NCBI RefSeq assembly: GCF_022836875.1 | Contig: NZ_CP090376.1 | Coordinates: 1,054,001-1,118,000 of the forward strand | Length of the DNA: 64,000 nt | Origin: Flavobacterium enshiense | GTDB lineage: Bacteria > Bacteroidota > Bacteroidia > Flavobacteriales > Flavobacteriaceae | Direction of reading: 5' to 3' | Shown: positions 1 through 64,000 of the stretch, one piece after another | Numbering within the stretch: position 1 is the stretch's first letter | Layout of the letters: each line of letters opens with the position of its first letter | Position numbers and translations under genes: made by a program | Notes under the pieces: generated by a model | Databases searched by the model: none | The model's input: only the letters and a program-made list of their open reading frames with translations | What the model was told of the DNA's origin: nothing

Positions 1-282
1 GCAACCTTTGAAACCGGTGTGCGCTATCAGATGTATCATGCTTTGTTCCTTCTTTTTGTTGGGACAACAAGTTGCATTTCCATAAAAACGAAACAAATAG
101 TTTTCTGGCTGGTTGTCATTGGAGTCGTTTTGTTTTCGGGTTCAATCTATTTGTTGTCAACAGCATCGCTAACTTCGATTAATGCAAAAATCATTGGTCC
201 GGTAACGCCTTTGGGTGGATTGTTAATGATTTCGGCATGGGTCGTTCTTTTTTCTAAAATTTCGGGTGAAAAAGCAGAATAA
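1..282 (+). CDS. DUF423 family small membrane protein, 3' part
   Basis: The frame is open from base 1 and reads through FETGVRYQMYHAL, the characteristic stretch of the DUF423 family, so the true start lies before the window; the GTG at 19 is internal. The remaining ~93 residues contain three hydrophobic segments, ending in a short polar tail. The family are small inner-membrane proteins of unknown function, normally ~120-130 residues, so about a quarter is missing here through the window edge, not through mutation. Confidence 0.8.
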   Translation, partial: ATFETGVRYQMYHALFLLFVGTTSCISIKTKQIVFWLVVIGVVLFSGSIYLLSTASLTSINAKIIGPVTPLGGLLMISAWVVLFSKISGEKAE

Positions 283-317
283 ATGGTTAAAAAAAACGGA
301 CTGGAATTAATTTTTTT

Positions 318-325
318 TATTTTTG
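318..325 (+). promoter_or_regulatory. -7 promoter element of pckA
   Basis: TATTTTTG fits the Bacteroidetes -7 consensus TAnnTTTG and lies 39 bases before the pckA ATG. It overlaps the upstream in-frame TTG at 323, which argues that translation does not start there. No clear -33 TTG box was seen. Confidence 0.55.
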
Positions 326-364
326 CAATCTTATAAAACAAACAAACAACACATTTTTTTAATT

Positions 365-1978
365 ATGAATGTTACCAAAACAATTTCATTAGAGAAATAC
401 GGAATTAAGAATACTGTAGAGGTTGTCTATAATCCGTCGTATGATTTCTTATATAATGAAGAGCTGAATCCTGCATTAGAAGGTTTTGAAAAAGGGCAAT
501 TGTCAGAGCTTGGTGCGGTTAACGTAATGACAGGTGTATTCACGGGAAGATCTCCAAAAGATAAATATATTGTAAATGATGATGTTACTAAAGATACAAT
601 TTGGTGGACATCAGACAAAGCTGTAAACGATAATAAAGCTATTTCTACAGAAACTTGGAATGCTTTAAAAGAAACTACTGTGAACCAGCTTTCTTCAAAA
701 AGATTGTTTGTGGTAGATGCTTTTTGTGGAGCTAACGAAGATACACGTTTGAAAGTGCGTTTCATCATGGAAGTAGCATGGCAGGCACATTTTGTGAAAA
801 ACATGTTTATCCGCCCTACAGAAGAAGAGTTGGAAAACTTCGGTGAGCCTGATTTCGTAGTAATGAACGCTTCAAAAACAAGCTTCAAGGATTATGCGGC
901 TCACGGATTGAATTCGGAGGTATATGTTGCTTTTAATCTTACTGAAAAAATCCAATTGATTGGAGGTACTTGGTACGGAGGAGAGATGAAAAAAGGATTG
1001 TTTTCGATGATGAATTACTACCTTCCGTTAAGAGGAATTGCTTCAATGCACTGTTCTGCTAATAAAGGAAAAGATGGAGATGTTGCTGTTTTCTTCGGAT
1101 TATCAGGAACAGGTAAAACCACTTTATCTACAGATCCGAAACGTGAATTAATCGGAGACGATGAGCACGGATGGGATAACGATGGTGTTTTTAACTTCGA
1201 AGGAGGTTGTTATGCGAAAACAATCGATTTAAGCAAGGAAAACGAGCCAGATATCTTTGGTGCTATCCGTCGTGATGCTTTGTTGGAAAACGTTACGCTT
1301 GACGCAAACGGAGTAATTGATTTTAAAGATGGTTCGGTAACACAAAATACCCGTGTTTCTTATCCAATTGAACATATCGAAAATATTGTTAAGCCGGTTT
1401 CAAAAGCGGGTCACGCTTCAAAAGTAATCTTCTTGACTGCTGATGCTTTCGGGGTAATGCCACCGGTTTCGAAATTAACTCCTGAGCAAACTAAATACTA
1501 TTTCTTATCTGGGTTTACAGCTAAATTGGCTGGTACGGAAAGAGGAGTTACTCAGCCTGAGCCGACGTTCTCTGCGTGTTTCGGAAAAGCATTCTTGTGC
1601 TTGCACCCGACAAAATACGGAGAAGAACTGGTAAAGAAAATGGAAGAACATAAAGCGACAGCTTATATGGTAAATACAGGTTGGAATGGTACAGGAAAGC
1701 GTATCTCTATTAAGGATACCCGTGCAATCATCGACAGAATCTTAGACGGTTCTTTGGAGAAAGCCGATACGCAAATCGTGCCGATTTTCAATTTGGAAGT
1801 GCCAACGGCTTTGGAAGGAGTTGATACAGGAATTCTTGATCCAAGAAACACGTATGCTAATGCTTCTGAATGGGCTGAAAAAGCTACTGATTTAGCGGGT
1901 AGATTTATCAGCAACTTCGTTCAGTATACAGATAACGAAGAAGGTAAAAACCTTGTTAAGGCAGGTCCTCAATTATAA
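365..1978 (+). CDS. pckA: Phosphoenolpyruvate carboxykinase (ATP)
   Basis: Cytoplasmic enzyme converting oxaloacetate and ATP to phosphoenolpyruvate, CO2 and ADP, the committed step of gluconeogenesis. At 537 residues it has the usual length of the ATP-dependent family. Visible are the kinase-1a P-loop [11 protein letters not shown] (about residue 245), the kinase-2/metal motif GDDEHGW (about 264), and [15 protein letters not shown] (about 392). The start ATG at 365 was chosen over the TTG at 323 because the latter lies inside the promoter and adds 14 residues unlike the family. The gene stands alone between a promoter and a strong terminator. Confidence 0.97.
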
Positions 1979-2001
1979 TACAATTGTAATTATATATATA
2001 A

Positions 2002-2030
2002 CCCCAACCGCAAGGTTGGGGTTTTGTTTT
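2002..2030 (+). terminator. Rho-independent terminator of pckA
   Basis: An 8-bp perfect stem CCCCAACC/GGTTGGGG closes a GCAA tetraloop and is followed by a T-rich tail, 23 bases after the pckA stop. Confidence 0.9.
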
Positions 2031-2066
2031 TTAGTATTTTAAAGATTTGGATTTGTGGGATGAAAA

Positions 2067-2092
2067 AAAAAGCAGCTATTCAGCTGCTTTTT
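2067..2092 (-). terminator. Terminator of the hemD operon
   Basis: AGCAGCT/AGCTGCT stem with a four-base loop, flanked by A-runs and T-runs so it could work both ways. It lies just past the end of the minus-strand hemD and faces the pckA terminator. Confidence 0.8.
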
Positions 2093-2113
2093 AATTTGAA
2101 TAAAGTAGTAATA

Positions 2114-2872
2114 TTATTTATCCTTAGATTCTTTATTAGCTTTGACGATATATTTTTCTAAAGCCATTGTCATGGACGGTGTTTCAGGTGTTGGAGCCAT
2201 GATGTCTACTCTTAAGCCGTGATCTAAAGCTTCTTTTTGAGTAGTGCTTCCAAATACCGCGATTCGCGTGTTGTTCTGTACGAAATCAGGGAAGTTTTTA
2301 AACAACGATTTGATTCCTGTTGGGCTGAAGAAAGCCAAAACATCATAATAAACATCTTTAAGATCCGAAAGATCGCTCATTACGGTTCTGTAGAATGTTC
2401 CCGGTACCCAGTTTACTTTCAACGCGTTTAATGTTTGCGGGACATCCGCATTCAATTGATCGGAAGAAGGTAAAAGGAATTTCTCGTCTTTGTATTTTTT
2501 GATAAGTGGTGACAAATCAACAAAGTCTTTCTGACCCACATAGATTTTACGCTTGCGGTATACCACATATTTCTGTAGATAGAAAGCGATAGCTTCGGAT
2601 TGGCAGAAATACTTTAAGTCTTCCGGTACTTTGTAGCGCATCTCTTCAGCAACTCTGAAGAAATGATCAACAGAGTTCTTACTGGTTAAGATAATTGCAG
2701 TAAAGTTGTGTAAGTCGATCTTCTGTGCTCGAACTTCTTTGGCCGGAACGCCCTCTACGTGAATAAAAGGCCTGAAGTCAACTTTGATTTTCAGTTTTTG
2801 CTGAAGCTCAAAATAAGGTGAATTCTCCACTTTAGGCTCTGGTTGAGAAACCAAGATAGTTTTCACTTTCAT
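2114..2872 (-). CDS. hemD: Uroporphyrinogen-III synthase
   Basis: Member of the HemD family, which cyclises hydroxymethylbilane to uroporphyrinogen III in tetrapyrrole (heme) synthesis in the cytoplasm. At 252 residues it has the right length, and the two-lobed pattern shows: an early segment AIILTSKNSVDHFF and a later segment DVLAFFSPTGIKSLF followed by RIAVFGSTTQKEA, the places where family members bind the pyrrole chain. It follows the DUF4271 gene with a 22-base gap and is probably co-transcribed with it. HemD sequences are poorly conserved, so the call rests on pattern and on neighbour order. Confidence 0.85.
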   Translation of the reverse strand: MKVKTILVSQPEPKVENSPYFELQQKLKIKVDFRPFIHVEGVPAKEVRAQKIDLHNFTAIILTSKNSVDHFFRVAEEMRYKVPEDLKYFCQSEAIAFYLQKYVVYRKRKIYVGQKDFVDLSPLIKKYKDEKFLLPSSDQLNADVPQTLNALKVNWVPGTFYRTVMSDLSDLKDVYYDVLAFFSPTGIKSLFKNFPDFVQNNTRIAVFGSTTQKEALDHGLRVDIMAPTPETPSMTMALEKYIVKANKESKDK

Positions 2873-2894
2873 AATCTAAATAAAATCAATTATT

Positions 2895-3560
2895 CTAACT
2901 TTTTGTAAACCAATAATACATGAAATAATAGGGCGCTATTTCAAGTGCGCAAAGATACAAAATAAAATAGAAGAACTTGCTAAGGATTAAGTTTTGATAA
3001 TTCTTTAATGAAAAGAAGTATGTGATCACGTTAATTATCAAAATGATTGAAATTATGGTGAGAAGTAATGTTTTTGACAAAAAATCATTGTAAAAAAGCA
3101 GTACATTAACAGGTAAAACTAAAAGACCGATGTAGGTTCGGTAATTAACTTTTTGTAAATTAAACTGTTCATTGAATTCTTCAATGTTGAAGGTGGTGGC
3201 AATAATTTTTTCGATCAGGTATTTAGAGAGTATAAAAACCCCTAACAATGTGATGGCCTGGATGTAAGTAATCCAATTGTACTTTGTTGTCAGCCCGAAA
3301 TAACTCAGCGTTATCTGAATCAGAAAAGCAAACGAAATCAGTTGAACAATAAACATAGAGATGGTAAACCAACTGTTCATGTTTCCGCTGTCTTTGTATA
3401 TTTTTAGATACTTATCCGAAATGGCAATTTTGATAAATTCGGTAAAACGAACCTCAAAAACAGTGCGGTTAATGGCAAGTATGGTAAAACACAGGACAAA
3501 CAATACAGTTGCCCAGTCTTTGCTTTCAATTGCTCTTTCGTTAAGTAGTAAATCCATCAT
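2895..3560 (-). CDS. DUF4271 multi-pass membrane protein
   Basis: A ~222-residue protein with about six hydrophobic helices and short polar links, of the Bacteroidetes family DUF4271, which I know chiefly as the gene preceding hemD in flavobacteria. Function is unknown. Two consecutive ATG codons at 3560 and 3557 give MMDLLLNER; a longer frame starting at 3599 adds residues that look like untranslated leader, so the later start is preferred. The pairing with hemD suggests a membrane role linked to tetrapyrroles, but this is only inference. Confidence 0.75.
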   Translation of the reverse strand: MMDLLLNERAIESKDWATVLFVLCFTILAINRTVFEVRFTEFIKIAISDKYLKIYKDSGNMNSWFTISMFIVQLISFAFLIQITLSYFGLTTKYNWITYIQAITLLGVFILSKYLIEKIIATTFNIEEFNEQFNLQKVNYRTYIGLLVLPVNVLLFYNDFLSKTLLLTIISIILIINVITYFFSLKNYQNLILSKFFYFILYLCALEIAPYYFMYYWFTKS

Positions 3561-3727
3561 AGCGGTTGTAAAAATACTAATTTTTGTCGTGAAACACACA
3601 TGCTGTGATTTTGACTTTCAGAAAAGAGAAGACTTTGTTTTGATTCGGCTTTCGAAATGAAAAATAATTTTGTGGCAGATGATTAATTTATTATAATTTT
3701 ATTATGAATACGGATATAGAAATAATG

Positions 3728-3735
3728 TATTTTTG
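3728..3735 (+). promoter_or_regulatory. -7 promoter element of the mannosyltransferase-pyrC operon
   Basis: TATTTTTG matches TAnnTTTG 18 bases before the ATG at 3754. It overlaps the upstream in-frame TTG at 3733, ruling out that start. Confidence 0.55.
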
Positions 3736-3753
3736 CACGTAAATTTAGCTAAA

Positions 3754-4476
3754 ATGAACTCAGGCGTAGTCATTATCCCTACTTATAACGAAATTGAAAA
3801 TGTGGAAGCCATTGTGCGCGCTGTGTTTTCTTTAGCTACCCCTTTTCATGTTTTGATTGTAGACGATAACTCACCCGACGGCACGGCTTCGAAGGTAGAG
3901 GAACTACAGGAGCAATTTCCTGATCGACTTCATATCGAAAAAAGAGCAAAAAAGGCAGGTTTGGGAACGGCTTATGTGCACGGATTTAAATGGGCACTGG
4001 AGAAAGGCTTCGATTATGTTTTTGAAATGGATGCTGACTTCTCACACAATCCTAAAGATTTGGAGCGTTTGCATGAGGCGTGCATGAATGGGGCAGATTT
4101 GTCTATTGGCTCTCGTTATGTGACTGGGGTAAATGTTGTGAATTGGCCGCTAAACCGTGTTTTGATGTCTTATTTTGCATCCGCATATGTTGATTTTATT
4201 ATGGGAATGCGCATTCATGATGCCACGGCTGGTTTCGTATGTTACAGGCGAAAAGTGCTGGAAACCATTAATCTGGATAAAATTTCGTTTATCGGATATG
4301 CTTTCCAGATCGAAATGAAATACAGAACGTTCATCAATAAATTCAAAATTGTCGAAGTGCCGATTATTTTTACCGATCGGACAAAAGGTCATTCCAAAAT
4401 GAGTAACGCCATCATTAAGGAGGCTATATTTGGTGTTATTACTTTACGAATCAGAAAATTATTCAACAGATTATAA
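3754..4476 (+). CDS. Polyprenol monophosphomannose synthase-like glycosyltransferase (GT2)
   Basis: A 240-residue family 2 glycosyltransferase of the Dpm1 type, which moves mannose (or another sugar) from a nucleotide sugar to a polyprenyl phosphate at the inner face of the membrane. The nucleotide-binding start VVIIPTYNEIENVEAIV, the metal-binding MDADFSHNP and the C-terminal DRTKGHSKM are typical. There is no transmembrane tail, as in the soluble Dpm1 class. It is five bases upstream of pyrC, so the two are co-transcribed. The real sugar cannot be read from the sequence. Confidence 0.88.
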   Translation: MNSGVVIIPTYNEIENVEAIVRAVFSLATPFHVLIVDDNSPDGTASKVEELQEQFPDRLHIEKRAKKAGLGTAYVHGFKWALEKGFDYVFEMDADFSHNPKDLERLHEACMNGADLSIGSRYVTGVNVVNWPLNRVLMSYFASAYVDFIMGMRIHDATAGFVCYRRKVLETINLDKISFIGYAFQIEMKYRTFINKFKIVEVPIIFTDRTKGHSKMSNAIIKEAIFGVITLRIRKLFNRL

Positions 4477-4481
4477 AAAGC

Positions 4482-5822
4482 ATGAATTCTACATTAATTA
4501 AAAACGCAAAGATTGTCAATGAAGGAGTAATTTTTGAAGGCGATGTGCTTATTGAAGGTGAATTCATTAAAGAAATAGCACATCGTATCAGTCACAAACC
4601 TTCTGTTTCCCAGGTTATTGATGCCGAAGGAAACTATCTGATTCCTGGAGCTATTGATGATCAGGTGCATTTTCGTGAACCTGGATTAACGCACAAGGGT
4701 ACTATTGCCTCTGAATCGCGTGCAGCGGTTGCAGGAGGGATAACTTCATTTATTGAACAGCCAAACACAGTTCCCAATGCGGTTACGCAGGAGTTGTTGG
4801 AGCAGAAATATGAGATTGCTTCTCAAAGTTCCTATGCCAATTATTCGTTTATGATGGGTGGAACCAATGATAATCTTGAAGAGGTTTTAAAAACTAATCC
4901 GAGAAATGTAGCCGGAATTAAACTTTTCTTAGGTTCGTCAACCGGAAATATGTTGGTGGACAATGAAGAAGTATTGGAAAAAATCTTTTCGAGTACACCT
5001 ATGCTGATTGCTGTGCATTGTGAAGATGAAGCCACCATTAAAGCTAATTTAGAGCACTATAAAGAAGAATATGGGGATAATATCCCGATGAAGTTTCATC
5101 ACTTGATTCGCAGTGAGGAAGCATGTTACCTGTCATCTTCAAAAGCGATTGAATTGGCTAAGAAAACAGGTGCTCGTTTACATATTTTCCACGTTTCGAC
5201 GGCTAAAGAAACGGACTTGTTTACCAATAAGATTCCGTTGGAGGATAAAAAGATTACGGCAGAAGTTTGTGTGCATCATCTTTGGTTTACCGATGCGGAT
5301 TACGATAAGAAAGGTACGTTGATTAAATGGAATCCGGCCGTGAAGACACAAGCGGATAAAGACGGACTTTGGAAAGCGTTGCTGGACGACCGAATCGATG
5401 TAATCGCAACCGATCATGCACCTCATACATTGGAGGAAAAGCAGAATCCATATACCAGCGCGCCATCGGGCGGACCTTTAGTACAGCATGCAGTGGTGGC
5501 TATGTTTGAAGCACACTTGCAAGGTAAAATTTCGGTAGAGAAAATTGTAGAGAAAATGGCGCACAACCCGGCTAAAATTTTCAAAATCGAAAAAAGAGGT
5601 TTTATCCGTGAAGGATATTATGCTGATTTAGCTATCGTAAACACAGCCCATCCTTGGAATGTAAATAAAGGAAATACTTTGTATAAATGCGGATGGTCGC
5701 CTTTTGAAGGGGTTAATTTTAAATCCAGGATTTCGCATACTTTTGTTAACGGGCAATTGGTTTATACCAATGCTAAAGTAAAAGATGGCTGTTTTGGACA
5801 GCGTTTATTATTTGAAAGATAA
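4482..5822 (+). CDS. pyrC: Dihydroorotase, class I type
   Basis: Amidohydrolase that cyclises N-carbamoyl-aspartate to dihydroorotate in pyrimidine synthesis. Length 446 residues fits class I. The substrate loop HFREPG (63-68), the likely carboxylated lysine Lys147 in GIKLF, HIFHVSTA, and the catalytic DHAPH (311-315) are present. Odd: the first zinc-binding motif, normally HxH, reads Gln61-Val-His63, so one zinc ligand is replaced by glutamine. It lies five bases after the glycosyltransferase and one base before the DUF4296 gene. A non-catalytic dihydroorotase homologue is possible but the other site residues argue against it. Confidence 0.88.
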   Translation: MNSTLIKNAKIVNEGVIFEGDVLIEGEFIKEIAHRISHKPSVSQVIDAEGNYLIPGAIDDQVHFREPGLTHKGTIASESRAAVAGGITSFIEQPNTVPNAVTQELLEQKYEIASQSSYANYSFMMGGTNDNLEEVLKTNPRNVAGIKLFLGSSTGNMLVDNEEVLEKIFSSTPMLIAVHCEDEATIKANLEHYKEEYGDNIPMKFHHLIRSEEACYLSSSKAIELAKKTGARLHIFHVSTAKETDLFTNKIPLEDKKITAEVCVHHLWFTDADYDKKGTLIKWNPAVKTQADKDGLWKALLDDRIDVIATDHAPHTLEEKQNPYTSAPSGGPLVQHAVVAMFEAHLQGKISVEKIVEKMAHNPAKIFKIEKRGFIREGYYADLAIVNTAHPWNVNKGNTLYKCGWSPFEGVNFKSRISHTFVNGQLVYTNAKVKDGCFGQRLLFER

Positions 5823-5823
5823 T

Positions 5824-6216
5824 ATGAGAAAAATAGCATTTCTGTTTCTTTTTCTGGTTGTTTTCAGTTGTAATGACAGCGCAGTGGAAAAACCGGATAA
5901 CCTTTTGAGTGAAGAGGTTATGGTTGATATTTTATATGATCTGAACGTGCTTCAATCGGCAGAAAACCTAAATTCGCATGCCTTCTCTGAAAATAATATC
6001 AAGATAAACGAGCTGATTTATAAGAAGTATAGTATCGATAGTTTAACGTTTGCAAAAAATGATCGCTATTATGCTGCTGATCCGCACAATTACCAAAAAT
6101 TGTTTAAGAAAGTAGCTGAAAAAATAGAGGCAAATAAAAAAACGGTTAGAGAACAGATGGGTGAAAAAACCGGTAAAGAATTGTCTAACGAGGAAGATAT
6201 GCCTCGCATACAGTAG
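5824..6216 (+). CDS. DUF4296 lipoprotein
   Basis: A 130-residue protein starting with a lipoprotein signal peptide (FLFLVVFSCND, acylated Cys about residue 15) followed by a helical domain with the DUF4296 signature: LLSEEVMVDILYDLNVLQSAE, then YKKYSIDSLTF and YYAADPHNYQKLF. The ATG one base after the pyrC stop was chosen; a start at 5785 would lie inside pyrC and lose the signal peptide. Function unknown; it is exported and probably sits in a membrane facing the periplasm. Its 3' end overlaps the convergent SDR gene by 32 bases. Confidence 0.8.
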   Translation: MRKIAFLFLFLVVFSCNDSAVEKPDNLLSEEVMVDILYDLNVLQSAENLNSHAFSENNIKINELIYKKYSIDSLTFAKNDRYYAADPHNYQKLFKKVAEKIEANKKTVREQMGEKTGKELSNEEDMPRIQ

Positions 6217-7186
6217 TCAAATAAGTTTTCATTGGTTGAAATGAATGTCCAAGTTGACTGATTACTTTTGAATTGTCGTAAATTTCGGTGGAATGGGATG
6301 ATTTGGCAGTGGCTTTTGTAAAGCTCCTTTTTTTAAGGAATGTCTTAGAAAATAACCAGTCCATTCGCCAGTAAATAGAAGTCATAAAAGGTCTTGCGTA
6401 AATGTAAGGCCTTTTTTTCTGCATATTGTCGGCAATGTCATTTAACAGGTTTTGCAGGATTATATTTTCTGATACGATGGTGAAACGTTCGCCGCTAACA
6501 TCGGTTTTCATCAATTGAATCATGATTTTTACAACATCATCCACAGCAGTAATTCCTGTTGAACCTTTGGTGTAAAAAGGAAATCCGTTACTGATCTTTT
6601 GTAATAATTCGCCGCTTCCTGCATCACCAAATCCTTTTCCGAAAATTACGCCCGGATTTACCACCACTACGTCAAGTCCTTCCTGGGATCCTCTCCAGAC
6701 TTCAGTTTCCGCGCCGTATTTTGTAAGGGCATAATCACCATGATTTTTTTCTGGATTCCATTCGGTTTCTTCGGTAATGATTTTTTCGTTTTCTCTGGCA
6801 TCACCCAAAGCTGCTATGGAACTGACGTGACAGAGTTTCTTTACCTTGAAATCGATGCAGCAGTTCACCACATTGGCGGTTCCTTCGATGTTGATTTTGC
6901 GGAGTTGCTCTTCATCTTTGGAGTCAAAGGAAATGAGAGCGGCACAATGATACACCTGATTAACGTTTTCGAAAGCCTTTTCCAGTGTGGGAACATTAGT
7001 AATGTCTGCCTCAATCCATTCTATTTTTTCGAATAGATCCGATTTGTTTTCGATGTCGAAAAGATTTTTTGTTTTTTCGATGGAAGAAGAACTGCGATAA
7101 ATAGCACGAATGGCTTCATTTTCATGAAGTAACTGAAGTAGGAGGTGGGCGCCTACTAGTCCTGTTCCGCCGGTGACTAATATCAT
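6185..7186 (-). CDS. NAD-dependent epimerase/dehydratase family protein (extended SDR)
   Basis: A 333-residue extended short-chain dehydrogenase/reductase. The Rossmann motif TGGTGLVGAHLL starts at residue 5, the SSIAALGD strand carries the catalytic serine region, and YALTKYGAE supplies the Tyr-x-x-x-Lys pair. It resembles sugar-nucleotide or dihydroflavonol-type reductases; substrate unknown. The C-terminal third has the hydrophobic/basic look of the flavobacterial subgroup found next to pyrC. It overlaps the tail of the DUF4296 gene head-to-tail. Confidence 0.85.
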   Translation of the reverse strand: MILVTGGTGLVGAHLLLQLLHENEAIRAIYRSSSSIEKTKNLFDIENKSDLFEKIEWIEADITNVPTLEKAFENVNQVYHCAALISFDSKDEEQLRKINIEGTANVVNCCIDFKVKKLCHVSSIAALGDARENEKIITEETEWNPEKNHGDYALTKYGAETEVWRGSQEGLDVVVVNPGVIFGKGFGDAGSGELLQKISNGFPFYTKGSTGITAVDDVVKIMIQLMKTDVSGERFTIVSENIILQNLLNDIADNMQKKRPYIYARPFMTSIYWRMDWLFSKTFLKKRSFTKATAKSSHSTEIYDNSKVISQLGHSFQPMKTYLTTVCEAYLPR

Positions 7187-7193
7187 ATGGCGA

Positions 7194-7225
7194 AATTACG
7201 AATTATGAATTATGAATTACGAATT
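7194..7225. repeat. Short tandem heptamer repeat
   Basis: Four and a half copies of AATTAYG (AATTACG, AATTATG, AATTATG, AATTACG, AATT) lie immediately upstream of the SDR start. Confidence 0.7.
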
Positions 7226-7272
7226 TTTTTCGATTAACCGGACAAACAAATAATCGAATCAACAATAAATTT

Positions 7273-7280
7273 TATCTTTG
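7273..7280 (+). promoter_or_regulatory. -7 promoter element of tyrS
   Basis: TATCTTTG, a perfect TAnnTTTG, 51 bases before the tyrS ATG. No convincing -33 box upstream. Confidence 0.5.
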
Positions 7281-7331
7281 TGCACACAAGGCTGAAATGG
7301 CCGAAGCGACAAAAGTAAATTGAGTATACAG

Positions 7332-8621
7332 ATGAAAAATTTTATTGAAGAAGTGACTTGGAGAGGAATGCTCCACGACGTAATGCCAGGCACGGAAGAA
7401 CATTTGATGGAGCAGATGCGTGTTGCGTATGTGGGTATCGATCCAACAGCGGATTCATTGCATATAGGACACTTGGTGGGTGTGATGATGCTGAGACATT
7501 TTCAGTTGAGCGGTCACAAGCCTCTAGCTCTTGTAGGAGGTGCTACGGGAATGATTGGCGATCCGTCAGGTAAATCCAGTGAGCGAAATTTGTTGGATGA
7601 AACCAGTTTGCGACACAATCAGGAGGCAATTAAAGGTCAGTTAGCGCGATTTTTAGATTTCACATCGAATGAGCCAAATGCTGCTGAACTGGTGAATAAC
7701 TATGACTGGATGAAAGAGTTTTCATTCCTTGATTTTATTCGTGATGTAGGTAAGCACATTACGGTAAATTATATGATGGCCAAAGATTCGGTGAAGAAGC
7801 GTTTAACGGGCGAAACCTCAGAAGGAATGTCGTTTACGGAGTTTACCTATCAATTGGTGCAGGGATTTGACTTTTTGCATTTATACAGAGCAAAACAATG
7901 TACCTTGCAGATGGGAGGTAGTGACCAATGGGGTAATATCACGACCGGAACGGAATTGGTGCGTCGTATGGAAGGTGGAAAGGCTTATGCGCTTACTTGT
8001 CCGCTAATTACAAAAGCAGACGGGACCAAATTCGGAAAATCCGAAGGAGGAAATATCTGGTTGGATGCTAACAGGACTTCGCCTTATAAATTCTACCAAT
8101 ACTGGTTGAACACATCGGATGTGGATGCTGAGAAATACATTAAGATTTTTACTTTTTTGGATAAAGAAACAATCGAAAAATTAATCGCTGAACATAATGA
8201 AGCGCCACATTTGAGAGTTTTGCAGAAGCGATTGGCGGATGAAATCACAGTTATGGTACATTCCAAAGAAGATCTGGATAATGCTATTGCAGCTTCCAAC
8301 GCATTTTTCAGTCCGAGTATGGAAGAATTAAAAAAGTTGGATGAAAAGACTTTTTTAGAGGTTTTTGAAGGCGTACCGCAAGCAGAGGTTACAATGGCTG
8401 ATGTTGAAGCCGGTTTGGATATGATTGCAGCCCTAGCTGCCAAAACTAATTTTCTTGCTTCTAATAGTGATGCCAGAAGGGAATTAAAGCAAAATGCAGT
8501 TTCTCTAAATAAGGAAAAAGTAGGGGAAAGTTATATGATTTCGCCTGAGGATCTGATCAATGAAAAGTTTTTACTTTTGCAAAAAGGGAAGAAAAATTAC
8601 TACGTGATTAAAGTGAAATAA
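7332..8621 (+). CDS. tyrS: Tyrosine--tRNA ligase
   Basis: Charges tRNA-Tyr with tyrosine in the cytoplasm. The 429 residues carry the class I signature HIGHL (in [12 protein letters not shown]), the tyrosine pocket GGSDQWGNI, the KMSKS-equivalent KFGKS, and a C-terminal S4-like RNA-binding domain ending in [11 protein letters not shown]. The ATG at 7332 is preferred to a TTG at 7320 because family members begin with MKNF followed directly by EE-x-W-R-G-M. A terminator follows 21 bases after the stop. Confidence 0.97.
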
Positions 8622-8642
8622 TCATTTTAAGAACAAATATTG

Positions 8643-8676
8643 ACCTGCAGGATCTTAAATTTTGCAGGTTTTTTTG
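8643..8676 (+). terminator. Terminator of tyrS
   Basis: ACCTGCA/TGCAGGT stem with a 13-base loop followed by seven T. Confidence 0.8.
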
Positions 8677-8698
8677 TGCTCTAAAAGTTTAGGGTTAA

Positions 8699-9679
8699 TT
8701 AGATAACCATCAGATTGCATCCACGGATATCGGAATTGTCAAAACGACCCAGTACTTCGAAAGAATGGTTGGGATATTTTTTCCCCAGATCCTGAGTGGC
8801 GATAAACGAACACGAATTGATATTGGCCAGGTCAATCACATTGATGCCGCCTGTTTTTCCTTCCGCTACATAAGACAGGGCGTCTTCGGTATCACGGATA
8901 AGGATTTCCATCCAGGGAGGACATTCGAAAATGCCGTCTCCCAAGGAATAAGCTTGGGAAAGTAGTTCGGTCATACCGTATTCCGAATGGATTTTGGATA
9001 CGCCGAAACCTTTGCAAAGGATATCGTGCAATTCTTCCCGGATGATTTCTTTTCGCTTTCCTTTCATGCCTCCGGTTTCCATGATGATGGTATTTTTTAG
9101 CTGAAAGTTTTGTTTTTCAATCAAATCCAGTAAAGCATAGGTAACACCAATTAAAATCATGTTTTGTCCCGATTGGTCTAATTGGGTTAACTTTTGAATC
9201 AGTTCGTCGTAATTATGCAGGTAAAAGCCGCTGTCGGGTTGGTTGGAGCCTTCAATCAGATCTTTTGCCATGTAAATTAAAGAGGATCCTTCACGTTCCA
9301 AATAGGAAGGGAGTAGTGCCAAAACCACATAATCTTCAATATTACCGTAAAATTGGGAAAAACCTGATCGGAAACTCTGTTCGTAAAAATTCAAATCGGT
9401 GACCATATGGCGGCTGGTGATTGTTCCTGTTGTTCCGCTGCTGGTAAATATTGTTTGTACCGGTTCGGAGGAACTTACCACATCATGCGACTTAAAAAAC
9501 TGTATGGGTAAAAAAGGAATTTCCTGTATCGATTTTACGTTTGACTTATCCTTCTTTAAGAGGTTGCAAAAATTCTTGTACACCGGATTGTTGTCGTATT
9601 GATAACGGAACACCTTGAGTGTGATTTTCTCAAACTCTTTTTTGGAAGCGATGTGAAAAATGTCTGACGTTGATAGCAT
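8699..9679 (-). CDS. LuxE/PaaK-type acyl-protein synthetase homologue
   Basis: A 326-residue member of the ANL adenylate-forming superfamily close to LuxE, the acyl-protein synthetase of bioluminescence, although no lux genes are near. Visible: the nucleotide-binding loop FTSSGTTGTITSRH (about residues 80-95), the YGMTELL motif typical of this superfamily, and DLANINSCSFIATQDLG near the C-terminus. In Bacteroidetes such stand-alone homologues are common and their substrate is unknown. The -7 box CAAATGTA (complement TACATTTG, 9684-9691) ends only four bases before the ATG at 9679, so the mRNA may be leaderless or start inside the first codons. Confidence 0.75.
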   Translation of the reverse strand: MLSTSDIFHIASKKEFEKITLKVFRYQYDNNPVYKNFCNLLKKDKSNVKSIQEIPFLPIQFFKSHDVVSSSEPVQTIFTSSGTTGTITSRHMVTDLNFYEQSFRSGFSQFYGNIEDYVVLALLPSYLEREGSSLIYMAKDLIEGSNQPDSGFYLHNYDELIQKLTQLDQSGQNMILIGVTYALLDLIEKQNFQLKNTIIMETGGMKGKRKEIIREELHDILCKGFGVSKIHSEYGMTELLSQAYSLGDGIFECPPWMEILIRDTEDALSYVAEGKTGGINVIDLANINSCSFIATQDLGKKYPNHSFEVLGRFDNSDIRGCNLMVI

Positions 9680-9694
9680 AAGGCAAATGTACAA

Positions 9695-9728
9695 AAATAA
9701 AAAAGCACCAACTTTCGCTGATGCTTTC
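9695..9728 (-). terminator. Terminator of the lamin-tail T9SS gene
   Basis: On the minus strand AAAGCA...TGCTTT form a stem with partial inner pairing (CA/TG) and then a T-rich run; it lies 20 bases past the stop at 9748. Confidence 0.6.
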
Positions 9729-9747
9729 TTTGTTTTAGGAAAAAAAA

Positions 9748-11508
9748 CTATTTGATAACCAATTTTCTGGTCGCCGTTTTTCCTTCTTCTGTGATTTTAA
9801 TGATATAAACGCCGCTGTTTAATGAAGAAACATTAAAGATGTTGTTAACCGCATTGTTTGCTAAAACTTGTTTTCCAAGAATATCATAAACTACAACTGA
9901 TTTTTCTAATCCGGAAGTTGATGATATAAATAAGTTTCCGTCTTTAACCGGGTTAGGGTGTACCTGTAAGCCTGCAATAGCGTCAAAACCAACAGTTGAT
10001 AATGTTACGTCGCTCATTGCTCTGGCTGTTACTTGGGCTGCACCATTAAAATCAGTAACCAAGGCAACTAAATTTCTTGGCCCTGAAGGGATAACTTGTC
10101 CGATATAATCAGCTTCGGAGAAAAGCGTTCTGAAAGTGATGTTGCTTCCGTCATCAAGTATGTAGCTGTTGGAAGTGGTAAAAGTTGCTGTACCGTCAGC
10201 TGTTGTGAAGGAAACTCCATTAATTTGAACCAATTCGCTTTCGTATGCTTCAAGATTAGCTGAGATAGTTGCAGCGGTCACTACTTGAGGAACTACTGTG
10301 TTTCCTGAAGAAGCTATAGAAGCACTCGATGTAGGGATTAGTTCTAATGTACCGAAGTATAAAGTTGCTTTTCCTTTCAGGGTTGATACTGCATCGCCTA
10401 TAGCTATTGGGCCAGCCAAGATTCCCGCGCTGTCATCAATTAGGATAGCTGCTGTTGTATCTTGGATGTATTTTTGGTTTCTCGTAGTTCGTTTGTAAGT
10501 CACTACGGGGTTGCTGTTGATTTGGTAGTATTTTCCTTCTCCATTAGCGATAACATCGGCTCTTAATTCAGCTAAATTAGCAACTACATTATAGGCTGCT
10601 ACTGAGAAAGTAACTGTTTTGTTAACTGCCGGGGAAATAGGGTTGTGAGAGTTGTCAACCAATTCCATATAAACGGTGTAAGTGTTTCCTGGAGTAGTAG
10701 GGATTGCAATTGGAGCGGTGTCATATTTCATAACTACGCCACCACCATTGATAGTGTAGTGGATGTGTCCATCGCCTGTGCCGTTTGCCACGTTGAAATT
10801 GCTTACGGTCATCGCAACAGTAACGCTTGTTGTTTCAGGGGAGAAGACCGCCGTGTTAGCAGGAGAATTTATAGTTAAAGACGGAGAAGCTGGCGCAGTT
10901 GGGCACACATTGAATGGTGATGCTGAGTTTCTGGCAGCAGGTGTTGTTATGGCAAAATCATTAGGGTTACTGTTGGTGTCTGTGCAGCCGCCGTCTACTC
11001 TTTGAAAGGATGTTGTGATCGTTAGAGCTGTCCCGGTTGGGCCGGAGCCTTCGTATCCGTTAGGGGTTGTGCCGTAACCTACCAAATCTATTATAGAAGT
11101 TGAAGTTGGATTGGCTCCGGTTAAAGCAGTGATGGAGTTTACCAACGCAACTTTTCCATTGCCTTGACTCATATTAATGTTTCCGGTGGCGTCCGGAGCG
11201 GGTAAGTCCGGTGCGTTAGAGGTAGAACTTGAATTTTGTTTGATTAAATAATATTGCCCAGGTTGTAAGGTAAAGTCGGTCAAATTAGTTACTTTCCAAG
11301 AAGAAGTTCCGACATCGGCCGAGTATTGTATGGACCAGTCTTTCAAGTTTTGGGGTGCTGTTCCTCGATTAAAGATTTCAATAAAATCGTACTTGTAGGT
11401 TGGGCTGGAAGTACTTCCTCCGCCTCCAAATACCTGAGAGATTACAACTTGTGCCTGAGAGGACAAAGTGATAAAAAATATCACAATCAACATGTAGATT
11501 TGTTTCAT
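9748..11508 (-). CDS. Secreted lamin-tail/DUF5689-like protein with T9SS type A sorting domain
   Basis: A 586-residue exported protein. Order: signal peptide (residues 1-19, ending SSQAQ), a lamin-tail-like domain with YDFIEIFNRGTAPQNLKDWSIQY and PGQYYLIKQ (about 20-205), an Ig-like stretch with TVAMTVSNFNV (about 215-305), a DUF5689/OB-like nucleic-acid-binding type region (about 310-500), and a type IX secretion sorting domain (HPNPVKDG to KLVIK, last ~80 residues). The modular make-up is that of secreted flavobacterial nuclease-like or adhesive proteins, but no nuclease motif is seen here. It would be secreted by T9SS and anchored or released at the cell surface. Confidence 0.8.
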   Translation of the reverse strand: MKQIYMLIVIFFITLSSQAQVVISQVFGGGGSTSSPTYKYDFIEIFNRGTAPQNLKDWSIQYSADVGTSSWKVTNLTDFTLQPGQYYLIKQNSSSTSNAPDLPAPDATGNINMSQGNGKVALVNSITALTGANPTSTSIIDLVGYGTTPNGYEGSGPTGTALTITTSFQRVDGGCTDTNSNPNDFAITTPAARNSASPFNVCPTAPASPSLTINSPANTAVFSPETTSVTVAMTVSNFNVANGTGDGHIHYTINGGGVVMKYDTAPIAIPTTPGNTYTVYMELVDNSHNPISPAVNKTVTFSVAAYNVVANLAELRADVIANGEGKYYQINSNPVVTYKRTTRNQKYIQDTTAAILIDDSAGILAGPIAIGDAVSTLKGKATLYFGTLELIPTSSASIASSGNTVVPQVVTAATISANLEAYESELVQINGVSFTTADGTATFTTSNSYILDDGSNITFRTLFSEADYIGQVIPSGPRNLVALVTDFNGAAQVTARAMSDVTLSTVGFDAIAGLQVHPNPVKDGNLFISSTSGLEKSVVVYDILGKQVLANNAVNNIFNVSSLNSGVYIIKITEEGKTATRKLVIK

Positions 11509-11615
11509 TTGTAACTAAATGGTTAAAATTAGTCAGCAAATATAACAATGATTTGTAGATTGTAAAACTTTTCTGCGTGAAATTAAAATTAAGAAAAAAG
11601 GGGATTACGTAGCGA

Positions 11616-11957
11616 TTACTTAACAATCAGTTTTCTTGTAGCTGAAGCTTCGCCTTCTTTGATTTTGATGATGTAAACACCTGCATTAAGGTTGCCTATG
11701 TTTAGTTCTTTAGAACTAATTGTAGTTTGAAGTATTCTTTTCCCAAGGACATCGAAAATTTCAATTTCTTTATCCAATGATAATTTAGAGACAATGTAAA
11801 TCTTGTCACCAGTAGTTGGGTTAGGATAAATACTTAAACCTTCAATTGTGCTTTCTTGGGTTTTGTTCACGGAAGCATTCTTATTATCCTGAGCCATGGC
11901 TGACGCGGAAAATAAAAAGGCAGAAAGAAGGATAATATAAAAGTAATTTCTTTTCAT
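11616..11957 (-). CDS. Mini T9SS cargo: sorting domain with almost nothing else
   Basis: The 113-residue product has a signal peptide (1-22, SASAMAQ), a ~17-residue polar linker, and then a complete type A sorting domain from YPNPTTGDKIYI to ATRKLIVK. There is no room for a separate functional domain. Its C-terminus is close to that of the neighbouring 586-residue protein (both end AxxRKLxxK after GVYIIKI). It may be a remnant of a larger cargo protein or a small surface protein in its own right; the intact signal peptide and frame favour expression. Confidence 0.75.
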   Translation of the reverse strand: MKRNYFYIILLSAFLFSASAMAQDNKNASVNKTQESTIEGLSIYPNPTTGDKIYIVSKLSLDKEIEIFDVLGKRILQTTISSKELNIGNLNAGVYIIKIKEGEASATRKLIVK

Positions 11958-12010
11958 GTGAACTGATTAATTTAGTGTAAAGATATAAAATTATTTTCAA
12001 AACATATGCC

Positions 12011-12046
12011 AAAAAAACGCCCTTAATCGATTAAGAGCGTTTTTTG
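12011..12046 (-). terminator. Terminator of the lipoprotein gene
   Basis: A long stem (AACGC-CTTAAT/ATTAAG-GCGTT with one mismatch) flanked by A7 and T6 runs, 20 bases past the stop at 12066. It could act in both directions. Confidence 0.85.
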
Positions 12047-12065
12047 ACTGTTTTTAAATCTTTGT

Positions 12066-13256
12066 TTATTGAAGTAAACTGTTTCCACTAACTGTAGACC
12101 ATGTTCCAGGGGCTAAGGAAGCTCCTGTTGAAGCGGCACTCGTAGTGAATTTACCTGCAGGGAATGCTACTGTCATCGAAGGTGTTGCACCCGCAATATC
12201 TTGTGCTGTGTTAGTTATTTTAACGCCAGTCAGTTTAATTTTTGAACCATTAACCTGATTGTTGTTTGTATTCGCATCTTGGATTTTAATAGCTGCACCC
12301 TGGTAAGTTGTAGTGCCTTCTGTGTAAGAACCATATCCGTCGATAACCACATTTGTAAAGTCTCCGTTACCTTCTTTTTTGAACTGGATAGCATCAACTT
12401 GAACGTCACCTGCAGACTCCGGAGTACATCCTACAGCTCTTTTCAAGGTTACGTTAGTGAATTTTGGATAAAAGTCGTTGTTGTTTGCAGAAGCTTCGAT
12501 TTCAATACCAAAGTTACCTTTGTTTACTTGGTAAGCAAACCAGTTGATATTGTCCTGACCTTGCCATCCGTCTTGCCAGTCGAATGAATCATCATAATTT
12601 CCGTAAGAAATAGCGTTTTTCAAACTTACTGTTCCTCCGTAAAATTCGAAACCATCGTCAGCACCCATATAAGATACTAAGTGATCAAGAACAGTTCCGG
12701 AACCAACTGAATAGAATGAAAACCCGTTTAATTCTTTTGTTCCGTCAGCTAATTTTTTTCCTGCATATTCCACACGAACATATTTCAACGAACCTCCGTT
12801 ATGTGCTGCGTTGCTTCCTCCGTAGGGTAATGATAAACCGTCTTCTGACATGGAAGTATTTCCACCTCCTAAAACTTTCACCGGAGCATCTCCATACATG
12901 ATAATTCCTCCCCAAGAACCAGGGATTTTAGAATTTTCTGTAAAGATAACAGGAGATGATTCTGTACCATCGATGATTAATTTTCCACCGTTTTCAACAA
13001 CTAAAGCGTTGTCGCCATTAATCTTGTTACATGTTACAGTGCTTCCTGCAGCAATTTTTAATGTTGCTCCTGGTTTTACTCTTACGATTCCTTTTAAAGT
13101 GTAATTTCCATATTCGTAAGAAGTGTTTGCTGTGATGTCTCCGCTGATTTCGCCTTCTTTTGGAGTAGCTGGAGTGCTGTTGTTCTCCTCATCGTCTTTT
13201 GAACAACCTGTGAATAGAGCGCCTAAAATAGCTAGGCTTAATACTAATTTTTTCAT
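12066..13256 (-). CDS. Surface lipoprotein, right-handed beta-helix-like
   Basis: A 396-residue lipoprotein: signal ending LFTGCSKDDEEN with the acylated Cys about residue 18, then repetitive strands rich in Gly, Asn and Asp (ITANTSYEYGNYTLKGIVRVKPGATLKI... type turns) that fit a beta-helix. The ATG at 13256 gives the clean signal; an upstream frame start at 13307 adds a Lys-rich leader and is rejected. It sits downstream of the TonB-dependent receptor, separated by a terminator, so it likely has its own promoter. Acidic SKDDEEN after the Cys resembles a lipoprotein export signal for the outer surface in Bacteroidetes. Role inferred: capture of the receptor's ligand. Confidence 0.7.
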   Translation of the reverse strand: MKKLVLSLAILGALFTGCSKDDEENNSTPATPKEGEISGDITANTSYEYGNYTLKGIVRVKPGATLKIAAGSTVTCNKINGDNALVVENGGKLIIDGTESSPVIFTENSKIPGSWGGIIMYGDAPVKVLGGGNTSMSEDGLSLPYGGSNAAHNGGSLKYVRVEYAGKKLADGTKELNGFSFYSVGSGTVLDHLVSYMGADDGFEFYGGTVSLKNAISYGNYDDSFDWQDGWQGQDNINWFAYQVNKGNFGIEIEASANNNDFYPKFTNVTLKRAVGCTPESAGDVQVDAIQFKKEGNGDFTNVVIDGYGSYTEGTTTYQGAAIKIQDANTNNNQVNGSKIKLTGVKITNTAQDIAGATPSMTVAFPAGKFTTSAASTGASLAPGTWSTVSGNSLLQ

Positions 13257-13414
13257 TGTTTTTGTTTTTTGTTTCTTGTTGTTTTTTAGTTTAATTCGTT
13301 GATACAAAGGTGTTTTAATTTTGAAAACGAGTGGTTAAGTAAATATCAACTTATCATTAAAGGAATTTCAACTTTAGGTAAAGTAAAAGTTATCGGGATT
13401 ATGTAATTGTAACC

Positions 13415-13444
13415 AAAAAAAGCAACGGATACCGTTGCTTTTTA
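13415..13444 (-). terminator. Terminator of the TonB receptor gene
   Basis: AAGCAACGG/CCGTTGCTT stem with a three-base loop and flanking A and T runs, 27 bases past the receptor stop. Confidence 0.85.
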
Positions 13445-13470
13445 GTTATTTACTTGTGATACAGTATGAT

Positions 13471-16254
13471 TTAAAAAGTGTATCCAAGGTTGAATGAGAA
13501 TCCTACTCCTTTTTTGAAATTTCTCATCAAGTACGAAGCTTCATTGAAGGTGCTTGTATTTTCTCTTCCCAATTCAAATTTTGTTTGAGGGTTCAGAATG
13601 TTGTCTGCCGATAATTTTAAATCGAAATGTTTGGATAATTTACTGTTCAATACGAGATCCAATCGGCTCACCGGTAATTCATAAATATGATCCAGACCAG
13701 TCGTACCCACACTGTAAATACGTTTTCCGAAAACAGAATAAACTACTGAAAGAGTATTGGTCCAGGTGTTGCTCATGTTGAACTGGTATTTTAAATCAGA
13801 ATTGATAAGCCATTTCGATGCTCCCTGTAATTCACGGTCTTTGTGTGTCTCGATATTAACTATCGGGTTTCCGTTTGGACTTGTTACTACGTCAGATACC
13901 GTTACTTTCGTATGCATCAAGGAAGTGTTGAATCCCCATGAAAGATCTTTGAATGTAGATGATACCCTTTGAAGGTCTAATATGAATTCGGCTTCCAATC
14001 CGTATAGTTTTGCATTTTCGGAATTCAGGAACGTTGTAATGGTAGAGCCTGGGCTCGTTAAGTAAGAACGTTCGATAGGATTTTTGATATTTTTTCCAAA
14101 TAGACCTACGGCAAACATTTCTTTGGATGTTGGGAACATTTCGAATTTTAAATCAATATTGGTGTTGTCACTGTTAACCAAGTATGGATTTCCTTGGAAA
14201 ACCGTATTGTCCGGGTTAACAAGCTGTAACGGGTATGATTCCAGAATAACCGGTTTTGAGTACGTTTGAGATGCTGCAAAACGAAGGTTCATATTTTCAT
14301 TAAGACCATATTTAGCGTTAACCGATGGTAAAAAATACATTTTGTTTGTATTTACAGTGATGTAAGGTTGGTCGAATGAACCAATGCCTTTGTATTTGGT
14401 TGTGCGGTCATAATTTTCAGCTCTGAAACCGGCATTAACATCGAATTTCTCTGAGAATTTGTAAAACAGGTTAGCATAACCGGCATTGTTGTTCTCCTCT
14501 AATTTTGCTTTCCAGTTGGCATTACTGGACTCCTGATACGAAATTACGTTGTTTAATAAATCGGTTTTAATCTGCTCGTTGACTGTAAACGGATTTAAAT
14601 TAAATATGATATTGTTGGGGGAGATGGTCTGGATAAATCTATAGGAAGATTCGGTGCTATTGGTGTTTCCGTTGTATCCGACAGACAACTTGTGTTCTTT
14701 TCCGAATTTAAAGTTGTATTCAAGGAAAGCCGAACTGAATACGTCGTTTTTAACATCTAAATACTGTCTCAGGAAATTGTTCCCGCCGTAACTTACCAAT
14801 ACATTGTCTTCGGCTAGTTGATGTCCAGTATATGAATTTCTGTCGGGCTGGTCATAAGCTGTTTTAGCTAAGGAAACACCCATTTTTACCAAATGGTTTT
14901 TGTCTGAAGTTAAGGCATAATCCCCAAATAGCTGACCGTTTAAAAAATTGGTTTCATCCAATTGATTGGTACGGATCAGATAATCGTTAACATCCTGTTG
15001 CGCATTCTGATATCCCAACTGATCCTGAATCAGGTTTTCTGAAGTTTTAAGGTACAATACGTTTGTTGATAAATTCAGTCTTTCGGAAGAATAATTCAAT
15101 CCTAAAATTGATGAGAAATTAGTTTTGTAATTATAAGTCGTGGTCGTAAAGTTGTTTGAATACTGAATCAGGTCGCCTTGGTTTAGCGTTCTGTCAACCC
15201 CTGTCCTGTACTGGAAAGAGTTGTCGAAATTCAAAGATAAAAGGTAGCTTATCTTATTGCTGTTTTTCAGATTGAATTTCTCAGCATGCAAAATTCCGAC
15301 ACTGGTATTTAACGGACTTTTGGTTTTTTTAATCTCAAATCCGGTTTTGAATGCATCGACGGCTTTCTGGCCACTAATCGTTGCCGGCGGAAAAGGATTG
15401 TCGCTAAATTCGGAAGGCAAAGCTCTGTCGTTTCCGGTTAAACCGAAAAATCCTTTTGCGTTGTCAGCATCACTTGTTATGTAAAAATTTCTCAGGTTGT
15501 TGTTGGTTGCCAAGCCAGCTCCCAAGGATAATTTCGTAATACTGTTGTTTGCTTTGGAAGTGGCAATATTAAAAGTAGCTCCCGCAAAGTCTCCGTAAAT
15601 ATTAGGATTGAATGTTTTGAATGTTTCAATCACGCTTACCACATCCGTCGGGATTAAATCCAACGGTATGATCTTCTTGAATGGGTTGTTTGAAGGTACC
15701 GCTAAATTGTTGATCAGTAAATTGTTGTATCGGTCTTCCAATCCGCGAACAAACAAACCTCTTGAACCTACTTTAGAAATCCCGGTCATCTTGGTAAGTC
15801 CTTCTTCTACATCGCTCACTCCTTTTCTGGAAAGTTCCTGAGCTCCGATGGATTGTTTGATTTCAACCGCTTTTTTCTGTTCCACTAAAAGTGCGGTTTC
15901 TTTCTCCCGATTCTGGTCAACCTTAATGACCACATCCTGAAGTTCGACTCCTTTGGCGCCCAAGGCCTGGTTTATTGTTTTTGTTTCACCGCTTTTAATT
16001 GTGAATGGAATTTCCGCACTTTCATAACCTAGGAAAGAAATAAGCAAGACGTGGTTACCTTCAGAAACGGAAATCGAATAATGTCCTTGTTCGTCTGTGT
16101 TAACGCCATTGGTTGTTCCTTTAATCATTACGGTAGCAAAAGGAAGTGCTTCATTATTCATTTCCTTGTCCGTAATGCTGCCTGTAACCGTTCCTTTTTG
16201 TGCAAATGCAAAAACCGTAAATAAAAGGGTAGTTACTAAAAAGTTAAGTTTCAT
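13471..16254 (-). CDS. TonB-dependent receptor with carboxypeptidase-like N-domain
   Basis: A 927-residue outer-membrane receptor. Signal peptide 1-18 (ending FAFAQ), a CarboxypepD_reg-like domain (about 20-105: GTVTGSITDKEMNNEALPFATVMIKGTTNGVNTDE), a plug domain (about 130-230, with KGVSDVEEGLTKMTGI and GLFVRGLEDRYNNLLINN), then a 22-strand-type barrel ending in the outer-membrane C-terminal Phe. It lacks an adjacent SusD partner. It is divergent from an OmpR/PhoB-type two-component system with a Pho-box-like site between them, so a role in phosphate or phosphate-ester uptake is the best guess, not proven. Confidence 0.85.
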   Translation of the reverse strand: MKLNFLVTTLLFTVFAFAQKGTVTGSITDKEMNNEALPFATVMIKGTTNGVNTDEQGHYSISVSEGNHVLLISFLGYESAEIPFTIKSGETKTINQALGAKGVELQDVVIKVDQNREKETALLVEQKKAVEIKQSIGAQELSRKGVSDVEEGLTKMTGISKVGSRGLFVRGLEDRYNNLLINNLAVPSNNPFKKIIPLDLIPTDVVSVIETFKTFNPNIYGDFAGATFNIATSKANNSITKLSLGAGLATNNNLRNFYITSDADNAKGFFGLTGNDRALPSEFSDNPFPPATISGQKAVDAFKTGFEIKKTKSPLNTSVGILHAEKFNLKNSNKISYLLSLNFDNSFQYRTGVDRTLNQGDLIQYSNNFTTTTYNYKTNFSSILGLNYSSERLNLSTNVLYLKTSENLIQDQLGYQNAQQDVNDYLIRTNQLDETNFLNGQLFGDYALTSDKNHLVKMGVSLAKTAYDQPDRNSYTGHQLAEDNVLVSYGGNNFLRQYLDVKNDVFSSAFLEYNFKFGKEHKLSVGYNGNTNSTESSYRFIQTISPNNIIFNLNPFTVNEQIKTDLLNNVISYQESSNANWKAKLEENNNAGYANLFYKFSEKFDVNAGFRAENYDRTTKYKGIGSFDQPYITVNTNKMYFLPSVNAKYGLNENMNLRFAASQTYSKPVILESYPLQLVNPDNTVFQGNPYLVNSDNTNIDLKFEMFPTSKEMFAVGLFGKNIKNPIERSYLTSPGSTITTFLNSENAKLYGLEAEFILDLQRVSSTFKDLSWGFNTSLMHTKVTVSDVVTSPNGNPIVNIETHKDRELQGASKWLINSDLKYQFNMSNTWTNTLSVVYSVFGKRIYSVGTTGLDHIYELPVSRLDLVLNSKLSKHFDLKLSADNILNPQTKFELGRENTSTFNEASYLMRNFKKGVGFSFNLGYTF

Positions 16255-16337
16255 TTTCGTGTTGTTTAATTTTTCGGCAAAGGAACTCCTGATGCGTTAA
16301 TTTGAGGTTATAGGCTTGTTATGCTTTTGTTTGTGTC

Positions 16338-16355
16338 CTGTTATCAAATTGTTAC
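16338..16355. promoter_or_regulatory. Pho-box-like direct repeat between receptor and response regulator
   Basis: CTGTTAT-CAAA-TTGTTAC shows the 7-4-7 layout of a PhoB box (two 7-base repeats 11 bases apart) and agrees with CTGTCAT-AWAW-CTGTMAY at most positions. It lies 83 bases upstream of the receptor start and 95 upstream of the response regulator start, so it could serve either. Confidence 0.4.
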
Positions 16356-16449
16356 TACATTAAATAATCGTTAAGTCAGGGGATGTAAGATTAATCGTTT
16401 TGTATTATCTTTACCTTTACATCCCGAAAACACATAATAGTGTCCATTT

Positions 16450-17133
16450 ATGAAAAAGAAAGACATAAAGATTTTATTGGTTGATGACGAACCGGATATT
16501 TTGGAAATCGTAGGTTATAATTTAAACCAAGAGGGATATCAGGTGGTAACGGCAAACAACGGTAAAGAAGCTATAGCCAAAGCCAAAAAAGAACTTCCGC
16601 AACTTATTATTATGGATGTAATGATGCCGGAAATGGATGGGATGGAAGCCTGTGAAAATATTCGAAAAATTCCTGAATTGGCTGATGTTATCATAACGTT
16701 TTTAACGGCCCGTAACGAAGATTATTCACAAGTAGCCGGTTTTGATGCCGGTGCCGATGATTATATTGCAAAGCCGATCAAGCCAAAATTACTGGTAAGC
16801 AAAGTAAAAGCGTTGTTGCGCCGACTTAAGGATGAAGATACAAAAAGTGATGTGCTTCGTGTAGGGGAGATTGAAATCAACCGCGAAGAATACAAAATCA
16901 TCAGCGCAGGTAAGGAAATCATCCTGCCGAGAAAAGAGTTTGAATTGTTTTATCTTTTGGCTACCAAACCGGGGAAAGTTTTCAAACGAGAAGAAATTCT
17001 GGATAAAGTCTGGGGTAATGAAGTGGTTGTGGGTGGAAGGACGATCGATGTTCATATTAGAAAATTAAGAGAAAAAATCGGAGACGATTTGTTCAAAACT
17101 ATTAAAGGAGTAGGCTACAAGCTGGAGCTGTAA
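16450..17133 (+). CDS. Response regulator, OmpR/PhoB family
   Basis: A 227-residue transcription regulator. The receiver domain (about 5-120) has the acidic pair Asp12-Asp13, phosphorylation site Asp56 in IIMDVMMPEMDG, the Thr in TFLTAR and Lys108 in IAKPIKP. The C-terminal winged-helix domain ends with VVGGRTIDVHIRKLREKIG...IKGVGYKLEL. Its stop codon is followed immediately by the ATG of the histidine kinase. The family and layout are PhoB-PhoR-like; the Pho-box-like sequence upstream and the divergent TonB receptor support phosphate sensing, but other signals remain possible. Confidence 0.9.
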   Translation: MKKKDIKILLVDDEPDILEIVGYNLNQEGYQVVTANNGKEAIAKAKKELPQLIIMDVMMPEMDGMEACENIRKIPELADVIITFLTARNEDYSQVAGFDAGADDYIAKPIKPKLLVSKVKALLRRLKDEDTKSDVLRVGEIEINREEYKIISAGKEIILPRKEFELFYLLATKPGKVFKREEILDKVWGNEVVVGGRTIDVHIRKLREKIGDDLFKTIKGVGYKLEL

Positions 17134-18177
17134 ATGAGTATAAGCTTTAAGAAATCATACAAATTTGCCGTAAAATCTGCATTTTATATCACGTTGTTTG
17201 CAACAGGGTTTGTTGCTATTTTGCTGTATTTTTTTCTTGAAATCAATTATCCCTTTCTGGCGGTATTTACTATTGCCATTTTTCTTTTTTCTTTTTTTGT
17301 ATTGCAATTCCGCGTGGAGAAATTCATCTATAAACGCGTTAAGAAAATCTACGATGACGTATCGCTTCTGGATTCCACGACGTTGCGCAACCAGCCAATT
17401 ACAACCGATATGGCAACGTTGACTCTTGATGTTCAGAAGTTCGCCCGGGAGAAAAAAATCGAAATAGAAATGTTGAAAGTTCGTGAGGAATACCGTAGGG
17501 AATTTCTTGGGAACGTCTCTCACGAACTGAAAACCCCATTGTTTACCGTGCAGGGCTATCTGTCAACGCTGCTTGACGGAGCCATGAACGACAAGTCCAT
17601 TCGTAAAAAGTATCTGGAACGTGCCGAAAAAGGCGTAGAGCGTCTGATTAATATAGTTAAAGACCTTGACATGATTTCCAAACTGGAAACCGGCGACCAG
17701 AATCTGAATTATTCCAAATTCAATATAGTGGATGTGGTTCAGAATGTTTTTGATCTGTTGGAAATGAAAGCAGACGAGAAAAACATAATGCTCATGTTCG
17801 ACATGAAATACACCAAGCCAATTTATGTGCGTGCCGATCAGGAAAAAATAGAACAGGTACTGACCAATCTGATTATGAATTCGGTTAAGTACGGAAAAGA
17901 AAAAGGTACGACGGAAGTCAGTATCGAGAATTTAACCAATAACAAGGTGATTGTCCGGGTGACCGATAACGGAGAAGGGATAGAGAGTCACAATGTTCCC
18001 AGACTGTTCGAGCGTTTTTTTCGAGTAGACAAAAGTGGCTCCCGTTCGGAAGGCGGATCAGGATTAGGACTTTCCATCGTGAAACATATTATCGAGGCAC
18101 ATCACGAGAAGATTTATGTGGAGAGCAAATATGGTTTTGGCTCCGAGTTTTCGTTCACCTTAGAAAAGGCTAAATAA
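17134..18177 (+). CDS. Sensor histidine kinase (PhoR-like)
   Basis: A 347-residue inner-membrane kinase. Two membrane helices (about 14-35 and 40-58) with almost no periplasmic loop, a linker, then the H-box with His130 in FLGNVSHELKTPL, N-box ILMNSVKYGKE-type, G1 DNGEGI, F-box FERFFRVD and G2 GGSGLGLSIVKH. The tiny extracytoplasmic part is typical of PhoR, which senses through a partner and not a periplasmic domain. Directly abuts the response regulator (zero gap) and its last 18 bases overlap the convergent glycosyltransferase. Confidence 0.9.
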   Translation: MSISFKKSYKFAVKSAFYITLFATGFVAILLYFFLEINYPFLAVFTIAIFLFSFFVLQFRVEKFIYKRVKKIYDDVSLLDSTTLRNQPITTDMATLTLDVQKFAREKKIEIEMLKVREEYRREFLGNVSHELKTPLFTVQGYLSTLLDGAMNDKSIRKKYLERAEKGVERLINIVKDLDMISKLETGDQNLNYSKFNIVDVVQNVFDLLEMKADEKNIMLMFDMKYTKPIYVRADQEKIEQVLTNLIMNSVKYGKEKGTTEVSIENLTNNKVIVRVTDNGEGIESHNVPRLFERFFRVDKSGSRSEGGSGLGLSIVKHIIEAHHEKIYVESKYGFGSEFSFTLEKAK

Positions 18178-19212
18178 TTCTTCCCAGTCAGGCTCCTCAT
18201 CTGCAATATTTTTCAATCCCTGATAAATATCTGTCTGAAGTAAATGTTCTATTTTGAAATCACTTTGTTTTGAAGAAGGAACTATTCCCTTCTTTTTGAG
18301 TTTTTTCGCCAGATATTCCTGTTCGTACTGTCCTGGTGTAGGGATGAAAAACGCTTTTTTGCCCAATTTTGCCAAATCCATAATAGTAGTATAACCTGAA
18401 CGGGATAATACCATTTTGCTTTGGTTGAATGCCGTTTCCAGTTCGGTGGAACCCATGAAATTATAACAGGTCAGATTAAAGCGTTTGCTGCTTTTTTGTT
18501 CTTCTTCGATTACACCCTGAATGAAAAGAATATTGCCATTGTAGTTTTTTAATTCCAACCGCAGTTTTTCTTCCAGCAAAGTTCGTTGAGGTTCGGGTCC
18601 TGATAAAATAACCATCAGGTCGTAGATTTCTTCAAGGTCTTTCTTGTGAAAACGACTCAATGGGCCAATGTATTTCAGGTTGAGAGTTGTTTCTTTTAAA
18701 TGCCCCAGTCTTCCTGATAAATTTGGTTTTCTGGCTACATCGGGAACCCAGCAAATATCAAATTTTCGGATAAAGAAATGGTGTATTTTAGTTGTAAACC
18801 ACGATGTGTTTCCGGTTAAGACATTCAACTGATGGGTAATGAAAACCGAAGGTGTTTTTTTGGAATGAACCCCTAAGCGGTTGTCCGAAATAATTCCGGA
18901 GATGTCAAATTGCTGAATCCATTTTTCAACGGTTTTCCGTTCATGACGAACAGCTTTGACCATATTTGGGATTTGCTGAATCAGTTTCCATTTGAAATAG
19001 GCTTCATTTTGGGCGTACTGAATTTTATAAGAAGGAAGTTCCAATGCAGTAAGGTGCGGGAATTCTTTTTTTAATAGCGCCAGGGCAATCCCGTCAGAAG
19101 CAAGCAGGGGTTCGAAGCCGTTGTTTTCCAAGGCTTGAATAATCGGAATGCAGCGTGTGGCGTGACCTAAGCCCCAATTTAAAGGTGCTACTAAAATTCT
19201 TCTTTTGTTCAT
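18160..19212 (-). CDS. Glycosyltransferase, GT-B fold (family 28-like)
   Basis: A 350-residue protein with a GT-B pattern: N-terminal glycine-rich ILVAPLNWGLGHATRCIPI (as in MurG/MGT enzymes), an inner linker, and a C-terminal donor-binding segment with SRSGYTTIMDLAKLGKKAFFIPTPGQYEQEYLAKKL, including the Pro-x-x-x-Gln-x-x-Asn/Glu-type donor motif. No membrane segment. The acceptor is unknown; flavobacterial homologues are usually annotated only as glycosyltransferases. It runs convergently into the histidine kinase. Confidence 0.85.
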   Translation of the reverse strand: MNKRRILVAPLNWGLGHATRCIPIIQALENNGFEPLLASDGIALALLKKEFPHLTALELPSYKIQYAQNEAYFKWKLIQQIPNMVKAVRHERKTVEKWIQQFDISGIISDNRLGVHSKKTPSVFITHQLNVLTGNTSWFTTKIHHFFIRKFDICWVPDVARKPNLSGRLGHLKETTLNLKYIGPLSRFHKKDLEEIYDLMVILSGPEPQRTLLEEKLRLELKNYNGNILFIQGVIEEEQKSSKRFNLTCYNFMGSTELETAFNQSKMVLSRSGYTTIMDLAKLGKKAFFIPTPGQYEQEYLAKKLKKKGIVPSSKQSDFKIEHLLQTDIYQGLKNIADEEPDWEELFSLF

Positions 19213-19278
19213 TTTTGCTAAATGTTGACAACAAAGCTGCTTAACTGTTTAATAACCAATTCTTTTAAATGGATTGCT

Positions 19279-19286
19279 TATCTTTG
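19279..19286 (+). promoter_or_regulatory. -7 promoter element of the trmB operon
   Basis: TATCTTTG matches TAnnTTTG, 80 bases before the proposed GTG start of trmB; it overlaps the apparent upstream frame start, which helps exclude that start. Confidence 0.5.
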
Positions 19287-19366
19287 GCCGCAAAATAATA
19301 CTGCAAGGTAAAACTATTTTTATTGCGGTATATTTCCTTAAATTTACAAAAATTTTAAATCAAGTC

Positions 19367-20041
19367 GTGGGAAGTAAAAATAAATTAAAAAGATTTAAGG
19401 AAAACGCTACATTCAATAATGTTTTCCAACCAACAAGAGAAGAAGTAATAAATGATACATTTCCGTTGAAAGGCAAGTGGAACAAGGAGTTTTTTAAAAA
19501 TGACCATCCACTGGTTTTGGAATTAGGATGTGGTAAGGGAGAATATTCGGTTGGTTTGGCAAATCGCTATCCCGAAAAGAATTTTATCGGTATAGATATC
19601 AAAGGAGCCCGATTCTGGCGCGGTGCAAAAACTGCTGTAGAAAGCGATATGCACAATGTAGCCTTTTTGCGTACTCAAATTGAATTGATAGAAAATTGTT
19701 TTGCTGAAGGAGAAGTAGATGAAATCTGGATTACTTTCCCGGATCCGCAGATAAAATACAAACGTACAAAGCACAGAATGACGAATTCCGAGTTCCTGCA
19801 ACGTTACAAGAAGATTTTAAAGCATGACGGATTGATGAATTTGAAAACGGACAGCGAGTTCATGCACGGGTATACGCTTGGGTTGCTTCACGGAGAAGGG
19901 CACGAAGTGATTTATGCGAATCATAACGTGTATAAAAACGAAGGAGCGCCTGAAGTGGTTACGGCGATTCAGACATTCTATGAGAGCCAGTACTTGGAGC
20001 AGGATAAACCGATTACGTACATCCAATTCAAAATCAAATAA
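19367..20041 (+). CDS. trmB: tRNA (guanine(46)-N7)-methyltransferase
   Basis: SAM-dependent enzyme methylating G46 of tRNA. The 224 residues show the SAM motif LVLELGCGKGEYSVGLA, acidic GIDIKGARFWRG and the family hallmark WITFPDPQIKYKRTKHRMT. I chose the GTG at 19367, giving (M)GSKNKLKRFKEN, because this is how flavobacterial TrmB proteins begin; the open frame upstream to 19274 lies in promoter DNA. The stop overlaps the next gene's ATG by one base (TAATG), so LysE-like and ATL genes follow in one operon. Confidence 0.92.
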   Translation: MGSKNKLKRFKENATFNNVFQPTREEVINDTFPLKGKWNKEFFKNDHPLVLELGCGKGEYSVGLANRYPEKNFIGIDIKGARFWRGAKTAVESDMHNVAFLRTQIELIENCFAEGEVDEIWITFPDPQIKYKRTKHRMTNSEFLQRYKKILKHDGLMNLKTDSEFMHGYTLGLLHGEGHEVIYANHNVYKNEGAPEVVTAIQTFYESQYLEQDKPITYIQFKIK

Positions 20042-20670
20042 TGAATTATTTTTTGCCGCTAATAATCGGTTTTACCGCAGCGTCAGTAGGTGTGGCTCCT
20101 CCGGGACTGCTCAATATGACGGCGGCAAAAGTTAGCGCTGTAGACGGAAGAAACCGGGCTGTGATTTTCGCGCTGGGCGCCAGTGTCACGGTTTTTTTTC
20201 AAACCTATATCGCTGTATTATTCGCTAAATTCATAGATAGGAATCCTGGTATTGTGGTTCTTTTACAGGAAGTCGGGGTTTTTATTTTTTCAGCATTGAC
20301 CATTTACTTTTTCTGGGCAGGTAAAAAGAAAAAAAAGGAAGAACAAACCCTTAAAAAGAGGAGTAAAACCAGTCGTTTTTTTTTAGGAATGTTGCTGGCG
20401 TTTCTCAATTTGTTGCCCATTCCGTACCATGTGGTCATAAGTATTTGGTGTTCCCGGAAAGGATGGTTTTTCTTTAATCAGTCGGATATCTCCCTTTTCG
20501 TTTTGGGCTCGGTAACCGGTTCTTTTTTAATGTTCTATCTCTACATCTTGTTTTTTAAGAGAAAAGAGACTGATAAACCCTCATTTCTTATGGTTAACGG
20601 GAATTACATCATCGGGACGGTGACCGGCATCATTTCATTGTTTACAATTTTTAGAATCATAAGCAGTTAA
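20041..20670 (+). CDS. LysE family exporter-like membrane protein
   Basis: A 209-residue protein with about six membrane helices and the LysE/RhtB-type start (LPLIIGFTAASVGVAPPGLLNMTAAK: small residues and a Pro-Pro-Gly turn in helix 1). A Lys-rich cytoplasmic loop (GKKKKKEE) separates the halves. Members export amino acids or related small molecules; the substrate is not evident. Translationally coupled to trmB and two bases before the ATL gene. Confidence 0.8.
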   Translation: MNYFLPLIIGFTAASVGVAPPGLLNMTAAKVSAVDGRNRAVIFALGASVTVFFQTYIAVLFAKFIDRNPGIVVLLQEVGVFIFSALTIYFFWAGKKKKKEEQTLKKRSKTSRFFLGMLLAFLNLLPIPYHVVISIWCSRKGWFFFNQSDISLFVLGSVTGSFLMFYLYILFFKRKETDKPSFLMVNGNYIIGTVTGIISLFTIFRIISS

Positions 20671-20672
20671 AA

Positions 20673-21035
20673 ATGGCTTCGGATAACGATAATTTTTTCG
20701 AGAGAGTCTACGCGGTTGCCCGCCAAATCCCTTACGGAAAAGTTACGTCTTACGGCGCTATTGCAAAAGCACTTGGAACAGCACGTTCGGCAAGGATGGT
20801 AGGCTGGGCCATGAATGCATCCCATTTAAAAGAAGATATTCCCGCGCACAGGGTGGTTAATCGGAAAGGGATGCTTACCGGAAAACATTATTTTGAAGGA
20901 ACAAACCTAATGCAGCAATTGTTGGAGAGCGAAGGAATTAAGGTGGTCAATAATCAGATAGTCGATTTTGAAAAGCATTTCTGGCAACCGGAAGTTCAAT
21001 ATTATCTTAAAAATTCACAAAACTTTTGCGTTTAG
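20673..21035 (+). CDS. Alkyltransferase-like protein (MGMT family, no active cysteine)
   Basis: A 120-residue protein of the Ada/MGMT DNA-binding domain family: FFERVYAVARQIPYGKVTSYGAIAKALG and then IPAHRVVNRKG. In active O6-alkylguanine transferases the last motif is PCHRV; here the cysteine is alanine, so it should bind alkylated DNA without repairing it, as ATL proteins do, and pass the lesion to nucleotide excision repair. Third gene of the trmB operon. Confidence 0.9.
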   Translation: MASDNDNFFERVYAVARQIPYGKVTSYGAIAKALGTARSARMVGWAMNASHLKEDIPAHRVVNRKGMLTGKHYFEGTNLMQQLLESEGIKVVNNQIVDFEKHFWQPEVQYYLKNSQNFCV

Positions 21036-21061
21036 CCTTTTCTCTATTGAACTTTTCAAGT

Positions 21062-21069
21062 TATCTTTG
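21062..21069 (+). promoter_or_regulatory. -7 promoter element of apbC
   Basis: TATCTTTG matches TAnnTTTG, 62 bases before the start of the Mrp/ApbC gene. Confidence 0.5.
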
Positions 21070-21131
21070 CAATCTAAAATCAGTCTTAATAAAGGGCTGT
21101 AAAAGAAAGATTTAAAGCATTTTCACACAAT

Positions 21132-22259
21132 ATGAAATTAGACAGAAAAGAAATTCTTAGTGCTTTGGAAACCATTTCCATTGCCGGAGAAGGAAAAAAT
21201 ATGGTTGAAAGCGGAGCGGTACAAAACGTAATCACTTTCGGAGACGAAGTAGTAGTTGATTTAGTATTGAATACTCCCGCCCTGCATATTAAAAAACGTG
21301 CTGAGGTAGACATCATCAAAGTAATCCACGAAAAGATATACGAAAAAGCAAAAGTAAAAGTCAACATCAAGGTGGAGGCTCCGGAAAAACCTGAAATCAA
21401 AGGGAAATCTATTCCGGGTATCAGCAATATTATAGCCGTTTCATCAGGAAAAGGAGGAGTAGGTAAATCTACGATCACGGCTAATTTAGCAGTATCCTTA
21501 GCTAATATGGGCTTTAAGGTTGGTGTTTTGGATGCCGATATTTACGGGCCATCAATGCCTATCATGTTCGATGTTGAAAAATCAAAACCGATTTCAGTTC
21601 AGGTGGAAGGTAAATCAAAAATGAAACCGATTACCAGCTACGGCGTGGAATTGCTTTCCATCGGATTCTTTACCAGTCCTGATCAAGCCGTTATCTGGAG
21701 AGGGCCTATGGCTTCCAAAGCCTTAAACCAAATGATCTTTGATGCGGATTGGGGCGAACTGGACTTCATGTTGGTGGATTTACCACCGGGAACAGGAGAT
21801 ATCCATTTATCCATCATGCAGTCTTTGCCGCTTACCGGGGCAGTCGTCGTGAGTACGCCTCAGGCAGTGGCTTTGGCCGATGCGAAAAAAGGAGTGGCGA
21901 TGTTCCAGAACGAAAGCATCAACGTGCCGGTTTTGGGAATTATCGAAAATATGGCCTATTTCACTCCGGAGGAATTACCGGAAAACAAGTATTACATCTT
22001 CGGAAAAGAAGGTGCTAAAAATCTTGCGGCCGACCTGAACGTGCCTTTCCTTGGTGAAGTGCCAATCGTTCAAAGTATTCGTGAAGCTGGTGACTACGGT
22101 CGTCCGGCAGCGTTACAGACCGCTACTGTAGTACAGGCAGCGTTCGAAGAATTGGCCAGAAGTGTGGTGTCTGAAACGGTAAAAAGAAATGACAGCCTTC
22201 CGCCAACCGAAGCAATTAAAATTACAACAATGGCAGGATGCTCTGCTGTTAAAAAATAG
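21132..22259 (+). CDS. apbC: Mrp/ApbC-type Fe-S cluster carrier ATPase
   Basis: A 375-residue P-loop ATPase of the Mrp/NBP35 family that binds and delivers [4Fe-4S] clusters. N-terminal DUF59/MIP18-like domain (about 1-90), then the deviant Walker A GKGGVGKSTITANLA, switch LDADIYGPSMPI, MLVDLPPGTGDIHLS, and QAVALADAKKG. The usual C-terminal Cys-x-x-Cys pair is not seen in the region after NMAYF, where it would sit (here followed by TPEELPENKYYIFG), and only one Cys is near the end (MAGCSAVKK). It lies upstream of a NifU-like gene, consistent with Fe-S assembly. Confidence 0.88.
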   Translation: MKLDRKEILSALETISIAGEGKNMVESGAVQNVITFGDEVVVDLVLNTPALHIKKRAEVDIIKVIHEKIYEKAKVKVNIKVEAPEKPEIKGKSIPGISNIIAVSSGKGGVGKSTITANLAVSLANMGFKVGVLDADIYGPSMPIMFDVEKSKPISVQVEGKSKMKPITSYGVELLSIGFFTSPDQAVIWRGPMASKALNQMIFDADWGELDFMLVDLPPGTGDIHLSIMQSLPLTGAVVVSTPQAVALADAKKGVAMFQNESINVPVLGIIENMAYFTPEELPENKYYIFGKEGAKNLAADLNVPFLGEVPIVQSIREAGDYGRPAALQTATVVQAAFEELARSVVSETVKRNDSLPPTEAIKITTMAGCSAVKK

Positions 22260-22314
22260 ATTTTTAGTTTTTTAGACCAGTCGATAGTTAGAAAAACTAT
22301 TGATGTCTGAAGAT

Positions 22315-22338
22315 CCAATAATCCAATAATCCAACAAT
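22315..22338. repeat. Three tandem octamers upstream of the NifU-like gene
   Basis: CCAATAAT, CCAATAAT and CCAACAAT lie end to end just before the NifU-like start. Short repeats of this kind are common in AT-rich spacers; no function is claimed. Confidence 0.6.
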
Positions 22339-22343
22339 CTAAA

Positions 22344-22586
22344 ATGATGAATACAGAAGAACTTAAGTCTACCGTAGAAAAGGCACTGGATGAAATTCGT
22401 CCGTTTTTAAATTCTGATGGAGGTGATATTTCGCTTGTGGAAATTGAAGACGGGAAACACGTAAAAGTGCGTTTGGAAGGTGCATGCATTTCCTGTAAAA
22501 TCAACCAGATGACCTTAAAGGCGGGTGTGGAAACTACCATTAAAAAGTATGCTCCACAAATAGAAACCGTTGTGAATATCGCCTGA
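22344..22586 (+). CDS. NifU-like C-terminal domain protein (Fe-S scaffold)
   Basis: An 80-residue stand-alone Nfu domain: DEIRPFLNSDGGDISLVEIEDG, then GACISCKINQMTLKAGVE with the Cys-x-x-Cys pair that holds a [4Fe-4S] cluster between two monomers. It should work as a scaffold or carrier together with the ApbC protein 84 bases upstream. Two ATG codons (22344, 22347) are equally possible starts. Confidence 0.9.
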   Translation: MMNTEELKSTVEKALDEIRPFLNSDGGDISLVEIEDGKHVKVRLEGACISCKINQMTLKAGVETTIKKYAPQIETVVNIA

Positions 22587-22591
22587 TTTTT

Positions 22592-22706
22592 GGGCGTGAC
22601 CACAAGGGTCGGGCTTCCCGATCGCTATCGGGACGATATATCTTTTTATCGGGGTTGTTTTGAGAACAACCTCAATAAAAAGGATGCCGCTCCCATTCCT
22701 CACGCA
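22592..22706. repeat. Long imperfect palindromic intergenic element
   Basis: The outer arms GCGTGA (22594-22599) and TCACGC (22700-22705) enclose a second paired layer (TCTTTTTAT/ATAAAAAGG) and a central hairpin GGTTGTT-TTGAG-AACAACC (22653-22671). An extra hairpin CCCGAT-CGCT-ATCGGG (22617-22632) is inserted in the left arm. It has the look of the mobile or dispersed palindromic elements found between genes in flavobacterial genomes. Confidence 0.65.
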
Positions 22707-22745
22707 GAACTGACATAAATCATGTTTTGTGAGGCTGCCACCTTG

Positions 22746-22753
22746 TAACTTTG
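22746..22753 (+). promoter_or_regulatory. -7 element upstream of the ferredoxin reductase operon
   Basis: TAACTTTG fits TAnnTTTG, with TTTG at 22726-22729 (16-base spacer) as a possible -33 box. An inverted repeat ACAT-AAATC-ATGT (22713-22725) lies just upstream and a related TGACATAAGTTAG just downstream, possible regulator contacts. Confidence 0.4.
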
Positions 22754-22804
22754 TTGCTCTGACATAAGTTAGAATGACGAACAGATGCAATAAACTTTTG
22801 AAAA

Positions 22805-23857
22805 ATGATTGAAACTGATATACTTATCATCGGAGCAGGTCCTACGGGGCTTTTCGCCGTTTTTGAAGCAGGACTTTTAAAGCTGAAATGTCACATCATT
22901 GATGGTCTGCCACAACCGGGTGGACAGTTAACTGAATTATATCCCAAAAAACCTATTTTCGATATTCCAGGGTTTCCTTCTGTATTGGCGGGAGACTTGG
23001 TTCACAATCTTATGGAACAGATCAAGCAGTTTCAGCCTGGATTTACTTTGGGCGAAGTTGCTGAGAAAATCCAAAAACTGGAAGACGGCACATTCATCGT
23101 AACGACCAATAAAGGAACCGAACACAAAGCTAAAGCAGTTGCCATTGCAGGTGGTTTGGGAAGTTTCGAGCCGAGAAAACCATTGATCGAAGACATTGAA
23201 TTTTACGAAGATAAAGGCGTAGATTATTTTATAAAAGATCCGGAAAAGTTCCGTCACAAGCGTGTTGTAATTGCCGGTGGTGGCGATTCGGCGTTGGATT
23301 GGAGTATTTTCCTTGCCGATGTAGCGAAAGAGGTTACGTTAATTCACCGAAGAAACGAATTCCGCGGGGCATTGGACTCTGTAGAAAAAGTAACGGAGTT
23401 AAAACACAAAGGGAAAATCCACTTGGTAACTCCAGCCGAAGTTGTAGGCTTGAATGGTTCCGAACATTTAGAATCCATCGATATTGATGAAAACGGTGCC
23501 CATCGTAATATCAAAACGGATTATTTCATTCCGTTATTCGGACTTACGCCAAAATTAGGGCCGATTGCACATTGGGGATTAGAAATCGAGAAAAATGCCA
23601 TCGTAGTAAATAACGCCTTGGATTATCAGACGAATATCGAGGGGATTTACGCAATTGGAGATGTAAATACCTATCCGGGAAAACTGAAACTGATTCTGTG
23701 TGGTTTCCACGAAGCTACGTTAATGTGTCAGTCGGTATACAATAAACTGAATCCGGGTAAAAAATATGTGTTAAAATATACTACCGTTTCCGGTGTTGAC
23801 GGTTTCGACGGAACAAGGAAAGAAGCAGAGAAAGCAGTTGTTAAATCAATAGAGTAA
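22805..23857 (+). CDS. Thioredoxin-reductase-like ferredoxin--NAD(P)+ reductase
   Basis: A 350-residue flavoprotein of the TrxR-like FNR class (as in Chlorobium and Bacillus). FAD-binding IIGAGPTGLFAVFEA at the N-terminus, QPGGQLTELYPKKPIFDIPGFP, the NAD(P)H-binding VVIAGGGDSALDWSI (about residue 157), and the second FAD motif GIYAIGDVNTYPGKLK. No redox Cys-x-x-Cys as in true thioredoxin reductase. The ferredoxin gene starts two bases after its stop, which makes electron exchange between the two products likely. Confidence 0.9.
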   Translation: MIETDILIIGAGPTGLFAVFEAGLLKLKCHIIDGLPQPGGQLTELYPKKPIFDIPGFPSVLAGDLVHNLMEQIKQFQPGFTLGEVAEKIQKLEDGTFIVTTNKGTEHKAKAVAIAGGLGSFEPRKPLIEDIEFYEDKGVDYFIKDPEKFRHKRVVIAGGGDSALDWSIFLADVAKEVTLIHRRNEFRGALDSVEKVTELKHKGKIHLVTPAEVVGLNGSEHLESIDIDENGAHRNIKTDYFIPLFGLTPKLGPIAHWGLEIEKNAIVVNNALDYQTNIEGIYAIGDVNTYPGKLKLILCGFHEATLMCQSVYNKLNPGKKYVLKYTTVSGVDGFDGTRKEAEKAVVKSIE

Positions 23858-23859
23858 TC

Positions 23860-24192
23860 ATGTCACAAGACGTAACTATCAAAATAATCGACCGTGAAGG
23901 TGTTGCTCACGAAGTTCAGGCTCCAACGGATATGAACATGAATATCATGGAATTGGTTCGTGCCTATGAACTGGCTCCGGAGGGTACCATTGGGATCTGT
24001 GGAGGAATGGCTATGTGCGCTTCTTGTCAGTGTTATGTTTTAAACGATGTGGAACTACCTGAAAAATCAGCTGATGAAGATGCGATGCTTTGGGAAGCTT
24101 TTAATGTAAAAGAGAATAGTAGGTTAGGGTGTCAGATCCACATTACTCCCGAGATTAACGGCTTGGAAGTGGAACTCGCTCCGGAATCGTAA
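23860..24192 (+). CDS. 2Fe-2S ferredoxin
   Basis: A 110-residue ferredoxin with the plant/adrenodoxin-type cluster pattern: Cys in GTIGICGGMAMCASCQCYV (C-x5-C-x2-C) and a distant fourth Cys in SRLGCQIHI. The preceding partner is its reductase; together they can supply electrons to desaturases, cytochromes or Fe-S assembly. A bidirectional terminator follows. Confidence 0.92.
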   Translation: MSQDVTIKIIDREGVAHEVQAPTDMNMNIMELVRAYELAPEGTIGICGGMAMCASCQCYVLNDVELPEKSADEDAMLWEAFNVKENSRLGCQIHITPEINGLEVELAPES

Positions 24193-24211
24193 GTACTAAG
24201 AATATAAAAAA

Positions 24212-24242
24212 TAAAAGTCCCGATACAATCGGGACTTTTTTA
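24212..24242. terminator. Bidirectional terminator between ferredoxin and DUF3050 genes
   Basis: AGTCCCGAT/ATCGGGACT perfect 9-bp stem, three-base loop, A-rich before and T6 after. Serves both convergent genes. Confidence 0.9.
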
Positions 24243-25025
24243 TTATACAGCTAAATGTGTTTCGTTGATGTGTTCTTCAATCGCATCCCATAAACCGATG
24301 CGTTTTTCCAGAGCTTGAATCGAGATACTTTCCACTTCTTTCCATTTCTGGTTGTCGTTCCCGCAAAGTTCTGTTATCATCTGCATAGCCATTGGTCCGT
24401 GGTCGTCCGCATCCAGTTCGATATGTCTTTCGAAATAATAGATCAGTTTCGTTAAATCGGTTTCCGGGAAATTCGCCTGAAAATTTTTCAATATCTCAGA
24501 GAACATATCCGGAATTAAATCTTCACGTCCAAAAGTAAATGCTGCGGCAATTTCGTGTGGTTTACCGTGTTCGATTACTTCAAATGTGAAATTAAGGAAT
24601 TCCTTAATTTTTGGGTGTAAATCACTGATTTTGATAGATACGAAAATGTTCTGCATCGAAATCACGCTTTCCAGGAAAGTTTCGATGTTTGCAGTATTTG
24701 CACCACTAGCTCTCATGGCATCCAGGTACATCTCGAAATGGCTTTGTCTTTTTCCGTCTAGACTTATATCAGACTCTTCAGCTAAGACAATTTCATTGAT
24801 CAGATATCTCATTTCAGCATTTGGTGAAGCGAACCAAGGTATCGTTGTACACGTAAGTTTTTGCTGAAGCGCCTTCAACAACGACATAAAATCCCAAACG
24901 GCATACACATGTCCTTCCAGGAAATGACGTAAGTCGTCTACATTCTGAATTTGCTTGTACAGCGGGTGGTTTAGTAAAAGATCTTTTTGGGGTTGGATGC
25001 TTTTGTTTACGGTTTGGATATTCAT
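24243..25025 (-). CDS. DUF3050 family protein (heme-oxygenase-like fold)
   Basis: A 260-residue soluble all-helical protein of DUF3050, with HPLYKQIQNVDDLRHFLEGHVYAVWDFMSLLK near the N-terminus and YYFERHIELDADDHGPMAMQMI later, which offer conserved His/Glu/Asp ligands on long helices, as in heme-oxygenase-like di-iron proteins. Catalytic role unknown. Start at 25025 fits family N-termini (MNIQTVNKSI); the frame upstream to 25100 has no support. Confidence 0.8.
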   Translation of the reverse strand: MNIQTVNKSIQPQKDLLLNHPLYKQIQNVDDLRHFLEGHVYAVWDFMSLLKALQQKLTCTTIPWFASPNAEMRYLINEIVLAEESDISLDGKRQSHFEMYLDAMRASGANTANIETFLESVISMQNIFVSIKISDLHPKIKEFLNFTFEVIEHGKPHEIAAAFTFGREDLIPDMFSEILKNFQANFPETDLTKLIYYFERHIELDADDHGPMAMQMITELCGNDNQKWKEVESISIQALEKRIGLWDAIEEHINETHLAV

Positions 25026-25051
25026 AGCAATTGGGGTTTGAAATGCGAAAT

Positions 25052-25084
25052 TAAAAAAAGCTCCCCATTGCAGGGAAGCTTTTA
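25052..25084 (-). terminator. Terminator of the acyl-CoA dehydrogenase gene
   Basis: On the minus strand AAAAGCTTCCC...GGGGAGCTTTTTTT forms a stem with one bulge and ends in T7. It overlaps the DUF3050 promoter region. Confidence 0.75.
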
Positions 25085-25118
25085 ACATTGATTTAATCAA
25101 TTGTGAAATTGATAAAAA

Positions 25119-26297
25119 TTATTTGAATGCAGAGAATCCGGTCACATCCATTCCTGTGATTAACAAGTGGATATCGTGAGTTCCCTCGTAAGTGATTACC
25201 GATTCAAGGTTCATCATGTGACGCATAATCGAATACTCACCGGTAATACCCATTCCTCCTAACATTTGACGTGCTTCACGGGCGATTTCGATTGCCATGT
25301 TCACGTTATTTCTTTTTGCCATAGAGATTTGTGCAGTAGTAGCTCTTCCTTCATTTCTCAAAACCCCCAATCTCCAAGTCAATAATTGTGCTTTGGTAAT
25401 TTCGGTGATCATTTCGGCTAATTTCTTTTGTTGTAATTGGTATGCGCCAATCGGTTTGTCAAACTGGATACGTTCTTTAGAATAGCGTAAAGCAGTATCA
25501 TAACAATCCATTGCTGCTCCGATAGCACCCCAGGCAATACCGTAACGTGCTGAATCCAAACAACCAAGTGGTGCGCCCAAACCTGATTTGTTTGGTAATA
25601 AGTTTTCTTTCGGAACTTTTACGTTGTCGAAAATCAATTCTCCCGTAGCTGAAGCTCTAAGAGACCATTTGTTATGTGTTTCCGGAGTTGAGAATCCTTC
25701 CATACCTCTTTCTACGATCAGACCGTGGATTCTTCCGCTTTCGTCCTTTGCCCAAACCACAGCTATATCGGCGAATGGTGCATTAGAAATCCACATTTTG
25801 GCACCGTTCAATAAATAATGGTCGCCCATATCTTTAAAATTGGTTACCATTCCGCCTGGGTTGGAACCGTAATCTGGCTCTGTTAAACCAAAACAGCCGA
25901 TCCATTCTCCGGTAGCTAATTTTGGCAAGTATTTCATGCGCTGCTCTTCGTTTCCGTATTTCCAAATTGGATACATTACCAAAGAAGACTGAACAGATGA
26001 AGTGGAACGTACTCCCGAATCACCACGCTCGATTTCCTGCATGATTAAACCGTATGAGATTTGATCCAAACCGGCACCTCCATATTCTACAGGGATGTAA
26101 GGTCCGAATCCGCCGATTTCGCCCAAACCTTTTACAATCTGTTTAGGGAATTCAGCTCTTTGTGCATATTCTTCAATAATTGGGGATACTTCTTTTTTAA
26201 CCCATGCGCGTGCGGCGTCGCGTACTAATTTGTGTTCGTCAGTCAGCAGGTCATCTAACAGGTAATAATCAGGGGCTTGGAATAAGTCTGGTTTCAT
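25119..26297 (-). CDS. Acyl-CoA dehydrogenase, glutaryl-CoA dehydrogenase-like
   Basis: A 392-residue FAD enzyme. Helical N-domain, the FAD/substrate loop GCFGLTEPDYGSNPGGM and MWISNAPFADIAVVWAK, C-terminal helices with QMLGGMGITGEYSIMRHMMNLESV and the catalytic glutamate in TYEGTHDIHLLI. This EGTHDIH context is that of glutaryl-CoA dehydrogenases, but a short- or medium-chain acyl-CoA substrate cannot be excluded. Start at 26297 gives MKPDLFQAPDYYLLDDLL, the normal family start. Confidence 0.9.
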   Translation of the reverse strand: MKPDLFQAPDYYLLDDLLTDEHKLVRDAARAWVKKEVSPIIEEYAQRAEFPKQIVKGLGEIGGFGPYIPVEYGGAGLDQISYGLIMQEIERGDSGVRSTSSVQSSLVMYPIWKYGNEEQRMKYLPKLATGEWIGCFGLTEPDYGSNPGGMVTNFKDMGDHYLLNGAKMWISNAPFADIAVVWAKDESGRIHGLIVERGMEGFSTPETHNKWSLRASATGELIFDNVKVPKENLLPNKSGLGAPLGCLDSARYGIAWGAIGAAMDCYDTALRYSKERIQFDKPIGAYQLQQKKLAEMITEITKAQLLTWRLGVLRNEGRATTAQISMAKRNNVNMAIEIAREARQMLGGMGITGEYSIMRHMMNLESVITYEGTHDIHLLITGMDVTGFSAFK

Positions 26298-26900
26298 TAT
26301 ATAAAATTTTTGGTTCACAAAAGTAAGAAAGAAATTTAACTATTCAATTTACCTATGTTATAATTTTATCTATAAAGTAGGTTGTAGATGAAGTGTTTTC
26401 TTGATTAAGTAAGAAATGTTTTTAAAAATAATTTCTGTTTTTGCAGATTTCTGAAATAATCATTTATTTTTGCAGTAAAATCTTATTCTTATTAATTGAT
26501 AAAATCAACTTCGGATTTTCGGTTAAAAAAGTGAGAGTGTTCTTTCTTGGTATGCAAAAGTTTAAAAGGAGAGTTTAAAAAGCAGAATTTTTTAATAAGA
26601 GTGTATTTTTGTTTTTTTGAGTTGCCGAAAAATAAAAATGGAATTATCTGATTAGGCGGCCTTAAGTAAGACAGTTGATGGTTTGTAATTGTACTTGAGA
26701 TTAACGGAAATCAGTCGTGAAAAGATTTATTATTATAACGTTATTTTAAATAGATAGCGATAAATAGTCTTTTTCAATAAAAAGTTTCTGTAAATAGTGC
26801 GTTTTTGTAATGTTATGCTTTACGATTTTAAGTTGATTGCGTTTTGTTAAGTTAGATAATCAAAGGATAATAGTTACTTTTGCGGAAAGAATAATGTGAA
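26298..26900. other. 603-base intergenic region, no gene found
   Basis: Very AT-rich. No open frame of credible length. Several plus-strand -7-like boxes TATTTTTG occur (26465-26472 with TTTG at 26440-26443; 26604-26611), so a long leader or a small RNA upstream of the regulator gene is possible. No terminator-like hairpin was noticed. Confidence 0.5.
26875..26882 (+). promoter_or_regulatory. -7 element before the TPR-AraC regulator
   Basis: TACTTTTG, a perfect TAnnTTTG, 18 bases upstream of the ATG at 26901. No -33 TTG at normal distance. Confidence 0.5.
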
Positions 26901-28712
26901 ATGATGAGGTTATTTTTATTTTTTATGTTTTTTGTTTTTTCAAATACTCTTTTTTCGCAAGGGAAAGGTGTTTTGAATGATGAAAGGGCTTCGGTACTTG
27001 AAGAAAAAATAAAATCGTCTTTTAGTTCGAATATCGATAGTGCTTATGTTTATGCATCCCAACTTGAAAGTTCGGATGATCCTTCTCATAAAGCATTTTC
27101 TACTGCTTGTAAAGCTTATTTTTTTCAGTTAAAAAGCAGCCCTTTTGAAGCTGATAAATACTATCAAAAATCACTTATACATCTGGAGAAAGTTTCGGTT
27201 TCAGATAAAAAAACCAGTCTGAATGCTTTCATACTCAACATTGGCGGACTCATTGACTGGAGAAGGACTGATTATAATCAGGCTCTGGAGAAATATCAAA
27301 AGGGGAGAGATCTTTCGTTGAGCATTGATGACTATATGCAGGTTATTAAATTCGACAATAACATCGCGATGATTAATGCTGAAGTCGGTAATTATAAACA
27401 GGCGATTGCAGTTTCAAGAGAAGTAAACCGTACGACGGATAAGATAAAACACCAGTATACAGAAGAACAATTCATAAGGGATAAAGGAAATGTTTATATG
27501 AATCTGGCAAGTTTTTATGAACAGTATTATTTCAATATTGAAAAGAATTTGCGACTCACGGGTAAGAACGAGAAGGCAGACGTTAACTTTAAATTGTTGG
27601 ATTCTGCTGAATATTTCTATAAAAAAGTAGTAACCTTCTCAAGTAAATTCACAGACCGGAAAATAAGGGCGCAAATTAACCTGGCCAATATCTACAATAC
27701 GAAAAAAGACTTTGCAACAGCTGAAAAGGTGTATTATAACCTTATACTGCTTACTAAAAATAATAATTTTGAGGAAGAGTATTATAATACCAATTTTAAT
27801 CTGGGAAATTTATATTATACTACCAAAAGGTATGATAAAGCATTGACCTGTTTTCATAAAGTTGATTCGATTTACAATATAAAAAAGATGGGTAATTTGG
27901 AATTTATCATGTCCAATTATTATCAATCAAAGATTTACAGTGAGAAAAATGATGCTTTGAAAGCTTATAAACATTCCGAAATTTATTTGGATGCTTTTGA
28001 GAAAAATGAATCGAAAATTACAAAAGAAGTTTTGGAGGTCAATTATTCGATAGGATTATCCAACTTGAAAAAAGAAATGGATGATATGCAGGTAAAATAT
28101 AAGAACAAAGTACTTCTGAGAAATGGTTTGTACATTCTTATTTTTATATTATTTGTGGCTCTTTTGTTTGTTTTGTTGAGGAATGTGAATCAAAGAAAGG
28201 AGGTCGAGAAAAAAATCAGTTCGATGATTGCCGAGCATAAGGCCAATTTAGAAAAAAATAATGGCGAACATGAAATCACCTTGCTTGCAAAAGAGGAATA
28301 TTCAGATGACGAAGCTTCTAAAAACAAGCTGCCTTTATTAAGCATCGACGAAGAAAAAGAAAATGAAATTGTCAGAAAGTTGATAAATCTGGAAAAAAAG
28401 CAATATTATCTTAATCCCGATTTTACACAACAGGTAATTGCAAAAAAAATAAAAACAAATACCACTTATCTTTCTTACGTTGTTAACAAGCGTTTCGGAA
28501 AGACTTTCAGTGAATATGCCAACGAGCTAAAAATTAATTATGTCATTAATGAGATGATCACTAATTCGACCTATAGAAAATATTCTACTCAGGCCATGGC
28601 AGAAAGCGTTGGCTATAAGAATGCCGTTTCATTTACTAAAAGTTTTAGTAAGCGAACCGGCGTTACACCAGTCCGCTTTATAAAAAAGATAGAAGAAGAA
28701 GCGGTTAACTAG
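26901..28712 (+). CDS. Membrane-bound TPR / AraC-type HTH regulator
   Basis: A 603-residue protein with the Bacteroidetes architecture: signal sequence (1-20, FSNTLFSQ), a periplasmic array of TPR-like helices (about 40-390, for example YYNTNFNLGNLYYTTKRYDKALTCFHKV), one membrane helix (about 412-430, GLYILIFILFVALLFVLL), a coiled-coil-like linker, and a cytoplasmic AraC DNA-binding domain (about 495-600, TYLSYVVNKRFGKTFSEYANELKINY and SVGYKNAVSFTKSFSKRTGVTPVRF). It can carry a periplasmic signal to DNA in one polypeptide. It opens the peptide-maturation region and may control it; the Gly-Gly precursor gene lies convergently 18 bases beyond its stop. Confidence 0.88.
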   Translation: MMRLFLFFMFFVFSNTLFSQGKGVLNDERASVLEEKIKSSFSSNIDSAYVYASQLESSDDPSHKAFSTACKAYFFQLKSSPFEADKYYQKSLIHLEKVSVSDKKTSLNAFILNIGGLIDWRRTDYNQALEKYQKGRDLSLSIDDYMQVIKFDNNIAMINAEVGNYKQAIAVSREVNRTTDKIKHQYTEEQFIRDKGNVYMNLASFYEQYYFNIEKNLRLTGKNEKADVNFKLLDSAEYFYKKVVTFSSKFTDRKIRAQINLANIYNTKKDFATAEKVYYNLILLTKNNNFEEEYYNTNFNLGNLYYTTKRYDKALTCFHKVDSIYNIKKMGNLEFIMSNYYQSKIYSEKNDALKAYKHSEIYLDAFEKNESKITKEVLEVNYSIGLSNLKKEMDDMQVKYKNKVLLRNGLYILIFILFVALLFVLLRNVNQRKEVEKKISSMIAEHKANLEKNNGEHEITLLAKEEYSDDEASKNKLPLLSIDEEKENEIVRKLINLEKKQYYLNPDFTQQVIAKKIKTNTTYLSYVVNKRFGKTFSEYANELKINYVINEMITNSTYRKYSTQAMAESVGYKNAVSFTKSFSKRTGVTPVRFIKKIEEEAVN

Positions 28713-28730
28713 TTCTTTTGTTTGTCTTCT

Positions 28731-28931
28731 TTAAATTGAACCAACCCCTTTAATAGGGACAACCCCGCCTTCATCCTGTTTTTGAATCGTTTCTGTACTT
28801 CCTTTAGTTTGTGTTTTTACAGCATAATCATCTTGTTGTGTAGAATCTCCTCCTCCTCGTATAGATTTTTGTTCATTTTTACTCAGTTTGTTTTCTTCGA
28901 ATTTTTGAAAATTTAAGAATGATCGTTTCAT
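28731..28931 (-). CDS. RiPP precursor-like peptide with Gly-Gly leader (P1)
   Basis: A 66-residue peptide. Residues 1-28 form a Bacteroidetes-type leader (FEENKLSKNEQKSIRGGG) with the double-glycine end cut by C39 peptidases. The remaining ~38 residues are hydrophilic and rich in Thr, Ser, Gln, Asp and Glu with a Gly/Val-rich tail (GGVVPIKGVGSI) and no cysteine. Such Ser/Thr plus acidic content suits ATP-grasp ester or amide cross-linking. A -7 box (complement TAAATTTG, 28960-28967) precedes it. It is divergent from the rest of the peptide genes. Confidence 0.8.
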   Translation of the reverse strand: MKRSFLNFQKFEENKLSKNEQKSIRGGGDSTQQDDYAVKTQTKGSTETIQKQDEGGVVPIKGVGSI

Positions 28932-29075
28932 GAGAGTGTTGTTTTAATGGTTTGCTCAACAAATTTATCAAGAGCAGTGACTGAAATGTAGTTTTGACAT
29001 CCTTTTAAAGTTGAAAAATGTGTTTTTAGTTATAGCGTTCTGTTTTTCAGTGGGTTGTGTTTTTAAAGACCTGTG

Positions 29076-29113
29076 ATAATTTATAAATTATCTATTCATA
29101 ATTTACAAATTAT
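29076..29113. promoter_or_regulatory. Two 16-bp palindromes, 22 bp apart: candidate operator
   Basis: ATAATTTATAAATTAT (29076-29091) is a perfect palindrome and ATAATTTACAAATTAT (29098-29113) differs at one base. Their starts are 22 bases apart, two helical turns, placing both on one face of the DNA. They lie between the divergent P1 precursor and the VKOR-thioredoxin gene, where a shared regulator would bind. Confidence 0.5.
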
Positions 29114-29199
29114 GCCCCTTCACTCTTTTTTTTTAATCTGAAAAGGCTGAATTTCGTCATCAAATCACAATGATTTTGTAATTAAACAATTGATTTTTT

Positions 29200-30750
29200 A
29201 TGACCGATTTGATCGAAAAATATTTGACGATAAATCATTATTCAGAACAGAAAAAAGATTTTTTGGATCTGTATGCATCGCATCCTAATTACCCAAGTGT
29301 ATTTGCAATTACCGATACATTAGATTCATTATCGATTCCTAATGTAGCGATTAAAATTCCAAAAGAACAATTTATAGAATTACCAGATTCCTTTTTGACG
29401 ATTTTTAAGCAAAGTATGGTTTTGGTTCTGAAAAGTGACATTAGCGTGACGATTGAATTTGAAGACGGGAAAGGTAGAAATTTATCATTTAACGAATTCC
29501 TTACTGATTGGGGTCAGGTTGTTATAGCTATTGAGCCTAATGAAGTGATGAATGATGCAAGCAAAAGTTTAAATATAAAAAGACTTCGCTATGTTGCTCC
29601 GGTTATTGTTTTAGTTGCTTTTTCGCTTATTTATAATGAGTACAGTACCACTAGTCTGATTTTGTTATTAACTTCTCTTTTGGGATTGGGTACCGCCGTT
29701 TTAATTCTTCAGGAAAAGTTTGGATATGCAAACGGAATGGTATCGAAAATCTGTACCATTAATTCAAATACTTCCTGTAATTCCTTAATCCAATCGGATT
29801 CGGATAAAAAATGGATTCAATTTTCTGACCTTCCATTTTTATTTTTCGGAATTAGTGTCATGTCAATAATAATACAACCCCAAGACGCTGCTTTAATTGT
29901 CGGGATAATAAGCATATTGTCTCTTCCGGTTATTTTGTACTCCATTTGGCTGCAGAAAGTCCAATTAAGAAAATGGTGTGTCCTGTGTTTAATGGTGTCC
30001 TTTATAGTGATTACACAAAGTTTGTTTTTTGGAATAGGAACGCAAATGTCATTTTCCTTTTCTTCCATCCAACTTTTTGACTTTTTGTTCTCAGTTTTTT
30101 TTTTCGCCTCAATTTGGATGGTCGTGAAACCGATTTTTGAAGCAAAAATAGCTGCAGAGAAAGAAATTGTCCGGTTGATAAAATTCAAAAGGAATCATAA
30201 GTTGTTCATGCATCTGACAAAAGAGATTCCGAATTCTTTGGGGTTTGATCAACTAAAAGGATTGTCTTTCGGGAATAAACAAGCAGATATCCAATTGACG
30301 ATTATAATCAGTCCAAGTTGTGTTCACTGCCATAAAGTATTCGAGGACGCATATAAGTTAATGACAAAGTTTCCGGAGCGGGTATTTTTAAAAGTATTGT
30401 TTAATATCAACCCGGAAAACGATGAAAATCCATATAGGACTGTTGTGGAGAATCTGCTGGTTATAGGTAATTCTTTTCCGGAAAAAGCCCTTGCAGCCAT
30501 CACGGATTGGCATATTGAGAAAATGGAACTTGATGAGTGGAAAGCGAAATGGGCGGATAATGTCATCGGCATTAAGACAAGAGAGCAAATTCAGCAACAG
30601 TATAATTGGTGTCGCGAAAACGGATTCAATTATACGCCTGTTAAAGTCATAAACGATAAGTTGTTTCCTGATGGATATGAAATCGATGAGTTGAGATATT
30701 TTTTAAATGAATTTTCAGAAGAAAGTGTGTCTTTGGGAACGGCATTTTAA
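29200..30750 (+). CDS. VKOR-thioredoxin disulfide oxidoreductase with C39-like N-domain
   Basis: A 516-residue inner-membrane protein. N-terminal ~115 residues resemble a C39-like domain (ASHPNYPSVFAITDTLDSL) but carry no catalytic Cys. A VKOR domain follows (about 125-310, several membrane helices) with the loop pair Cys185/Cys193 and the quinone-side Cys260-x-x-Cys263 (WCVLC). A periplasmic thioredoxin-like domain follows with Cys374-x-x-Cys377 (SPSCVHCHK). This is a full relay for making disulfides and passing electrons to quinone. It sits directly before two Cys-rich peptide genes, probable substrates. Confidence 0.88.
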   Translation: MTDLIEKYLTINHYSEQKKDFLDLYASHPNYPSVFAITDTLDSLSIPNVAIKIPKEQFIELPDSFLTIFKQSMVLVLKSDISVTIEFEDGKGRNLSFNEFLTDWGQVVIAIEPNEVMNDASKSLNIKRLRYVAPVIVLVAFSLIYNEYSTTSLILLLTSLLGLGTAVLILQEKFGYANGMVSKICTINSNTSCNSLIQSDSDKKWIQFSDLPFLFFGISVMSIIIQPQDAALIVGIISILSLPVILYSIWLQKVQLRKWCVLCLMVSFIVITQSLFFGIGTQMSFSFSSIQLFDFLFSVFFFASIWMVVKPIFEAKIAAEKEIVRLIKFKRNHKLFMHLTKEIPNSLGFDQLKGLSFGNKQADIQLTIIISPSCVHCHKVFEDAYKLMTKFPERVFLKVLFNINPENDENPYRTVVENLLVIGNSFPEKALAAITDWHIEKMELDEWKAKWADNVIGIKTREQIQQQYNWCRENGFNYTPVKVINDKLFPDGYEIDELRYFLNEFSEESVSLGTAF

Positions 30751-30848
30751 TCAGATTTATAAAATTATAAAACCATACATAAAAGTGGACAGAAGTCTCA
30801 AATGTCTTAAAATGATTGAGATAATATTCAGTTATAAAAACTTTAATT

Positions 30849-31028
30849 ATGTTATTAAAAGACATCTTAAGTATCGACGGGGTTGAAAAAATATCCCAAA
30901 AGCTGCAAAAAAGTATTAGAAACGAAAAGGTTATTTGCAAAGAAAACAATATGTGTGCACAGTATGGAAAGCATTGTGATGAACTTGCTTGTAAAGAGAT
31001 TCCTCATTTTGAGATAAACTTTATTTAA
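30849..31028 (+). CDS. Small Cys-rich peptide, precursor-like (P2)
   Basis: A 59-residue frame read directly from the sequence, too short for the usual ORF cut-off. The N-terminal half (MLLKDILSIDGVEKISQKLQKSIRN) resembles flavobacterial bacteriocin-type leaders but lacks a Gly-Gly end; the C-terminal half has four cysteines (30, 36, 43, 48) in CKENNMCAQYGKHCDELACK. It is 98 bases after the VKOR gene and paralogous in its leader to P3. Two disulfides, formed by the upstream oxidoreductase, are plausible. Function (bacteriocin, signal or other) unknown. Confidence 0.7.
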   Translation: MLLKDILSIDGVEKISQKLQKSIRNEKVICKENNMCAQYGKHCDELACKEIPHFEINFI

Positions 31029-31089
31029 ATCGTCTTAATATATTTCCCCGAATTAGTCGTAGTAGCATTTCCCCGAAAAGACTGATCCT

Positions 31090-31129
31090 TATATGACTGA
31101 ATCAGAAGATTTTTTGTTTCAGTCATATA
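31090..31129 (+). terminator. Hairpin after P2
   Basis: Perfect 12-bp inverted repeat TATATGACTGAA/TTCAGTCATATA with a 16-base loop, 61 bases after the P2 stop. No good T-run follows, so it may instead stabilise or attenuate the transcript. Confidence 0.5.
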
Positions 31130-31151
31130 AAATGAAAAATCTCAGGCCAAA

Positions 31152-31174
31152 AGAGACACAGCCCAAGTGTCTCT
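31152..31174 (+). other. Second hairpin upstream of P3
   Basis: AGAGACAC/GTGTCTCT, 8-bp perfect stem with a seven-base loop, 38 bases before the P3 start. Probably in the P3 leader RNA. Confidence 0.5.
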
Positions 31175-31212
31175 AACGGCAGAGTATTATGTCAAATTTT
31201 AAATTATTGATT

Positions 31213-31350
31213 ATGTTAAAGAACATTTTAAAATTAAAAGGCGTAGAAGAAATTACGAAAATCGAGCAAAAAAGAATCAACAGAGGAAATGTTGCTTGTA
31301 AACCAGACCCTTGTCCGGAAGGATACTGCTGCAGTAGTACTTTGTCGTGA
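31213..31350 (+). CDS. Small Cys-rich peptide, precursor-like (P3)
   Basis: A 45-residue frame read directly from the sequence. Leader-like part MLKNILKLKGVEEITKIEQKR, then INRGNVACKPDPCPEGYCCSSTLS with four cysteines including a CC pair, and Pro-rich spacing. The stop is TGA. The leader aligns with P2 and, more loosely, with the Gly-Gly precursors P1 and P4. A strong terminator follows at 31458, so P3 ends a short transcription unit. Likely exported and oxidised; target unknown. Confidence 0.72.
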   Translation: MLKNILKLKGVEEITKIEQKRINRGNVACKPDPCPEGYCCSSTLS

Positions 31351-31683
31351 TATTGGGATTTTTATACAGAGTCATTATTTTTTTTTAAATATTTTGTTTT
31401 TAACTAGAATCATCTTAGGATGATGCCCCAAATCTCTACTGAAGAGTTGTAGTTAAGCTGCCTGGAAATTACTTTCAGGCAGTTTTTTTTTTTGTTATCT
31501 ATGATTTCATAAACTTTATTTGTAAGAATTTATTGTAAATTTAACAGGTATGATTTGGTTGTTTGAAAAATGTAAAGTATAATTGCAAAGAAATTCCTAC
31601 TTATTTAACCAAAGCAAGCGCGCAGTGAGTAGCGAGATGAAGTTGGATTTCAAGAGAAATAATTTATTAATTATCTAAAAAAA
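31351..31683. other. 333-base spacer between P3 and P4
   Basis: Contains a strong terminator (31458-31493) and, near its end, ATAATTTATTAATTAT (31659-31674), one base off the palindrome seen at 29076, directly upstream of the P4 start. No open frame was found. A short hairpin ATCATC-TTAG-GATGAT lies just after P3. Confidence 0.6.
31458..31493 (+). terminator. Rho-independent terminator of the P2/P3 unit
   Basis: CTGCCTG/CAGGCAG 7-bp stem, 11-base loop, then eleven T. It separates the Cys-rich peptides from the maturase operon. Confidence 0.9.
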
Positions 31684-31914
31684 ATGATTAAGATGAAAAA
31701 AATGAATTCAAAATTGTTTGATAGTTTAAAACTGTCTGAAAATGAAGCTAAAAATGTTGTAGGAGGATTAGCATATACCTCGAAAAATTCTGATACTGCT
31801 GCAAGTACAACTTCTTATGATGTCGTATTTTGGACTACAGATATCAATGGAAACAATGGGCATTTTGATTCTGAGAATACTGGAGGGGGTGAAAAGGATC
31901 AGCCTCAAAATTAA
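31684..31914 (+). CDS. RiPP precursor with Gly-Gly leader (P4), likely substrate of the maturases
   Basis: A 76-residue peptide with leader MNSKLFDSLKLSENEAK then NVVGG, cut after Gly-Gly, leaving a ~47-residue core. The core is rich in Ser/Thr in its first half (TSKNSDTAASTTSYD), has an aromatic centre (VVFWTTD) and then Asn, Asp, Glu and Gly (DSENTGGGEKD). It contains no Cys. The mix of Ser/Thr hydroxyls and Asp/Glu carboxyls is what graspetide-type ATP-grasp enzymes join. It lies immediately upstream of the operon with ATP-grasp and SPASM proteins, making it the best cognate substrate. Alternative in-frame starts: 31693 and 31702. Confidence 0.85.
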   Translation: MIKMKKMNSKLFDSLKLSENEAKNVVGGLAYTSKNSDTAASTTSYDVVFWTTDINGNNGHFDSENTGGGEKDQPQN

Positions 31915-31932
31915 GTTGTAATCCATTACAGC

Positions 31933-31964
31933 AGCATAGTCTACTCAAAAAAGTAGACTATGCT
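31933..31964 (+). terminator. Strong hairpin between P4 and the maturase operon
   Basis: A 13-bp perfect stem (AGCATAGTCTACT/AGTAGACTATGCT) with loop CAAAAA starts 19 bases after the P4 stop and is followed only by TTTATAATT. A leaky terminator or RNA-stabilising hairpin that would keep precursor mRNA above maturase mRNA. Confidence 0.7.
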
Positions 31965-32089
31965 TTATAATTCCGATTTTTTTCGGTTTGATATAGATGA
32001 TTTCAGTTGGATGAAAGGTTGTTTAATGGATTTGATGAAGCTGATTAACTACGGATTAAAATAAAAATCAAAAGAATGCGTACAAAAAA

Positions 32090-33061
32090 ATGAAAATATT
32101 ATTGCTCTTTTCGACGTTCGTTTTGAGTTGTATCTCATATTCTCAAAGTAATTATAAAGAATATCATTCTTTAAGCATCAAGTCACAAAAAACAACAAAA
32201 GATTCTGCCATTTTTTATTTAGAAAAAGCAGTTAAAATAGCCATTCCGTTTCCGGATGAATTGAGAAATTTAAGTTATTATTATTTCCAATCTGGAAATG
32301 ACGTAAAAGCAAAAGAGGCATTTTTTAAATCTATAAGATTTGGATATCAATTTGAATCGGATAATAACAAGCAACAAAGATTTGCAGTTGAATATGATTT
32401 GGGTTATATGAGTTTAGAAAATAAAAGCAATTATGGTGTGTTTCTTAATGGGCTTTACAAAAAAAAGCTAAATAAAATGAGAAGATTGAGGCAAAGATAT
32501 TTAAAAGAGTTAGATAAAAATGACAATGTTTTATTTGAAAATATACTACATAATGAAAAATATTTTCAAGAATTGCGGTTTCTTTTTTTTGACAATAAAG
32601 TTAAAGATTCTTTGGCTTTTAATTATATTGGGAAATACGGGTCAACGCCTAATAGTTATTATATGTTGGAGCTTTTAAAGAAAGGTGTTTTTCCCAAGCG
32701 GAGAAAATGCAGAAGATTTAACGGTCAGACAATAACAATATTGTTGAATCATGCCATTGCTGGATTTTTAAAAAAGGAAGACGCTTTGCAGTTTGTTCAG
32801 ATGCTTTGGCCTCTTGTTGAAATTGGTGAACTGACGCCTGACGAATATGCATCTGCATATGATCATTATGTACAGTATTTTATAGACGCAAATAAAAGTT
32901 TGTTCGGTACAAAAATGTACACTGATATTGATGGGAAATTAACGTTAATGGAGTTAATTAATCCAAATGATGTGAATCAGATCAGAAAAGAATATTGGAT
33001 TGTTGATATTGAACTGTTTTGTAAAAATTTCAACATTAAATTACCAAAAAATTATGAATGA
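32090..33061 (+). CDS. Secreted TPR-like protein of unknown function in the peptide operon
   Basis: A 323-residue protein with a signal peptide (1-19, SCISYSQ) and N-terminal TPR-like helices (SAIFYLEKAVKIAIPFPDELRNLSYYYFQSGNDVKAKEAFFKSI), followed by a helical part with WIVDIELF near the end. No catalytic motif recognised. Its last eight bases overlap the ATP-grasp start, so it is translationally coupled to the maturation genes, yet it is exported. It may receive, shield or sense the exported peptide, or be an immunity factor; this is inference from position. Confidence 0.65.
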   Translation: MKILLLFSTFVLSCISYSQSNYKEYHSLSIKSQKTTKDSAIFYLEKAVKIAIPFPDELRNLSYYYFQSGNDVKAKEAFFKSIRFGYQFESDNNKQQRFAVEYDLGYMSLENKSNYGVFLNGLYKKKLNKMRRLRQRYLKELDKNDNVLFENILHNEKYFQELRFLFFDNKVKDSLAFNYIGKYGSTPNSYYMLELLKKGVFPKRRKCRRFNGQTITILLNHAIAGFLKKEDALQFVQMLWPLVEIGELTPDEYASAYDHYVQYFIDANKSLFGTKMYTDIDGKLTLMELINPNDVNQIRKEYWIVDIELFCKNFNIKLPKNYE

Positions 33062-34010
33062 TAAATTAATATTGATATGCTCAGATGTTTCTGAGCCAAG
33101 CACCGATATAGTCTGTTCGTGGTTAAATTATTACGATAAAAAGTTTGTTCGGGTCTCAGCGGAGAATATTATTGATATAAAAAGTATTGTAATAAAAGAT
33201 AATTACATAGACATAAATTTTAATATTGATAATGAAGGATATAAATTGTCTGATTTTAAATCATATTGGTATAGAAGGTCAAGATTAAAGTTCGCAATAT
33301 TTTCGGAAGTAAAATTCCTTTACAATGGTAAAGATATAAGTTCAAAAATGAATGTTTTTTTGGAAAAGGAATACAATAAGGTAGTAGAGTTTTTTGAGAT
33401 GAAATTAAATCAGTTGGCAATCTTAAACAAATTTAAAGACAATAATATAAACAAACTACAAGTTTTATCACTAGCTAATGACTTAGGGATAAAAGTTCCG
33501 GAAACTTATGTGCTTAATGATTTTAGTATGCTTGATTTTAGCAATGAGGGTTATATAACAAAAGCTATTTCAGATCTTGCGATAATTGATAATGATACGA
33601 CTTTTTATTCTATGACTCAGAGGGTAAATTATGACGATGGGAAAAACATCTGGTATTCATTAATTCAAAAAGAAGTTCAGAAAAAATTTGAAATTCGGAG
33701 CTTCTATTTTAATAATAGGTTTTTTAGCTCCGCAATTTTTTCGCAAGAAAACGATAAAACAAAATTAGATTTTAGAAATTACGATTTTGAAAATCCGAAT
33801 AGAGTTGTCCCCTTTAAGTTTCCTATTAGTTTAGAAGAAAAAATAAGTAAATTATGTAATAAGCTTGATTTGAAATCAGGGAGCTTTGACTTTGCCTACA
33901 CAAATGAAGGGGAATATGTGCTTTTTGAAGTTAATCCTGTAGGTCAGTTTGAGCAGGTGTCTGCCCCTTGTAATTACAACATACATAAAGAAATTGCAGT
34001 TAGTTTATGA
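33054..34010 (+). CDS. ATP-grasp peptide maturase (grasp-with-spasm type)
   Basis: A 318-residue ATP-grasp ligase like those paired with SPASM proteins in Bacteroidetes and distantly like the microviridin ligases. An N-terminal pre-ATP-grasp/leader-binding region (DYWYRRSR-like YWYRRSRLKF about 70), a lysine in GYITKAIS, the strand LIQKEVQKKFEIRSFYF, and the metal-binding end DFAY...FEVNPVGQF with Asp279, Glu292 and Asn294. It should activate side-chain carboxylates as acyl phosphates and join them to Ser, Thr or Lys in the precursor. Start at 33054 (MNDKLILIC) chosen over a longer frame from 33000, which lacks support. Stop overlaps the next small gene (ATGA). Confidence 0.85.
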   Translation: MNDKLILICSDVSEPSTDIVCSWLNYYDKKFVRVSAENIIDIKSIVIKDNYIDINFNIDNEGYKLSDFKSYWYRRSRLKFAIFSEVKFLYNGKDISSKMNVFLEKEYNKVVEFFEMKLNQLAILNKFKDNNINKLQVLSLANDLGIKVPETYVLNDFSMLDFSNEGYITKAISDLAIIDNDTTFYSMTQRVNYDDGKNIWYSLIQKEVQKKFEIRSFYFNNRFFSSAIFSQENDKTKLDFRNYDFENPNRVVPFKFPISLEEKISKLCNKLDLKSGSFDFAYTNEGEYVLFEVNPVGQFEQVSAPCNYNIHKEIAVSL

Positions 34011-34165
34011 GAGAAAATAATAAGTTGCCAGTTGTAGTGCAAAAAATGCAATCTGCTGAGGTTGTTGAATTAATTTTTCACACTGTAGAAAGTGCAAAGC
34101 TCCAAACAGCAAAGCATGTAATAAGAGAAATATATTTAAGAACCTCTTTCTTTCCCAGAAAATAA
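34007..34165 (+). CDS. Unannotated 52-residue protein between ATP-grasp and SPASM genes
   Basis: Read directly from the sequence: ATG overlaps the ATP-grasp stop (ATGA) and the stop lies one base before the SPASM start, so the spacing is that of a real, translationally coupled gene. The product is basic and probably helical (VVVQKMQSAEVVELIFHTVES, then AKHVIREIYLRTSFFPRK). No family recognised. Without it there would be a 156-base gap in an otherwise seamless operon. It may be an adaptor for the maturases or a leader-binding subunit; that is speculation. Confidence 0.7.
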   Translation: MRENNKLPVVVQKMQSAEVVELIFHTVESAKLQTAKHVIREIYLRTSFFPRK

Positions 34166-34166
34166 A

Positions 34167-35219
34167 ATGTATCAGATTTATAATAACATCCTTTTTTGTA
34201 AAGGGTATAACAGGACTTTGATTTACGATTCGTTGAAATCACAGATTCATTTTATTCCAAATCATTGTTTTGAACAATTAAATTCGACAGATTTCTTTTT
34301 TAAAGGAAATGATGTGGATGAAGATTTGCTTTGTTTTCTAAAGGAAAAGAATTTAGTCTTTGATTCAAATGAAGATATTAGAAACTGTTTTCCTCAGTTT
34401 AATGATGACTTTGAAATACCATATGATATAATAACGGCGGTTGTTGAACTGTCTGAAATAAATGCACTCAATTTATATAAATTTAATGAAAATGGAGTCA
34501 ATGGGCAAATACCACAATTTAATTTTATATTTTCAGAATATACTACTGTTAGGGCTTTAGAATTGTTTAGTGATTTTGTTAATGAAAATGAAGCGGATAC
34601 TTTTGAAGTGACTTTAGTTAACGGGTTTGAACTTACAGAAATGCTTTTCAAATTGCTTGAGCCTTCTAATAAAATCATTTCTATCAACAATTTTTCAGGG
34701 GTAAAAATTATCGATGGATCGAATAAGAAAAATAGATTTTACAATGATATTGATGAAATAAGTTTAAAGATATCTCCTAATTTGTTAACTTATTTTGAAT
34801 CGGCAAAATGCCATGTTTATTTTAATAGAAAATTATTTATTGGAAAAGACTCTGAAATTAAAAATGTCTTTGAAACGGTAAATGTATTTGGATACTTAAA
34901 GGATTTGTCAAACATAAATATAAAAAATTTAATATCACTAAAAGGACTCAATGAATTTTGGGAAGTAAAAAAAGATGATACATTTGTGTGCTCGGATTGC
35001 GAGTTCAGAAGATTGTGTGTCGATAATCGTGTTCCTATTAGGGGAGAAGGTAAGTGGAAGTATAATACGGAATGTAATTATAATCCATACATAAGTAAAT
35101 GGCAGCATGAGGAGGGTTATGCATCATTGTCTGAGTGCGGAGTAAGAAGTGACTTAAATGAATTTTATGTTGACAGTGAAAAAATTAATCGAATTAATTC
35201 CCAACTTTGGGATGAGTAG
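34167..35219 (+). CDS. SPASM-domain peptide maturase lacking the radical-SAM motif
   Basis: A 350-residue protein of the type paired with ATP-grasp enzymes. The C-terminal part has an SPASM-like cysteine set: Cys275-x2-Cys278-x5-Cys284 (CSDCEFRRLC), then Cys303 and Cys324, with an earlier AKCHVYFNRK and Gly about residue 225. The N-terminal part has no Cys-x3-Cys-x2-Cys motif, so the radical-SAM [4Fe-4S] cluster cannot be bound in the usual way. It may instead bind one or two auxiliary clusters and act as a binding or electron protein with the ATP-grasp enzyme. Two bases before the transporter gene. Confidence 0.82.
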   Translation: MYQIYNNILFCKGYNRTLIYDSLKSQIHFIPNHCFEQLNSTDFFFKGNDVDEDLLCFLKEKNLVFDSNEDIRNCFPQFNDDFEIPYDIITAVVELSEINALNLYKFNENGVNGQIPQFNFIFSEYTTVRALELFSDFVNENEADTFEVTLVNGFELTEMLFKLLEPSNKIISINNFSGVKIIDGSNKKNRFYNDIDEISLKISPNLLTYFESAKCHVYFNRKLFIGKDSEIKNVFETVNVFGYLKDLSNINIKNLISLKGLNEFWEVKKDDTFVCSDCEFRRLCVDNRVPIRGEGKWKYNTECNYNPYISKWQHEEGYASLSECGVRSDLNEFYVDSEKINRINSQLWDE

Positions 35220-35221
35220 TA

Positions 35222-37417
35222 ATGCTTAAAAGTTTCCCTTTTTACAAACAAGCCGATGCAAAAGACTGTGGTCCGACCTGTTTAAAAATAATTGCCAAGT
35301 ATTATGGCAAAACCATTAATATTCAGGAATTACGCAGCTTAAGCGAAACCACCCGTGAGGGAAGTAATCTACTTTTTCTTAGCGATGCTGCTGAGAAAAT
35401 TGGGTTTCGGACCCTTGGTGTAAAGCTTAGTCTGGAGCGATTGGAGGAAGCTCCATTGCCGTGTGTTTTGCATTGGAATAACAATCATTATGTCATTTTA
35501 TACAAAATAAAAAGGGACACTTTTTATATTTCCGATCCTGCTCAAGGGTTACTCGAGTATTCAAAAGAAGAATTCATCAAATTCTGGATAGGAAACAATG
35601 CCGATGAAGCCACCCAGGAAGGCATCGCCTTATTATTGGAACCTACTCCTAAATTCCACCAGTCGGATTTTGATAAAGAAGAAAAAAAAGGCTTGGGTTT
35701 CGGGATGTTGTATCAATATCTTTGGCGTTATCAATCCTTTTTGATTCAGTTAAGCATCGGTTTGTCAGCGAGCAGTTTGCTGCAATTGATCTTTCCGTTC
35801 CTTACCCAAAGCATCGTCGATGTAGGCATACAGAACCAGAATATTCATTTCGTCTACATGATTTTGTTCGCACAGCTGTTCTTGTTTGCCGGAAGAACAG
35901 GTTTGGAACTCATACGAAGTTGGATTTTGCTGCATCTTTCCACACGAATCAACATTTCGCTGATTTCCGATTTCTTCATCAAACTGATGAATCTCCCGAT
36001 TTCCTTTTTCGATGTAAGAATGACCGGTGACATCATGCAGCGGATTAACGATCATCGACGTATCGAACGAATCCTTACCACATCGTCGTTAAACGTATTG
36101 TTTTCCCTGATTAATATGATAATTATGGGAGGTGTATTGGCGTATTATAACCTGCAGATTTTTTTCGTGTTTTTTGCCGGAAGCATCTTATATTTCGGTT
36201 GGATAACCCTGTTCTTGAAACGAAGGGAAGCTTTGGATTACAAACGTTTTTCCGAAGTGAGTCAGGAACAAAGCAAAGTAATGGAACTTATCAACGGGAT
36301 GCAGGAAATCAAACTCCACAACGCCGAAAAACAAAAACGTTGGGGTTGGGAATATGTTCAGGCGCGATTGTTCCGGGTTTCCATAAAAGGGCTGGTTTTA
36401 GAACAGACACAAACCATCGGTTCTTCTGTAATCAACGAATTAAAGAATATTTTCATCATTTTTTTATCGGCGAAATTGGTAATCGACGGTGAAATCACAC
36501 TCGGGATGATGATGGCAATAAGTTCCATAGTGGGAAGTTTAAACGGACCCATTACGCAACTCATCGGCTTTGTCAGAGAAATGCAGGATGCCAAAATTTC
36601 CTTGGCCCGCTTGTCTGAAATTCATGAAAAGGAAGATGAAGTTCAACAGGAAGAACATCAGATACATGATGTGCCTCAAAATGAAGATATTCATATAAAA
36701 GAGCTGTCGTACCGTTATCTGGGATCAGATATTCCGGTTCTGGAGAATCTGAATCTGACAATACCGGCAAAAAAAGTAACGGCTATTGTGGGTGTCAGCG
36801 GAAGCGGAAAGACAACTTTAATGAAATTGTTGCTCAAGTTTTATGAGCCTAATTCCGGCGAAATCAATCTCGGAAACACGCAGTTAAAAAATATTTCCCA
36901 AAAAGCTTGGCGTAATAACATAGGGGCGGTAATGCAGGAAGGTTTTATTTTTAATGATACGATTGCCAATAATATAGCGGTAGGCGTAGATATTGTAGAT
37001 AAAAAACGATTGGTTTATGCTGCGGATGTGGCCAATATTAAAGAATATATTTCAGGATTGCCCTTGGGCTATAATACCAAAATTGGCTCGGAAGGACTCG
37101 GAATGAGTACTGGTCAAAAACAGCGTCTGTTAATTGCACGCGCCGTTTATAAAAATCCGGAAATGTTGTTTTTTGATGAAGCGACATCTGCATTGGACGC
37201 CAACAACGAAAAGAAAATCATGGAGCAGCTGGATTTGTTTTTCAAAAATAAAACGGTTGTAGTTATCGCACATCGTTTGAGTACCGTGATGAATGCCGAT
37301 CAGATTGTTGTGTTAGATAAGGGCAGGATTATTGAAATGGGTAACCACTCGGCCTTAGTGGAACAGAAAGGGAATTATTTCGAGTTGGTTAGAAATCAGT
37401 TGCAGTTAGGAAATTAA
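35222..37417 (+). CDS. C39 peptidase-containing ABC transporter (PCAT)
   Basis: A 731-residue exporter that cuts the leader after Gly-Gly and pumps the core out. N-terminal C39 protease with Cys16 (DCGPTC), His89 (HWNNNHYVI) and Asp105 (ISDPAQG); six-helix membrane domain (about 165-450); ATPase domain with Walker A GVSGSGKTT (about 524), signature MSTGQKQR, Walker B MLFFDEATSALDA and VIAHRLST. All catalytic residues are present. It ends two bases before the HlyD gene; together they should form a peptide export channel with an outer-membrane protein encoded elsewhere. Confidence 0.95.
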   Translation: MLKSFPFYKQADAKDCGPTCLKIIAKYYGKTINIQELRSLSETTREGSNLLFLSDAAEKIGFRTLGVKLSLERLEEAPLPCVLHWNNNHYVILYKIKRDTFYISDPAQGLLEYSKEEFIKFWIGNNADEATQEGIALLLEPTPKFHQSDFDKEEKKGLGFGMLYQYLWRYQSFLIQLSIGLSASSLLQLIFPFLTQSIVDVGIQNQNIHFVYMILFAQLFLFAGRTGLELIRSWILLHLSTRINISLISDFFIKLMNLPISFFDVRMTGDIMQRINDHRRIERILTTSSLNVLFSLINMIIMGGVLAYYNLQIFFVFFAGSILYFGWITLFLKRREALDYKRFSEVSQEQSKVMELINGMQEIKLHNAEKQKRWGWEYVQARLFRVSIKGLVLEQTQTIGSSVINELKNIFIIFLSAKLVIDGEITLGMMMAISSIVGSLNGPITQLIGFVREMQDAKISLARLSEIHEKEDEVQQEEHQIHDVPQNEDIHIKELSYRYLGSDIPVLENLNLTIPAKKVTAIVGVSGSGKTTLMKLLLKFYEPNSGEINLGNTQLKNISQKAWRNNIGAVMQEGFIFNDTIANNIAVGVDIVDKKRLVYAADVANIKEYISGLPLGYNTKIGSEGLGMSTGQKQRLLIARAVYKNPEMLFFDEATSALDANNEKKIMEQLDLFFKNKTVVVIAHRLSTVMNADQIVVLDKGRIIEMGNHSALVEQKGNYFELVRNQLQLGN

Positions 37418-37419
37418 TC

Positions 37420-38709
37420 ATGGAAGAGAAGAATAAAGACACATTTGAATTGCGAAGTGAAGAAGTTCAAGATATACTCACGCGAGTACCTCACTGGATG
37501 ATCCGCTGGGGAACGGTTTTGATTTTCGGAATCGTCTTCATGTTGTTTTCTATATCCTGGTTTTTGAGATATCCGGACGTGGTGGCTTCCGAGATTGTGA
37601 TTACCACCAATATTCCGCCTGAAAAATTGGTGGCAAGGGTTTCCGGACGAATTGAAGCCATTCTGGTGAAAGATAAAATGACGATAAAGGAGAATACATC
37701 ATTGGCTGTAATTGAAAATTCGGCAAATTATAAAGATGTTTTTCTGCTCAGTAAATTAATCAATGATTCAGAACAAGGGGCGAAATTTCCGTTTGAAAAA
37801 TTGAATAATGCACAATTAGGCGATATAGAAAGTGCGTTTGCGGTTTTTCAGAAAGATTATATCGCAGAAGGTTTAAATGCCGATTTACAGCCGTTTCAGG
37901 TTGAAGGCAATGCTAAGAAATCAGAGACCGTACAAATTCAGCAGCGATTAAATTTATTGTTGCAGCAGAAAAGTATTAATGAACAAGAGTTGAAACTTCA
38001 GAAGAATGAAATCAGCCGCTACACCGTATTACACGGAAAAGGGGTGATATCCGATCAGGAATTTGAAACCAAAAAACTGAATTACCTCCAATCGGAAAAA
38101 AATTATAAGAACCTGCTGACATCCATTTCGCAATTGCAATCCTCTTTAATTGAAAACAAAAGGGCGGTTAAGGGAACGGAAATTGGCGGAACCAAAGAAG
38201 GGGTAACGTTGAGCCGGAATGTTGCACAGTCGTATTTCCAGCTGAAGAAAGCCATCAAAGACTGGGAGCTTAATTACGTTTTGAAATCATCTATTGAAGG
38301 TGAAGTGGCATTTGCACAGATTTGGGTGGAGAATCAAACAATAACGGCGGGAGATAACGTTTTTTCAATTGTTCCGAAAACCGAAAGGGGTTATATTGGT
38401 AAAGTAAAAGCGCCGGCGCACAATTCAGGAAAAATCAAAGTCGGACAGCAGGTGAATATCCGTTTGGCTAATTTTCCTGATCGCGAATTCGGAATTCTGA
38501 AAGGCGAAGTGAAAAACATTTCTTTAGTTCCGGATAAAGATGGAAATATCATGATGGATGTTATCTTGCCTCAAAACCTGAAAACGACTTATAAGAAAGA
38601 AATCCCATTTCAGCAGGAAATGAAAGGATCAGCCGAAATCATCACGGAAGATTTACGTTTGCTGGAACGAATCCTGTATCAGTTCCGGGACGTTTTTAAA
38701 CCGAATTAA
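37420..38709 (+). CDS. HlyD-family membrane fusion protein
   Basis: A 429-residue adaptor: one membrane helix (about 29-48, IRWGTVLIFGIVFMLFSISW), a lipoyl-like half (VSGRIEAILVKDKMTIKENTSLAVIE), a coiled-coil hairpin (about 165-250) and the second lipoyl/beta-barrel half (IEGEVAFAQIWVENQTITAGDNVFSIV). It should join the inner-membrane exporter to a TolC-like protein. Last gene of the peptide operon; its end overlaps the convergent methyltransferase gene by four bases. Confidence 0.92.
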   Translation: MEEKNKDTFELRSEEVQDILTRVPHWMIRWGTVLIFGIVFMLFSISWFLRYPDVVASEIVITTNIPPEKLVARVSGRIEAILVKDKMTIKENTSLAVIENSANYKDVFLLSKLINDSEQGAKFPFEKLNNAQLGDIESAFAVFQKDYIAEGLNADLQPFQVEGNAKKSETVQIQQRLNLLLQQKSINEQELKLQKNEISRYTVLHGKGVISDQEFETKKLNYLQSEKNYKNLLTSISQLQSSLIENKRAVKGTEIGGTKEGVTLSRNVAQSYFQLKKAIKDWELNYVLKSSIEGEVAFAQIWVENQTITAGDNVFSIVPKTERGYIGKVKAPAHNSGKIKVGQQVNIRLANFPDREFGILKGEVKNISLVPDKDGNIMMDVILPQNLKTTYKKEIPFQQEMKGSAEIITEDLRLLERILYQFRDVFKPN

Positions 38710-39410
38710 AGTTTCAGGTAAAAATCCTTTGTCAGTTCAATATATTCCGGAGTGTATTGATGACGGGCGGTTTCAATAACCAATTCATCAACAAGCGGAG
38801 TTTGTTCAATTCGGCTGAATGCCATTAAACTGCGCTTGATTTCGGTAGTAGGAGTGCCTTTAACACGCGTGATTTTTAGAGGAAACAAGCCTCTTTCGGC
38901 GCAAAGGGTTTTTAATTTTTCTTCCTCTTTGAAAGGAATGATCAAGGAAAAAATACCGTTTTCCGATAAGAAAAAATCAGCGGCTTCGACTAGTTCTTCA
39001 AAAGGTAAAGAATCTTCAAAACGGGCATTATCACGTTGATTGTCTCCGGATTTGTACTCATCGGTATAAAAAGGCGGATTAGAAACAATCAGGTCAAATT
39101 CCTCGTCCACTTCGTCCACAAACTCATCCAGTCCGGCGTGATAACAGTATAAGCGGTCGTTCCAAGGTGAGTTTTCAAAGTTTTCGGTGGCTTGTTCGTA
39201 AGCGTTGTCATCAATTTCGATGGCGTCAATCTGCTCGGCATGGCTGCGTTGAGCTAACATCAGTGCAACTAAACCAGTTCCGGCACCAATATCCAGAATG
39301 TTGTAAGGATTGTTGATAAGCGGAGTCCAGGCTCCTAATAAAACACCATCAGTGCCCACTTTCATGGCGCAGCGGTTCTGTTCTATTTTGAACTGTTTAA
39401 ATTGAAACAT
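38706..39410 (-). CDS. tRNA1(Val) adenine N6-methyltransferase-like protein (TrmN6 family)
   Basis: A 234-residue SAM methyltransferase with ILDIGAGTGLVALMLAQR, acidic IDAIEIDDNAYEQA and the N6-adenine motif SNPPF (LIVSNPPFYTDEY). It matches the YfiC/TrmN6 group, which modifies A37 of tRNA-Val(UAC). No neighbour link beyond the next minus-strand genes rimM and rpsP, which are likewise ribosome or tRNA functions. Confidence 0.85.
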   Translation of the reverse strand: MFQFKQFKIEQNRCAMKVGTDGVLLGAWTPLINNPYNILDIGAGTGLVALMLAQRSHAEQIDAIEIDDNAYEQATENFENSPWNDRLYCYHAGLDEFVDEVDEEFDLIVSNPPFYTDEYKSGDNQRDNARFEDSLPFEELVEAADFFLSENGIFSLIIPFKEEEKLKTLCAERGLFPLKITRVKGTPTTEIKRSLMAFSRIEQTPLVDELVIETARHQYTPEYIELTKDFYLKL

Positions 39411-39443
39411 GTTTCGGGAGTTTCTGTCTGCTGTGACTTTGGT

Positions 39444-39971
39444 CTATCCTAAGTAAAGATCCACCAATCCTTCAGGGGTATTCAGTACCACTTTTTTGTT
39501 GGTTCTGTCAATTTGAACGATGAAATCATCTATCATCGGAACAAGTATTTCTGTGTTTCCTTTCATGATTTCGAAAAGAGGCTGTGCACTGGAATCGTTA
39601 ATGGAAACGATTTTTCCGATGTTGCCTAAACGCACATCTTCTACATCAAAACCAATCACTTCGTGGAAATAAAACTTCTTGCCTTCCAGTTTTGGTAAGG
39701 CGCTTAATGGTAGGTACACAGCTGATCCGATTAATCGGTCTGCATCTTCCTCGCTGTCCACTTCTTCAAATTTAACTCTAAGAAAGTCTCCTTTGTGAAG
39801 GGCGCCTTTTTCAATAAAAAAAGGAATCAGGTTTTTGTTGAATTCAACAAAAACCGATTCCAAATCTTCATACATTTCGGGTTCGTCTGTATCCAGATAG
39901 ATCAGAACTTCCCCTTTGAAACTAAACTTTTTGGCGATCTTGCCTAAATAGAAACAATCTTCTTTACGCAT
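39444..39971 (-). CDS. rimM: 16S rRNA processing protein RimM
   Basis: A 175-residue assembly factor for the 30S subunit head. N-terminal RimM domain (CFYLGKIAKKFSFKGEVLIYLDTDEP) and C-terminal PRC-barrel (HEVIGFDVEDVRLGNIGKI...EILVPMIDDFI). It binds S19 in other bacteria. It follows rpsP with a 15-base gap, the usual rpsP-rimM operon. Confidence 0.95.
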   Translation of the reverse strand: MRKEDCFYLGKIAKKFSFKGEVLIYLDTDEPEMYEDLESVFVEFNKNLIPFFIEKGALHKGDFLRVKFEEVDSEEDADRLIGSAVYLPLSALPKLEGKKFYFHEVIGFDVEDVRLGNIGKIVSINDSSAQPLFEIMKGNTEILVPMIDDFIVQIDRTNKKVVLNTPEGLVDLYLG

Positions 39972-39986
39972 GGAACCGCCTTAAAA

Positions 39987-40532
39987 TTATGCTTGAGTTT
40001 CTTCGTTGTTTTCTTCAACAGCCGGAGCTTCTTCAGTTGCAGCCTCTTCAGCTACTTCTTCAGTTGCCTCAGCAGCTTTAGCAGCTTCAGCCTGAGCAGC
40101 AACACGTTTTGCGTTTACTTCTTTCTCAGCTTTTAAAGCTTTTGCTTTAGCATCAGCCTCAGCTTTAGTTAAACCAGCTTTCTTAGCGTCAACTGTTCCA
40201 ACTTTTGCTTCTAACCAAGCAGCCAATTTAGCGTCAGCTTGCTCTTGAGTTAAAGCACCTTTACGAACACCTCCGTCTAAGTGGTGTTTCAATAAAGCTC
40301 CTTTGTAAGAAAGGATAGCTCTTGCAGTGTCAGTTGGCTGAGCACCATTGTGTAACCATTGTACAGCGCTATCAAGGTTTAAGTCGATAGTTGCAGGGTT
40401 AGTGTTTGGATTGTAAGTTCCGATTTTCTCTAAGAATCTACCATCTCTTTTCGCGCGAGCATCTGCTGCTACGATCCAGTAAAAAGGTTTCCCTTTTTTA
40501 CCATGTCTTTGTAATCTGATTTTTACTGACAT
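39987..40532 (-). CDS. rpsP: 30S ribosomal protein S16 with long acidic tail
   Basis: Residues 1-80 are ordinary S16 (VKIRLQRHGKKGKPFYWIVAADAR...RFLEKIGTYNP). The protein runs to 181 residues through an Ala/Lys/Glu-rich extension (KAEADAKAKALKAEKE to EEATEEAPAVEENNEETQA), about double the length in E. coli. Such tails are typical in Bacteroidetes. First gene of the operon with rimM. Confidence 0.97.
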   Translation of the reverse strand: MSVKIRLQRHGKKGKPFYWIVAADARAKRDGRFLEKIGTYNPNTNPATIDLNLDSAVQWLHNGAQPTDTARAILSYKGALLKHHLDGGVRKGALTQEQADAKLAAWLEAKVGTVDAKKAGLTKAEADAKAKALKAEKEVNAKRVAAQAEAAKAAEATEEVAEEAATEEAPAVEENNEETQA

Positions 40533-40581
40533 AATCTAATTTGATTAATTTGAGGTACTCGACCTCGGTTATTTAAGGGTG

Positions 40582-40589
40582 CAAAGATA
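40582..40589 (-). promoter_or_regulatory. -7 promoter element of rpsP-rimM
   Basis: CAAAGATA (complement TATCTTTG) 49 bases before the rpsP start. Confidence 0.5.
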
Positions 40590-40703
40590 GAAAGTTTTGG
40601 TATATAAAATAAATTTCGATCCTTTTTTATTTGTCATGTCTTAAGTGATTGCCTGATGTTTGAAGATTGATATGAAAAAACTTGCCAATAATCAATAAAA
40701 AAC

Positions 40704-40711
40704 TATTTTTG
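40704..40711 (+). promoter_or_regulatory. -7 promoter element of the DUF6252 gene
   Basis: TATTTTTG matches TAnnTTTG, 38 bases before the ATG at 40750. Confidence 0.5.
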
Positions 40712-40749
40712 TAATAACACAGATTTAACTCCAATTAATCCCAGTAAAA

Positions 40750-41187
40750 ATGAAAAAAATAGTATCATTATTTGTTTTGGCGACGGCATTTGTTTCTTGC
40801 GGTGAAGATATTCAATTTAACAGCCCTGCAGTTCAGGCTACTAAAAATGGTGCGTTTTGGAAAGCAAATACTATGGATTACTTTTCAAATGCAGAGGGAT
40901 TGACGATAACTGCCTCGGTAGGAACCGACATTATAACGTTGCATACGAGTTCAGCTGCTCCGGGAACATATGTATTAGGAGAGAATTCTACAAACAAGGC
41001 AACATATAAATCAGTAGAAGGTGAAGGTCGTTTATTTGAAACGGGTGACGGAATCGGATCTGGGAAAATTGTAATAGCTCCGGGGGGAGGAATAACTGGT
41101 AAGTTTGATTTTATTGCTGAAGATGAGGAAGGTAATGAAGTGAATTTTACGAATGGTGATTTTTATCAGATTCCTCCGCGACAGTAA
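40750..41187 (+). CDS. DUF6252-like small lipoprotein
   Basis: A 145-residue protein with a lipoprotein signal ending ATAFVSCGED (Cys about residue 17), then a beta-rich domain containing the AxxxNGAFWKANTM start and TFTNGDFYQIP-like end (EVNFTNGDFYQIP) of the DUF6252 family. Found widely in flavobacteria; function unknown. It stands alone with its own promoter. Confidence 0.75.
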   Translation: MKKIVSLFVLATAFVSCGEDIQFNSPAVQATKNGAFWKANTMDYFSNAEGLTITASVGTDIITLHTSSAAPGTYVLGENSTNKATYKSVEGEGRLFETGDGIGSGKIVIAPGGGITGKFDFIAEDEEGNEVNFTNGDFYQIPPRQ

Positions 41188-41292
41188 GGAAAAGATGATT
41201 TATAGCGCTTCGGAAGAAGTGGTTTTTTGTTGAGCTGAAATTTATTTTCAAAAGAAAAGCTTAATATTGAGTGATTTACAAAATTAAAAGGT

Positions 41293-41300
41293 TATCTTTG
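41293..41300 (+). promoter_or_regulatory. -7 promoter element of the RRM protein gene
   Basis: TATCTTTG, 23 bases before the ATG at 41324. Confidence 0.5.
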
Positions 41301-41323
41301 ACAAAATTATTTAAATAATACAT

Positions 41324-41674
41324 ATGAACATTTTTGTAGGAAGTCTTCCGTTCTCAATTGACGAAGCAGATTTAAGAGAATCATTTGGGGTGTACGGAGA
41401 AGTGACTTCAGTTAAAATTATTACCGACAAATTTACTGGAAGAAGTAAAGGTTTCGGATTTGTTGAAATGGAAAATGATGCTGACGCTCAGAAAGCCATT
41501 GAAGAATTAAACGGAGCTACTGTAGGTGGTCGTGCGATCGTGGTAAACAAATCAGAGCCGAAACCGGAAGGTGAAAGAAGAAGTTTCAATAACAACCGTT
41601 CAGGCGGAGGTTACGGAAACAACCGCGGTGGTGGAAACTACGGTGGAGGAAACAGTCGTGGAGGAAGATACTAA
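41324..41674 (+). CDS. RRM-domain RNA-binding protein with Gly-rich tail
   Basis: A 116-residue protein: one RNA recognition motif with RNP2 IFVGSLPF and RNP1 KGFGFVEM (residues 1-80), then a tail of Gly, Asn and Arg (YGNNRGGGNYGGGNSRGGRY). This is the bacterial cold-shock-type RRM family, common in Bacteroidetes and cyanobacteria. It likely binds mRNA; targets unknown. Strong terminator follows. Confidence 0.93.
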   Translation: MNIFVGSLPFSIDEADLRESFGVYGEVTSVKIITDKFTGRSKGFGFVEMENDADAQKAIEELNGATVGGRAIVVNKSEPKPEGERRSFNNNRSGGGYGNNRGGGNYGGGNSRGGRY

Positions 41675-41696
41675 ATCTCTTTTATTGATAAAAATA

Positions 41697-41729
41697 CAAG
41701 CCGTCTCATTTTGGGACGGCTTTTTTTAT
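41697..41729 (+). terminator. Terminator of the RRM gene
   Basis: AGCCGTCTC/GGGACGGCT stem with a short loop and T7, 24 bases after the stop. Confidence 0.88.
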
Positions 41730-41770
41730 GGAATTTATTTTTTTATTTGGAGCAAATGGTTTTGGCTTTT

Positions 41771-41842
41771 CAGGAATCCCTATTCCCGTCTTCGCCTCAA
41801 GTCCCGATAAATCGGGAGCTACCGGCTTAACCGGGGCTAAAA
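41771..41842. repeat. Palindromic intergenic element upstream of dnaE
   Basis: Contains TCCCGAT-AA-ATCGGGA (41802-41817) and CCGG-CTTAA-CCGG (41822-41834) back to back. The CCCGAT/ATCGGG hairpin is shared with the element at 22592 and with the terminator at 24212, so it may be a dispersed family. Confidence 0.5.
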
Positions 41843-41876
41843 AGTAAACGTCTTTTGTGTTTGTTAATAACTAAAA

Positions 41877-41907
41877 TTGACATTCAGCTTCTTAAAATGT
41901 ACTTTTG
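41877..41907 (+). promoter_or_regulatory. dnaE promoter
   Basis: TTG (41877-41879), 20-base spacer, TACTTTTG (41900-41907): a full -33/-7 Bacteroidetes promoter 54 bases before dnaE. Confidence 0.6.
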
Positions 41908-41961
41908 TTTTTGTCTAAGACAGACTTATAGTCTTTCGCTTACAATCTAAATATCAGCCTG

Positions 41962-44900
41962 ATGTATTTAATTTTCGATACCGAAACCACCGGATTACCA
42001 CGAAGTTGGTCGGCACCTATTACGGATACCGATAACTGGCCGCGATGTATTCAAATTGCGTGGCAGTTACATGATGAAATGGGGAATCTTGTCGAACATC
42101 AGGATTATCTGGTAAAACCTGAAGGTTTCAACATTCCTTATGATGCCGAAAGAATCCATGGGATTTCCACGGAGTTGGCTATGGAACAAGGTATTCCGTT
42201 AATGGAAGTGCTTGAAAAATTCAACTTAGCCTTGTCAAAAGCTAAATTTATCGTCGGGCAAAATGTTGGTTTCGACGTGAATATCATGGGGTGTGAATTT
42301 CACCGAATGAATATCGGTTCGGATATGGTAAAAATGTCTGTTTTGGACACTTGTACTGAAACCACGGCCGAATTGCTGAAACTACCCGGGGGTCGTGGCG
42401 GAAAATTCAAATTGCCTACATTAACCGAATTACATCAATATTTATTCGGAGAGCCTTTTGCAGAAGCACACAACGCGACTGCCGACGTGGAAGCGACCAC
42501 AAGATGTTTCCTCGAATTAATCAAACGTGAGGTTTTTACCAAAGAAGAACTTGATGTTAACGAAGATTATTACCGTGATTTCCGTGAAAACAATCCGCAG
42601 GAAATCAAGCTGATTGGGTTAAAGCATATCAACCTGAAAAAAGCTTCCGATGAAATTCGTGAGCGTTTAAAGAAGATCCAGCACGAAGATGTTGGTCAGT
42701 CTGTATCAGAAGAAGTTAAGAAGGATTTAGAACATGCTGCTTTTGCGCATCTGCACAATCATTCCCAATTCTCGGTACTGCAATCCACTATTTCGATCAA
42801 TGCTTTGGTAAGTGCGGCGGTTAAAAACAAAATGCCGGCAGTTGCCATGACCGATGTAGGGAACATGATGGGGGCTTTTCACTTCGTGAGTGCCGTTCTT
42901 AATCATAATAAAGGCGCCGAAGCCAAAAATAAAGCAGCCGAAGAAAACGGTGAAACTCCATCCGAAACGATAGTAAAACCGATTGTAGGTTGTGCGTTTA
43001 ACATCTGCGACGACCACAAAGACAAAACCAAAAAAGACAACGGATATCAGGTAGTGTTGTTGGCAAAGAACAAAAAGGGCTATCACAACCTGGCAAAAAT
43101 GGCATCCATTGCCTATACCGACGGATTTTATTATGTGCCGCGAATTGACCGAGCGGTAGTCGAAAAATATAAAGAAGACATTATTGTTTTGTCGGGGAAC
43201 CTGTATGGGGAGATCCCGAGCAAAATTTTAAATATTGGTGAAAACCAGGCGGAAGAAGCGTTGGTTTGGTGGAAAACCCAATTTGGCGAGGATTTCTATA
43301 TTGAAGTCATGCGTCATAATCAGGAGGATGAAAACCGCGTAAATAAAACGCTTATCGATTTCGCCCGAAAACACAATATAAAACTGATTGCAACTAATAA
43401 TACGTATTACGTTGCCAAGGAAGATGCTAATGCACACGATATTTTATTATGCGTAAAAGACGGTGAGAAGCAGGCGACTCCAATTGGCCGAGGACGAGGT
43501 TATCGTTATGGATTGCCTAATCAGGAATACTATTTCAAATCGGAGACAGAAATGAAAAAGCTGTTCTCTGATTTGCCGGAAGCCATCATCAACATTCAGG
43601 AAATCATTGATAAAGTGGAAGCGTATTCGTTGTACCGCGACGTATTGCTTCCTAAATTCGATATTCCGGAAGAATTTGTGGTAGAGGAAGATAAAGCGGA
43701 TGGAGGTGTACGAGGTGAGAATGCTTATTTGCGACATCTCACCATGGAAGGAGCCAAAAGAAGGTATGAAGATATTACACCCGATATTCAGGAACGACTG
43801 GATTTTGAGTTACTAACTATTTCCAATTCAGGTTATCCCGGTTACTTTTTGATTGTACAGGATTTCATTGCCGAGGCACGAAAAATGGGGGTTTCAGTAG
43901 GGCCTGGTCGTGGTTCCGCAGCGGGTTCTGCGGTAGCATACTGTTTAGGGATTACCAATATCGACCCGATTAAATACGATTTGCTTTTTGAGCGTTTCCT
44001 GAATCCGGACCGTGTGTCCATGCCCGATATCGATATCGATTTTGATGACGAAGGCCGCGGATTGGTTATGGATTACGTAATCAATAAATACGGAGCCAAT
44101 CAGGTGGCACAGATTATCACTTATGGTAAAATGGCAACAAAATCGGCGATTCGTGATACGGCACGTGTATTGGATTTGCCTTTATTTGAAGCCGACAGGA
44201 TTGCGAAACTTATTCCGGCCATGATGCCAGGTAAATGGAATCTGGCCCGTTTCCTTGCGGAAGATGAAAGCGAAGTCAAAAAAGCCCTGAAATCATCGGA
44301 AGAATTCGACAGGGTTAAAGAACTAATAGCGATCGCCAACGAAGAAGATCTTGCCGGGGAAACCATCCAGCAGGCAAAAGTTCTGGAAGGATCGCTTCGA
44401 AACACCGGAATCCATGCCTGCGGTGTAATCATTACGCCGAGTGATATTACCAACTACGTACCGGTAACCACAGCAAAAGATTCAGATTTGTATGTAACAC
44501 AGTTCGACAACTCTGTAGCGGAAAGTGCCGGTTTGCTGAAAATGGACTTCCTGGGGCTGAAGACGCTAACATTGATTAAAGACACGGTTAAATTGGTGAA
44601 ATACCGTTTGGGAATCGAACTCGATCCGGACAATTTCCCAATTGATGACCAAAAAACATATGAGTTGTTCCAAAGAGGAGAAACGGTTGGGGTTTTCCAA
44701 TACGAGTCGGCCGGGATGCAGAAGTACATGAAGGACCTTAAGCCTACGGTTTTTGGTGACCTTATCGCGATGAATGCGTTGTACCGTCCGGGGCCTTTGG
44801 AATACATTCCTTCTTTCGTCCGAAGAAAAAACGGATTGGAAGAGATTACCTATGATTTGGATGCCTGCGAAGAATATTTAGGAGAAACATACGGGATTAC

Positions 44901-46485
44901 GGTGTATCAGGAGCAGGTGATGCTTTTGTCACAGAAGCTTGCGAATTTCTCCAAAGGTGATGCCGACGTACTTCGTAAGGCGATGGGTAAAAAGCAGAAA
45001 GATGTTTTGGATAAGATGAAATCCAAATTCATCGATCAGGCAATGGCCAACGGGCACGATGCAAAAAAACTGGATAAGATATGGACCGACTGGGAGGCGT
45101 TTGCGAGTTATGCCTTCAATAAATCCCACTCCACCTGTTATGCATGGATTGCTTACCAAACGGCTTATCTGAAAGCACACTATCCGGCCGAGTATATGGC
45201 GGCGGTACTTTCCAATAACATGAACGATATCAAGCAGGTTTCGTTCTTTATGGAAGAGTGTAAGCGTATGGGACTGGCGGTTTTAGGTCCGGATGTGAAT
45301 GAATCGTTCTATAAGTTTACCGTAAACGAAGAGTATGCAGTTCGTTTTGGAATGGGCGCAATTAAAGGTGTAGGGGAAGGTGCCGTACGAACTATTGTAG
45401 AGTGCCGAAAAGACGGAAAATACAAATCCATATTCGATTTGGCGAAGCGTATCGATTTACGTGCTGCCAATAAAAAAGCATTCGAAAACTTAGCTCTGGC
45501 AGGTGGATTCGATTGTTTTTCCAATACCCATCGTGCGCAATATTTCCATACCGATGGCGATAACAGTACGTTCTTAGAGAAAGCCATGCGTTATGGTTCT
45601 AAGTTTCAGGAGAATGAGAATTCGTCGCAGGTGAGTTTGTTTGGAGATGCCTCTGAAGTGCAGATTCCTGAGCCTGTCGTGCCACCGTGTGAAGAGTGGA
45701 ATACGATGCAAAAACTGGCGCAGGAGAAAGAAGTGGTGGGGATTTATATTTCCGGTCATCCGCTTGACGATTACAAGTTTGAAATGAAATATTTCTGTAA
45801 TACGAAACTGGATGCGTTGAAAGATCTGACGCCATTTGTAGGGAAAAATATCTCAGTGGGAGGAATTGTAACCAATGTGCAACACCGGGTTGCCAAGAAC
45901 GGTAAAGGCTGGGCTACTTTCAATTTGGAAGGTTACGACGAGAGTTACGAATTCCGGATTTTTGATGAGGAATACTTAAAGTTCCGTCATTATCTGGGGC
46001 AAAATCACTTTGTGTACATCCGTTTGAATGTAAAAGAAGGCTGGACGAACAAGGAAACCGGTAAGAAATCCGATCCGCGTTTGCAGTTTATTGACGTTTT
46101 ACAACTTCAGGATGTATTGCAGAAATTTGCCAAAAAACTCATACTGCAATTTTCTGTGGTTGATTTACGTGAACAATTAATCATGGAACTCAACGAAATT
46201 TTCAAAGAAAATCCTGGTGAAGCTACTGTGACTTTTGAAGTGATGGAGCTGGAACGAGTGAAAAAAATTGTGGAAGTGCCTATAGTGAGTGATATGAATG
46301 ATGTTGATGAAATTTCAGATTCTGAAGATTCACTTGATGAAGTAGAAATGACCGTTTCTGAAGAAAAAGAAGAAATTAAAGTGGTGACCAAACTCACCAT
46401 GCCAAGCCGAAAACTCAAAATTGGTATTTCAAATGCTATGTTGAGTGAGTTGGAGCGTTTGCAGATCAACTTCAAATTGAATTAA
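41962..46485 (+). CDS. dnaE: DNA polymerase III alpha subunit with fused N-terminal exonuclease
   Basis: A 1507-residue replicative polymerase, ~340 longer than E. coli DnaE. Residues 1-~185 are a DEDDh 3'-5' exonuclease (FDTETTGLP, GQNVGFDVN, EAHNATADVEAT), i.e. a built-in proofreader. A PHP domain follows with His263-x-His265 intact, but the usual TDHGN reads TD-Val299-GN, and later metal ligands also look lost. The polymerase core has GPGRGSAAGSAVAYCLG and the catalytic PDIDIDFDDEGR (Asp689, Asp691), then helix-hairpin-helix and an OB domain (GGIVTNVQHRVAKNGKGWATF). Acidic linker and tail near the end. Confidence 0.97.
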   Translation: MYLIFDTETTGLPRSWSAPITDTDNWPRCIQIAWQLHDEMGNLVEHQDYLVKPEGFNIPYDAERIHGISTELAMEQGIPLMEVLEKFNLALSKAKFIVGQNVGFDVNIMGCEFHRMNIGSDMVKMSVLDTCTETTAELLKLPGGRGGKFKLPTLTELHQYLFGEPFAEAHNATADVEATTRCFLELIKREVFTKEELDVNEDYYRDFRENNPQEIKLIGLKHINLKKASDEIRERLKKIQHEDVGQSVSEEVKKDLEHAAFAHLHNHSQFSVLQSTISINALVSAAVKNKMPAVAMTDVGNMMGAFHFVSAVLNHNKGAEAKNKAAEENGETPSETIVKPIVGCAFNICDDHKDKTKKDNGYQVVLLAKNKKGYHNLAKMASIAYTDGFYYVPRIDRAVVEKYKEDIIVLSGNLYGEIPSKILNIGENQAEEALVWWKTQFGEDFYIEVMRHNQEDENRVNKTLIDFARKHNIKLIATNNTYYVAKEDANAHDILLCVKDGEKQATPIGRGRGYRYGLPNQEYYFKSETEMKKLFSDLPEAIINIQEIIDKVEAYSLYRDVLLPKFDIPEEFVVEEDKADGGVRGENAYLRHLTMEGAKRRYEDITPDIQERLDFELLTISNSGYPGYFLIVQDFIAEARKMGVSVGPGRGSAAGSAVAYCLGITNIDPIKYDLLFERFLNPDRVSMPDIDIDFDDEGRGLVMDYVINKYGANQVAQIITYGKMATKSAIRDTARVLDLPLFEADRIAKLIPAMMPGKWNLARFLAEDESEVKKALKSSEEFDRVKELIAIANEEDLAGETIQQAKVLEGSLRNTGIHACGVIITPSDITNYVPVTTAKDSDLYVTQFDNSVAESAGLLKMDFLGLKTLTLIKDTVKLVKYRLGIELDPDNFPIDDQKTYELFQRGETVGVFQYESAGMQKYMKDLKPTVFGDLIAMNALYRPGPLEYIPSFVRRKNGLEEITYDLDACEEYLGETYGITVYQEQVMLLSQKLANFSKGDADVLRKAMGKKQKDVLDKMKSKFIDQAMANGHDAKKLDKIWTDWEAFASYAFNKSHSTCYAWIAYQTAYLKAHYPAEYMAAVLSNNMNDIKQVSFFMEECKRMGLAVLGPDVNESFYKFTVNEEYAVRFGMGAIKGVGEGAVRTIVECRKDGKYKSIFDLAKRIDLRAANKKAFENLALAGGFDCFSNTHRAQYFHTDGDNSTFLEKAMRYGSKFQENENSSQVSLFGDASEVQIPEPVVPPCEEWNTMQKLAQEKEVVGIYISGHPLDDYKFEMKYFCNTKLDALKDLTPFVGKNISVGGIVTNVQHRVAKNGKGWATFNLEGYDESYEFRIFDEEYLKFRHYLGQNHFVYIRLNVKEGWTNKETGKKSDPRLQFIDVLQLQDVLQKFAKKLILQFSVVDLREQLIMELNEIFKENPGEATVTFEVMELERVKKIVEVPIVSDMNDVDEISDSEDSLDEVEMTVSEEKEEIKVVTKLTMPSRKLKIGISNAMLSELERLQINFKLN

Positions 46486-46655
46486 TTGTTTTAGAATCTG
46501 AATACGGATAATTTAAAACTACATTCAGAAGGAAAGGATGATTTTCTTGAAGAACTTTGAAAAACAATCTGATAAAACAGGATAGGAATAAAGAATATCA
46601 ATTTAATCATAATTAAAACTGATTTTCAATAAGTAAACAATTCAAAATAATATTC

Positions 46656-46663
46656 TACTTTTG
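46656..46663 (+). promoter_or_regulatory. -7 promoter element of trxA
   Basis: TACTTTTG, 24 bases before the trxA ATG; it overlaps the alternative TTG start at 46661 and so excludes it. Confidence 0.6.
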
Positions 46664-46687
46664 TCAGACAATTTAAAAAATGAAATT

Positions 46688-47005
46688 ATGGCTTTAGCAA
46701 TAACAGATGCAACTTTTGATGAAGTAGTATTGAAATCAGAGAAACCGGTATTGGTAGATTTTTGGGCAGCTTGGTGTGGACCATGTCGTATGGTAGCTCC
46801 AATCATTGATCAGATCAGTGAAGAGTATGCCGGAAAAGCAGTAATCGGTAAAGTAGATGTAGATGCGAATCAGGAGTTTGCAGCGAAATATGGTGTTCGT
46901 AACATTCCAACTGTATTGGTTTTCCAAAACGGAGAAGTGGTAGGACGTCAGGTAGGAGTTGCTCCTAAAAACACATACACTGAAGCAATCGACGCATTAT
47001 TATAA
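46688..47005 (+). CDS. trxA: Thioredoxin
   Basis: A 105-residue cytoplasmic thioredoxin with the active site WAAWCGPCRMVAP (Cys31 and Cys34 by count), cis-Pro in VRNIPTVLVF and GRQVGVAPKNTY at the end. Reduces protein disulfides using thioredoxin reductase. The ATG at 46688 (MALAITDATF) fits the family. Confidence 0.97.
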   Translation: MALAITDATFDEVVLKSEKPVLVDFWAAWCGPCRMVAPIIDQISEEYAGKAVIGKVDVDANQEFAAKYGVRNIPTVLVFQNGEVVGRQVGVAPKNTYTEAIDALL

Positions 47006-47023
47006 TCGATCGCATCAAAACAT

Positions 47024-47053
47024 AAAAAAGGCTAACATTTCGTTAGCCTTTTT
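47024..47053. terminator. Bidirectional terminator between trxA and the pseudouridine synthase
   Basis: AAAAAGGCTAAC/GTTAGCCTTTTT stem with a five-base loop between convergent genes. Confidence 0.9.
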
Positions 47054-47058
47054 GTTTT

Positions 47059-47943
47059 TTATATATTTCTCAGGTTGATGATTTCCTGTTCGGTCAGGAA
47101 TCTCCAGTTTCCTCTTGGTAAATTCTTTTTGGTTAAACCTGCAAAAACCACACGGTCTACCTTTAAAACATCATATTTTAAATGTTCAAAAATGGATCGC
47201 ACCACTTTTACGTTGGAGGTTTTCATTTTTAGACCGATTTCACTCTTCGGTTGGTCTTCAATGTAGGACACTTCTTCTACAAAAACACGGTGATTGTCAA
47301 TGGTCAATCCACTGGAAATCCGCTCTAAATCTTCGAATTTCAGATTTTTGTCCAAAGTAACCTGATACACTTTTGAAGAGCGTTGGTTTGGAATCGTGAA
47401 CTTGCGGACAATATCTGTGTCGTTGGTGAATAGCAACAAACCAGTAGTGGTTTTATCCATTCTTCCAACAGGCTGTAATTTGGCTTTTGTCGCACCGCGA
47501 ACCAAATCCAATACATTGTTGGCATTCATGTCTTCTTCTTTGGAAGTCGTGAATCCTTTTGGTTTGTTCAATAAAATGTATTCTTTTTTCTCAGGAGTGA
47601 TTAGGCTTCCGTCAAAGTTTACAACGTCGTTCGGTTGTACTTTGTAGCCCATCTCCGTAACCACTTCACCGTTTACTTTTACGTTTCCGGATTGGATGTA
47701 AATGTCGGCATCGCGGCGTGAGCAAACACCTGAATTAGAAATGTATTTGTTCAGACGGATTTCGTCCGGATTGGCAGGTTTTTTAGGTGCTTTGGGTTTT
47801 TTATCGAAAGCAGGTTTTGCTTTAGGGAACCCTGTTTTTTTATCGTCTTTTTTAAAAGTAGCCTTAGCCGGTCCGCTTTTTTTGGAACCCGAGCCTGGTT
47901 TTTTAGACGTAGAACCTTTTTTATTATTTCCTTTTCCGATCAT
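47059..47943 (-). CDS. rRNA pseudouridine synthase (RsuA/RluB family)
   Basis: A 294-residue protein. Residues 1-60 are a basic Lys/Gly/Ser-rich extension (GNNKKGSTSKKPGSGSKK), then an S4 domain (IRLNKYISNSGVCSRRDADIYI), then the catalytic domain with LQPVGRMDKTTTGLLLFTND, whose Asp is the nucleophile. The family makes pseudouridine in rRNA; which position (RluB 2605-like or others) is not clear. The basic tail is common in Bacteroidetes. Confidence 0.93.
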   Translation of the reverse strand: MIGKGNNKKGSTSKKPGSGSKKSGPAKATFKKDDKKTGFPKAKPAFDKKPKAPKKPANPDEIRLNKYISNSGVCSRRDADIYIQSGNVKVNGEVVTEMGYKVQPNDVVNFDGSLITPEKKEYILLNKPKGFTTSKEEDMNANNVLDLVRGATKAKLQPVGRMDKTTTGLLLFTNDTDIVRKFTIPNQRSSKVYQVTLDKNLKFEDLERISSGLTIDNHRVFVEEVSYIEDQPKSEIGLKMKTSNVKVVRSIFEHLKYDVLKVDRVVFAGLTKKNLPRGNWRFLTEQEIINLRNI

Positions 47944-47960
47944 TTTTCTGTGAATTTATG

Positions 47961-47968
47961 CAAAGATA
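47961..47968 (-). promoter_or_regulatory. -7 promoter element of the pseudouridine synthase gene
   Basis: CAAAGATA (complement TATCTTTG) 17 bases before the start codon at 47943. Confidence 0.5.
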
Positions 47969-48006
47969 GTGTTTCTTTAATTGATATTGGATGAGGGAGT
48001 TGTTAG

Positions 48007-48828
48007 TTATTTTTTTCGCCTTACCTGATAAGGGTACATTTCATAAACCACATTGTCTTCGTTGATTTTGTAACCCAGCTCATAATCGGCTTTGGATTCC
48101 TTCATAATTGCGTCGGATTCTTCCGTTTTTCCTAATCTGTAAAGACAAATTCCTTTATAATATTTAACGTCGGAGTAGTTTTTGTATCTTGCTAAGGATC
48201 GGTCAAATACGGTTATGGCATCGATCCATCGTTCTTGTTCGTACATTGAAATTCCTAAATAGAACAAGGCAGTGTGATGTACCCAGTCTTCTCCATTTTT
48301 CTTTAAGGTGGTATCCACATAGTTTTGCAGCAATATTTCAGCTTTCTTAAATTCGTTCAGTTGCAGATAACACAAAGCGATATAGAAATCGTAGGTATGG
48401 TCCATTACATAATTATTGCCGAATTTTTTCTTGCAGTCTTCAAAATCTGCAATGGCGTCTTTGTAGGTTTTGACGAAAATACACTTGATAAAAGCGCGGT
48501 ATGGCTGCCATCGTTCCGCGTCGTATTTGACAGCTTTATCAATAAAAACCATTCCTATTTCATACTTTCTGGCTTTAAAATAAGGCATTGCTTTTTGCTG
48601 CCATAAATAGGCAATCGTACTGTCTTTTTTCAATCCGGCATCCAGGCAGGCTTGCCATTCAGCCATTTGATAAGAGTAATTGTATTTTAGAGCACAATCT
48701 GATAAATATTCTTTGACGATTGCTTCCTGAGCTTTCTTTTTATCAGCGTTTAATCTGTTCTGCTGTTGGGCATAAGTGAAAAGAGTCAATGTCAGAAAAA
48801 CAAAACTGCAAAAATGTTTCATGATCAT
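48007..48828 (-). CDS. Exported TPR-repeat protein
   Basis: A 273-residue protein with a signal peptide (ending LFTYAQQQ) and several TPR-like pairs (for example IADFEDCKKKFGNNYVMDHTYDFYIALCYLQLNEFKKAEILLQ and WIDAITVFDRSLARYKNYSDVKYYKGICLYRLGKTEESDA). Function unknown. Its start overlaps the UbiA stop by four bases (ATGA), so it is coupled to the prenyltransferase gene and may assist envelope lipid work. Confidence 0.75.
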   Translation of the reverse strand: MIMKHFCSFVFLTLTLFTYAQQQNRLNADKKKAQEAIVKEYLSDCALKYNYSYQMAEWQACLDAGLKKDSTIAYLWQQKAMPYFKARKYEIGMVFIDKAVKYDAERWQPYRAFIKCIFVKTYKDAIADFEDCKKKFGNNYVMDHTYDFYIALCYLQLNEFKKAEILLQNYVDTTLKKNGEDWVHHTALFYLGISMYEQERWIDAITVFDRSLARYKNYSDVKYYKGICLYRLGKTEESDAIMKESKADYELGYKINEDNVVYEMYPYQVRRKK

Positions 48829-49742
48829 ATTTTTAAAAGAGTCCTTCCGTGAATCAATACAGACGGATCAATAAGGACAATGCTGAATACCCCGGCCACA
48901 ATAAGTGATTTGAGGATGTTGTGCAATTGCAGATATTCGTTGTGTGTTTGGGATTTCCAGAGTTTTTGCAGGAAGAACAGCATTACAATCAGGCTGATGT
49001 AAAAATAAATGTCCATATAACCCACATCGTATTTGTCAATGAGGATATAAACCGGGAGTGCCGTTGAAATTGTCAAGACCGTGATGAGTTTTTTGGATAT
49101 TTTTTCACCGAAGCGCACCGGAATGGTTTGGTAATCGTTGGCCACGTCTCCTTTTATGTTTTCAAGATCCTTAATCATTTCACGAATTAAGATCAGCAGG
49201 AATAAGAATGTTGCGTGGACAAAAATGACATGATAAAAATTCTTGAAATACAGTAAAATACCGAAGAAGGGCAAAACAGCTAACAAAGAAGCTGTCAGAT
49301 TGCCAATGATGGGATATTTTTTAAGTTTGTGTGAATAGAACCAAATCAGGAAAATATAAACCGAAAAAAACAAAGCGGCACGGAATGAAATGATGAACGC
49401 CAGGGCAGTTGCCAGGAAATTCAGTCCGAAATAAACCTGTAGTTTTGTTTTTTGGCTGACCAATCTGTCCAGCATTGATTTGTTCGGGCGATTAATCAGG
49501 TCTTTTTCTGAATCGTAAAAATTATTGATGATATAACCCGAGGCAATTGTTAGCGTTGAAACAAAAACGATAATGAAAAGACGCCAATCGAGTATCACAT
49601 CCAAGGCTCTTTTTTCGGGAGCCAGGATAAAAATTGACGATAAATACTGCGCTATGACAATTATAGGAATGTTATAACCCCGCACCACAGAAAACAAACT
49701 GAGGATTTTCATCAGTAGTATTTTTGTTTTACGTGTGAGCAT
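48825..49742 (-). CDS. UbiA family prenyltransferase
   Basis: A 305-residue membrane protein with about eight helices and the first UbiA motif NNFYDSEKDLINRPNK, plus a second acidic region REMIKDLENIKGDVANDYQT. It transfers a polyprenyl chain to an aromatic or glycerol-phosphate acceptor; flavobacterial homologues are often labelled geranylgeranylglycerol-phosphate geranylgeranyltransferase. It stands in the same direction as two mevalonate-pathway genes, which provide isoprenoid precursors. Start could be Met11 (49712). Confidence 0.88.
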   Translation of the reverse strand: MLTRKTKILLMKILSLFSVVRGYNIPIIVIAQYLSSIFILAPEKRALDVILDWRLFIIVFVSTLTIASGYIINNFYDSEKDLINRPNKSMLDRLVSQKTKLQVYFGLNFLATALAFIISFRAALFFSVYIFLIWFYSHKLKKYPIIGNLTASLLAVLPFFGILLYFKNFYHVIFVHATFLFLLILIREMIKDLENIKGDVANDYQTIPVRFGEKISKKLITVLTISTALPVYILIDKYDVGYMDIYFYISLIVMLFFLQKLWKSQTHNEYLQLHNILKSLIVAGVFSIVLIDPSVLIHGRTLLKI

Positions 49743-49790
49743 GATTTAATATTGAAAGTTAAGCGTTATGTGTTGAAAGTTTTTAAAAAC

Positions 49791-50729
49791 TTAGAACTGA
49801 TAGACCACTTCCAATTTATAGTCTTTTAATGCATTTTTCGCTTTTTCAAGGTCTTGGGTAAATCCTAAAATATACCCACCGCCACCGGAACCGCACAATT
49901 TCAGATAGTAATCATTGGTTTCGATTCCTTTTTGCCAAACCTTATGGAATTGCTCCGGGATCATAGGTTTGAAATTATTCAACACCACTTTGGAAAGTTG
50001 CTTGGTGTTTTCAAAAAGGGATTTCATGTCGCCGTGCAGGAAGTTTTCCACACAGGCGTCAGTGTATTTAATGAATTGGGATTTCAGCATTTTGCGGAAC
50101 CCTTCTTCTTTCAGGTTTTCCATGAAGATACTCACCATCGGTGCAGTTTCACCCACGATTCCCGAATCGATTAAGAAAACGGCGCCTTTTCCTTCGGTAC
50201 TTTGGGAAGGAATTCCGGTTGGTTCAATATTATCTTTGGAGTTGATTAAAATCGGTAAACTCAAGTAGCTGTTCAACGGATCTAGGCCCGAACTTTTTCC
50301 GTGGAAAAACGATTCCATCTCTGAAAAAATAGCTTTCAGCTGTAATAACTTTTCGCGTGTTAAGTTTTCCAGAACCGTGATTTTGTTATTGGCATATTTA
50401 TCGTAAATCGCCGCTACCAGCGCACCGCTGCTTCCTACACCATATCCCTGGGGAATGCTGGAATCGAAATACATGCCACGCTCAACATCGGCTTTTAAAG
50501 TTGCCAGATTGAAAGTCACTAACTCGGGCTGTTCACTTTGCAAGTCTTTCAGGTACGATACAAATCGTTTTAAACTTGCATTCGATTTTTGGGCCTCTTC
50601 TGAAGGATTTTCTTCTACCTTTAAAGCTCCGTTATAGAAATTATAAGGAATAGATAAACCTTTGGAATCTTTGATGATTCCGTATTCTCCGAAGAGTAAG
50701 ATTTTCGAGTAAAAAAGTGGTCCTTTCAT
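49791..50729 (-). CDS. Mevalonate kinase-like GHMP kinase
   Basis: A 312-residue GHMP kinase: N-terminal KILLFGEYGII, ATP loop PQGYGVGSSGALVAA, and C-terminal KLCGSGGGGYILGF. Also the FHGKSSGLDPLNSYL segment typical of mevalonate kinases. It phosphorylates mevalonate in isoprenoid synthesis; next gene upstream encodes diphosphomevalonate decarboxylase, so the substrate assignment is well supported. Confidence 0.9.
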   Translation of the reverse strand: MKGPLFYSKILLFGEYGIIKDSKGLSIPYNFYNGALKVEENPSEEAQKSNASLKRFVSYLKDLQSEQPELVTFNLATLKADVERGMYFDSSIPQGYGVGSSGALVAAIYDKYANNKITVLENLTREKLLQLKAIFSEMESFFHGKSSGLDPLNSYLSLPILINSKDNIEPTGIPSQSTEGKGAVFLIDSGIVGETAPMVSIFMENLKEEGFRKMLKSQFIKYTDACVENFLHGDMKSLFENTKQLSKVVLNNFKPMIPEQFHKVWQKGIETNDYYLKLCGSGGGGYILGFTQDLEKAKNALKDYKLEVVYQF

Positions 50730-50777
50730 TTGGGCTACAGTTTACGATATTCAGTTTATGGGCTAAATATACAAAAA

Positions 50778-51878
50778 TTATATCATTAAAGCTCCTAATC
50801 CTATTTCGTCACAAATGTACTGACCATTTTGACAATAGCCAACTAATTCGTCCTTAATAAATTGCAGAACTTTTTCTTTAACGTTTTCCGGATACAGTAC
50901 GTGTACATTCGCGCCAGCGTCAAGCGTAAAGCATACCGGTGTTTGTGTCTCGTTTCTGAATTTCCAGATTTTATTGATGATTTCAAGTGTATTTGGCTTC
51001 ATCAGAATGAAATACGGCATTGAAGTCATCATCATGGCATGAAGTGTTAAAGCTTCACTCTCCACTATTTTGATGAATTGTTCCACGTCACCGCTTTCCA
51101 AAACGTTTTTTATAGCCGATAAATTGTGATGTGCCTGAGAAAAACGCTGCTCGGCAAACGGATGCCCAAACATCAAATCGTGTCCGACGGTGCTGGAAAC
51201 CTGTTTTTCTCCTTTGTCCACCAATAAAATAGTATCCTGATAGTTTTTGAAATTGTGGTGAACTGTTGAAGGGAATTCAACTCCAAACAAATCGGAACTT
51301 CCTTCAATTTCAGTATGATTTCCCCAAACCACTACGCTTCCTTTTACGCTTCGGCACGCGCTTCCGGAACCCAATCGGGCAAGGAAAGAGGCTTTTTGGT
51401 AGAAATAGTCTTCTGAAATAGCTGGATTTAAAACTTTTTCCAGGCTCATGATATTCATCGCCAAAGCAGCCATTCCCGATGCAGAGGAAGCAATTCCTGA
51501 GCTGTGCGGAAAAGTATTTTGCGTGTCAATCGTAAAATGGAAGTCTTTCAGGTACGGACAATATTCAAAAATACGCTCGAAAAATTTTTGGATTTTCGGC
51601 TTGAAATCTTCTTTAGGTTGCCCTTCAAACAACAAGTCGAAAGAGAATTGAGCCTGTGCTGAGTTTGTCGAAGTATTTTCTTTTTTTGTAAAACCCAGTT
51701 TGGTAATCGTCTTACAGTTATTTAATGTAAAACTGATAGAAGGATTGGCTGGAATCTGTTTGTCTTTCTTTCCCCAATATTTCACTAAGGCAATATTGCT
51801 CGGGGCACTCCATTCAAAATTGCCACTTTCTACAGATGCAGTATAATTGTTTTGGATAAAATCCTTTTCGGAAATCAT
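50778..51878 (-). CDS. mvaD: Diphosphomevalonate decarboxylase
   Basis: A 366-residue GHMP-superfamily enzyme that makes isopentenyl diphosphate. Seen: SAPSNIALVKYWGKKD, ATP/substrate loop FPHSSGIASSASGMAALA, GSGSACRSVKGSVVVWG and the late CFTLDAGANVHVLYPE. The start at 51878 (MISEKDFIQNNY) is preferred to 51899. The gene has a full promoter upstream and leads the mevalonate kinase-UbiA-TPR unit. Confidence 0.94.
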   Translation of the reverse strand: MISEKDFIQNNYTASVESGNFEWSAPSNIALVKYWGKKDKQIPANPSISFTLNNCKTITKLGFTKKENTSTNSAQAQFSFDLLFEGQPKEDFKPKIQKFFERIFEYCPYLKDFHFTIDTQNTFPHSSGIASSASGMAALAMNIMSLEKVLNPAISEDYFYQKASFLARLGSGSACRSVKGSVVVWGNHTEIEGSSDLFGVEFPSTVHHNFKNYQDTILLVDKGEKQVSSTVGHDLMFGHPFAEQRFSQAHHNLSAIKNVLESGDVEQFIKIVESEALTLHAMMMTSMPYFILMKPNTLEIINKIWKFRNETQTPVCFTLDAGANVHVLYPENVKEKVLQFIKDELVGYCQNGQYICDEIGLGALMI

Positions 51879-51896
51879 AAACTTTAAAAATTTAAG

Positions 51897-51929
51897 CAAA
51901 GATACATTTTTAGTTAGTTCGTAGCCAAA
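51897..51929 (-). promoter_or_regulatory. Promoter of mvaD and downstream genes
   Basis: Minus-strand TTTG (plus CAAA, 51926-51929), 21-base spacer, TATCTTTG (plus CAAAGATA, 51897-51904). Confidence 0.6.
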
Positions 51930-51981
51930 GTGCTTTGGGATCTGTGGTTTTTTTCTATTTTTGAAATCCTAATTTATCCAA

Positions 51982-52458
51982 ATGCAAAAAATTACCCGAA
52001 TTCTTACCGTTGTTGTGACTTGTTTATGTATAGGTTATTTTTCAAAACTCATAATTGGCAATAATATTGAAGCTTGGTATTCCAATTTGATAAAGCCTGT
52101 TTTTAATCCTCCCAATTGGGTTTTTGTTTCGGTTTGGTCAGTACTTTTTATAATGATGGGAGTGGCTGCCGGTTTGGTTTGGGATCGAATGGAATTGGAT
52201 AAAATCAACGTTCGTAAGGGGTTGCAGTTTTTTGCGATTCAATTAGGGTTGAATATTTTATGGACTTATATTTTCTTCGGTTTGCATAATCCGTTGTTGG
52301 CTTTGGCTGAAATAGCGCTTCTGTGGCTGATGATTTTCGAAACCTATGTTGTCTTTAAAAGAGTGGATAAAATGGCATCGATGTTGCTTTTGCCTTATCT
52401 GGCCTGGGTTAGCTTTGCTGCGGTTTTAAACGCTGCCATTTTTTGGTTAAACAGATAG
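51982..52458 (+). CDS. TspO/MBR family membrane protein
   Basis: A 158-residue five-helix protein with the family pattern WYSNLIKPVFNPPNWVFVSVWSVLFIMMGVAAGLVW and AALLNAAIFWLNR-like end (FAAVLNAAIFWLNR). TspO proteins bind porphyrins and take part in stress or light responses. Divergent from mvaD; no operon partner. Confidence 0.93.
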   Translation: MQKITRILTVVVTCLCIGYFSKLIIGNNIEAWYSNLIKPVFNPPNWVFVSVWSVLFIMMGVAAGLVWDRMELDKINVRKGLQFFAIQLGLNILWTYIFFGLHNPLLALAEIALLWLMIFETYVVFKRVDKMASMLLLPYLAWVSFAAVLNAAIFWLNR

Positions 52459-52649
52459 TTTTTTTGTCGATTTTTTTTGCATTTCATCTATAACCGCAAT
52501 TATCGGATAATCAGTAATTTCTTTTATCATTATCTTTACGCTTACCCAAAAATCTCTCCGGAATCAATTTTTCTGAATGGTTTCTGTATACTTTCTTAAC
52601 CATGCTATTTGTCAAAATGGTTTTTTGAATCAACTTAAAATTTAGAGAT

Positions 52650-53168
52650 ATGGGCGCATTTTTAGTTTTGCTTGTAGGCTTAATTGGAGTTTTATTAGGC
52701 TACATCATTGGGAAATCAGTATTAAATTCAAATTCTAAAGAAGCTTCTGAGGTTGAAAAACTTAAAAGAAAGATAGCTGTGCTTTTATCGGAAAATGAAG
52801 TTTTAAAGGCTAAAATAGCTTCAGGAAGTCATGTTTTAGGATTCTCTCCCGAACCTTTGGTTCATCCTCCATTTGACCATGATTTAGCATCATCGGTTTT
52901 AGGCAAAGATGTTGAGGAAAATGACCTGAAAGTGATAGAGGGTGTTGGTCCGAAAATTGAACAATTGTTTAAAACCTCCGGAATTCTGACCTGGAAAGGT
53001 TTGGCAGAAATGTCGGTTGACCGCTGCAATGAGATTCTAAATAAAGCGGGGGACCAATTCGCTCGTCATAACCCGTCAACATGGCCACGTCAGGCTCGAT
53101 TGGCCTATGAAGGAAAATGGCGGGACTTAAAAGTTTGGCAGGAATCGCTTCAGGGAGGCTTGGAATAA
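52650..53168 (+). CDS. Membrane-anchored protein with helix-hairpin-helix domain
   Basis: A 172-residue protein: one N-terminal membrane helix (1-22), a coiled-coil (about 30-65, SKEASEVEKLKRKIAVLLSENEVLKAKI), a Pro-rich linker and a C-terminal helix-hairpin-helix-like domain with DLKVIEGVGPKIEQLFKTSGILTWKGLAEM and RHNPSTWPRQARLAYEGKW. The GVGPKIEQLF motif is that of DNA-binding HhH proteins, unusual on a membrane anchor. Function unknown. Confidence 0.7.
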   Translation: MGAFLVLLVGLIGVLLGYIIGKSVLNSNSKEASEVEKLKRKIAVLLSENEVLKAKIASGSHVLGFSPEPLVHPPFDHDLASSVLGKDVEENDLKVIEGVGPKIEQLFKTSGILTWKGLAEMSVDRCNEILNKAGDQFARHNPSTWPRQARLAYEGKWRDLKVWQESLQGGLE

Positions 53169-53179
53169 TGAAGCAAATT

Positions 53180-54397
53180 TTACTTTTCGGAAATGGCTCT
53201 TGCCGCTAAGAAACCTCCTGTCCAGGCATTCTGAAAATTGAATCCGCCTGTTATGGCGTCGATATTTAAAATTTCCCCGGCAAAATAAAGGTTGTCGTGG
53301 AGTTTGCTTTGCATGGTTTTGAAGTCGATTTCCTTTAGGTTGATACCGCCGGCAGTTACGAATTCTTCTTTAAAGGTGCTTTTCCCATTTACTTGAAATT
53401 GTCCGTTGGTCAGCTGATTAGCTAAATCGGTCAGTTGTTTTTTGGAAATGTCGGCCCATTTTGTTTCTGCTGAAATGCCTGATGCGGAAATCAAACTTTC
53501 CCAAAGGCGCTTCGGAAACTCAAACGGGCAGAATTTCACCACGAGTTTTTTTGCATTTTCATCTTTAAGGTTTTTCAGAATGTCCAATGCTTCTTCAAAA
53601 TCGGTTTCGTTCAGCCAATTGACCTGTAATGTGAATTTATAGCTTTTCGCAGCCAATTCACGTGCTCCCCAGGCAGAAAGACGTAAAATTCCGGGTCCAC
53701 TCATGCCCCAATGCGTAATCAGCAAAGGTCCTGACGCTTTTAGTTTGGAGTCTTTCACCTTTACGGATGTAAAAGCGGAAACACCCATCAAATCTTTAAT
53801 CCGATTGTCTTTGATGTTAAAGGTGAATAATGACGGTACGGGTGCTTCGATGTTATGTCCCAGCGATTCTATCAGCTCCCACATTTTCGGATTGCTTCCC
53901 GTGGCCATCACCAATGTCCCACATTTAAACGATTGGTGATTGGTGTCTGCTTTCCAGTAGTTTTCGCCTTTATGAATAGATTGGACACTTTGACCGGTCA
54001 AAATATCGATTCCCAATTTTTTTGTGGCGGTTAAAAAACAGTCGATAATGGTTTGCGAACTGTCGGTTACCGGAAACATTCTGCCGTCTTCTTCGATTTT
54101 GAGTTCAACGCCGTGTTTTTCAAACCATTCAATAGTGTCCCCAGAGCAAAATTGGTGAAACGGACCTTTTAATTCTTTTTCGCCTCTCGGATAAAACTTT
54201 ACCAAATCATTCGGAATAAAGCAGGCATGGGTCACATTACAGCGTCCACCACCGGAAACCTTTACCTTGGAAAGTACTTCTTTTCCGCGTTCGAGTATGG
54301 CGATTTTTAACTTCGGATTGTTTTCTGCGATGTTGATGGCTGTAAAAAATCCTGCCGCACCGCCGCCTATGATAAGTATATCGTAATTTGTAATCAT
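53180..54397 (-). CDS. YhiN/HI0933-like FAD-dependent oxidoreductase
   Basis: A 405-residue flavoprotein of the HI0933 family: FAD motif ILIIGGGAAGFFTAINIAE, KVKVSGGGRCNVTHACF, and the closing FAGEILNIDAITGGFNFQNAW. Members are often called aminoacetone oxidase or YhiN; substrate unproven. Its start overlaps the glycerophosphodiesterase stop by four bases, so the two are co-transcribed. Confidence 0.9.
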   Translation of the reverse strand: MITNYDILIIGGGAAGFFTAINIAENNPKLKIAILERGKEVLSKVKVSGGGRCNVTHACFIPNDLVKFYPRGEKELKGPFHQFCSGDTIEWFEKHGVELKIEEDGRMFPVTDSSQTIIDCFLTATKKLGIDILTGQSVQSIHKGENYWKADTNHQSFKCGTLVMATGSNPKMWELIESLGHNIEAPVPSLFTFNIKDNRIKDLMGVSAFTSVKVKDSKLKASGPLLITHWGMSGPGILRLSAWGARELAAKSYKFTLQVNWLNETDFEEALDILKNLKDENAKKLVVKFCPFEFPKRLWESLISASGISAETKWADISKKQLTDLANQLTNGQFQVNGKSTFKEEFVTAGGINLKEIDFKTMQSKLHDNLYFAGEILNIDAITGGFNFQNAWTGGFLAARAISEK

Positions 54398-55074
54398 AAT
54401 CTGTCTGGGAAATCGGATATAATTCCGTCAATAATATGTGTTTCCAGGTGTTGAATATCCTCGTAATGATTAACGGTCCACACGTTGATTTTGTAGCCTT
54501 TCTTTTTGGCTGCGTGAATATTGTCGTCTGTCAGTAAGGAAAAATGCGGGTGAATGGCGTAGGCGGAAAGTTGATCGGCCCATTCCAAAGCTTGTTCAAC
54601 ACTTGCTTGAGATAAAGTTGCCAGTCGGATTTTGGGATTAATTGCCTGGGCTTTTTCCAATTCTTCTTTTTGGAAACTGGAAACGATGAAATCTTCGTAT
54701 TCCCACCCTTTTTCACTAATGTATTTTTCAATCAGTTCACAGGCAGGCTGTGCGGTTTCGTGTCCTTTTAATTCTACGTTGATCCAACATTTTCGGTTAA
54801 TCAGGTCAAAGGTTTCGGCTAAAGTCGGGATTTTGAATTCTCCTGCGACTGTAAGTTCTTTAAGTTCGGATAATGTCAGCTTATGGACCTCACCCTTACC
54901 GTTAGTCATGCGTTCTACGGTAAAATCGTGAAAGACTACTAATTCACCGGAAGCACAAACGTGAACATCGAGTTCGATTCCGTTTACGCCCAAATCCATT
55001 GCTTTTTGGAAGGATTCCAGGGTGTTTTCTGCGACATGTCCTTTAGCGCCGCGATGTCCGATTTTTTGAAACAT
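54394..55074 (-). CDS. Glycerophosphodiester phosphodiesterase family protein
   Basis: A 226-residue TIM-barrel hydrolase with the family start IGHRGAKGHVAENTLESF and the metal site IELDVHV followed by VVFHDFTVERMTNG. It would release glycerol-3-phosphate from glycerophosphodiesters. No signal peptide, so probably cytoplasmic. A -7 box (plus CAAAGATA, 55102-55109) precedes it. Confidence 0.93.
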   Translation of the reverse strand: MFQKIGHRGAKGHVAENTLESFQKAMDLGVNGIELDVHVCASGELVVFHDFTVERMTNGKGEVHKLTLSELKELTVAGEFKIPTLAETFDLINRKCWINVELKGHETAQPACELIEKYISEKGWEYEDFIVSSFQKEELEKAQAINPKIRLATLSQASVEQALEWADQLSAYAIHPHFSLLTDDNIHAAKKKGYKINVWTVNHYEDIQHLETHIIDGIISDFPDRL

Positions 55075-55161
55075 GAAAATTTTGACGTATATTTAACTAT
55101 ACAAAGATATAATAGATTGCAGTTCGGTTCGTTAAATAGTAAGGATTAATAATGAAAGGGT

Positions 55162-55635
55162 ATGAAAAATGCAGTTATACTTTTGCTGATTGGGCTTTTT
55201 GCTTTGGGTTGTTCGTCTAAGAAAAAGGTCGCCGAAGAGAAGAAAGAGCCAGCGGTTCAGTATCGTGATGATTTCAGATCGGTTTCTGACGCTGCAAAAA
55301 AGAAGTTTTTGACGGAAATGAAAGCGACCGGGGAAACGGCATCTGTTTTAATTCTAACGAAAGGTTTTAAAGGAGAAAAGGTTACTGTGGCCAATGAGAA
55401 TAAATTGGTGTACTCGGGAACTCCGATCAGTAATTTGAGTACAGGGATTGCGGGTTATATCACCATTGATAATAAGCTTGATACAAAAATTGCCGATGAA
55501 TTAAGTAAAAGTGAAGCGGTACTGGATGTTAAAAACACTGAAAAGTACAAGTTTATTTATGTGATGAAAGATCCTTCGCGTCAGGGAAATCCTTATGTGA
55601 TAACCTATAGCAATAAACTTCGCCCTTTGAAATAA
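55162..55635 (+). CDS. Hypothetical lipoprotein
   Basis: A 157-residue protein with lipobox LFALGCSSKKK (Cys17) and a mixed alpha/beta domain rich in Lys. No family recognised. Segments like SVLILTKGFKGEKVTVANE and STGIAGYITIDNKLDTKIA suggest a small globular domain. It stands alone on the plus strand between two minus-strand units. Confidence 0.65.
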   Translation: MKNAVILLLIGLFALGCSSKKKVAEEKKEPAVQYRDDFRSVSDAAKKKFLTEMKATGETASVLILTKGFKGEKVTVANENKLVYSGTPISNLSTGIAGYITIDNKLDTKIADELSKSEAVLDVKNTEKYKFIYVMKDPSRQGNPYVITYSNKLRPLK

Positions 55636-55673
55636 AAGGTTTCTTAGTGAATCCGGTAATCTGGATTTTATTT

Positions 55674-56516
55674 TCAACCCTCATTTTTTGTTGTTTCGTC
55701 AATTTCTTTTGTTTTTTGTACAATCTGGGTTACTGCGGAATCTAAATTTTCTGTTGCGGTTTTAAGTTTGTCGATTACCTCAAGATTAGCCGGGTCGGAA
55801 GGATTGTCAAAATTAATTAAGTTGATTAATCCCTCTATGCTGGCTACGGGTCCTCTTACCATGTGTGATTGGAATTGGGCTATTTCGATCAGTTTTTCGT
55901 TTCGGCGCTTTACGGCTTCTTCCGATTTGATACGGCGTTCGAGTTCTTCCTGGGATTTTGCCAGGGCCTTTCGCAGCGCTTCAACCGATAGGTTCTCCAG
56001 AAAACACAGTAAAAAAATTGCTGTAGCTGTGAATGTCCAATGGATTATTGGGCTAAGGCCAAGTGGTTCTTTTCCGGTGAGCAGATTACTATGTTCGGCA
56101 AAAACAAGAAAAAGGCCTCCTAATGCTGCAATAATTCCAAATATCCATATTTCCCGTTTTCCCATGGTTAGGCCGGCAAATAATACGACAATCGGTAAAA
56201 GTTTTATACCGTGAGCTTTAATTCCTCCGCCGCTCCAGGAGAATAGTATAATCATGATCAGCAGAAAAGAGATGTAAATAGAGGCGATGACACGTACATT
56301 TTGTCTTTTGGCGAGCGATGCCAGCATTAAGCTTATAGTCCAAACGATAAAAAGAATTATAGAATAGCGTAAAGCATATTGGCTTAGGACGAACATGGCG
56401 ATGAAGAGGGAAACAGATAGTATAGAAAGGAAAATCAGGATGATTTTTACCAGGATTAATCTCTTGTCGTTCAAATCAGTGTTCTGCAGTCCGAAAAATG
56501 AAATTATTTTTTGCAT
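55674..56516 (-). CDS. Histidine-kinase-like membrane protein without ATPase domain
   Basis: A 280-residue protein with six or so membrane helices (about 20-185), a coiled-coil (ALAKSQEELERRIKSEEAVKRRNEKL) and a dimerisation/phosphoacceptor-like segment with His in AQFQSHMVRGPVASIEGLINL, as in flavobacterial kinases. The frame ends ~60 residues later with no N, G1 or G2 box, so it cannot phosphorylate itself. No remnant of an ATPase domain was noticed downstream. It may be a substrate or partner of another kinase, or a regulator. Confidence 0.75.
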   Translation of the reverse strand: MQKIISFFGLQNTDLNDKRLILVKIILIFLSILSVSLFIAMFVLSQYALRYSIILFIVWTISLMLASLAKRQNVRVIASIYISFLLIMIILFSWSGGGIKAHGIKLLPIVVLFAGLTMGKREIWIFGIIAALGGLFLVFAEHSNLLTGKEPLGLSPIIHWTFTATAIFLLCFLENLSVEALRKALAKSQEELERRIKSEEAVKRRNEKLIEIAQFQSHMVRGPVASIEGLINLINFDNPSDPANLEVIDKLKTATENLDSAVTQIVQKTKEIDETTKNEG

Positions 56517-56756
56517 GTCTTTACATTTTGTTTTTAGCTGATCTTTTTGAAAGAAAGCTGTACTCTTATGTGTGACAGATATGAGTTTTCATTGTCTCTT
56601 TGGCTTTCAATATAGACTTCTGGCTTGATTTGTCTTTCTTACTGAAAACGTTTACTGAATTTAAAGTTAGTTTAAATTTTCTTTTGAACGTCGTTTTAAA
56701 GAATTAATATTTTTTGAATTGCCTAGAGAAGGAGTTTTGATGTAAAGGAGGGGAAT

Positions 56757-56787
56757 AAAAAAAGCTTCCCGATTTGAGAAGCTTTTT
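56757..56787 (-). terminator. Terminator of tRNA-Leu
   Basis: AAGCTTC/GAAGCTT stem with A- and T-runs on both sides, two bases past the tRNA 3' end on the minus strand. Confidence 0.8.
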
Positions 56788-56788
56788 G

Positions 56789-56870
56789 TGCGGGTGATAG
56801 GACTCGAACCTACACACCGTGAGGCACCAGATCCTAAGTCTGGCGTGTCTACCAATTTCACCACACCCGC
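56789..56870 (-). tRNA. tRNA-Leu (anticodon UAG)
   Basis: On the minus strand an 82-base cloverleaf: acceptor GCGGGTG/CACCCGC with discriminator A, a D arm, anticodon stem CCAGA/TCTGG around loop CTTAGGA (anticodon TAG at 56834-56836), a 12-base-class long variable arm, and T arm GTAGG-TTCGAGT-CCTAT. No CCA is encoded. The long variable arm and anticodon give leucine (reads CUA, CUN). A terminator follows. Confidence 0.97.
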
Positions 56871-57057
56871 GGGCTTATAAAACAAGTAGTTGTTTCAGTA
56901 AGTGGGTGCAAATATAGGTATAACTTTTAAAAATGCAAATTTTCAATACAATAAATCCTTAAAAAATTATAGCAAAAGTGATAACTATTTTAGTATTAGT
57001 GATTTGTAATTTTTTATTTTTTATGACGAAATACAAATTAAGTATTGAAATTTTCAA

Positions 57058-57091
57058 TTTGTAATTTTCCTTTTGATTTTTTGTACATTTG
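57058..57091 (+). promoter_or_regulatory. Promoter of the M20 dipeptidase gene
   Basis: TTTG (57058-57061), 22-base spacer, TACATTTG (57084-57091), 23 bases before the ATG at 57115. Confidence 0.5.
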
Positions 57092-57114
57092 GCTTTCATC
57101 ATTTTAAAAACATA

Positions 57115-58503
57115 ATGGACAATATTAAACAGTACGTTCAGGAAAATAAAGAACGTTTTCTTAATGAGTTAATTGAATTATTAAAAATACCTTCAGTAAG
57201 TGCCGACAGTGCTTACGCTCAAGATGTTATTGACACCGCCGAAGCTGTAAAAGCTAGTCTTGAAAAAGCAGGCTGTGATTTTGTGGAGTTATGTGAAACT
57301 CCGGGTTATCCAATCGTTTACGGTGAAAAAATAATCGATAAAAATTTACCAACTGTTTTGGTGTATGGACATTACGATGTACAGCCGGCAGACCCGATTG
57401 AATTATGGACTTCACCTCCCTTCGAACCAGTTATCAAGGCTACTGATTTGCATCCTGAAGGTGCTATTTTCGCTCGCGGCGCTTGTGACGACAAAGGTCA
57501 GATGTACATGCATGTGAAAGCGTTCGAATACATGATTCAGAACAACTGTCTTCCATGTAACGTGAAATTTATGATTGAAGGGGAAGAGGAAGTAGGTTCG
57601 GCAAGTTTAGGCTGGTTTGTAGAGCGCAATCAGGCGAAATTGGCTAATGACGTAATCCTGATTTCCGATACGGGAATGATTTCCAACCAACAACCATCCA
57701 TCACAACGGGTCTTCGCGGCTTAAGTTATGTGGAAGTGGAAGTTACCGGTCCGAACCGCGACTTGCACTCCGGATTGTATGGGGGAGCCGTTGCGAATCC
57801 AATCAACGTATTGACAAAAATGATTGCTTCCTTACATGATGAAAACAATCACATCACAATTCCGGGTTTCTATGCTAAAGTAGAAGAGCTTTCTATGGCA
57901 GAAAGAGAAAAAATGGCGCAACGGCCATATTCTGAAGATGCTTACAAAAAAGCTTTGGATATCGAGGAAGTTTACGGAGAAACGGGATATACAACTAACG
58001 AAAGAAACTCCATCCGTCCTACGCTTGACGTAAACGGAATCTGGGGTGGTTATACCGGAGAAGGTGCTAAAACGGTTATCGCAAGTAAAGCGTTTGCTAA
58101 AATTTCAATGCGTTTGGTTCCGAATCAGGATTGGGAAGAGATTACCGAATTATTTAAAAAGCATTTTGAAAGCATAGCGCCTAAAGCGGTAAAAGTGAAA
58201 GTTACGCCACATCACGGCGGTCAGGGATATGTGACTCCGATTGATTCTGTGGGCTATCAGGCAGCTGCTAAAGCCTATGCCGATACTTTTGGAGTACAAC
58301 CGATTCCGGTGCGTTCCGGAGGAAGTATTCCGATTGTGGCTTTGTTTGAAAGAGAACTGAAATCAAAAACCATCATGATGGGCTTTGGATTGGACAGTGA
58401 TGCAATCCACTCGCCAAACGAGCATTTCGGGGTTTTCAATTATCTGAAAGGAATTGAAACCATTCCGTTGTTCTATAAATATTTTACAGAACTTTCTAAA
58501 TAA
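57115..58503 (+). CDS. M20 family dipeptidase
   Basis: A 462-residue zinc peptidase of the M20 family. Seen: VYGHYDVQPADPIELW (metal His/Asp), ARGACDDKGQMYMHVKA with the bridging Asp, MIEGEEEVGSASL with the catalytic and metal glutamates, and RSGGSIPIVALFE. It matches dipeptidases of the carnosinase-like group, which act on varied dipeptides in the cytoplasm. The ATG at 57115 (MDNIKQYVQENKERF) is preferred to the earlier frame start at 57073. Confidence 0.93.
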   Translation: MDNIKQYVQENKERFLNELIELLKIPSVSADSAYAQDVIDTAEAVKASLEKAGCDFVELCETPGYPIVYGEKIIDKNLPTVLVYGHYDVQPADPIELWTSPPFEPVIKATDLHPEGAIFARGACDDKGQMYMHVKAFEYMIQNNCLPCNVKFMIEGEEEVGSASLGWFVERNQAKLANDVILISDTGMISNQQPSITTGLRGLSYVEVEVTGPNRDLHSGLYGGAVANPINVLTKMIASLHDENNHITIPGFYAKVEELSMAEREKMAQRPYSEDAYKKALDIEEVYGETGYTTNERNSIRPTLDVNGIWGGYTGEGAKTVIASKAFAKISMRLVPNQDWEEITELFKKHFESIAPKAVKVKVTPHHGGQGYVTPIDSVGYQAAAKAYADTFGVQPIPVRSGGSIPIVALFERELKSKTIMMGFGLDSDAIHSPNEHFGVFNYLKGIETIPLFYKYFTELSK

Positions 58504-58506
58504 TAC

Positions 58507-58534
58507 AAAAGGCGCCTAAGAAGGCGCCTTTTTA
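58507..58534 (+). terminator. Terminator of the M20 gene
   Basis: GGCGCC/GGCGCC stem extended by flanking AAAA and TTTTT, four bases past the stop. Could also serve the convergent gene. Confidence 0.88.
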
Positions 58535-58576
58535 TTTTGTGAAAAGTCACTTCATAGGCCTGTTTAAGAAAATAGT

Positions 58577-59410
58577 CTATTTGGGAACCATTACTTTGAT
58601 TAATTCGGGAACAGAGCGGTAAATGTAATCACCATGTTGGCCGGTAAAATATTTGCCCATTTTTTTCTCGAATTCATTCTGGCTTTTTTCGTCTTTCCAT
58701 TTGGCTTTAAACAATTCCTCTTCTTTCTTCCAGGAGTTTTCAAGGTCGCCAAGGTTTTCCACCACGAAAACTTCCACAAAATCCAAATTGTTTGAGCCCC
58801 ATGCATGTTTATGGGGGTAGTAGGCTTTTATTACATCGTTTTTCATGTATAGATTATCAAAGACCTGTTTGCTTAAATCGTCGAATTCTTTGTCAGTTCC
58901 GTCTTTCGGCATGGCCAATTCGCTTTTTCGGACATAATATACCATTGGTTTGTCCGGAGTTTTAGCAAAATTTTTGGGATTGCCATGACTTGAATAGATT
59001 TCATCGGAATGGTTAGGTTTGTAGTACTTGTCTCTTTTTTCAAAATATGCCTTTCTGGCTTTTTCGTCTGGCCAGGCTTGTTTAACAAGTTCCTCATTTT
59101 TATCCCAGGCTTTTTTAATCGCGTCCCAGCTATCGTATACAAATACAAAAAGGATTTCGTCGTTATTTGCAGTGTAATAATGGTTTAGGACATTTGTCGC
59201 CAGGATGAGATCGTTCTTTTTGATGACCTTATCGAAGTATTCTTTCTCCAAAGCCAGCCAATCCTCGGCTTTCCCTTCTTTATGTTCAAAATTTCTGTGC
59301 ATGGTAGTCACCGTCAAATAATACTTTTTAGTCTCTTGAGCCAGAAGGGTAGAGTATTGTATGAAAAGTAACAGGATGAGTGCGAAAAATTTGTAATGGA
59401 CAGTTTTCAT
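58577..59410 (-). CDS. Exported protein with two repeated domains
   Basis: A 277-residue protein with a signal peptide (ending STLLAQ). Two halves look duplicated: NDEILFVFVYDSWDAIKK...YFEKRDKYYKPNHSDEIYS and NLDFVEVFVVENLGDLEN...FEKKMGKYFTGQHGDYIYR. Each has the look of a dimeric alpha-beta barrel (NIPSNAP/ABM-like). No catalytic motif. Function unknown; likely periplasmic or surface-bound. Confidence 0.65.
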   Translation of the reverse strand: MKTVHYKFFALILLLFIQYSTLLAQETKKYYLTVTTMHRNFEHKEGKAEDWLALEKEYFDKVIKKNDLILATNVLNHYYTANNDEILFVFVYDSWDAIKKAWDKNEELVKQAWPDEKARKAYFEKRDKYYKPNHSDEIYSSHGNPKNFAKTPDKPMVYYVRKSELAMPKDGTDKEFDDLSKQVFDNLYMKNDVIKAYYPHKHAWGSNNLDFVEVFVVENLGDLENSWKKEEELFKAKWKDEKSQNEFEKKMGKYFTGQHGDYIYRSVPELIKVMVPK

Positions 59411-59608
59411 AATTTCAAAATTTATGTTGGTGAATCAGTGAAAATTCAATTTTGAAATTTGAGGCGGCGTGGGATTTGAAATCATGTGGTATGTAATGCA
59501 AAATTACGATTATTTTAACATAAATAATTGATTATTAATTAAATGTATCGGAAACTGTCTTTTGAAATTAGCAAGAAGATAAAAATGAATAGATTTTTCA
59601 CCTAATTG

Positions 59609-59664
59609 TTTTGTAGGATAATTTTTTATTCTACATTTGTAGAGTTAATTCTAAACTTGTAGAA
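59609..59664. promoter_or_regulatory. Promoter and twin BlaI-type operators
   Basis: TTTTG (59609-59613), 18-base spacer, TACATTTG (59632-59639). Two palindromes TTCTACATTTGTAGAG (59629-59644) and TTCTAAACTTGTAGAA (59649-59664), 20 bases apart, overlap the -7 and the start region; half-sites CTACA/TGTAG are the BlaI/MecI operator core. They lie just before the BlaI-like gene, so autorepression is expected. Confidence 0.75.
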
Positions 59665-59667
59665 CAC

Positions 59668-60039
59668 ATGGCGTTGTCTAATGCTGAAGAACAATTGATG
59701 GAACATTTATGGAAACTTGAAAAAGGCTTCATGAAAGATTTACTTGAAAGTTATCCGGAGCCTAAACCGGCAACAACAACCATTGCCACGCTTTTGAAGC
59801 GAATGACTGACAAAGGATTCGTTGGGTACAATGAGTTTGGTAATTCAAGAGAGTATTATCCCTTGGTTAAAAAGAACGATTATTTCTCAAAACAGGTCAA
59901 GGGATTGATTAAGAATTTCTTTGACAATTCGGCTTCTCAGTTTGCTTCGTTTTTTACCAAAGAAACCAATTTGTCTGAAAAAGAATTGGAGGAGTTGAAG
60001 AAAATAATAGATGCAGAACTTCAAAAAAAGAAAAAATGA
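59668..60039 (+). CDS. BlaI/MecI/CopY family transcription repressor
   Basis: A 123-residue winged-helix repressor: MALSNAEEQLMEHLWKLEKGF, recognition region PATTTIATLLKRMTDKGFVGYNEFGNSREYYPL, and a C-terminal dimerisation helix part. It should bind the two palindromes upstream and be released when cleaved by the M56 protein encoded next, whose start overlaps its stop (ATGA). The set is a two-gene sensor system, here with no beta-lactamase nearby. Confidence 0.93.
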   Translation: MALSNAEEQLMEHLWKLEKGFMKDLLESYPEPKPATTTIATLLKRMTDKGFVGYNEFGNSREYYPLVKKNDYFSKQVKGLIKNFFDNSASQFASFFTKETNLSEKELEELKKIIDAELQKKKK

Positions 60040-61562
60040 CCGGCTTTTTAATCAAATCATCTATCAGTTTAGTGGCACTGCTTGCTTTTTATCATTTATT
60101 GTTGGAAAATGAAAAGGCACACCGTTTTAACCGTTTTTATCTTTTGGTTTCGGTGGTGGTTTCAATGATTATTCCTTTCCTGACTTTTGAAATCAGAGAC
60201 GAGATTCCTGTGCAGACGCCAGCTCCTATGAATCTTCCACACTTTGAAGAGGTTAAAAACATCTCTATCCCTGTGAAAGAAGTAATCGACTATACACCCA
60301 TAATTTTTTGGAGTCTCTTCGGTTTGATTACCTTACTGATGCTATTCCGCTTTGGGAAAAACATCTGGAAAATTCATATAAAATCCAAATCAAATCAATC
60401 AATACAATACGGTGGTGCAAGGTTGGTTTTGTTAAAGGAGAAAATACTTCCACACACTTTTCTTAATACAATTTTTGTTAACGAAAAGGATTACTACACG
60501 ATGGATATCGAAGAAGAATTGTTTACGCATGAATTGGTCCATGTGAATCAGAAACACACATTGGATATCTTATTCATCGAATTTTTAAAAACAATTTTCT
60601 GGTTCAATCCTGTTTTTTTCTTCTATAAAAAAGCGATTCAGCTTAATCATGAATTTCTTGCCGACCAAGCAGTAGTGGTCGCATACGACGATGTACCGTT
60701 TTATCAGAATCTGCTTTTGCAGAAGGGAATCATGAACGAAACGATTTACCTGACTAGCAATTTGAATTATTCAGTAACCAAAAAACGACTACTTATGATG
60801 ACGAAAAACTCTTCTAACGGGTTAATTGTTTTGAAAAAAACTGCTATTCTGCCTTTATTGGCAGGCTTGATTTCTTTCTCTTGCGTTGAAACCGTAGAGG
60901 AAGAAATAACAAATTCAGTATCATCAAAATACTACCAAAAAAATCTTGATGAGGATAAGCGAAGAGATTCCTATTATGCCGGAGTCAGGGTGATTGTAGA
61001 CAACCAAATGGATGGAATAAAATTCGATAAAGTTTACGAAGAATTGACCCTGACTGAAAAAAGAAAGTACTTGGGACTTCCTTCCAGATTTAAGAAAAAA
61101 GAATTGTACCAAGGAATTTATGACAGTTATAAAAACCCAAAGGAATATGCTGTTTGGATTGACGGGAAAAGTGTTGATAGTAAGGCTTTGAATAATTATA
61201 AACCAGCAGATTTTGCTTATTATACTTCTTTTTATGTTTATAAAAAAAAGAGAAGTGAAAAATTCCCGCAACCCTATCAATGTCAGTTGTATACTAATGC
61301 CTATTTTGACAAAAATCTTAAAGACAAGCATTTAAAGTGTGATAGGGACACTATGAAAATTATTTTCTATAAAAAAGGAGTTCGTGTTGCAGATTCGGTT
61401 GCTATGAAAGAAATGGCAGAGGAGATTAGCGATGAACAGGCAAGAAGATTAAGAGAACTGAAAAAACGCAATAAACTTTCAAATTTTAGTAATAGGGAAA
61501 GGATGAAGGGGTCTACCGATAAAATGGCAAGAAAACTAGGGAAAGTAAGAAAAACGATATGA
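60036..61562 (+). CDS. BlaR1-like M56 membrane metallopeptidase
   Basis: A 508-residue membrane protein: helices about 5-50 and 88-105, then the zinc site His165-Glu-x-x-His169 (HELVHVNQKH) with further Glu in LNHEFLADQAV, a last membrane helix (about 270-283, AILPLLAGLISFSC), and a ~225-residue C-terminal domain (about 284-508) outside the membrane, highly basic near the end (RELKKRNKLSNFSNRERMKG). No penicillin-binding motif recognised. On signal it should cut the BlaI-like repressor. Signal unknown. Confidence 0.85.
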   Translation: MTGFLIKSSISLVALLAFYHLLLENEKAHRFNRFYLLVSVVVSMIIPFLTFEIRDEIPVQTPAPMNLPHFEEVKNISIPVKEVIDYTPIIFWSLFGLITLLMLFRFGKNIWKIHIKSKSNQSIQYGGARLVLLKEKILPHTFLNTIFVNEKDYYTMDIEEELFTHELVHVNQKHTLDILFIEFLKTIFWFNPVFFFYKKAIQLNHEFLADQAVVVAYDDVPFYQNLLLQKGIMNETIYLTSNLNYSVTKKRLLMMTKNSSNGLIVLKKTAILPLLAGLISFSCVETVEEEITNSVSSKYYQKNLDEDKRRDSYYAGVRVIVDNQMDGIKFDKVYEELTLTEKRKYLGLPSRFKKKELYQGIYDSYKNPKEYAVWIDGKSVDSKALNNYKPADFAYYTSFYVYKKKRSEKFPQPYQCQLYTNAYFDKNLKDKHLKCDRDTMKIIFYKKGVRVADSVAMKEMAEEISDEQARRLRELKKRNKLSNFSNRERMKGSTDKMARKLGKVRKTI

Positions 61563-61804
61563 ATCTTCAGTTTGTAATAATTAGGAATAATGACATCTTA
61601 AAAAGGTTAGCCTTTAATAGTTACAAATCTATTTATTCGAATCAAGATTGAAGTAGGTATTGTGAATTTTGACTGATTTCGAAAATAAAAACCACTTTTA
61701 AAAAGACTGTTTTTTCTATAACCAAATTTATATCAAATTGTTACGCCGAAAAATGAAATTTGGCGTTAACTTTGCAGTATCATCATCAATCAAAAATCAT
61801 CATC

Positions 61805-62905
61805 ATGTTAAAACGCTTTTTCATTCTGTGCTCCGGCGCAGATAGATCGCTTCTCGACTCCTGTAGCGAAGGGGAACAAACCAAGTATGTAGGTGTAGGT
61901 GCCACCGTTTTCTTTACGGCTGTTATGGCTTTTATAGCGGGAAGTTACGCCCTGTTTACCGTTTTCGATAATGTCTATTTTGCGGTTTTCTTTGGGATTG
62001 TATGGGGGCTGCTCATTTTTAATTTAGACCGATTCATCGTTTCCACCATCAGAAAAAGAGACAGGTTTCGCAGCGAATTGCTTCAGGCGTCGCCCCGAAT
62101 TGTGCTGGCCATGATTATCGCCATTGTAATTTCAAAGCCGCTGGAAATCAAAATCTTCGAAAAAGAAATCAATACCGTTTTGTTGAAAGAAAAAAATGAA
62201 ATGGCCATCGCCAACAAAAATCAGGTGACCAATTATTTCAAAGGAGATGTAACTAAAAATCAGGCGGAAATAGACAGCATCAAATCAAGTATCAAGGGCA
62301 AAGAGAAAGAAGTAGCTGATTTATACCAATCCTACATTACCGAAGCCGAAGGAACCGCCGGAACCAAAAAAATGGGAAAAGGACCTATTTACAAAGAAAA
62401 ACGTTCAGCTCATGACCTGGCACTCAAACAACTGGATTCTTTAAAAGTGGCTTCGGCTAAAACCATTGTCGAAAAAGAAGCACGATCAAAAACCCTGCAA
62501 GCGGATTTAGATAAGAAAGTAGCCGATTCCAAACCGATTATCGAAGGTTTCGACGGACTGATGGCACGAATCAAAGCCTTGGATAAATTGCCATGGCTAC
62601 CGTCATTTTTCATCATGCTGTTGTTTTTGGCTGTGGAAACCTCTCCTATTATTGCCAAATTACTATCTCCCCGCGGAGAATATGATTTCAAGCTGGAAGA
62701 TAATGAAACGGCTTTAAAAGTACAGATCGAGCAAAACTTGTATCAACGCAATCTTCAAAAACAAACCGATGCAGCGATTTATGATAAAGTGTATGCTGAT
62801 ATCCGGGAAGACAAAGAAATTTACGATTACAAACGAAAAGCCGCTGCCGAGTTGTTAAAAATGCAATCCGATGCTTATGCTGAGAAACAGAAAAGTGTGA
62901 TGTAA
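61805..62905 (+). CDS. DUF4407 membrane protein
   Basis: A 366-residue protein with three N-terminal membrane helices (FFTAVMAFIAGSYALFTVF, FAVFFGIVWGLLIFNLDRFIVST, IVLAMIIAIVISKPLEI), a long cytoplasmic coiled-coil region (about 130-260) and another helix (FFIMLLFLAVETSPIIAKL), the DUF4407 layout. Function unknown. The ATG at 61805 (MLKRFFILCSGADRS) matches family N-termini; the earlier frame start at 61760 has no support. Confidence 0.85.
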   Translation: MLKRFFILCSGADRSLLDSCSEGEQTKYVGVGATVFFTAVMAFIAGSYALFTVFDNVYFAVFFGIVWGLLIFNLDRFIVSTIRKRDRFRSELLQASPRIVLAMIIAIVISKPLEIKIFEKEINTVLLKEKNEMAIANKNQVTNYFKGDVTKNQAEIDSIKSSIKGKEKEVADLYQSYITEAEGTAGTKKMGKGPIYKEKRSAHDLALKQLDSLKVASAKTIVEKEARSKTLQADLDKKVADSKPIIEGFDGLMARIKALDKLPWLPSFFIMLLFLAVETSPIIAKLLSPRGEYDFKLEDNETALKVQIEQNLYQRNLQKQTDAAIYDKVYADIREDKEIYDYKRKAAAELLKMQSDAYAEKQKSVM

Positions 62906-62927
62906 TTTTAGGGAAAAGTAAAAAGAG

Positions 62928-62967
62928 AAAAGGGATAAGCGGTTTCAAAAACACTTATCCCTTTTAG
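62928..62967. terminator. Bidirectional terminator between DUF4407 and PH-SHOCT genes
   Basis: AAAAGGGATAAG/CTTATCCCTTTT 12-bp perfect stem with a 14-base loop between convergent genes. Confidence 0.85.
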
Positions 62968-62988
62968 CTTATCCCTTGTTACTATTTT

Positions 62989-63684
62989 CTACATGTACTG
63001 TAAAATTTCCGCTTTCAGTTTATCATATTCGCCCTGAAGGATCAATCCGTTGTCCAGCAGTTTTTTGTAATTCTGCAATTTGGCAAACAGTTCATCGTGG
63101 CTCATTTCGCTTAATTTCTTATCACCGCTTGGCTGTGGCGCCGATTCTGAAATACTTTCCTGAACAAAAGGAGTCACCGGCATAATTTCGGCAAATGACG
63201 TTACTTCTTCGGTTTCCATTTCTTCAACTGTTTCTTCAGCGGGGATTTCCGCTTTTGCTTCTACGGCAATTGCAGTGACTGATGTTGGATTCTTTAATAA
63301 ATCCAATTGTTCTTTTGAGAACGTATATAATTTTCGGGCTTGATTTTTTGGTAAATAATCAATGGTATGCGTAAGTTCCGATTCAGTGCTGAACGTAAAT
63401 TCGGCACCTAATATACCTTCTTTTACAAACGCGGCTGCAATGTCATCCCAATCATAATCTGTGAATTCCATTGACAAACCTAAATTTTTCGGTTTACACA
63501 GAATGATTCGCTTGTTGGTCACCACAATGCTGTCCGGTAAAATGGTTACCGCCGGTTTTTTTTGTACGGCGATATAACCAACTTCTTCATTGGACATTAA
63601 TAAATTCTCCAGTTTGGAAGTGATTTTTTCAATCGCTTTCGGATCCTGGTCTTCGTTCAATATTTTCTTTAAATTGTCAATCAT
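62989..63684 (-). CDS. PH-like and SHOCT domain protein
   Basis: A 231-residue soluble protein. Residues 30-120 form a bacterial PH-like domain (ILPDSIVVTNKRIILCKP...DYDWDDIAAAFVKEGILGAEFTF), a low-complexity Glu/Thr/Val/Pro linker follows (about 138-185), and the end is a SHOCT motif (FAKLQNYKKLLDNGLILQGEYDKLKAEIL). Such proteins are thought to bind partners; exact role unknown. Confidence 0.8.
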   Translation of the reverse strand: MIDNLKKILNEDQDPKAIEKITSKLENLLMSNEEVGYIAVQKKPAVTILPDSIVVTNKRIILCKPKNLGLSMEFTDYDWDDIAAAFVKEGILGAEFTFSTESELTHTIDYLPKNQARKLYTFSKEQLDLLKNPTSVTAIAVEAKAEIPAEETVEEMETEEVTSFAEIMPVTPFVQESISESAPQPSGDKKLSEMSHDELFAKLQNYKKLLDNGLILQGEYDKLKAEILQYM

Positions 63685-63736
63685 CGTTCTTTGATAAAAT
63701 TTGTCGTGAAATCGGCATCAAAAGTAATGCCTATTT

Positions 63737-64000
63737 TTAAGATTCGTTAATTTCCTGCTGTTGTTTTTTAGTTAAAGTCTTAAAAACCAAATCATAAGAA
63801 TGGTCGATAAGTTCTTTTACAAACACATCAGTAACCGATTCGTTTATCTTGACGGTATTCCAATGTACTTTGCTCATGTGATAGCCTGGTTGGATGTCAT
63901 CATACTGTCCGCGCAATTCCAAAGCCCAATCCGGATCACATTTCAGATTTACCGAAGGTGTTCCGTTTTCCCATTCCTGCAACGACGATAAAGCGAACAT
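63737..64000 (-). CDS. MmcQ/YjbR family protein, C-terminal part
   Basis: The frame is open to the window edge at 64000; the Met there sits in the family's internal (K)MFALSSLQEWENG stretch and is not the true start. Seen: SVNLKCDPDWALELR and PGYHMSKVHWNTVKI, both hallmarks of the MmcQ/YjbR (CyaY-like fold) DNA-binding family. About 30 residues are missing beyond the edge. Function unknown. Confidence 0.85.
   Translation of the reverse strand: MFALSSLQEWENGTPSVNLKCDPDWALELRGQYDDIQPGYHMSKVHWNTVKINESVTDVFVKELIDHSYDLVFKTLTKKQQQEINES

Follow-up and report, generated by a model that had tools for sequence, protein, structure and literature searches.

In Gly-Gly pheromone circuits of the ComC/ComA type, a Gly-Gly (GG) peptide that is cut by a C39 exporter induces its own regulon. 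Grasp-with-spasm graspetides (TIGR04192/TIGR04193) correspond to branch 5 of PMC8939145 and group 14 of PMC13097080, as described in the accessible parts of both papers; no product of such a system was found in openly licensed literature. For a different graspetide, rosaritide, the synthetase MirB requires and copurifies with MirC, whose N-domain is weakly RRE-like (PMC13097080, accessible part). Lastly, bacteroidetocin, a GG peptide with four cysteines and a C39 exporter, was attenuated by deletion of a thiol oxidoreductase (PMC6671954, accessible part).

We analyzed a window of 64,000 nucleotides (the whole stretch of DNA studied) from Flavobacterium enshiense. The parts list of an earlier note, which named an ATP-grasp protein (GwsG), a SPASM-type protein (GwsS), a C39 exporter, an HlyD protein, a VKOR-thioredoxin protein and four small peptides (P1 to P4), proved to be real, the locus spanning 26.9–38.7 kb. 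Peptides of the P1, P2/P3 and P4 types and the VKOR protein have similarly arranged relatives in other genomes, indicating that the arrangement is not due to chance. We consider it fairly likely that the locus combines a regulated peptide-export chassis with a plug-in graspetide cassette and, judging from its sequence, we class it as a divergent representative of a known kind of graspetide system, set in a modular locus. The chassis comprises the following features:

26901–28712, forward strand: TPR-AraC regulator, with a signal-peptide-like N-terminus, TPR repeats and an AraC-type HTH (Pfam TPR_12 and HTH_18 over cut-off)
28731–28931, reverse strand: P1, Cys-free GG-leader peptide with a TIGR04149-like leader, candidate autoinducer
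29076–29113, no strand assigned: candidate direct-repeat operator with repeats every 22 bp, within the promoter region of the divergent P1 and VKOR genes
29200–30750, forward strand: fusion of C39-like (non-catalytic), VKOR (Pfam over cut-off) and DsbA-like domains
30849–31028, forward strand: P2, Cys-rich leader peptide with four Cys and a conserved core; similar peptides in loci L145, L146, L162 and L164
31213–31350, forward strand: P3, Cys-rich leader peptide with four Cys, shorter than its homologue in L145 (six Cys)
31455–31485, forward strand: terminator-like hairpin after P3, 13 pairs and a T run (terminator scan, total not above background: 7 versus 7.3 in shuffles)
35222–37417, forward strand: C39 peptidase-ABC exporter (Pfam over cut-off)
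37420–38709, forward strand: HlyD-type adaptor (TIGR01843, 60.1 bits, under the cut-off of 208.65)

Sequence comparison shows that in many Flavobacterium this set (regulator, divergent Cys-free P1, C39-like/VKOR/DsbA fusion, Cys-rich peptides, exporter and HlyD) occupies one and the same chromosomal site, flanked by what we take to be the genes for acyl-CoA dehydrogenase, RimM and RpsP. The gene order is kept in most of 63 VKOR stretches; these were mostly the best-scoring homology matches, with some weaker ones picked for variety and five picked for their gws genes (the window, L102, L110, L159 and L164), so that chassis frequencies are not random-sample estimates. Since related loci are not independent, Fisher, binomial and Poisson values overstate certainty. 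Among the matches listed, no description of the VKOR/TPR-AraC chassis was found in openly licensed literature.

The regulator carries one transmembrane (TM) helix predicted by hydropathy at residues 408–426, and a TM helix at 300–480 was predicted in the same manner in 57/57 long TPR-AraC homologues. P1-type peptides, called by regular expression with a length limit of 110 aa, accompany 51 of the 52 VKOR genes that have the regulator just upstream (a TPR-AraC ORF ending at most 2.5 kb upstream of VKOR) and none of the 17 that do not; the latter include five with a regulator elsewhere in the stretch (L110, L164, L188, L200 and L201, four of which adjoin another VKOR copy) and two near a contig end (L205 and L206). 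Six matches obtained in regulator-minus genes without the length limit were discarded as false, all of them lying inside an acyl-CoA dehydrogenase-like ORF. The direct repeat follows a nearly parallel pattern, with scores of at least 27 of 34 in 48/52 regulator-plus genes and above 24 in 0/16 regulator-minus genes (one gene less than 700 bases from a contig end being omitted). The repeat in the window scores 29, for a best shuffle of 28, and its pattern has a single match in its own genome; of 46 strong repeats on the VKOR strand, 45 are located upstream of VKOR (one strand was scanned in the other loci).

The co-occurrence of P1 with the regulator and the near-parallel operator pattern suggest that P1 is an autoinducer. 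The C39 exporter would cleave and export P1, which the TPR-AraC protein would then detect with its periplasmic TPR domain; the HTH of this protein would bind the direct repeat, switching on P1 and VKOR-P2-P3. ComC/ComA circuits employ a two-component system, whereas the predicted receptor here is a single TPR-TM-AraC protein. Alternatively, P1 could act not as a signal but as a secreted effector, the third of the locus, either a small bacteriocin or an ordinary substrate of RiPP enzymes, with the TPR-AraC protein sensing something else. The P1 leader does resemble TIGR04149 targets (24.3 bits, cut-off 25), and the linkage of P1, operator and regulator could simply reflect membership in one old unit; furthermore, coevolution of P1 core and TPR in 49 loci (partial r = 0.29, p = 0.001 by permutation) was dropped as a specific signal, the P1-core/VKOR value being 0.28. 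However, we regard an effector role as rather unlikely, given that P1-type peptides and operator are both missing from the regulator-minus VKOR genes scanned, most of which still have Cys peptides and exporter, and that P1 cores resemble one another within a locus (0.51) but not across loci (0.056), contrary to those of the Cys peptides, which are as unlike within as between loci (0.003 and -0.002). The proposal that P1 is a precursor for the ATP-grasp system was not borne out: P1-type peptides follow the TPR-AraC regulator, mostly at loci without gws genes, and P1 is probably no graspetide precursor.

In the VKOR fusion, the VKOR/DsbA cysteines are invariant among homologues. The N-domain displays a C39-like fold, with a weak hhalign match to the C39 domain of the exporter (probability 28%). 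A precomputed C39 domain is present in five VKOR homologues among 120 listed; when four VKOR proteins were rescanned, three of those five passed the C39 cut-off, and no C39 domain was found in the remaining one, P0042, which shares 83% identity with the window's protein. P2 and P3 have a related leader that lacks the GG present in many relatives. VKOR-linked Cys peptides have an even number of cysteines in 94 of 98 core types, counted without peptides shorter than 38 or longer than 90 aa after trimming. We propose that the C39-like domain docks leader peptides at the membrane, where VKOR and the DsbA-like domain would make the P2/P3 disulfides, during or after export. In gene make-up, the locus can be likened to that of the bacteroidetocins (class IIf; accessible part of PMC6671954), with small four-Cys leader peptides, a thiol oxidoreductase and a C39 ABC exporter in one locus. 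It differs in the C39-like-VKOR-DsbA fusion, its own regulator and P1, in the arrays of chassis relatives, which hold as many as 19 dissimilar peptides, and in that P2 and P3 have no GG cleavage site. The peptides of the locus would most likely be weapons against competing bacteria.

The exporter is the single C39 peptidase match in its own genome (one contig, completeness 100); it is thus probably shared, one exporter serving several peptide kinds. No five-TM partner protein was found among the ORFs of at least 150 aa from 26901 to 38709, all of which were assigned otherwise.

The gws cassette consists of five genes slotted between P3 and the exporter, within the following stretch:

31495–35226, forward strand: payload slot (borders from blastn), holding the gws cassette here and other genes in a close relative, G620/L145
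31575–31633, forward strand: element upstream of the slot precursor
31693–31914, forward strand (in-frame ATG also at 31684): P4, graspetide-type precursor with a GG leader; orthologues in L031 and L032
31933–31964, forward strand: hairpin after P4, possible attenuator (terminator scan)
32090–33061, forward strand: secreted TPR-like protein, corresponding in position to Makarova cluster 23
33054–34010, forward strand: GwsG, ATP-grasp graspetide synthetase (TIGR04192, 257.8 bits, cut-off 230)
34007–34165, forward strand: 52-aa protein of putative LPL type, encoded between the GwsG and GwsS genes
34167–35219, forward strand: GwsS, with a predicted RRE-like domain, a radical-SAM-like barrel and one SPASM-type Cys set, and no SAM-cluster motif

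The TPR-AraC gene, the operator, the TPR-like protein and the 52-aa ORF come in addition to the parts of the earlier note.

By blastn, the match to G620/L145 runs at 84% up to 31494 and at 82% from 35227 on, and the match to F. profundi is restricted to the cassette. The 402-aa protein of L145, which may have an HExxH-like motif, gave no match in Pfam or NCBIfam. The cassette might merely have landed in the chassis, as at an integration hot spot, and be served by a different route of export, with no functional relation between the two types of peptide. Its sharp borders with a terminator-like hairpin between, its occurrence in F. profundi and 9AF with no chassis within the stretch examined, and the lanthipeptide genes also found in chassis-type loci would agree with such an event. 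This explanation is nonetheless unlikely in our view: the genome has no second C39 peptidase match, P4 carries a GG leader, and there are five gws-chassis associations at differing chassis positions. Of 20 strong Flavobacterium gws loci, five have a VKOR gene no more than 10 kb away (our estimate for chance, 0.12), and at least four changes (gains or losses) of the VKOR-neighbour label are needed on the GwsG tree. The single C39 peptidase match, the even Cys counts and this recurrent gws-VKOR linkage support the earlier suggestion that one exporter serves two peptide types of different chemistry; that interpretation is supported in this respect, is not supported as to P1 as an ATP-grasp precursor, and calls for revision as to the SPASM protein as a cross-linker.

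As a plug-in unit, the cassette shares with grasp-with-spasm graspetides a GwsG over cut-off, an adjacent GwsS with a small ORF between, an upstream GG precursor, a secreted partner, and a C39 exporter with HlyD; unlike them, its GwsS is under the TIGR04193 cut-off, its P4 core is Cys-free and it sits inside a separate VKOR chassis. Homologues of the GwsG/GwsS pair are not consistently devoid of an exporter, a C39 exporter being present in 23/40 stretches and absent from 17/40 (GwsG above 300 and GwsS above 200 bits; some stretches stop at contig ends). GwsG, whose PDB relatives are AMdnB and CdnC, is the single TIGR04192 match in its genome. The P4 core is rich in Ser/Thr/Asp/Glu, and P4 matches TIGR04194 weakly (14.8 bits, cut-off 33). 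GwsG would act on P4 in the cytoplasm, closing rings through Ser/Thr-to-Asp/Glu esters (or Lys amides), and modified P4 would be cut at GG and leave via the same C39 exporter. An ORF of at least 35 aa lies between GwsG and GwsS in 43/47 pairs, with LP[LIVMF] in 24/47; the 52-aa ORF contains LPV, and the profile built from it reaches just L031/L112 (one locus) and L032. This putative LPL protein may be a small activator in trans. Homologues of the secreted TPR-like protein occur in 14/56 stretches, the window included. An assignment of 32090–33061 to DUF6624 (PF20329) was rejected, since the genome search matched it weakly at two other places and not in this gene.

GwsS scores under the curated TIGR04193 cut-off (88.3 bits, E = 6.5e-25, cut-off 175) and is thus a divergent relative and not a clean member; Pfam SPASM did not match it. 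The radical SAM motif CxxxCxxC is found in 0/39 database rows (among them the protein of the window itself) and 0/47 locus rows (L031 and L112 being one locus), and loop region 88–110 has no conserved Cys in the family rows. CxxCx5C and a later Cys occur in 47/47 GwsS rows (window included, one 46-aa fragment left out). Foldseek gave one match at E ≤ 0.001, SuiB, with TM-scores below 0.3. The SPASM protein is treated as a radical SAM enzyme in the accessible part of PMC8939145, whereas GwsS looks like a leader-binding partner and no radical SAM enzyme; the view of it as a cross-linking enzyme thus needs revision. GwsS would be non-catalytic as to radical SAM and bind the leader through its predicted RRE-like domain. 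C275, C278, C284 and C303 are invariant in 29 rows, so that an Fe-S cluster is seemingly under selection, and GwsS could be an active modifying enzyme, performing Fe-S redox chemistry on P4 without SAM. We find this improbable in view of the missing CxxxCxxC, the loop region and the P4 core, whose lack of Cys also excludes a thioether role. A leader-binding GwsS would recall MirB/MirC of rosaritide (accessible part of PMC13097080): in both pairs, the neighbour of the graspetide synthetase co-occurs strictly with it and has an N-domain that looks RRE-like. MirC is PpiC/chaperone-like (TIGR04500), whereas GwsS is radical-SAM-like.

More tentatively, one-component peptide quorum sensing could be widespread in Flavobacterium, through a C39-exported GG peptide, a TPR-TM-AraC sensor across the inner membrane and a 22–23-bp direct repeat; the same exporter would ship disulfide peptides and interchangeable RiPP payloads (graspetide, lanthipeptide, others) in a fixed slot, with a pseudo-radical-SAM leader-binding partner for the graspetide synthetase. 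If true, silent peptide loci of a large environmental genus would gain an induction signal, an operator and an exporter, and a short synthetic peptide could elicit their products. One export chassis would be common to unrelated RiPP chemistries through cassette exchange, and the SPASM partner would be explained in the largest poorly characterised ATP-grasp group (190 loci) of PMC8939145, as given in its accessible part.

The promoter scan was uninformative (54 found versus 49.6 in shuffles). By eye, a sequence similar to the post-P3 hairpin follows P3 of L145, and the element at 31575–31633, with one match in its own genome, is common to two other loci with different payloads.

The window sequence contains all the genes listed in the earlier note; it is part of a 3.25 Mb genome in a single contig (completeness 100). 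Judged by the neighbourhoods of GwsG (ATP-grasp) and of the C39-like-VKOR-DsbA fusion (VKOR protein), the locus is composed of two separable modules. Of 299 Flavobacterium genomes, 92 encode the VKOR protein (at E 1e-10 or better) and 14 a GwsG that passes its cut-off; the window GwsG shares 65% identity with proteins of Flavobacterium profundi and F. sp. 9AF. GwsG is a relative of the graspetide synthetases AMdnB and CdnC, from a described branch. All functions discussed for this locus are those we infer; the disulfide part would work like bacteroidetocin loci (PMC6671954). The open-licence literature searched yielded no description of the chassis/slot organisation, the P1-regulator-operator link, the fusion as a putative leader-docking oxidase, or GwsS as a putative pseudo-radical-SAM partner.

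Most of the 63 VKOR stretches share one order: TPR-AraC regulator, opposite-strand GG peptides (one to five per locus, nearly all Cys-free), VKOR, Cys-rich peptides (up to 19, in L150; none in a few stretches), C39 exporter, HlyD and opposite-strand genes. The gene before the regulator is in most cases presumably acyl-CoA dehydrogenase-like, and in the window we take the further opposite-strand genes to be rimM and rpsP. The window is such a chassis, in which P3 and the exporter flank a gws cassette. The 19 L150 peptides form an array (9148-13613) with mostly unlike cores, followed by one exporter. The P2 core, unlike most other Cys cores, is kept across species; it has four Cys, a centre resembling MCAQYG and a hydrophobic, acidic tail. 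By eye, the P2-P3 interval (31080-31180) holds two hairpin-like inverted repeats.

Window, after HlyD, opposite strand: TrmN-like gene
Window, 30849-31028: P2, conserved core
L145, 9128-9304: P2-type peptide, conserved core
L146: P2-type peptide, conserved core
L164: P2-type peptide, conserved core
L162: P2-type peptide, conserved core

The regulator combines TPR repeats and an AraC HTH, with a TM helix between them in 57/57 long homologues. P1-type peptides accompany 51 of 52 VKOR genes with a regulator ending at most 2.5 kb upstream (regulator-plus) versus 0 of 17 without (Fisher 3e-15, a certainty inflated by kinship); at the remaining gene, in L155, lies a related peptide that lacks GG. 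Five of the 17 have a regulator elsewhere in the stretch, among them L110, where a gws insert separates it from VKOR and where no P1 and no operator was seen. The candidate operator is a direct repeat upstream of VKOR (two 17-mers, 22-23-bp period), scoring at least 27 out of 34 at 48/52 regulator-plus genes (23-26 at the other four) and no more than 24 at the 16 regulator-minus genes scanned, where shuffled sequences reach 22-25; for the window the score is 29 and the best shuffle 28. Since the consensus was derived from the regulator-plus loci themselves, the contrast with regulator-minus loci weighs more than score height. Strong repeats lie upstream of VKOR in 45 of 46 cases (one strand scanned outside the window); the other one precedes a truncated copy of VKOR in L102. 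The own genome has a single occurrence of a stricter pattern, and P4 is preceded by one imperfect half-site. Mean P1 core similarity is 0.51 within loci (84 pairs) and 0.056 between them, versus 0.003 and -0.002 for Cys-peptide cores, as would be expected of one signal combined with diversified effectors; when coevolution was tested directly, the result was not specific.

A PF03412 search of the own genome returned one match, the window exporter, which the different peptides therefore probably share. Among 40 stretches with strong GwsG (over 300 bits) and GwsS (over 200 bits), some of which end at contig ends, 23 contain a C39 exporter and 17 none.

Genome G620 (stretch L145), which gave no GwsG match (33 genomes did), has the same chromosomal site, with a VKOR 81% identical. 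In blastn, 84% identity to the window stops at 31494 and restarts at 35227 at 82%; within this slot the two share just 33 bp (31575-31607), which in either locus precede the first slot gene by about 110-118 bp. These belong to a longer element, also found upstream of a slot peptide in G567 and matched once in the own genome. The L145 slot (10688-13736) holds another payload: a GG peptide and two proteins, one of 402 aa that matches no family and one of 506 aa whose metallo-beta-lactamase matches are weak and fall far short of the cut-off. A second, degenerate element seems present, by eye, near L145 10070. The match between the window and F. profundi is confined to the cassette (pieces within 31693-35102). 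The G589 slot holds LanB and LanC genes, and the G626 locus a split LanB. Next to the L102 gws insert lies a partial repeat of the chassis start, which suggests duplication during gws insertion:

L102, 7406-8854: regulator fragments, P1-type peptide, strong direct repeat, truncated VKOR

Fifteen genomes of the genus contain 20 strong gws loci (over 200 bits); in five of these loci a VKOR gene is no more than 10 kb away, against 0.12 expected by our own chance estimate (Poisson 1.9e-7, a certainty inflated by kinship among loci). The GwsG tree requires 5 changes of the VKOR-proximity label, of which starred branches force no fewer than 4. With shuffled labels the mean is 4.8; the label thus shows no clustering on the tree, which favours the view that gws and chassis became associated repeatedly, although the changes may be gains or losses. 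The Flavobacterium genomes G626 and G630 each carry three strong gws loci.
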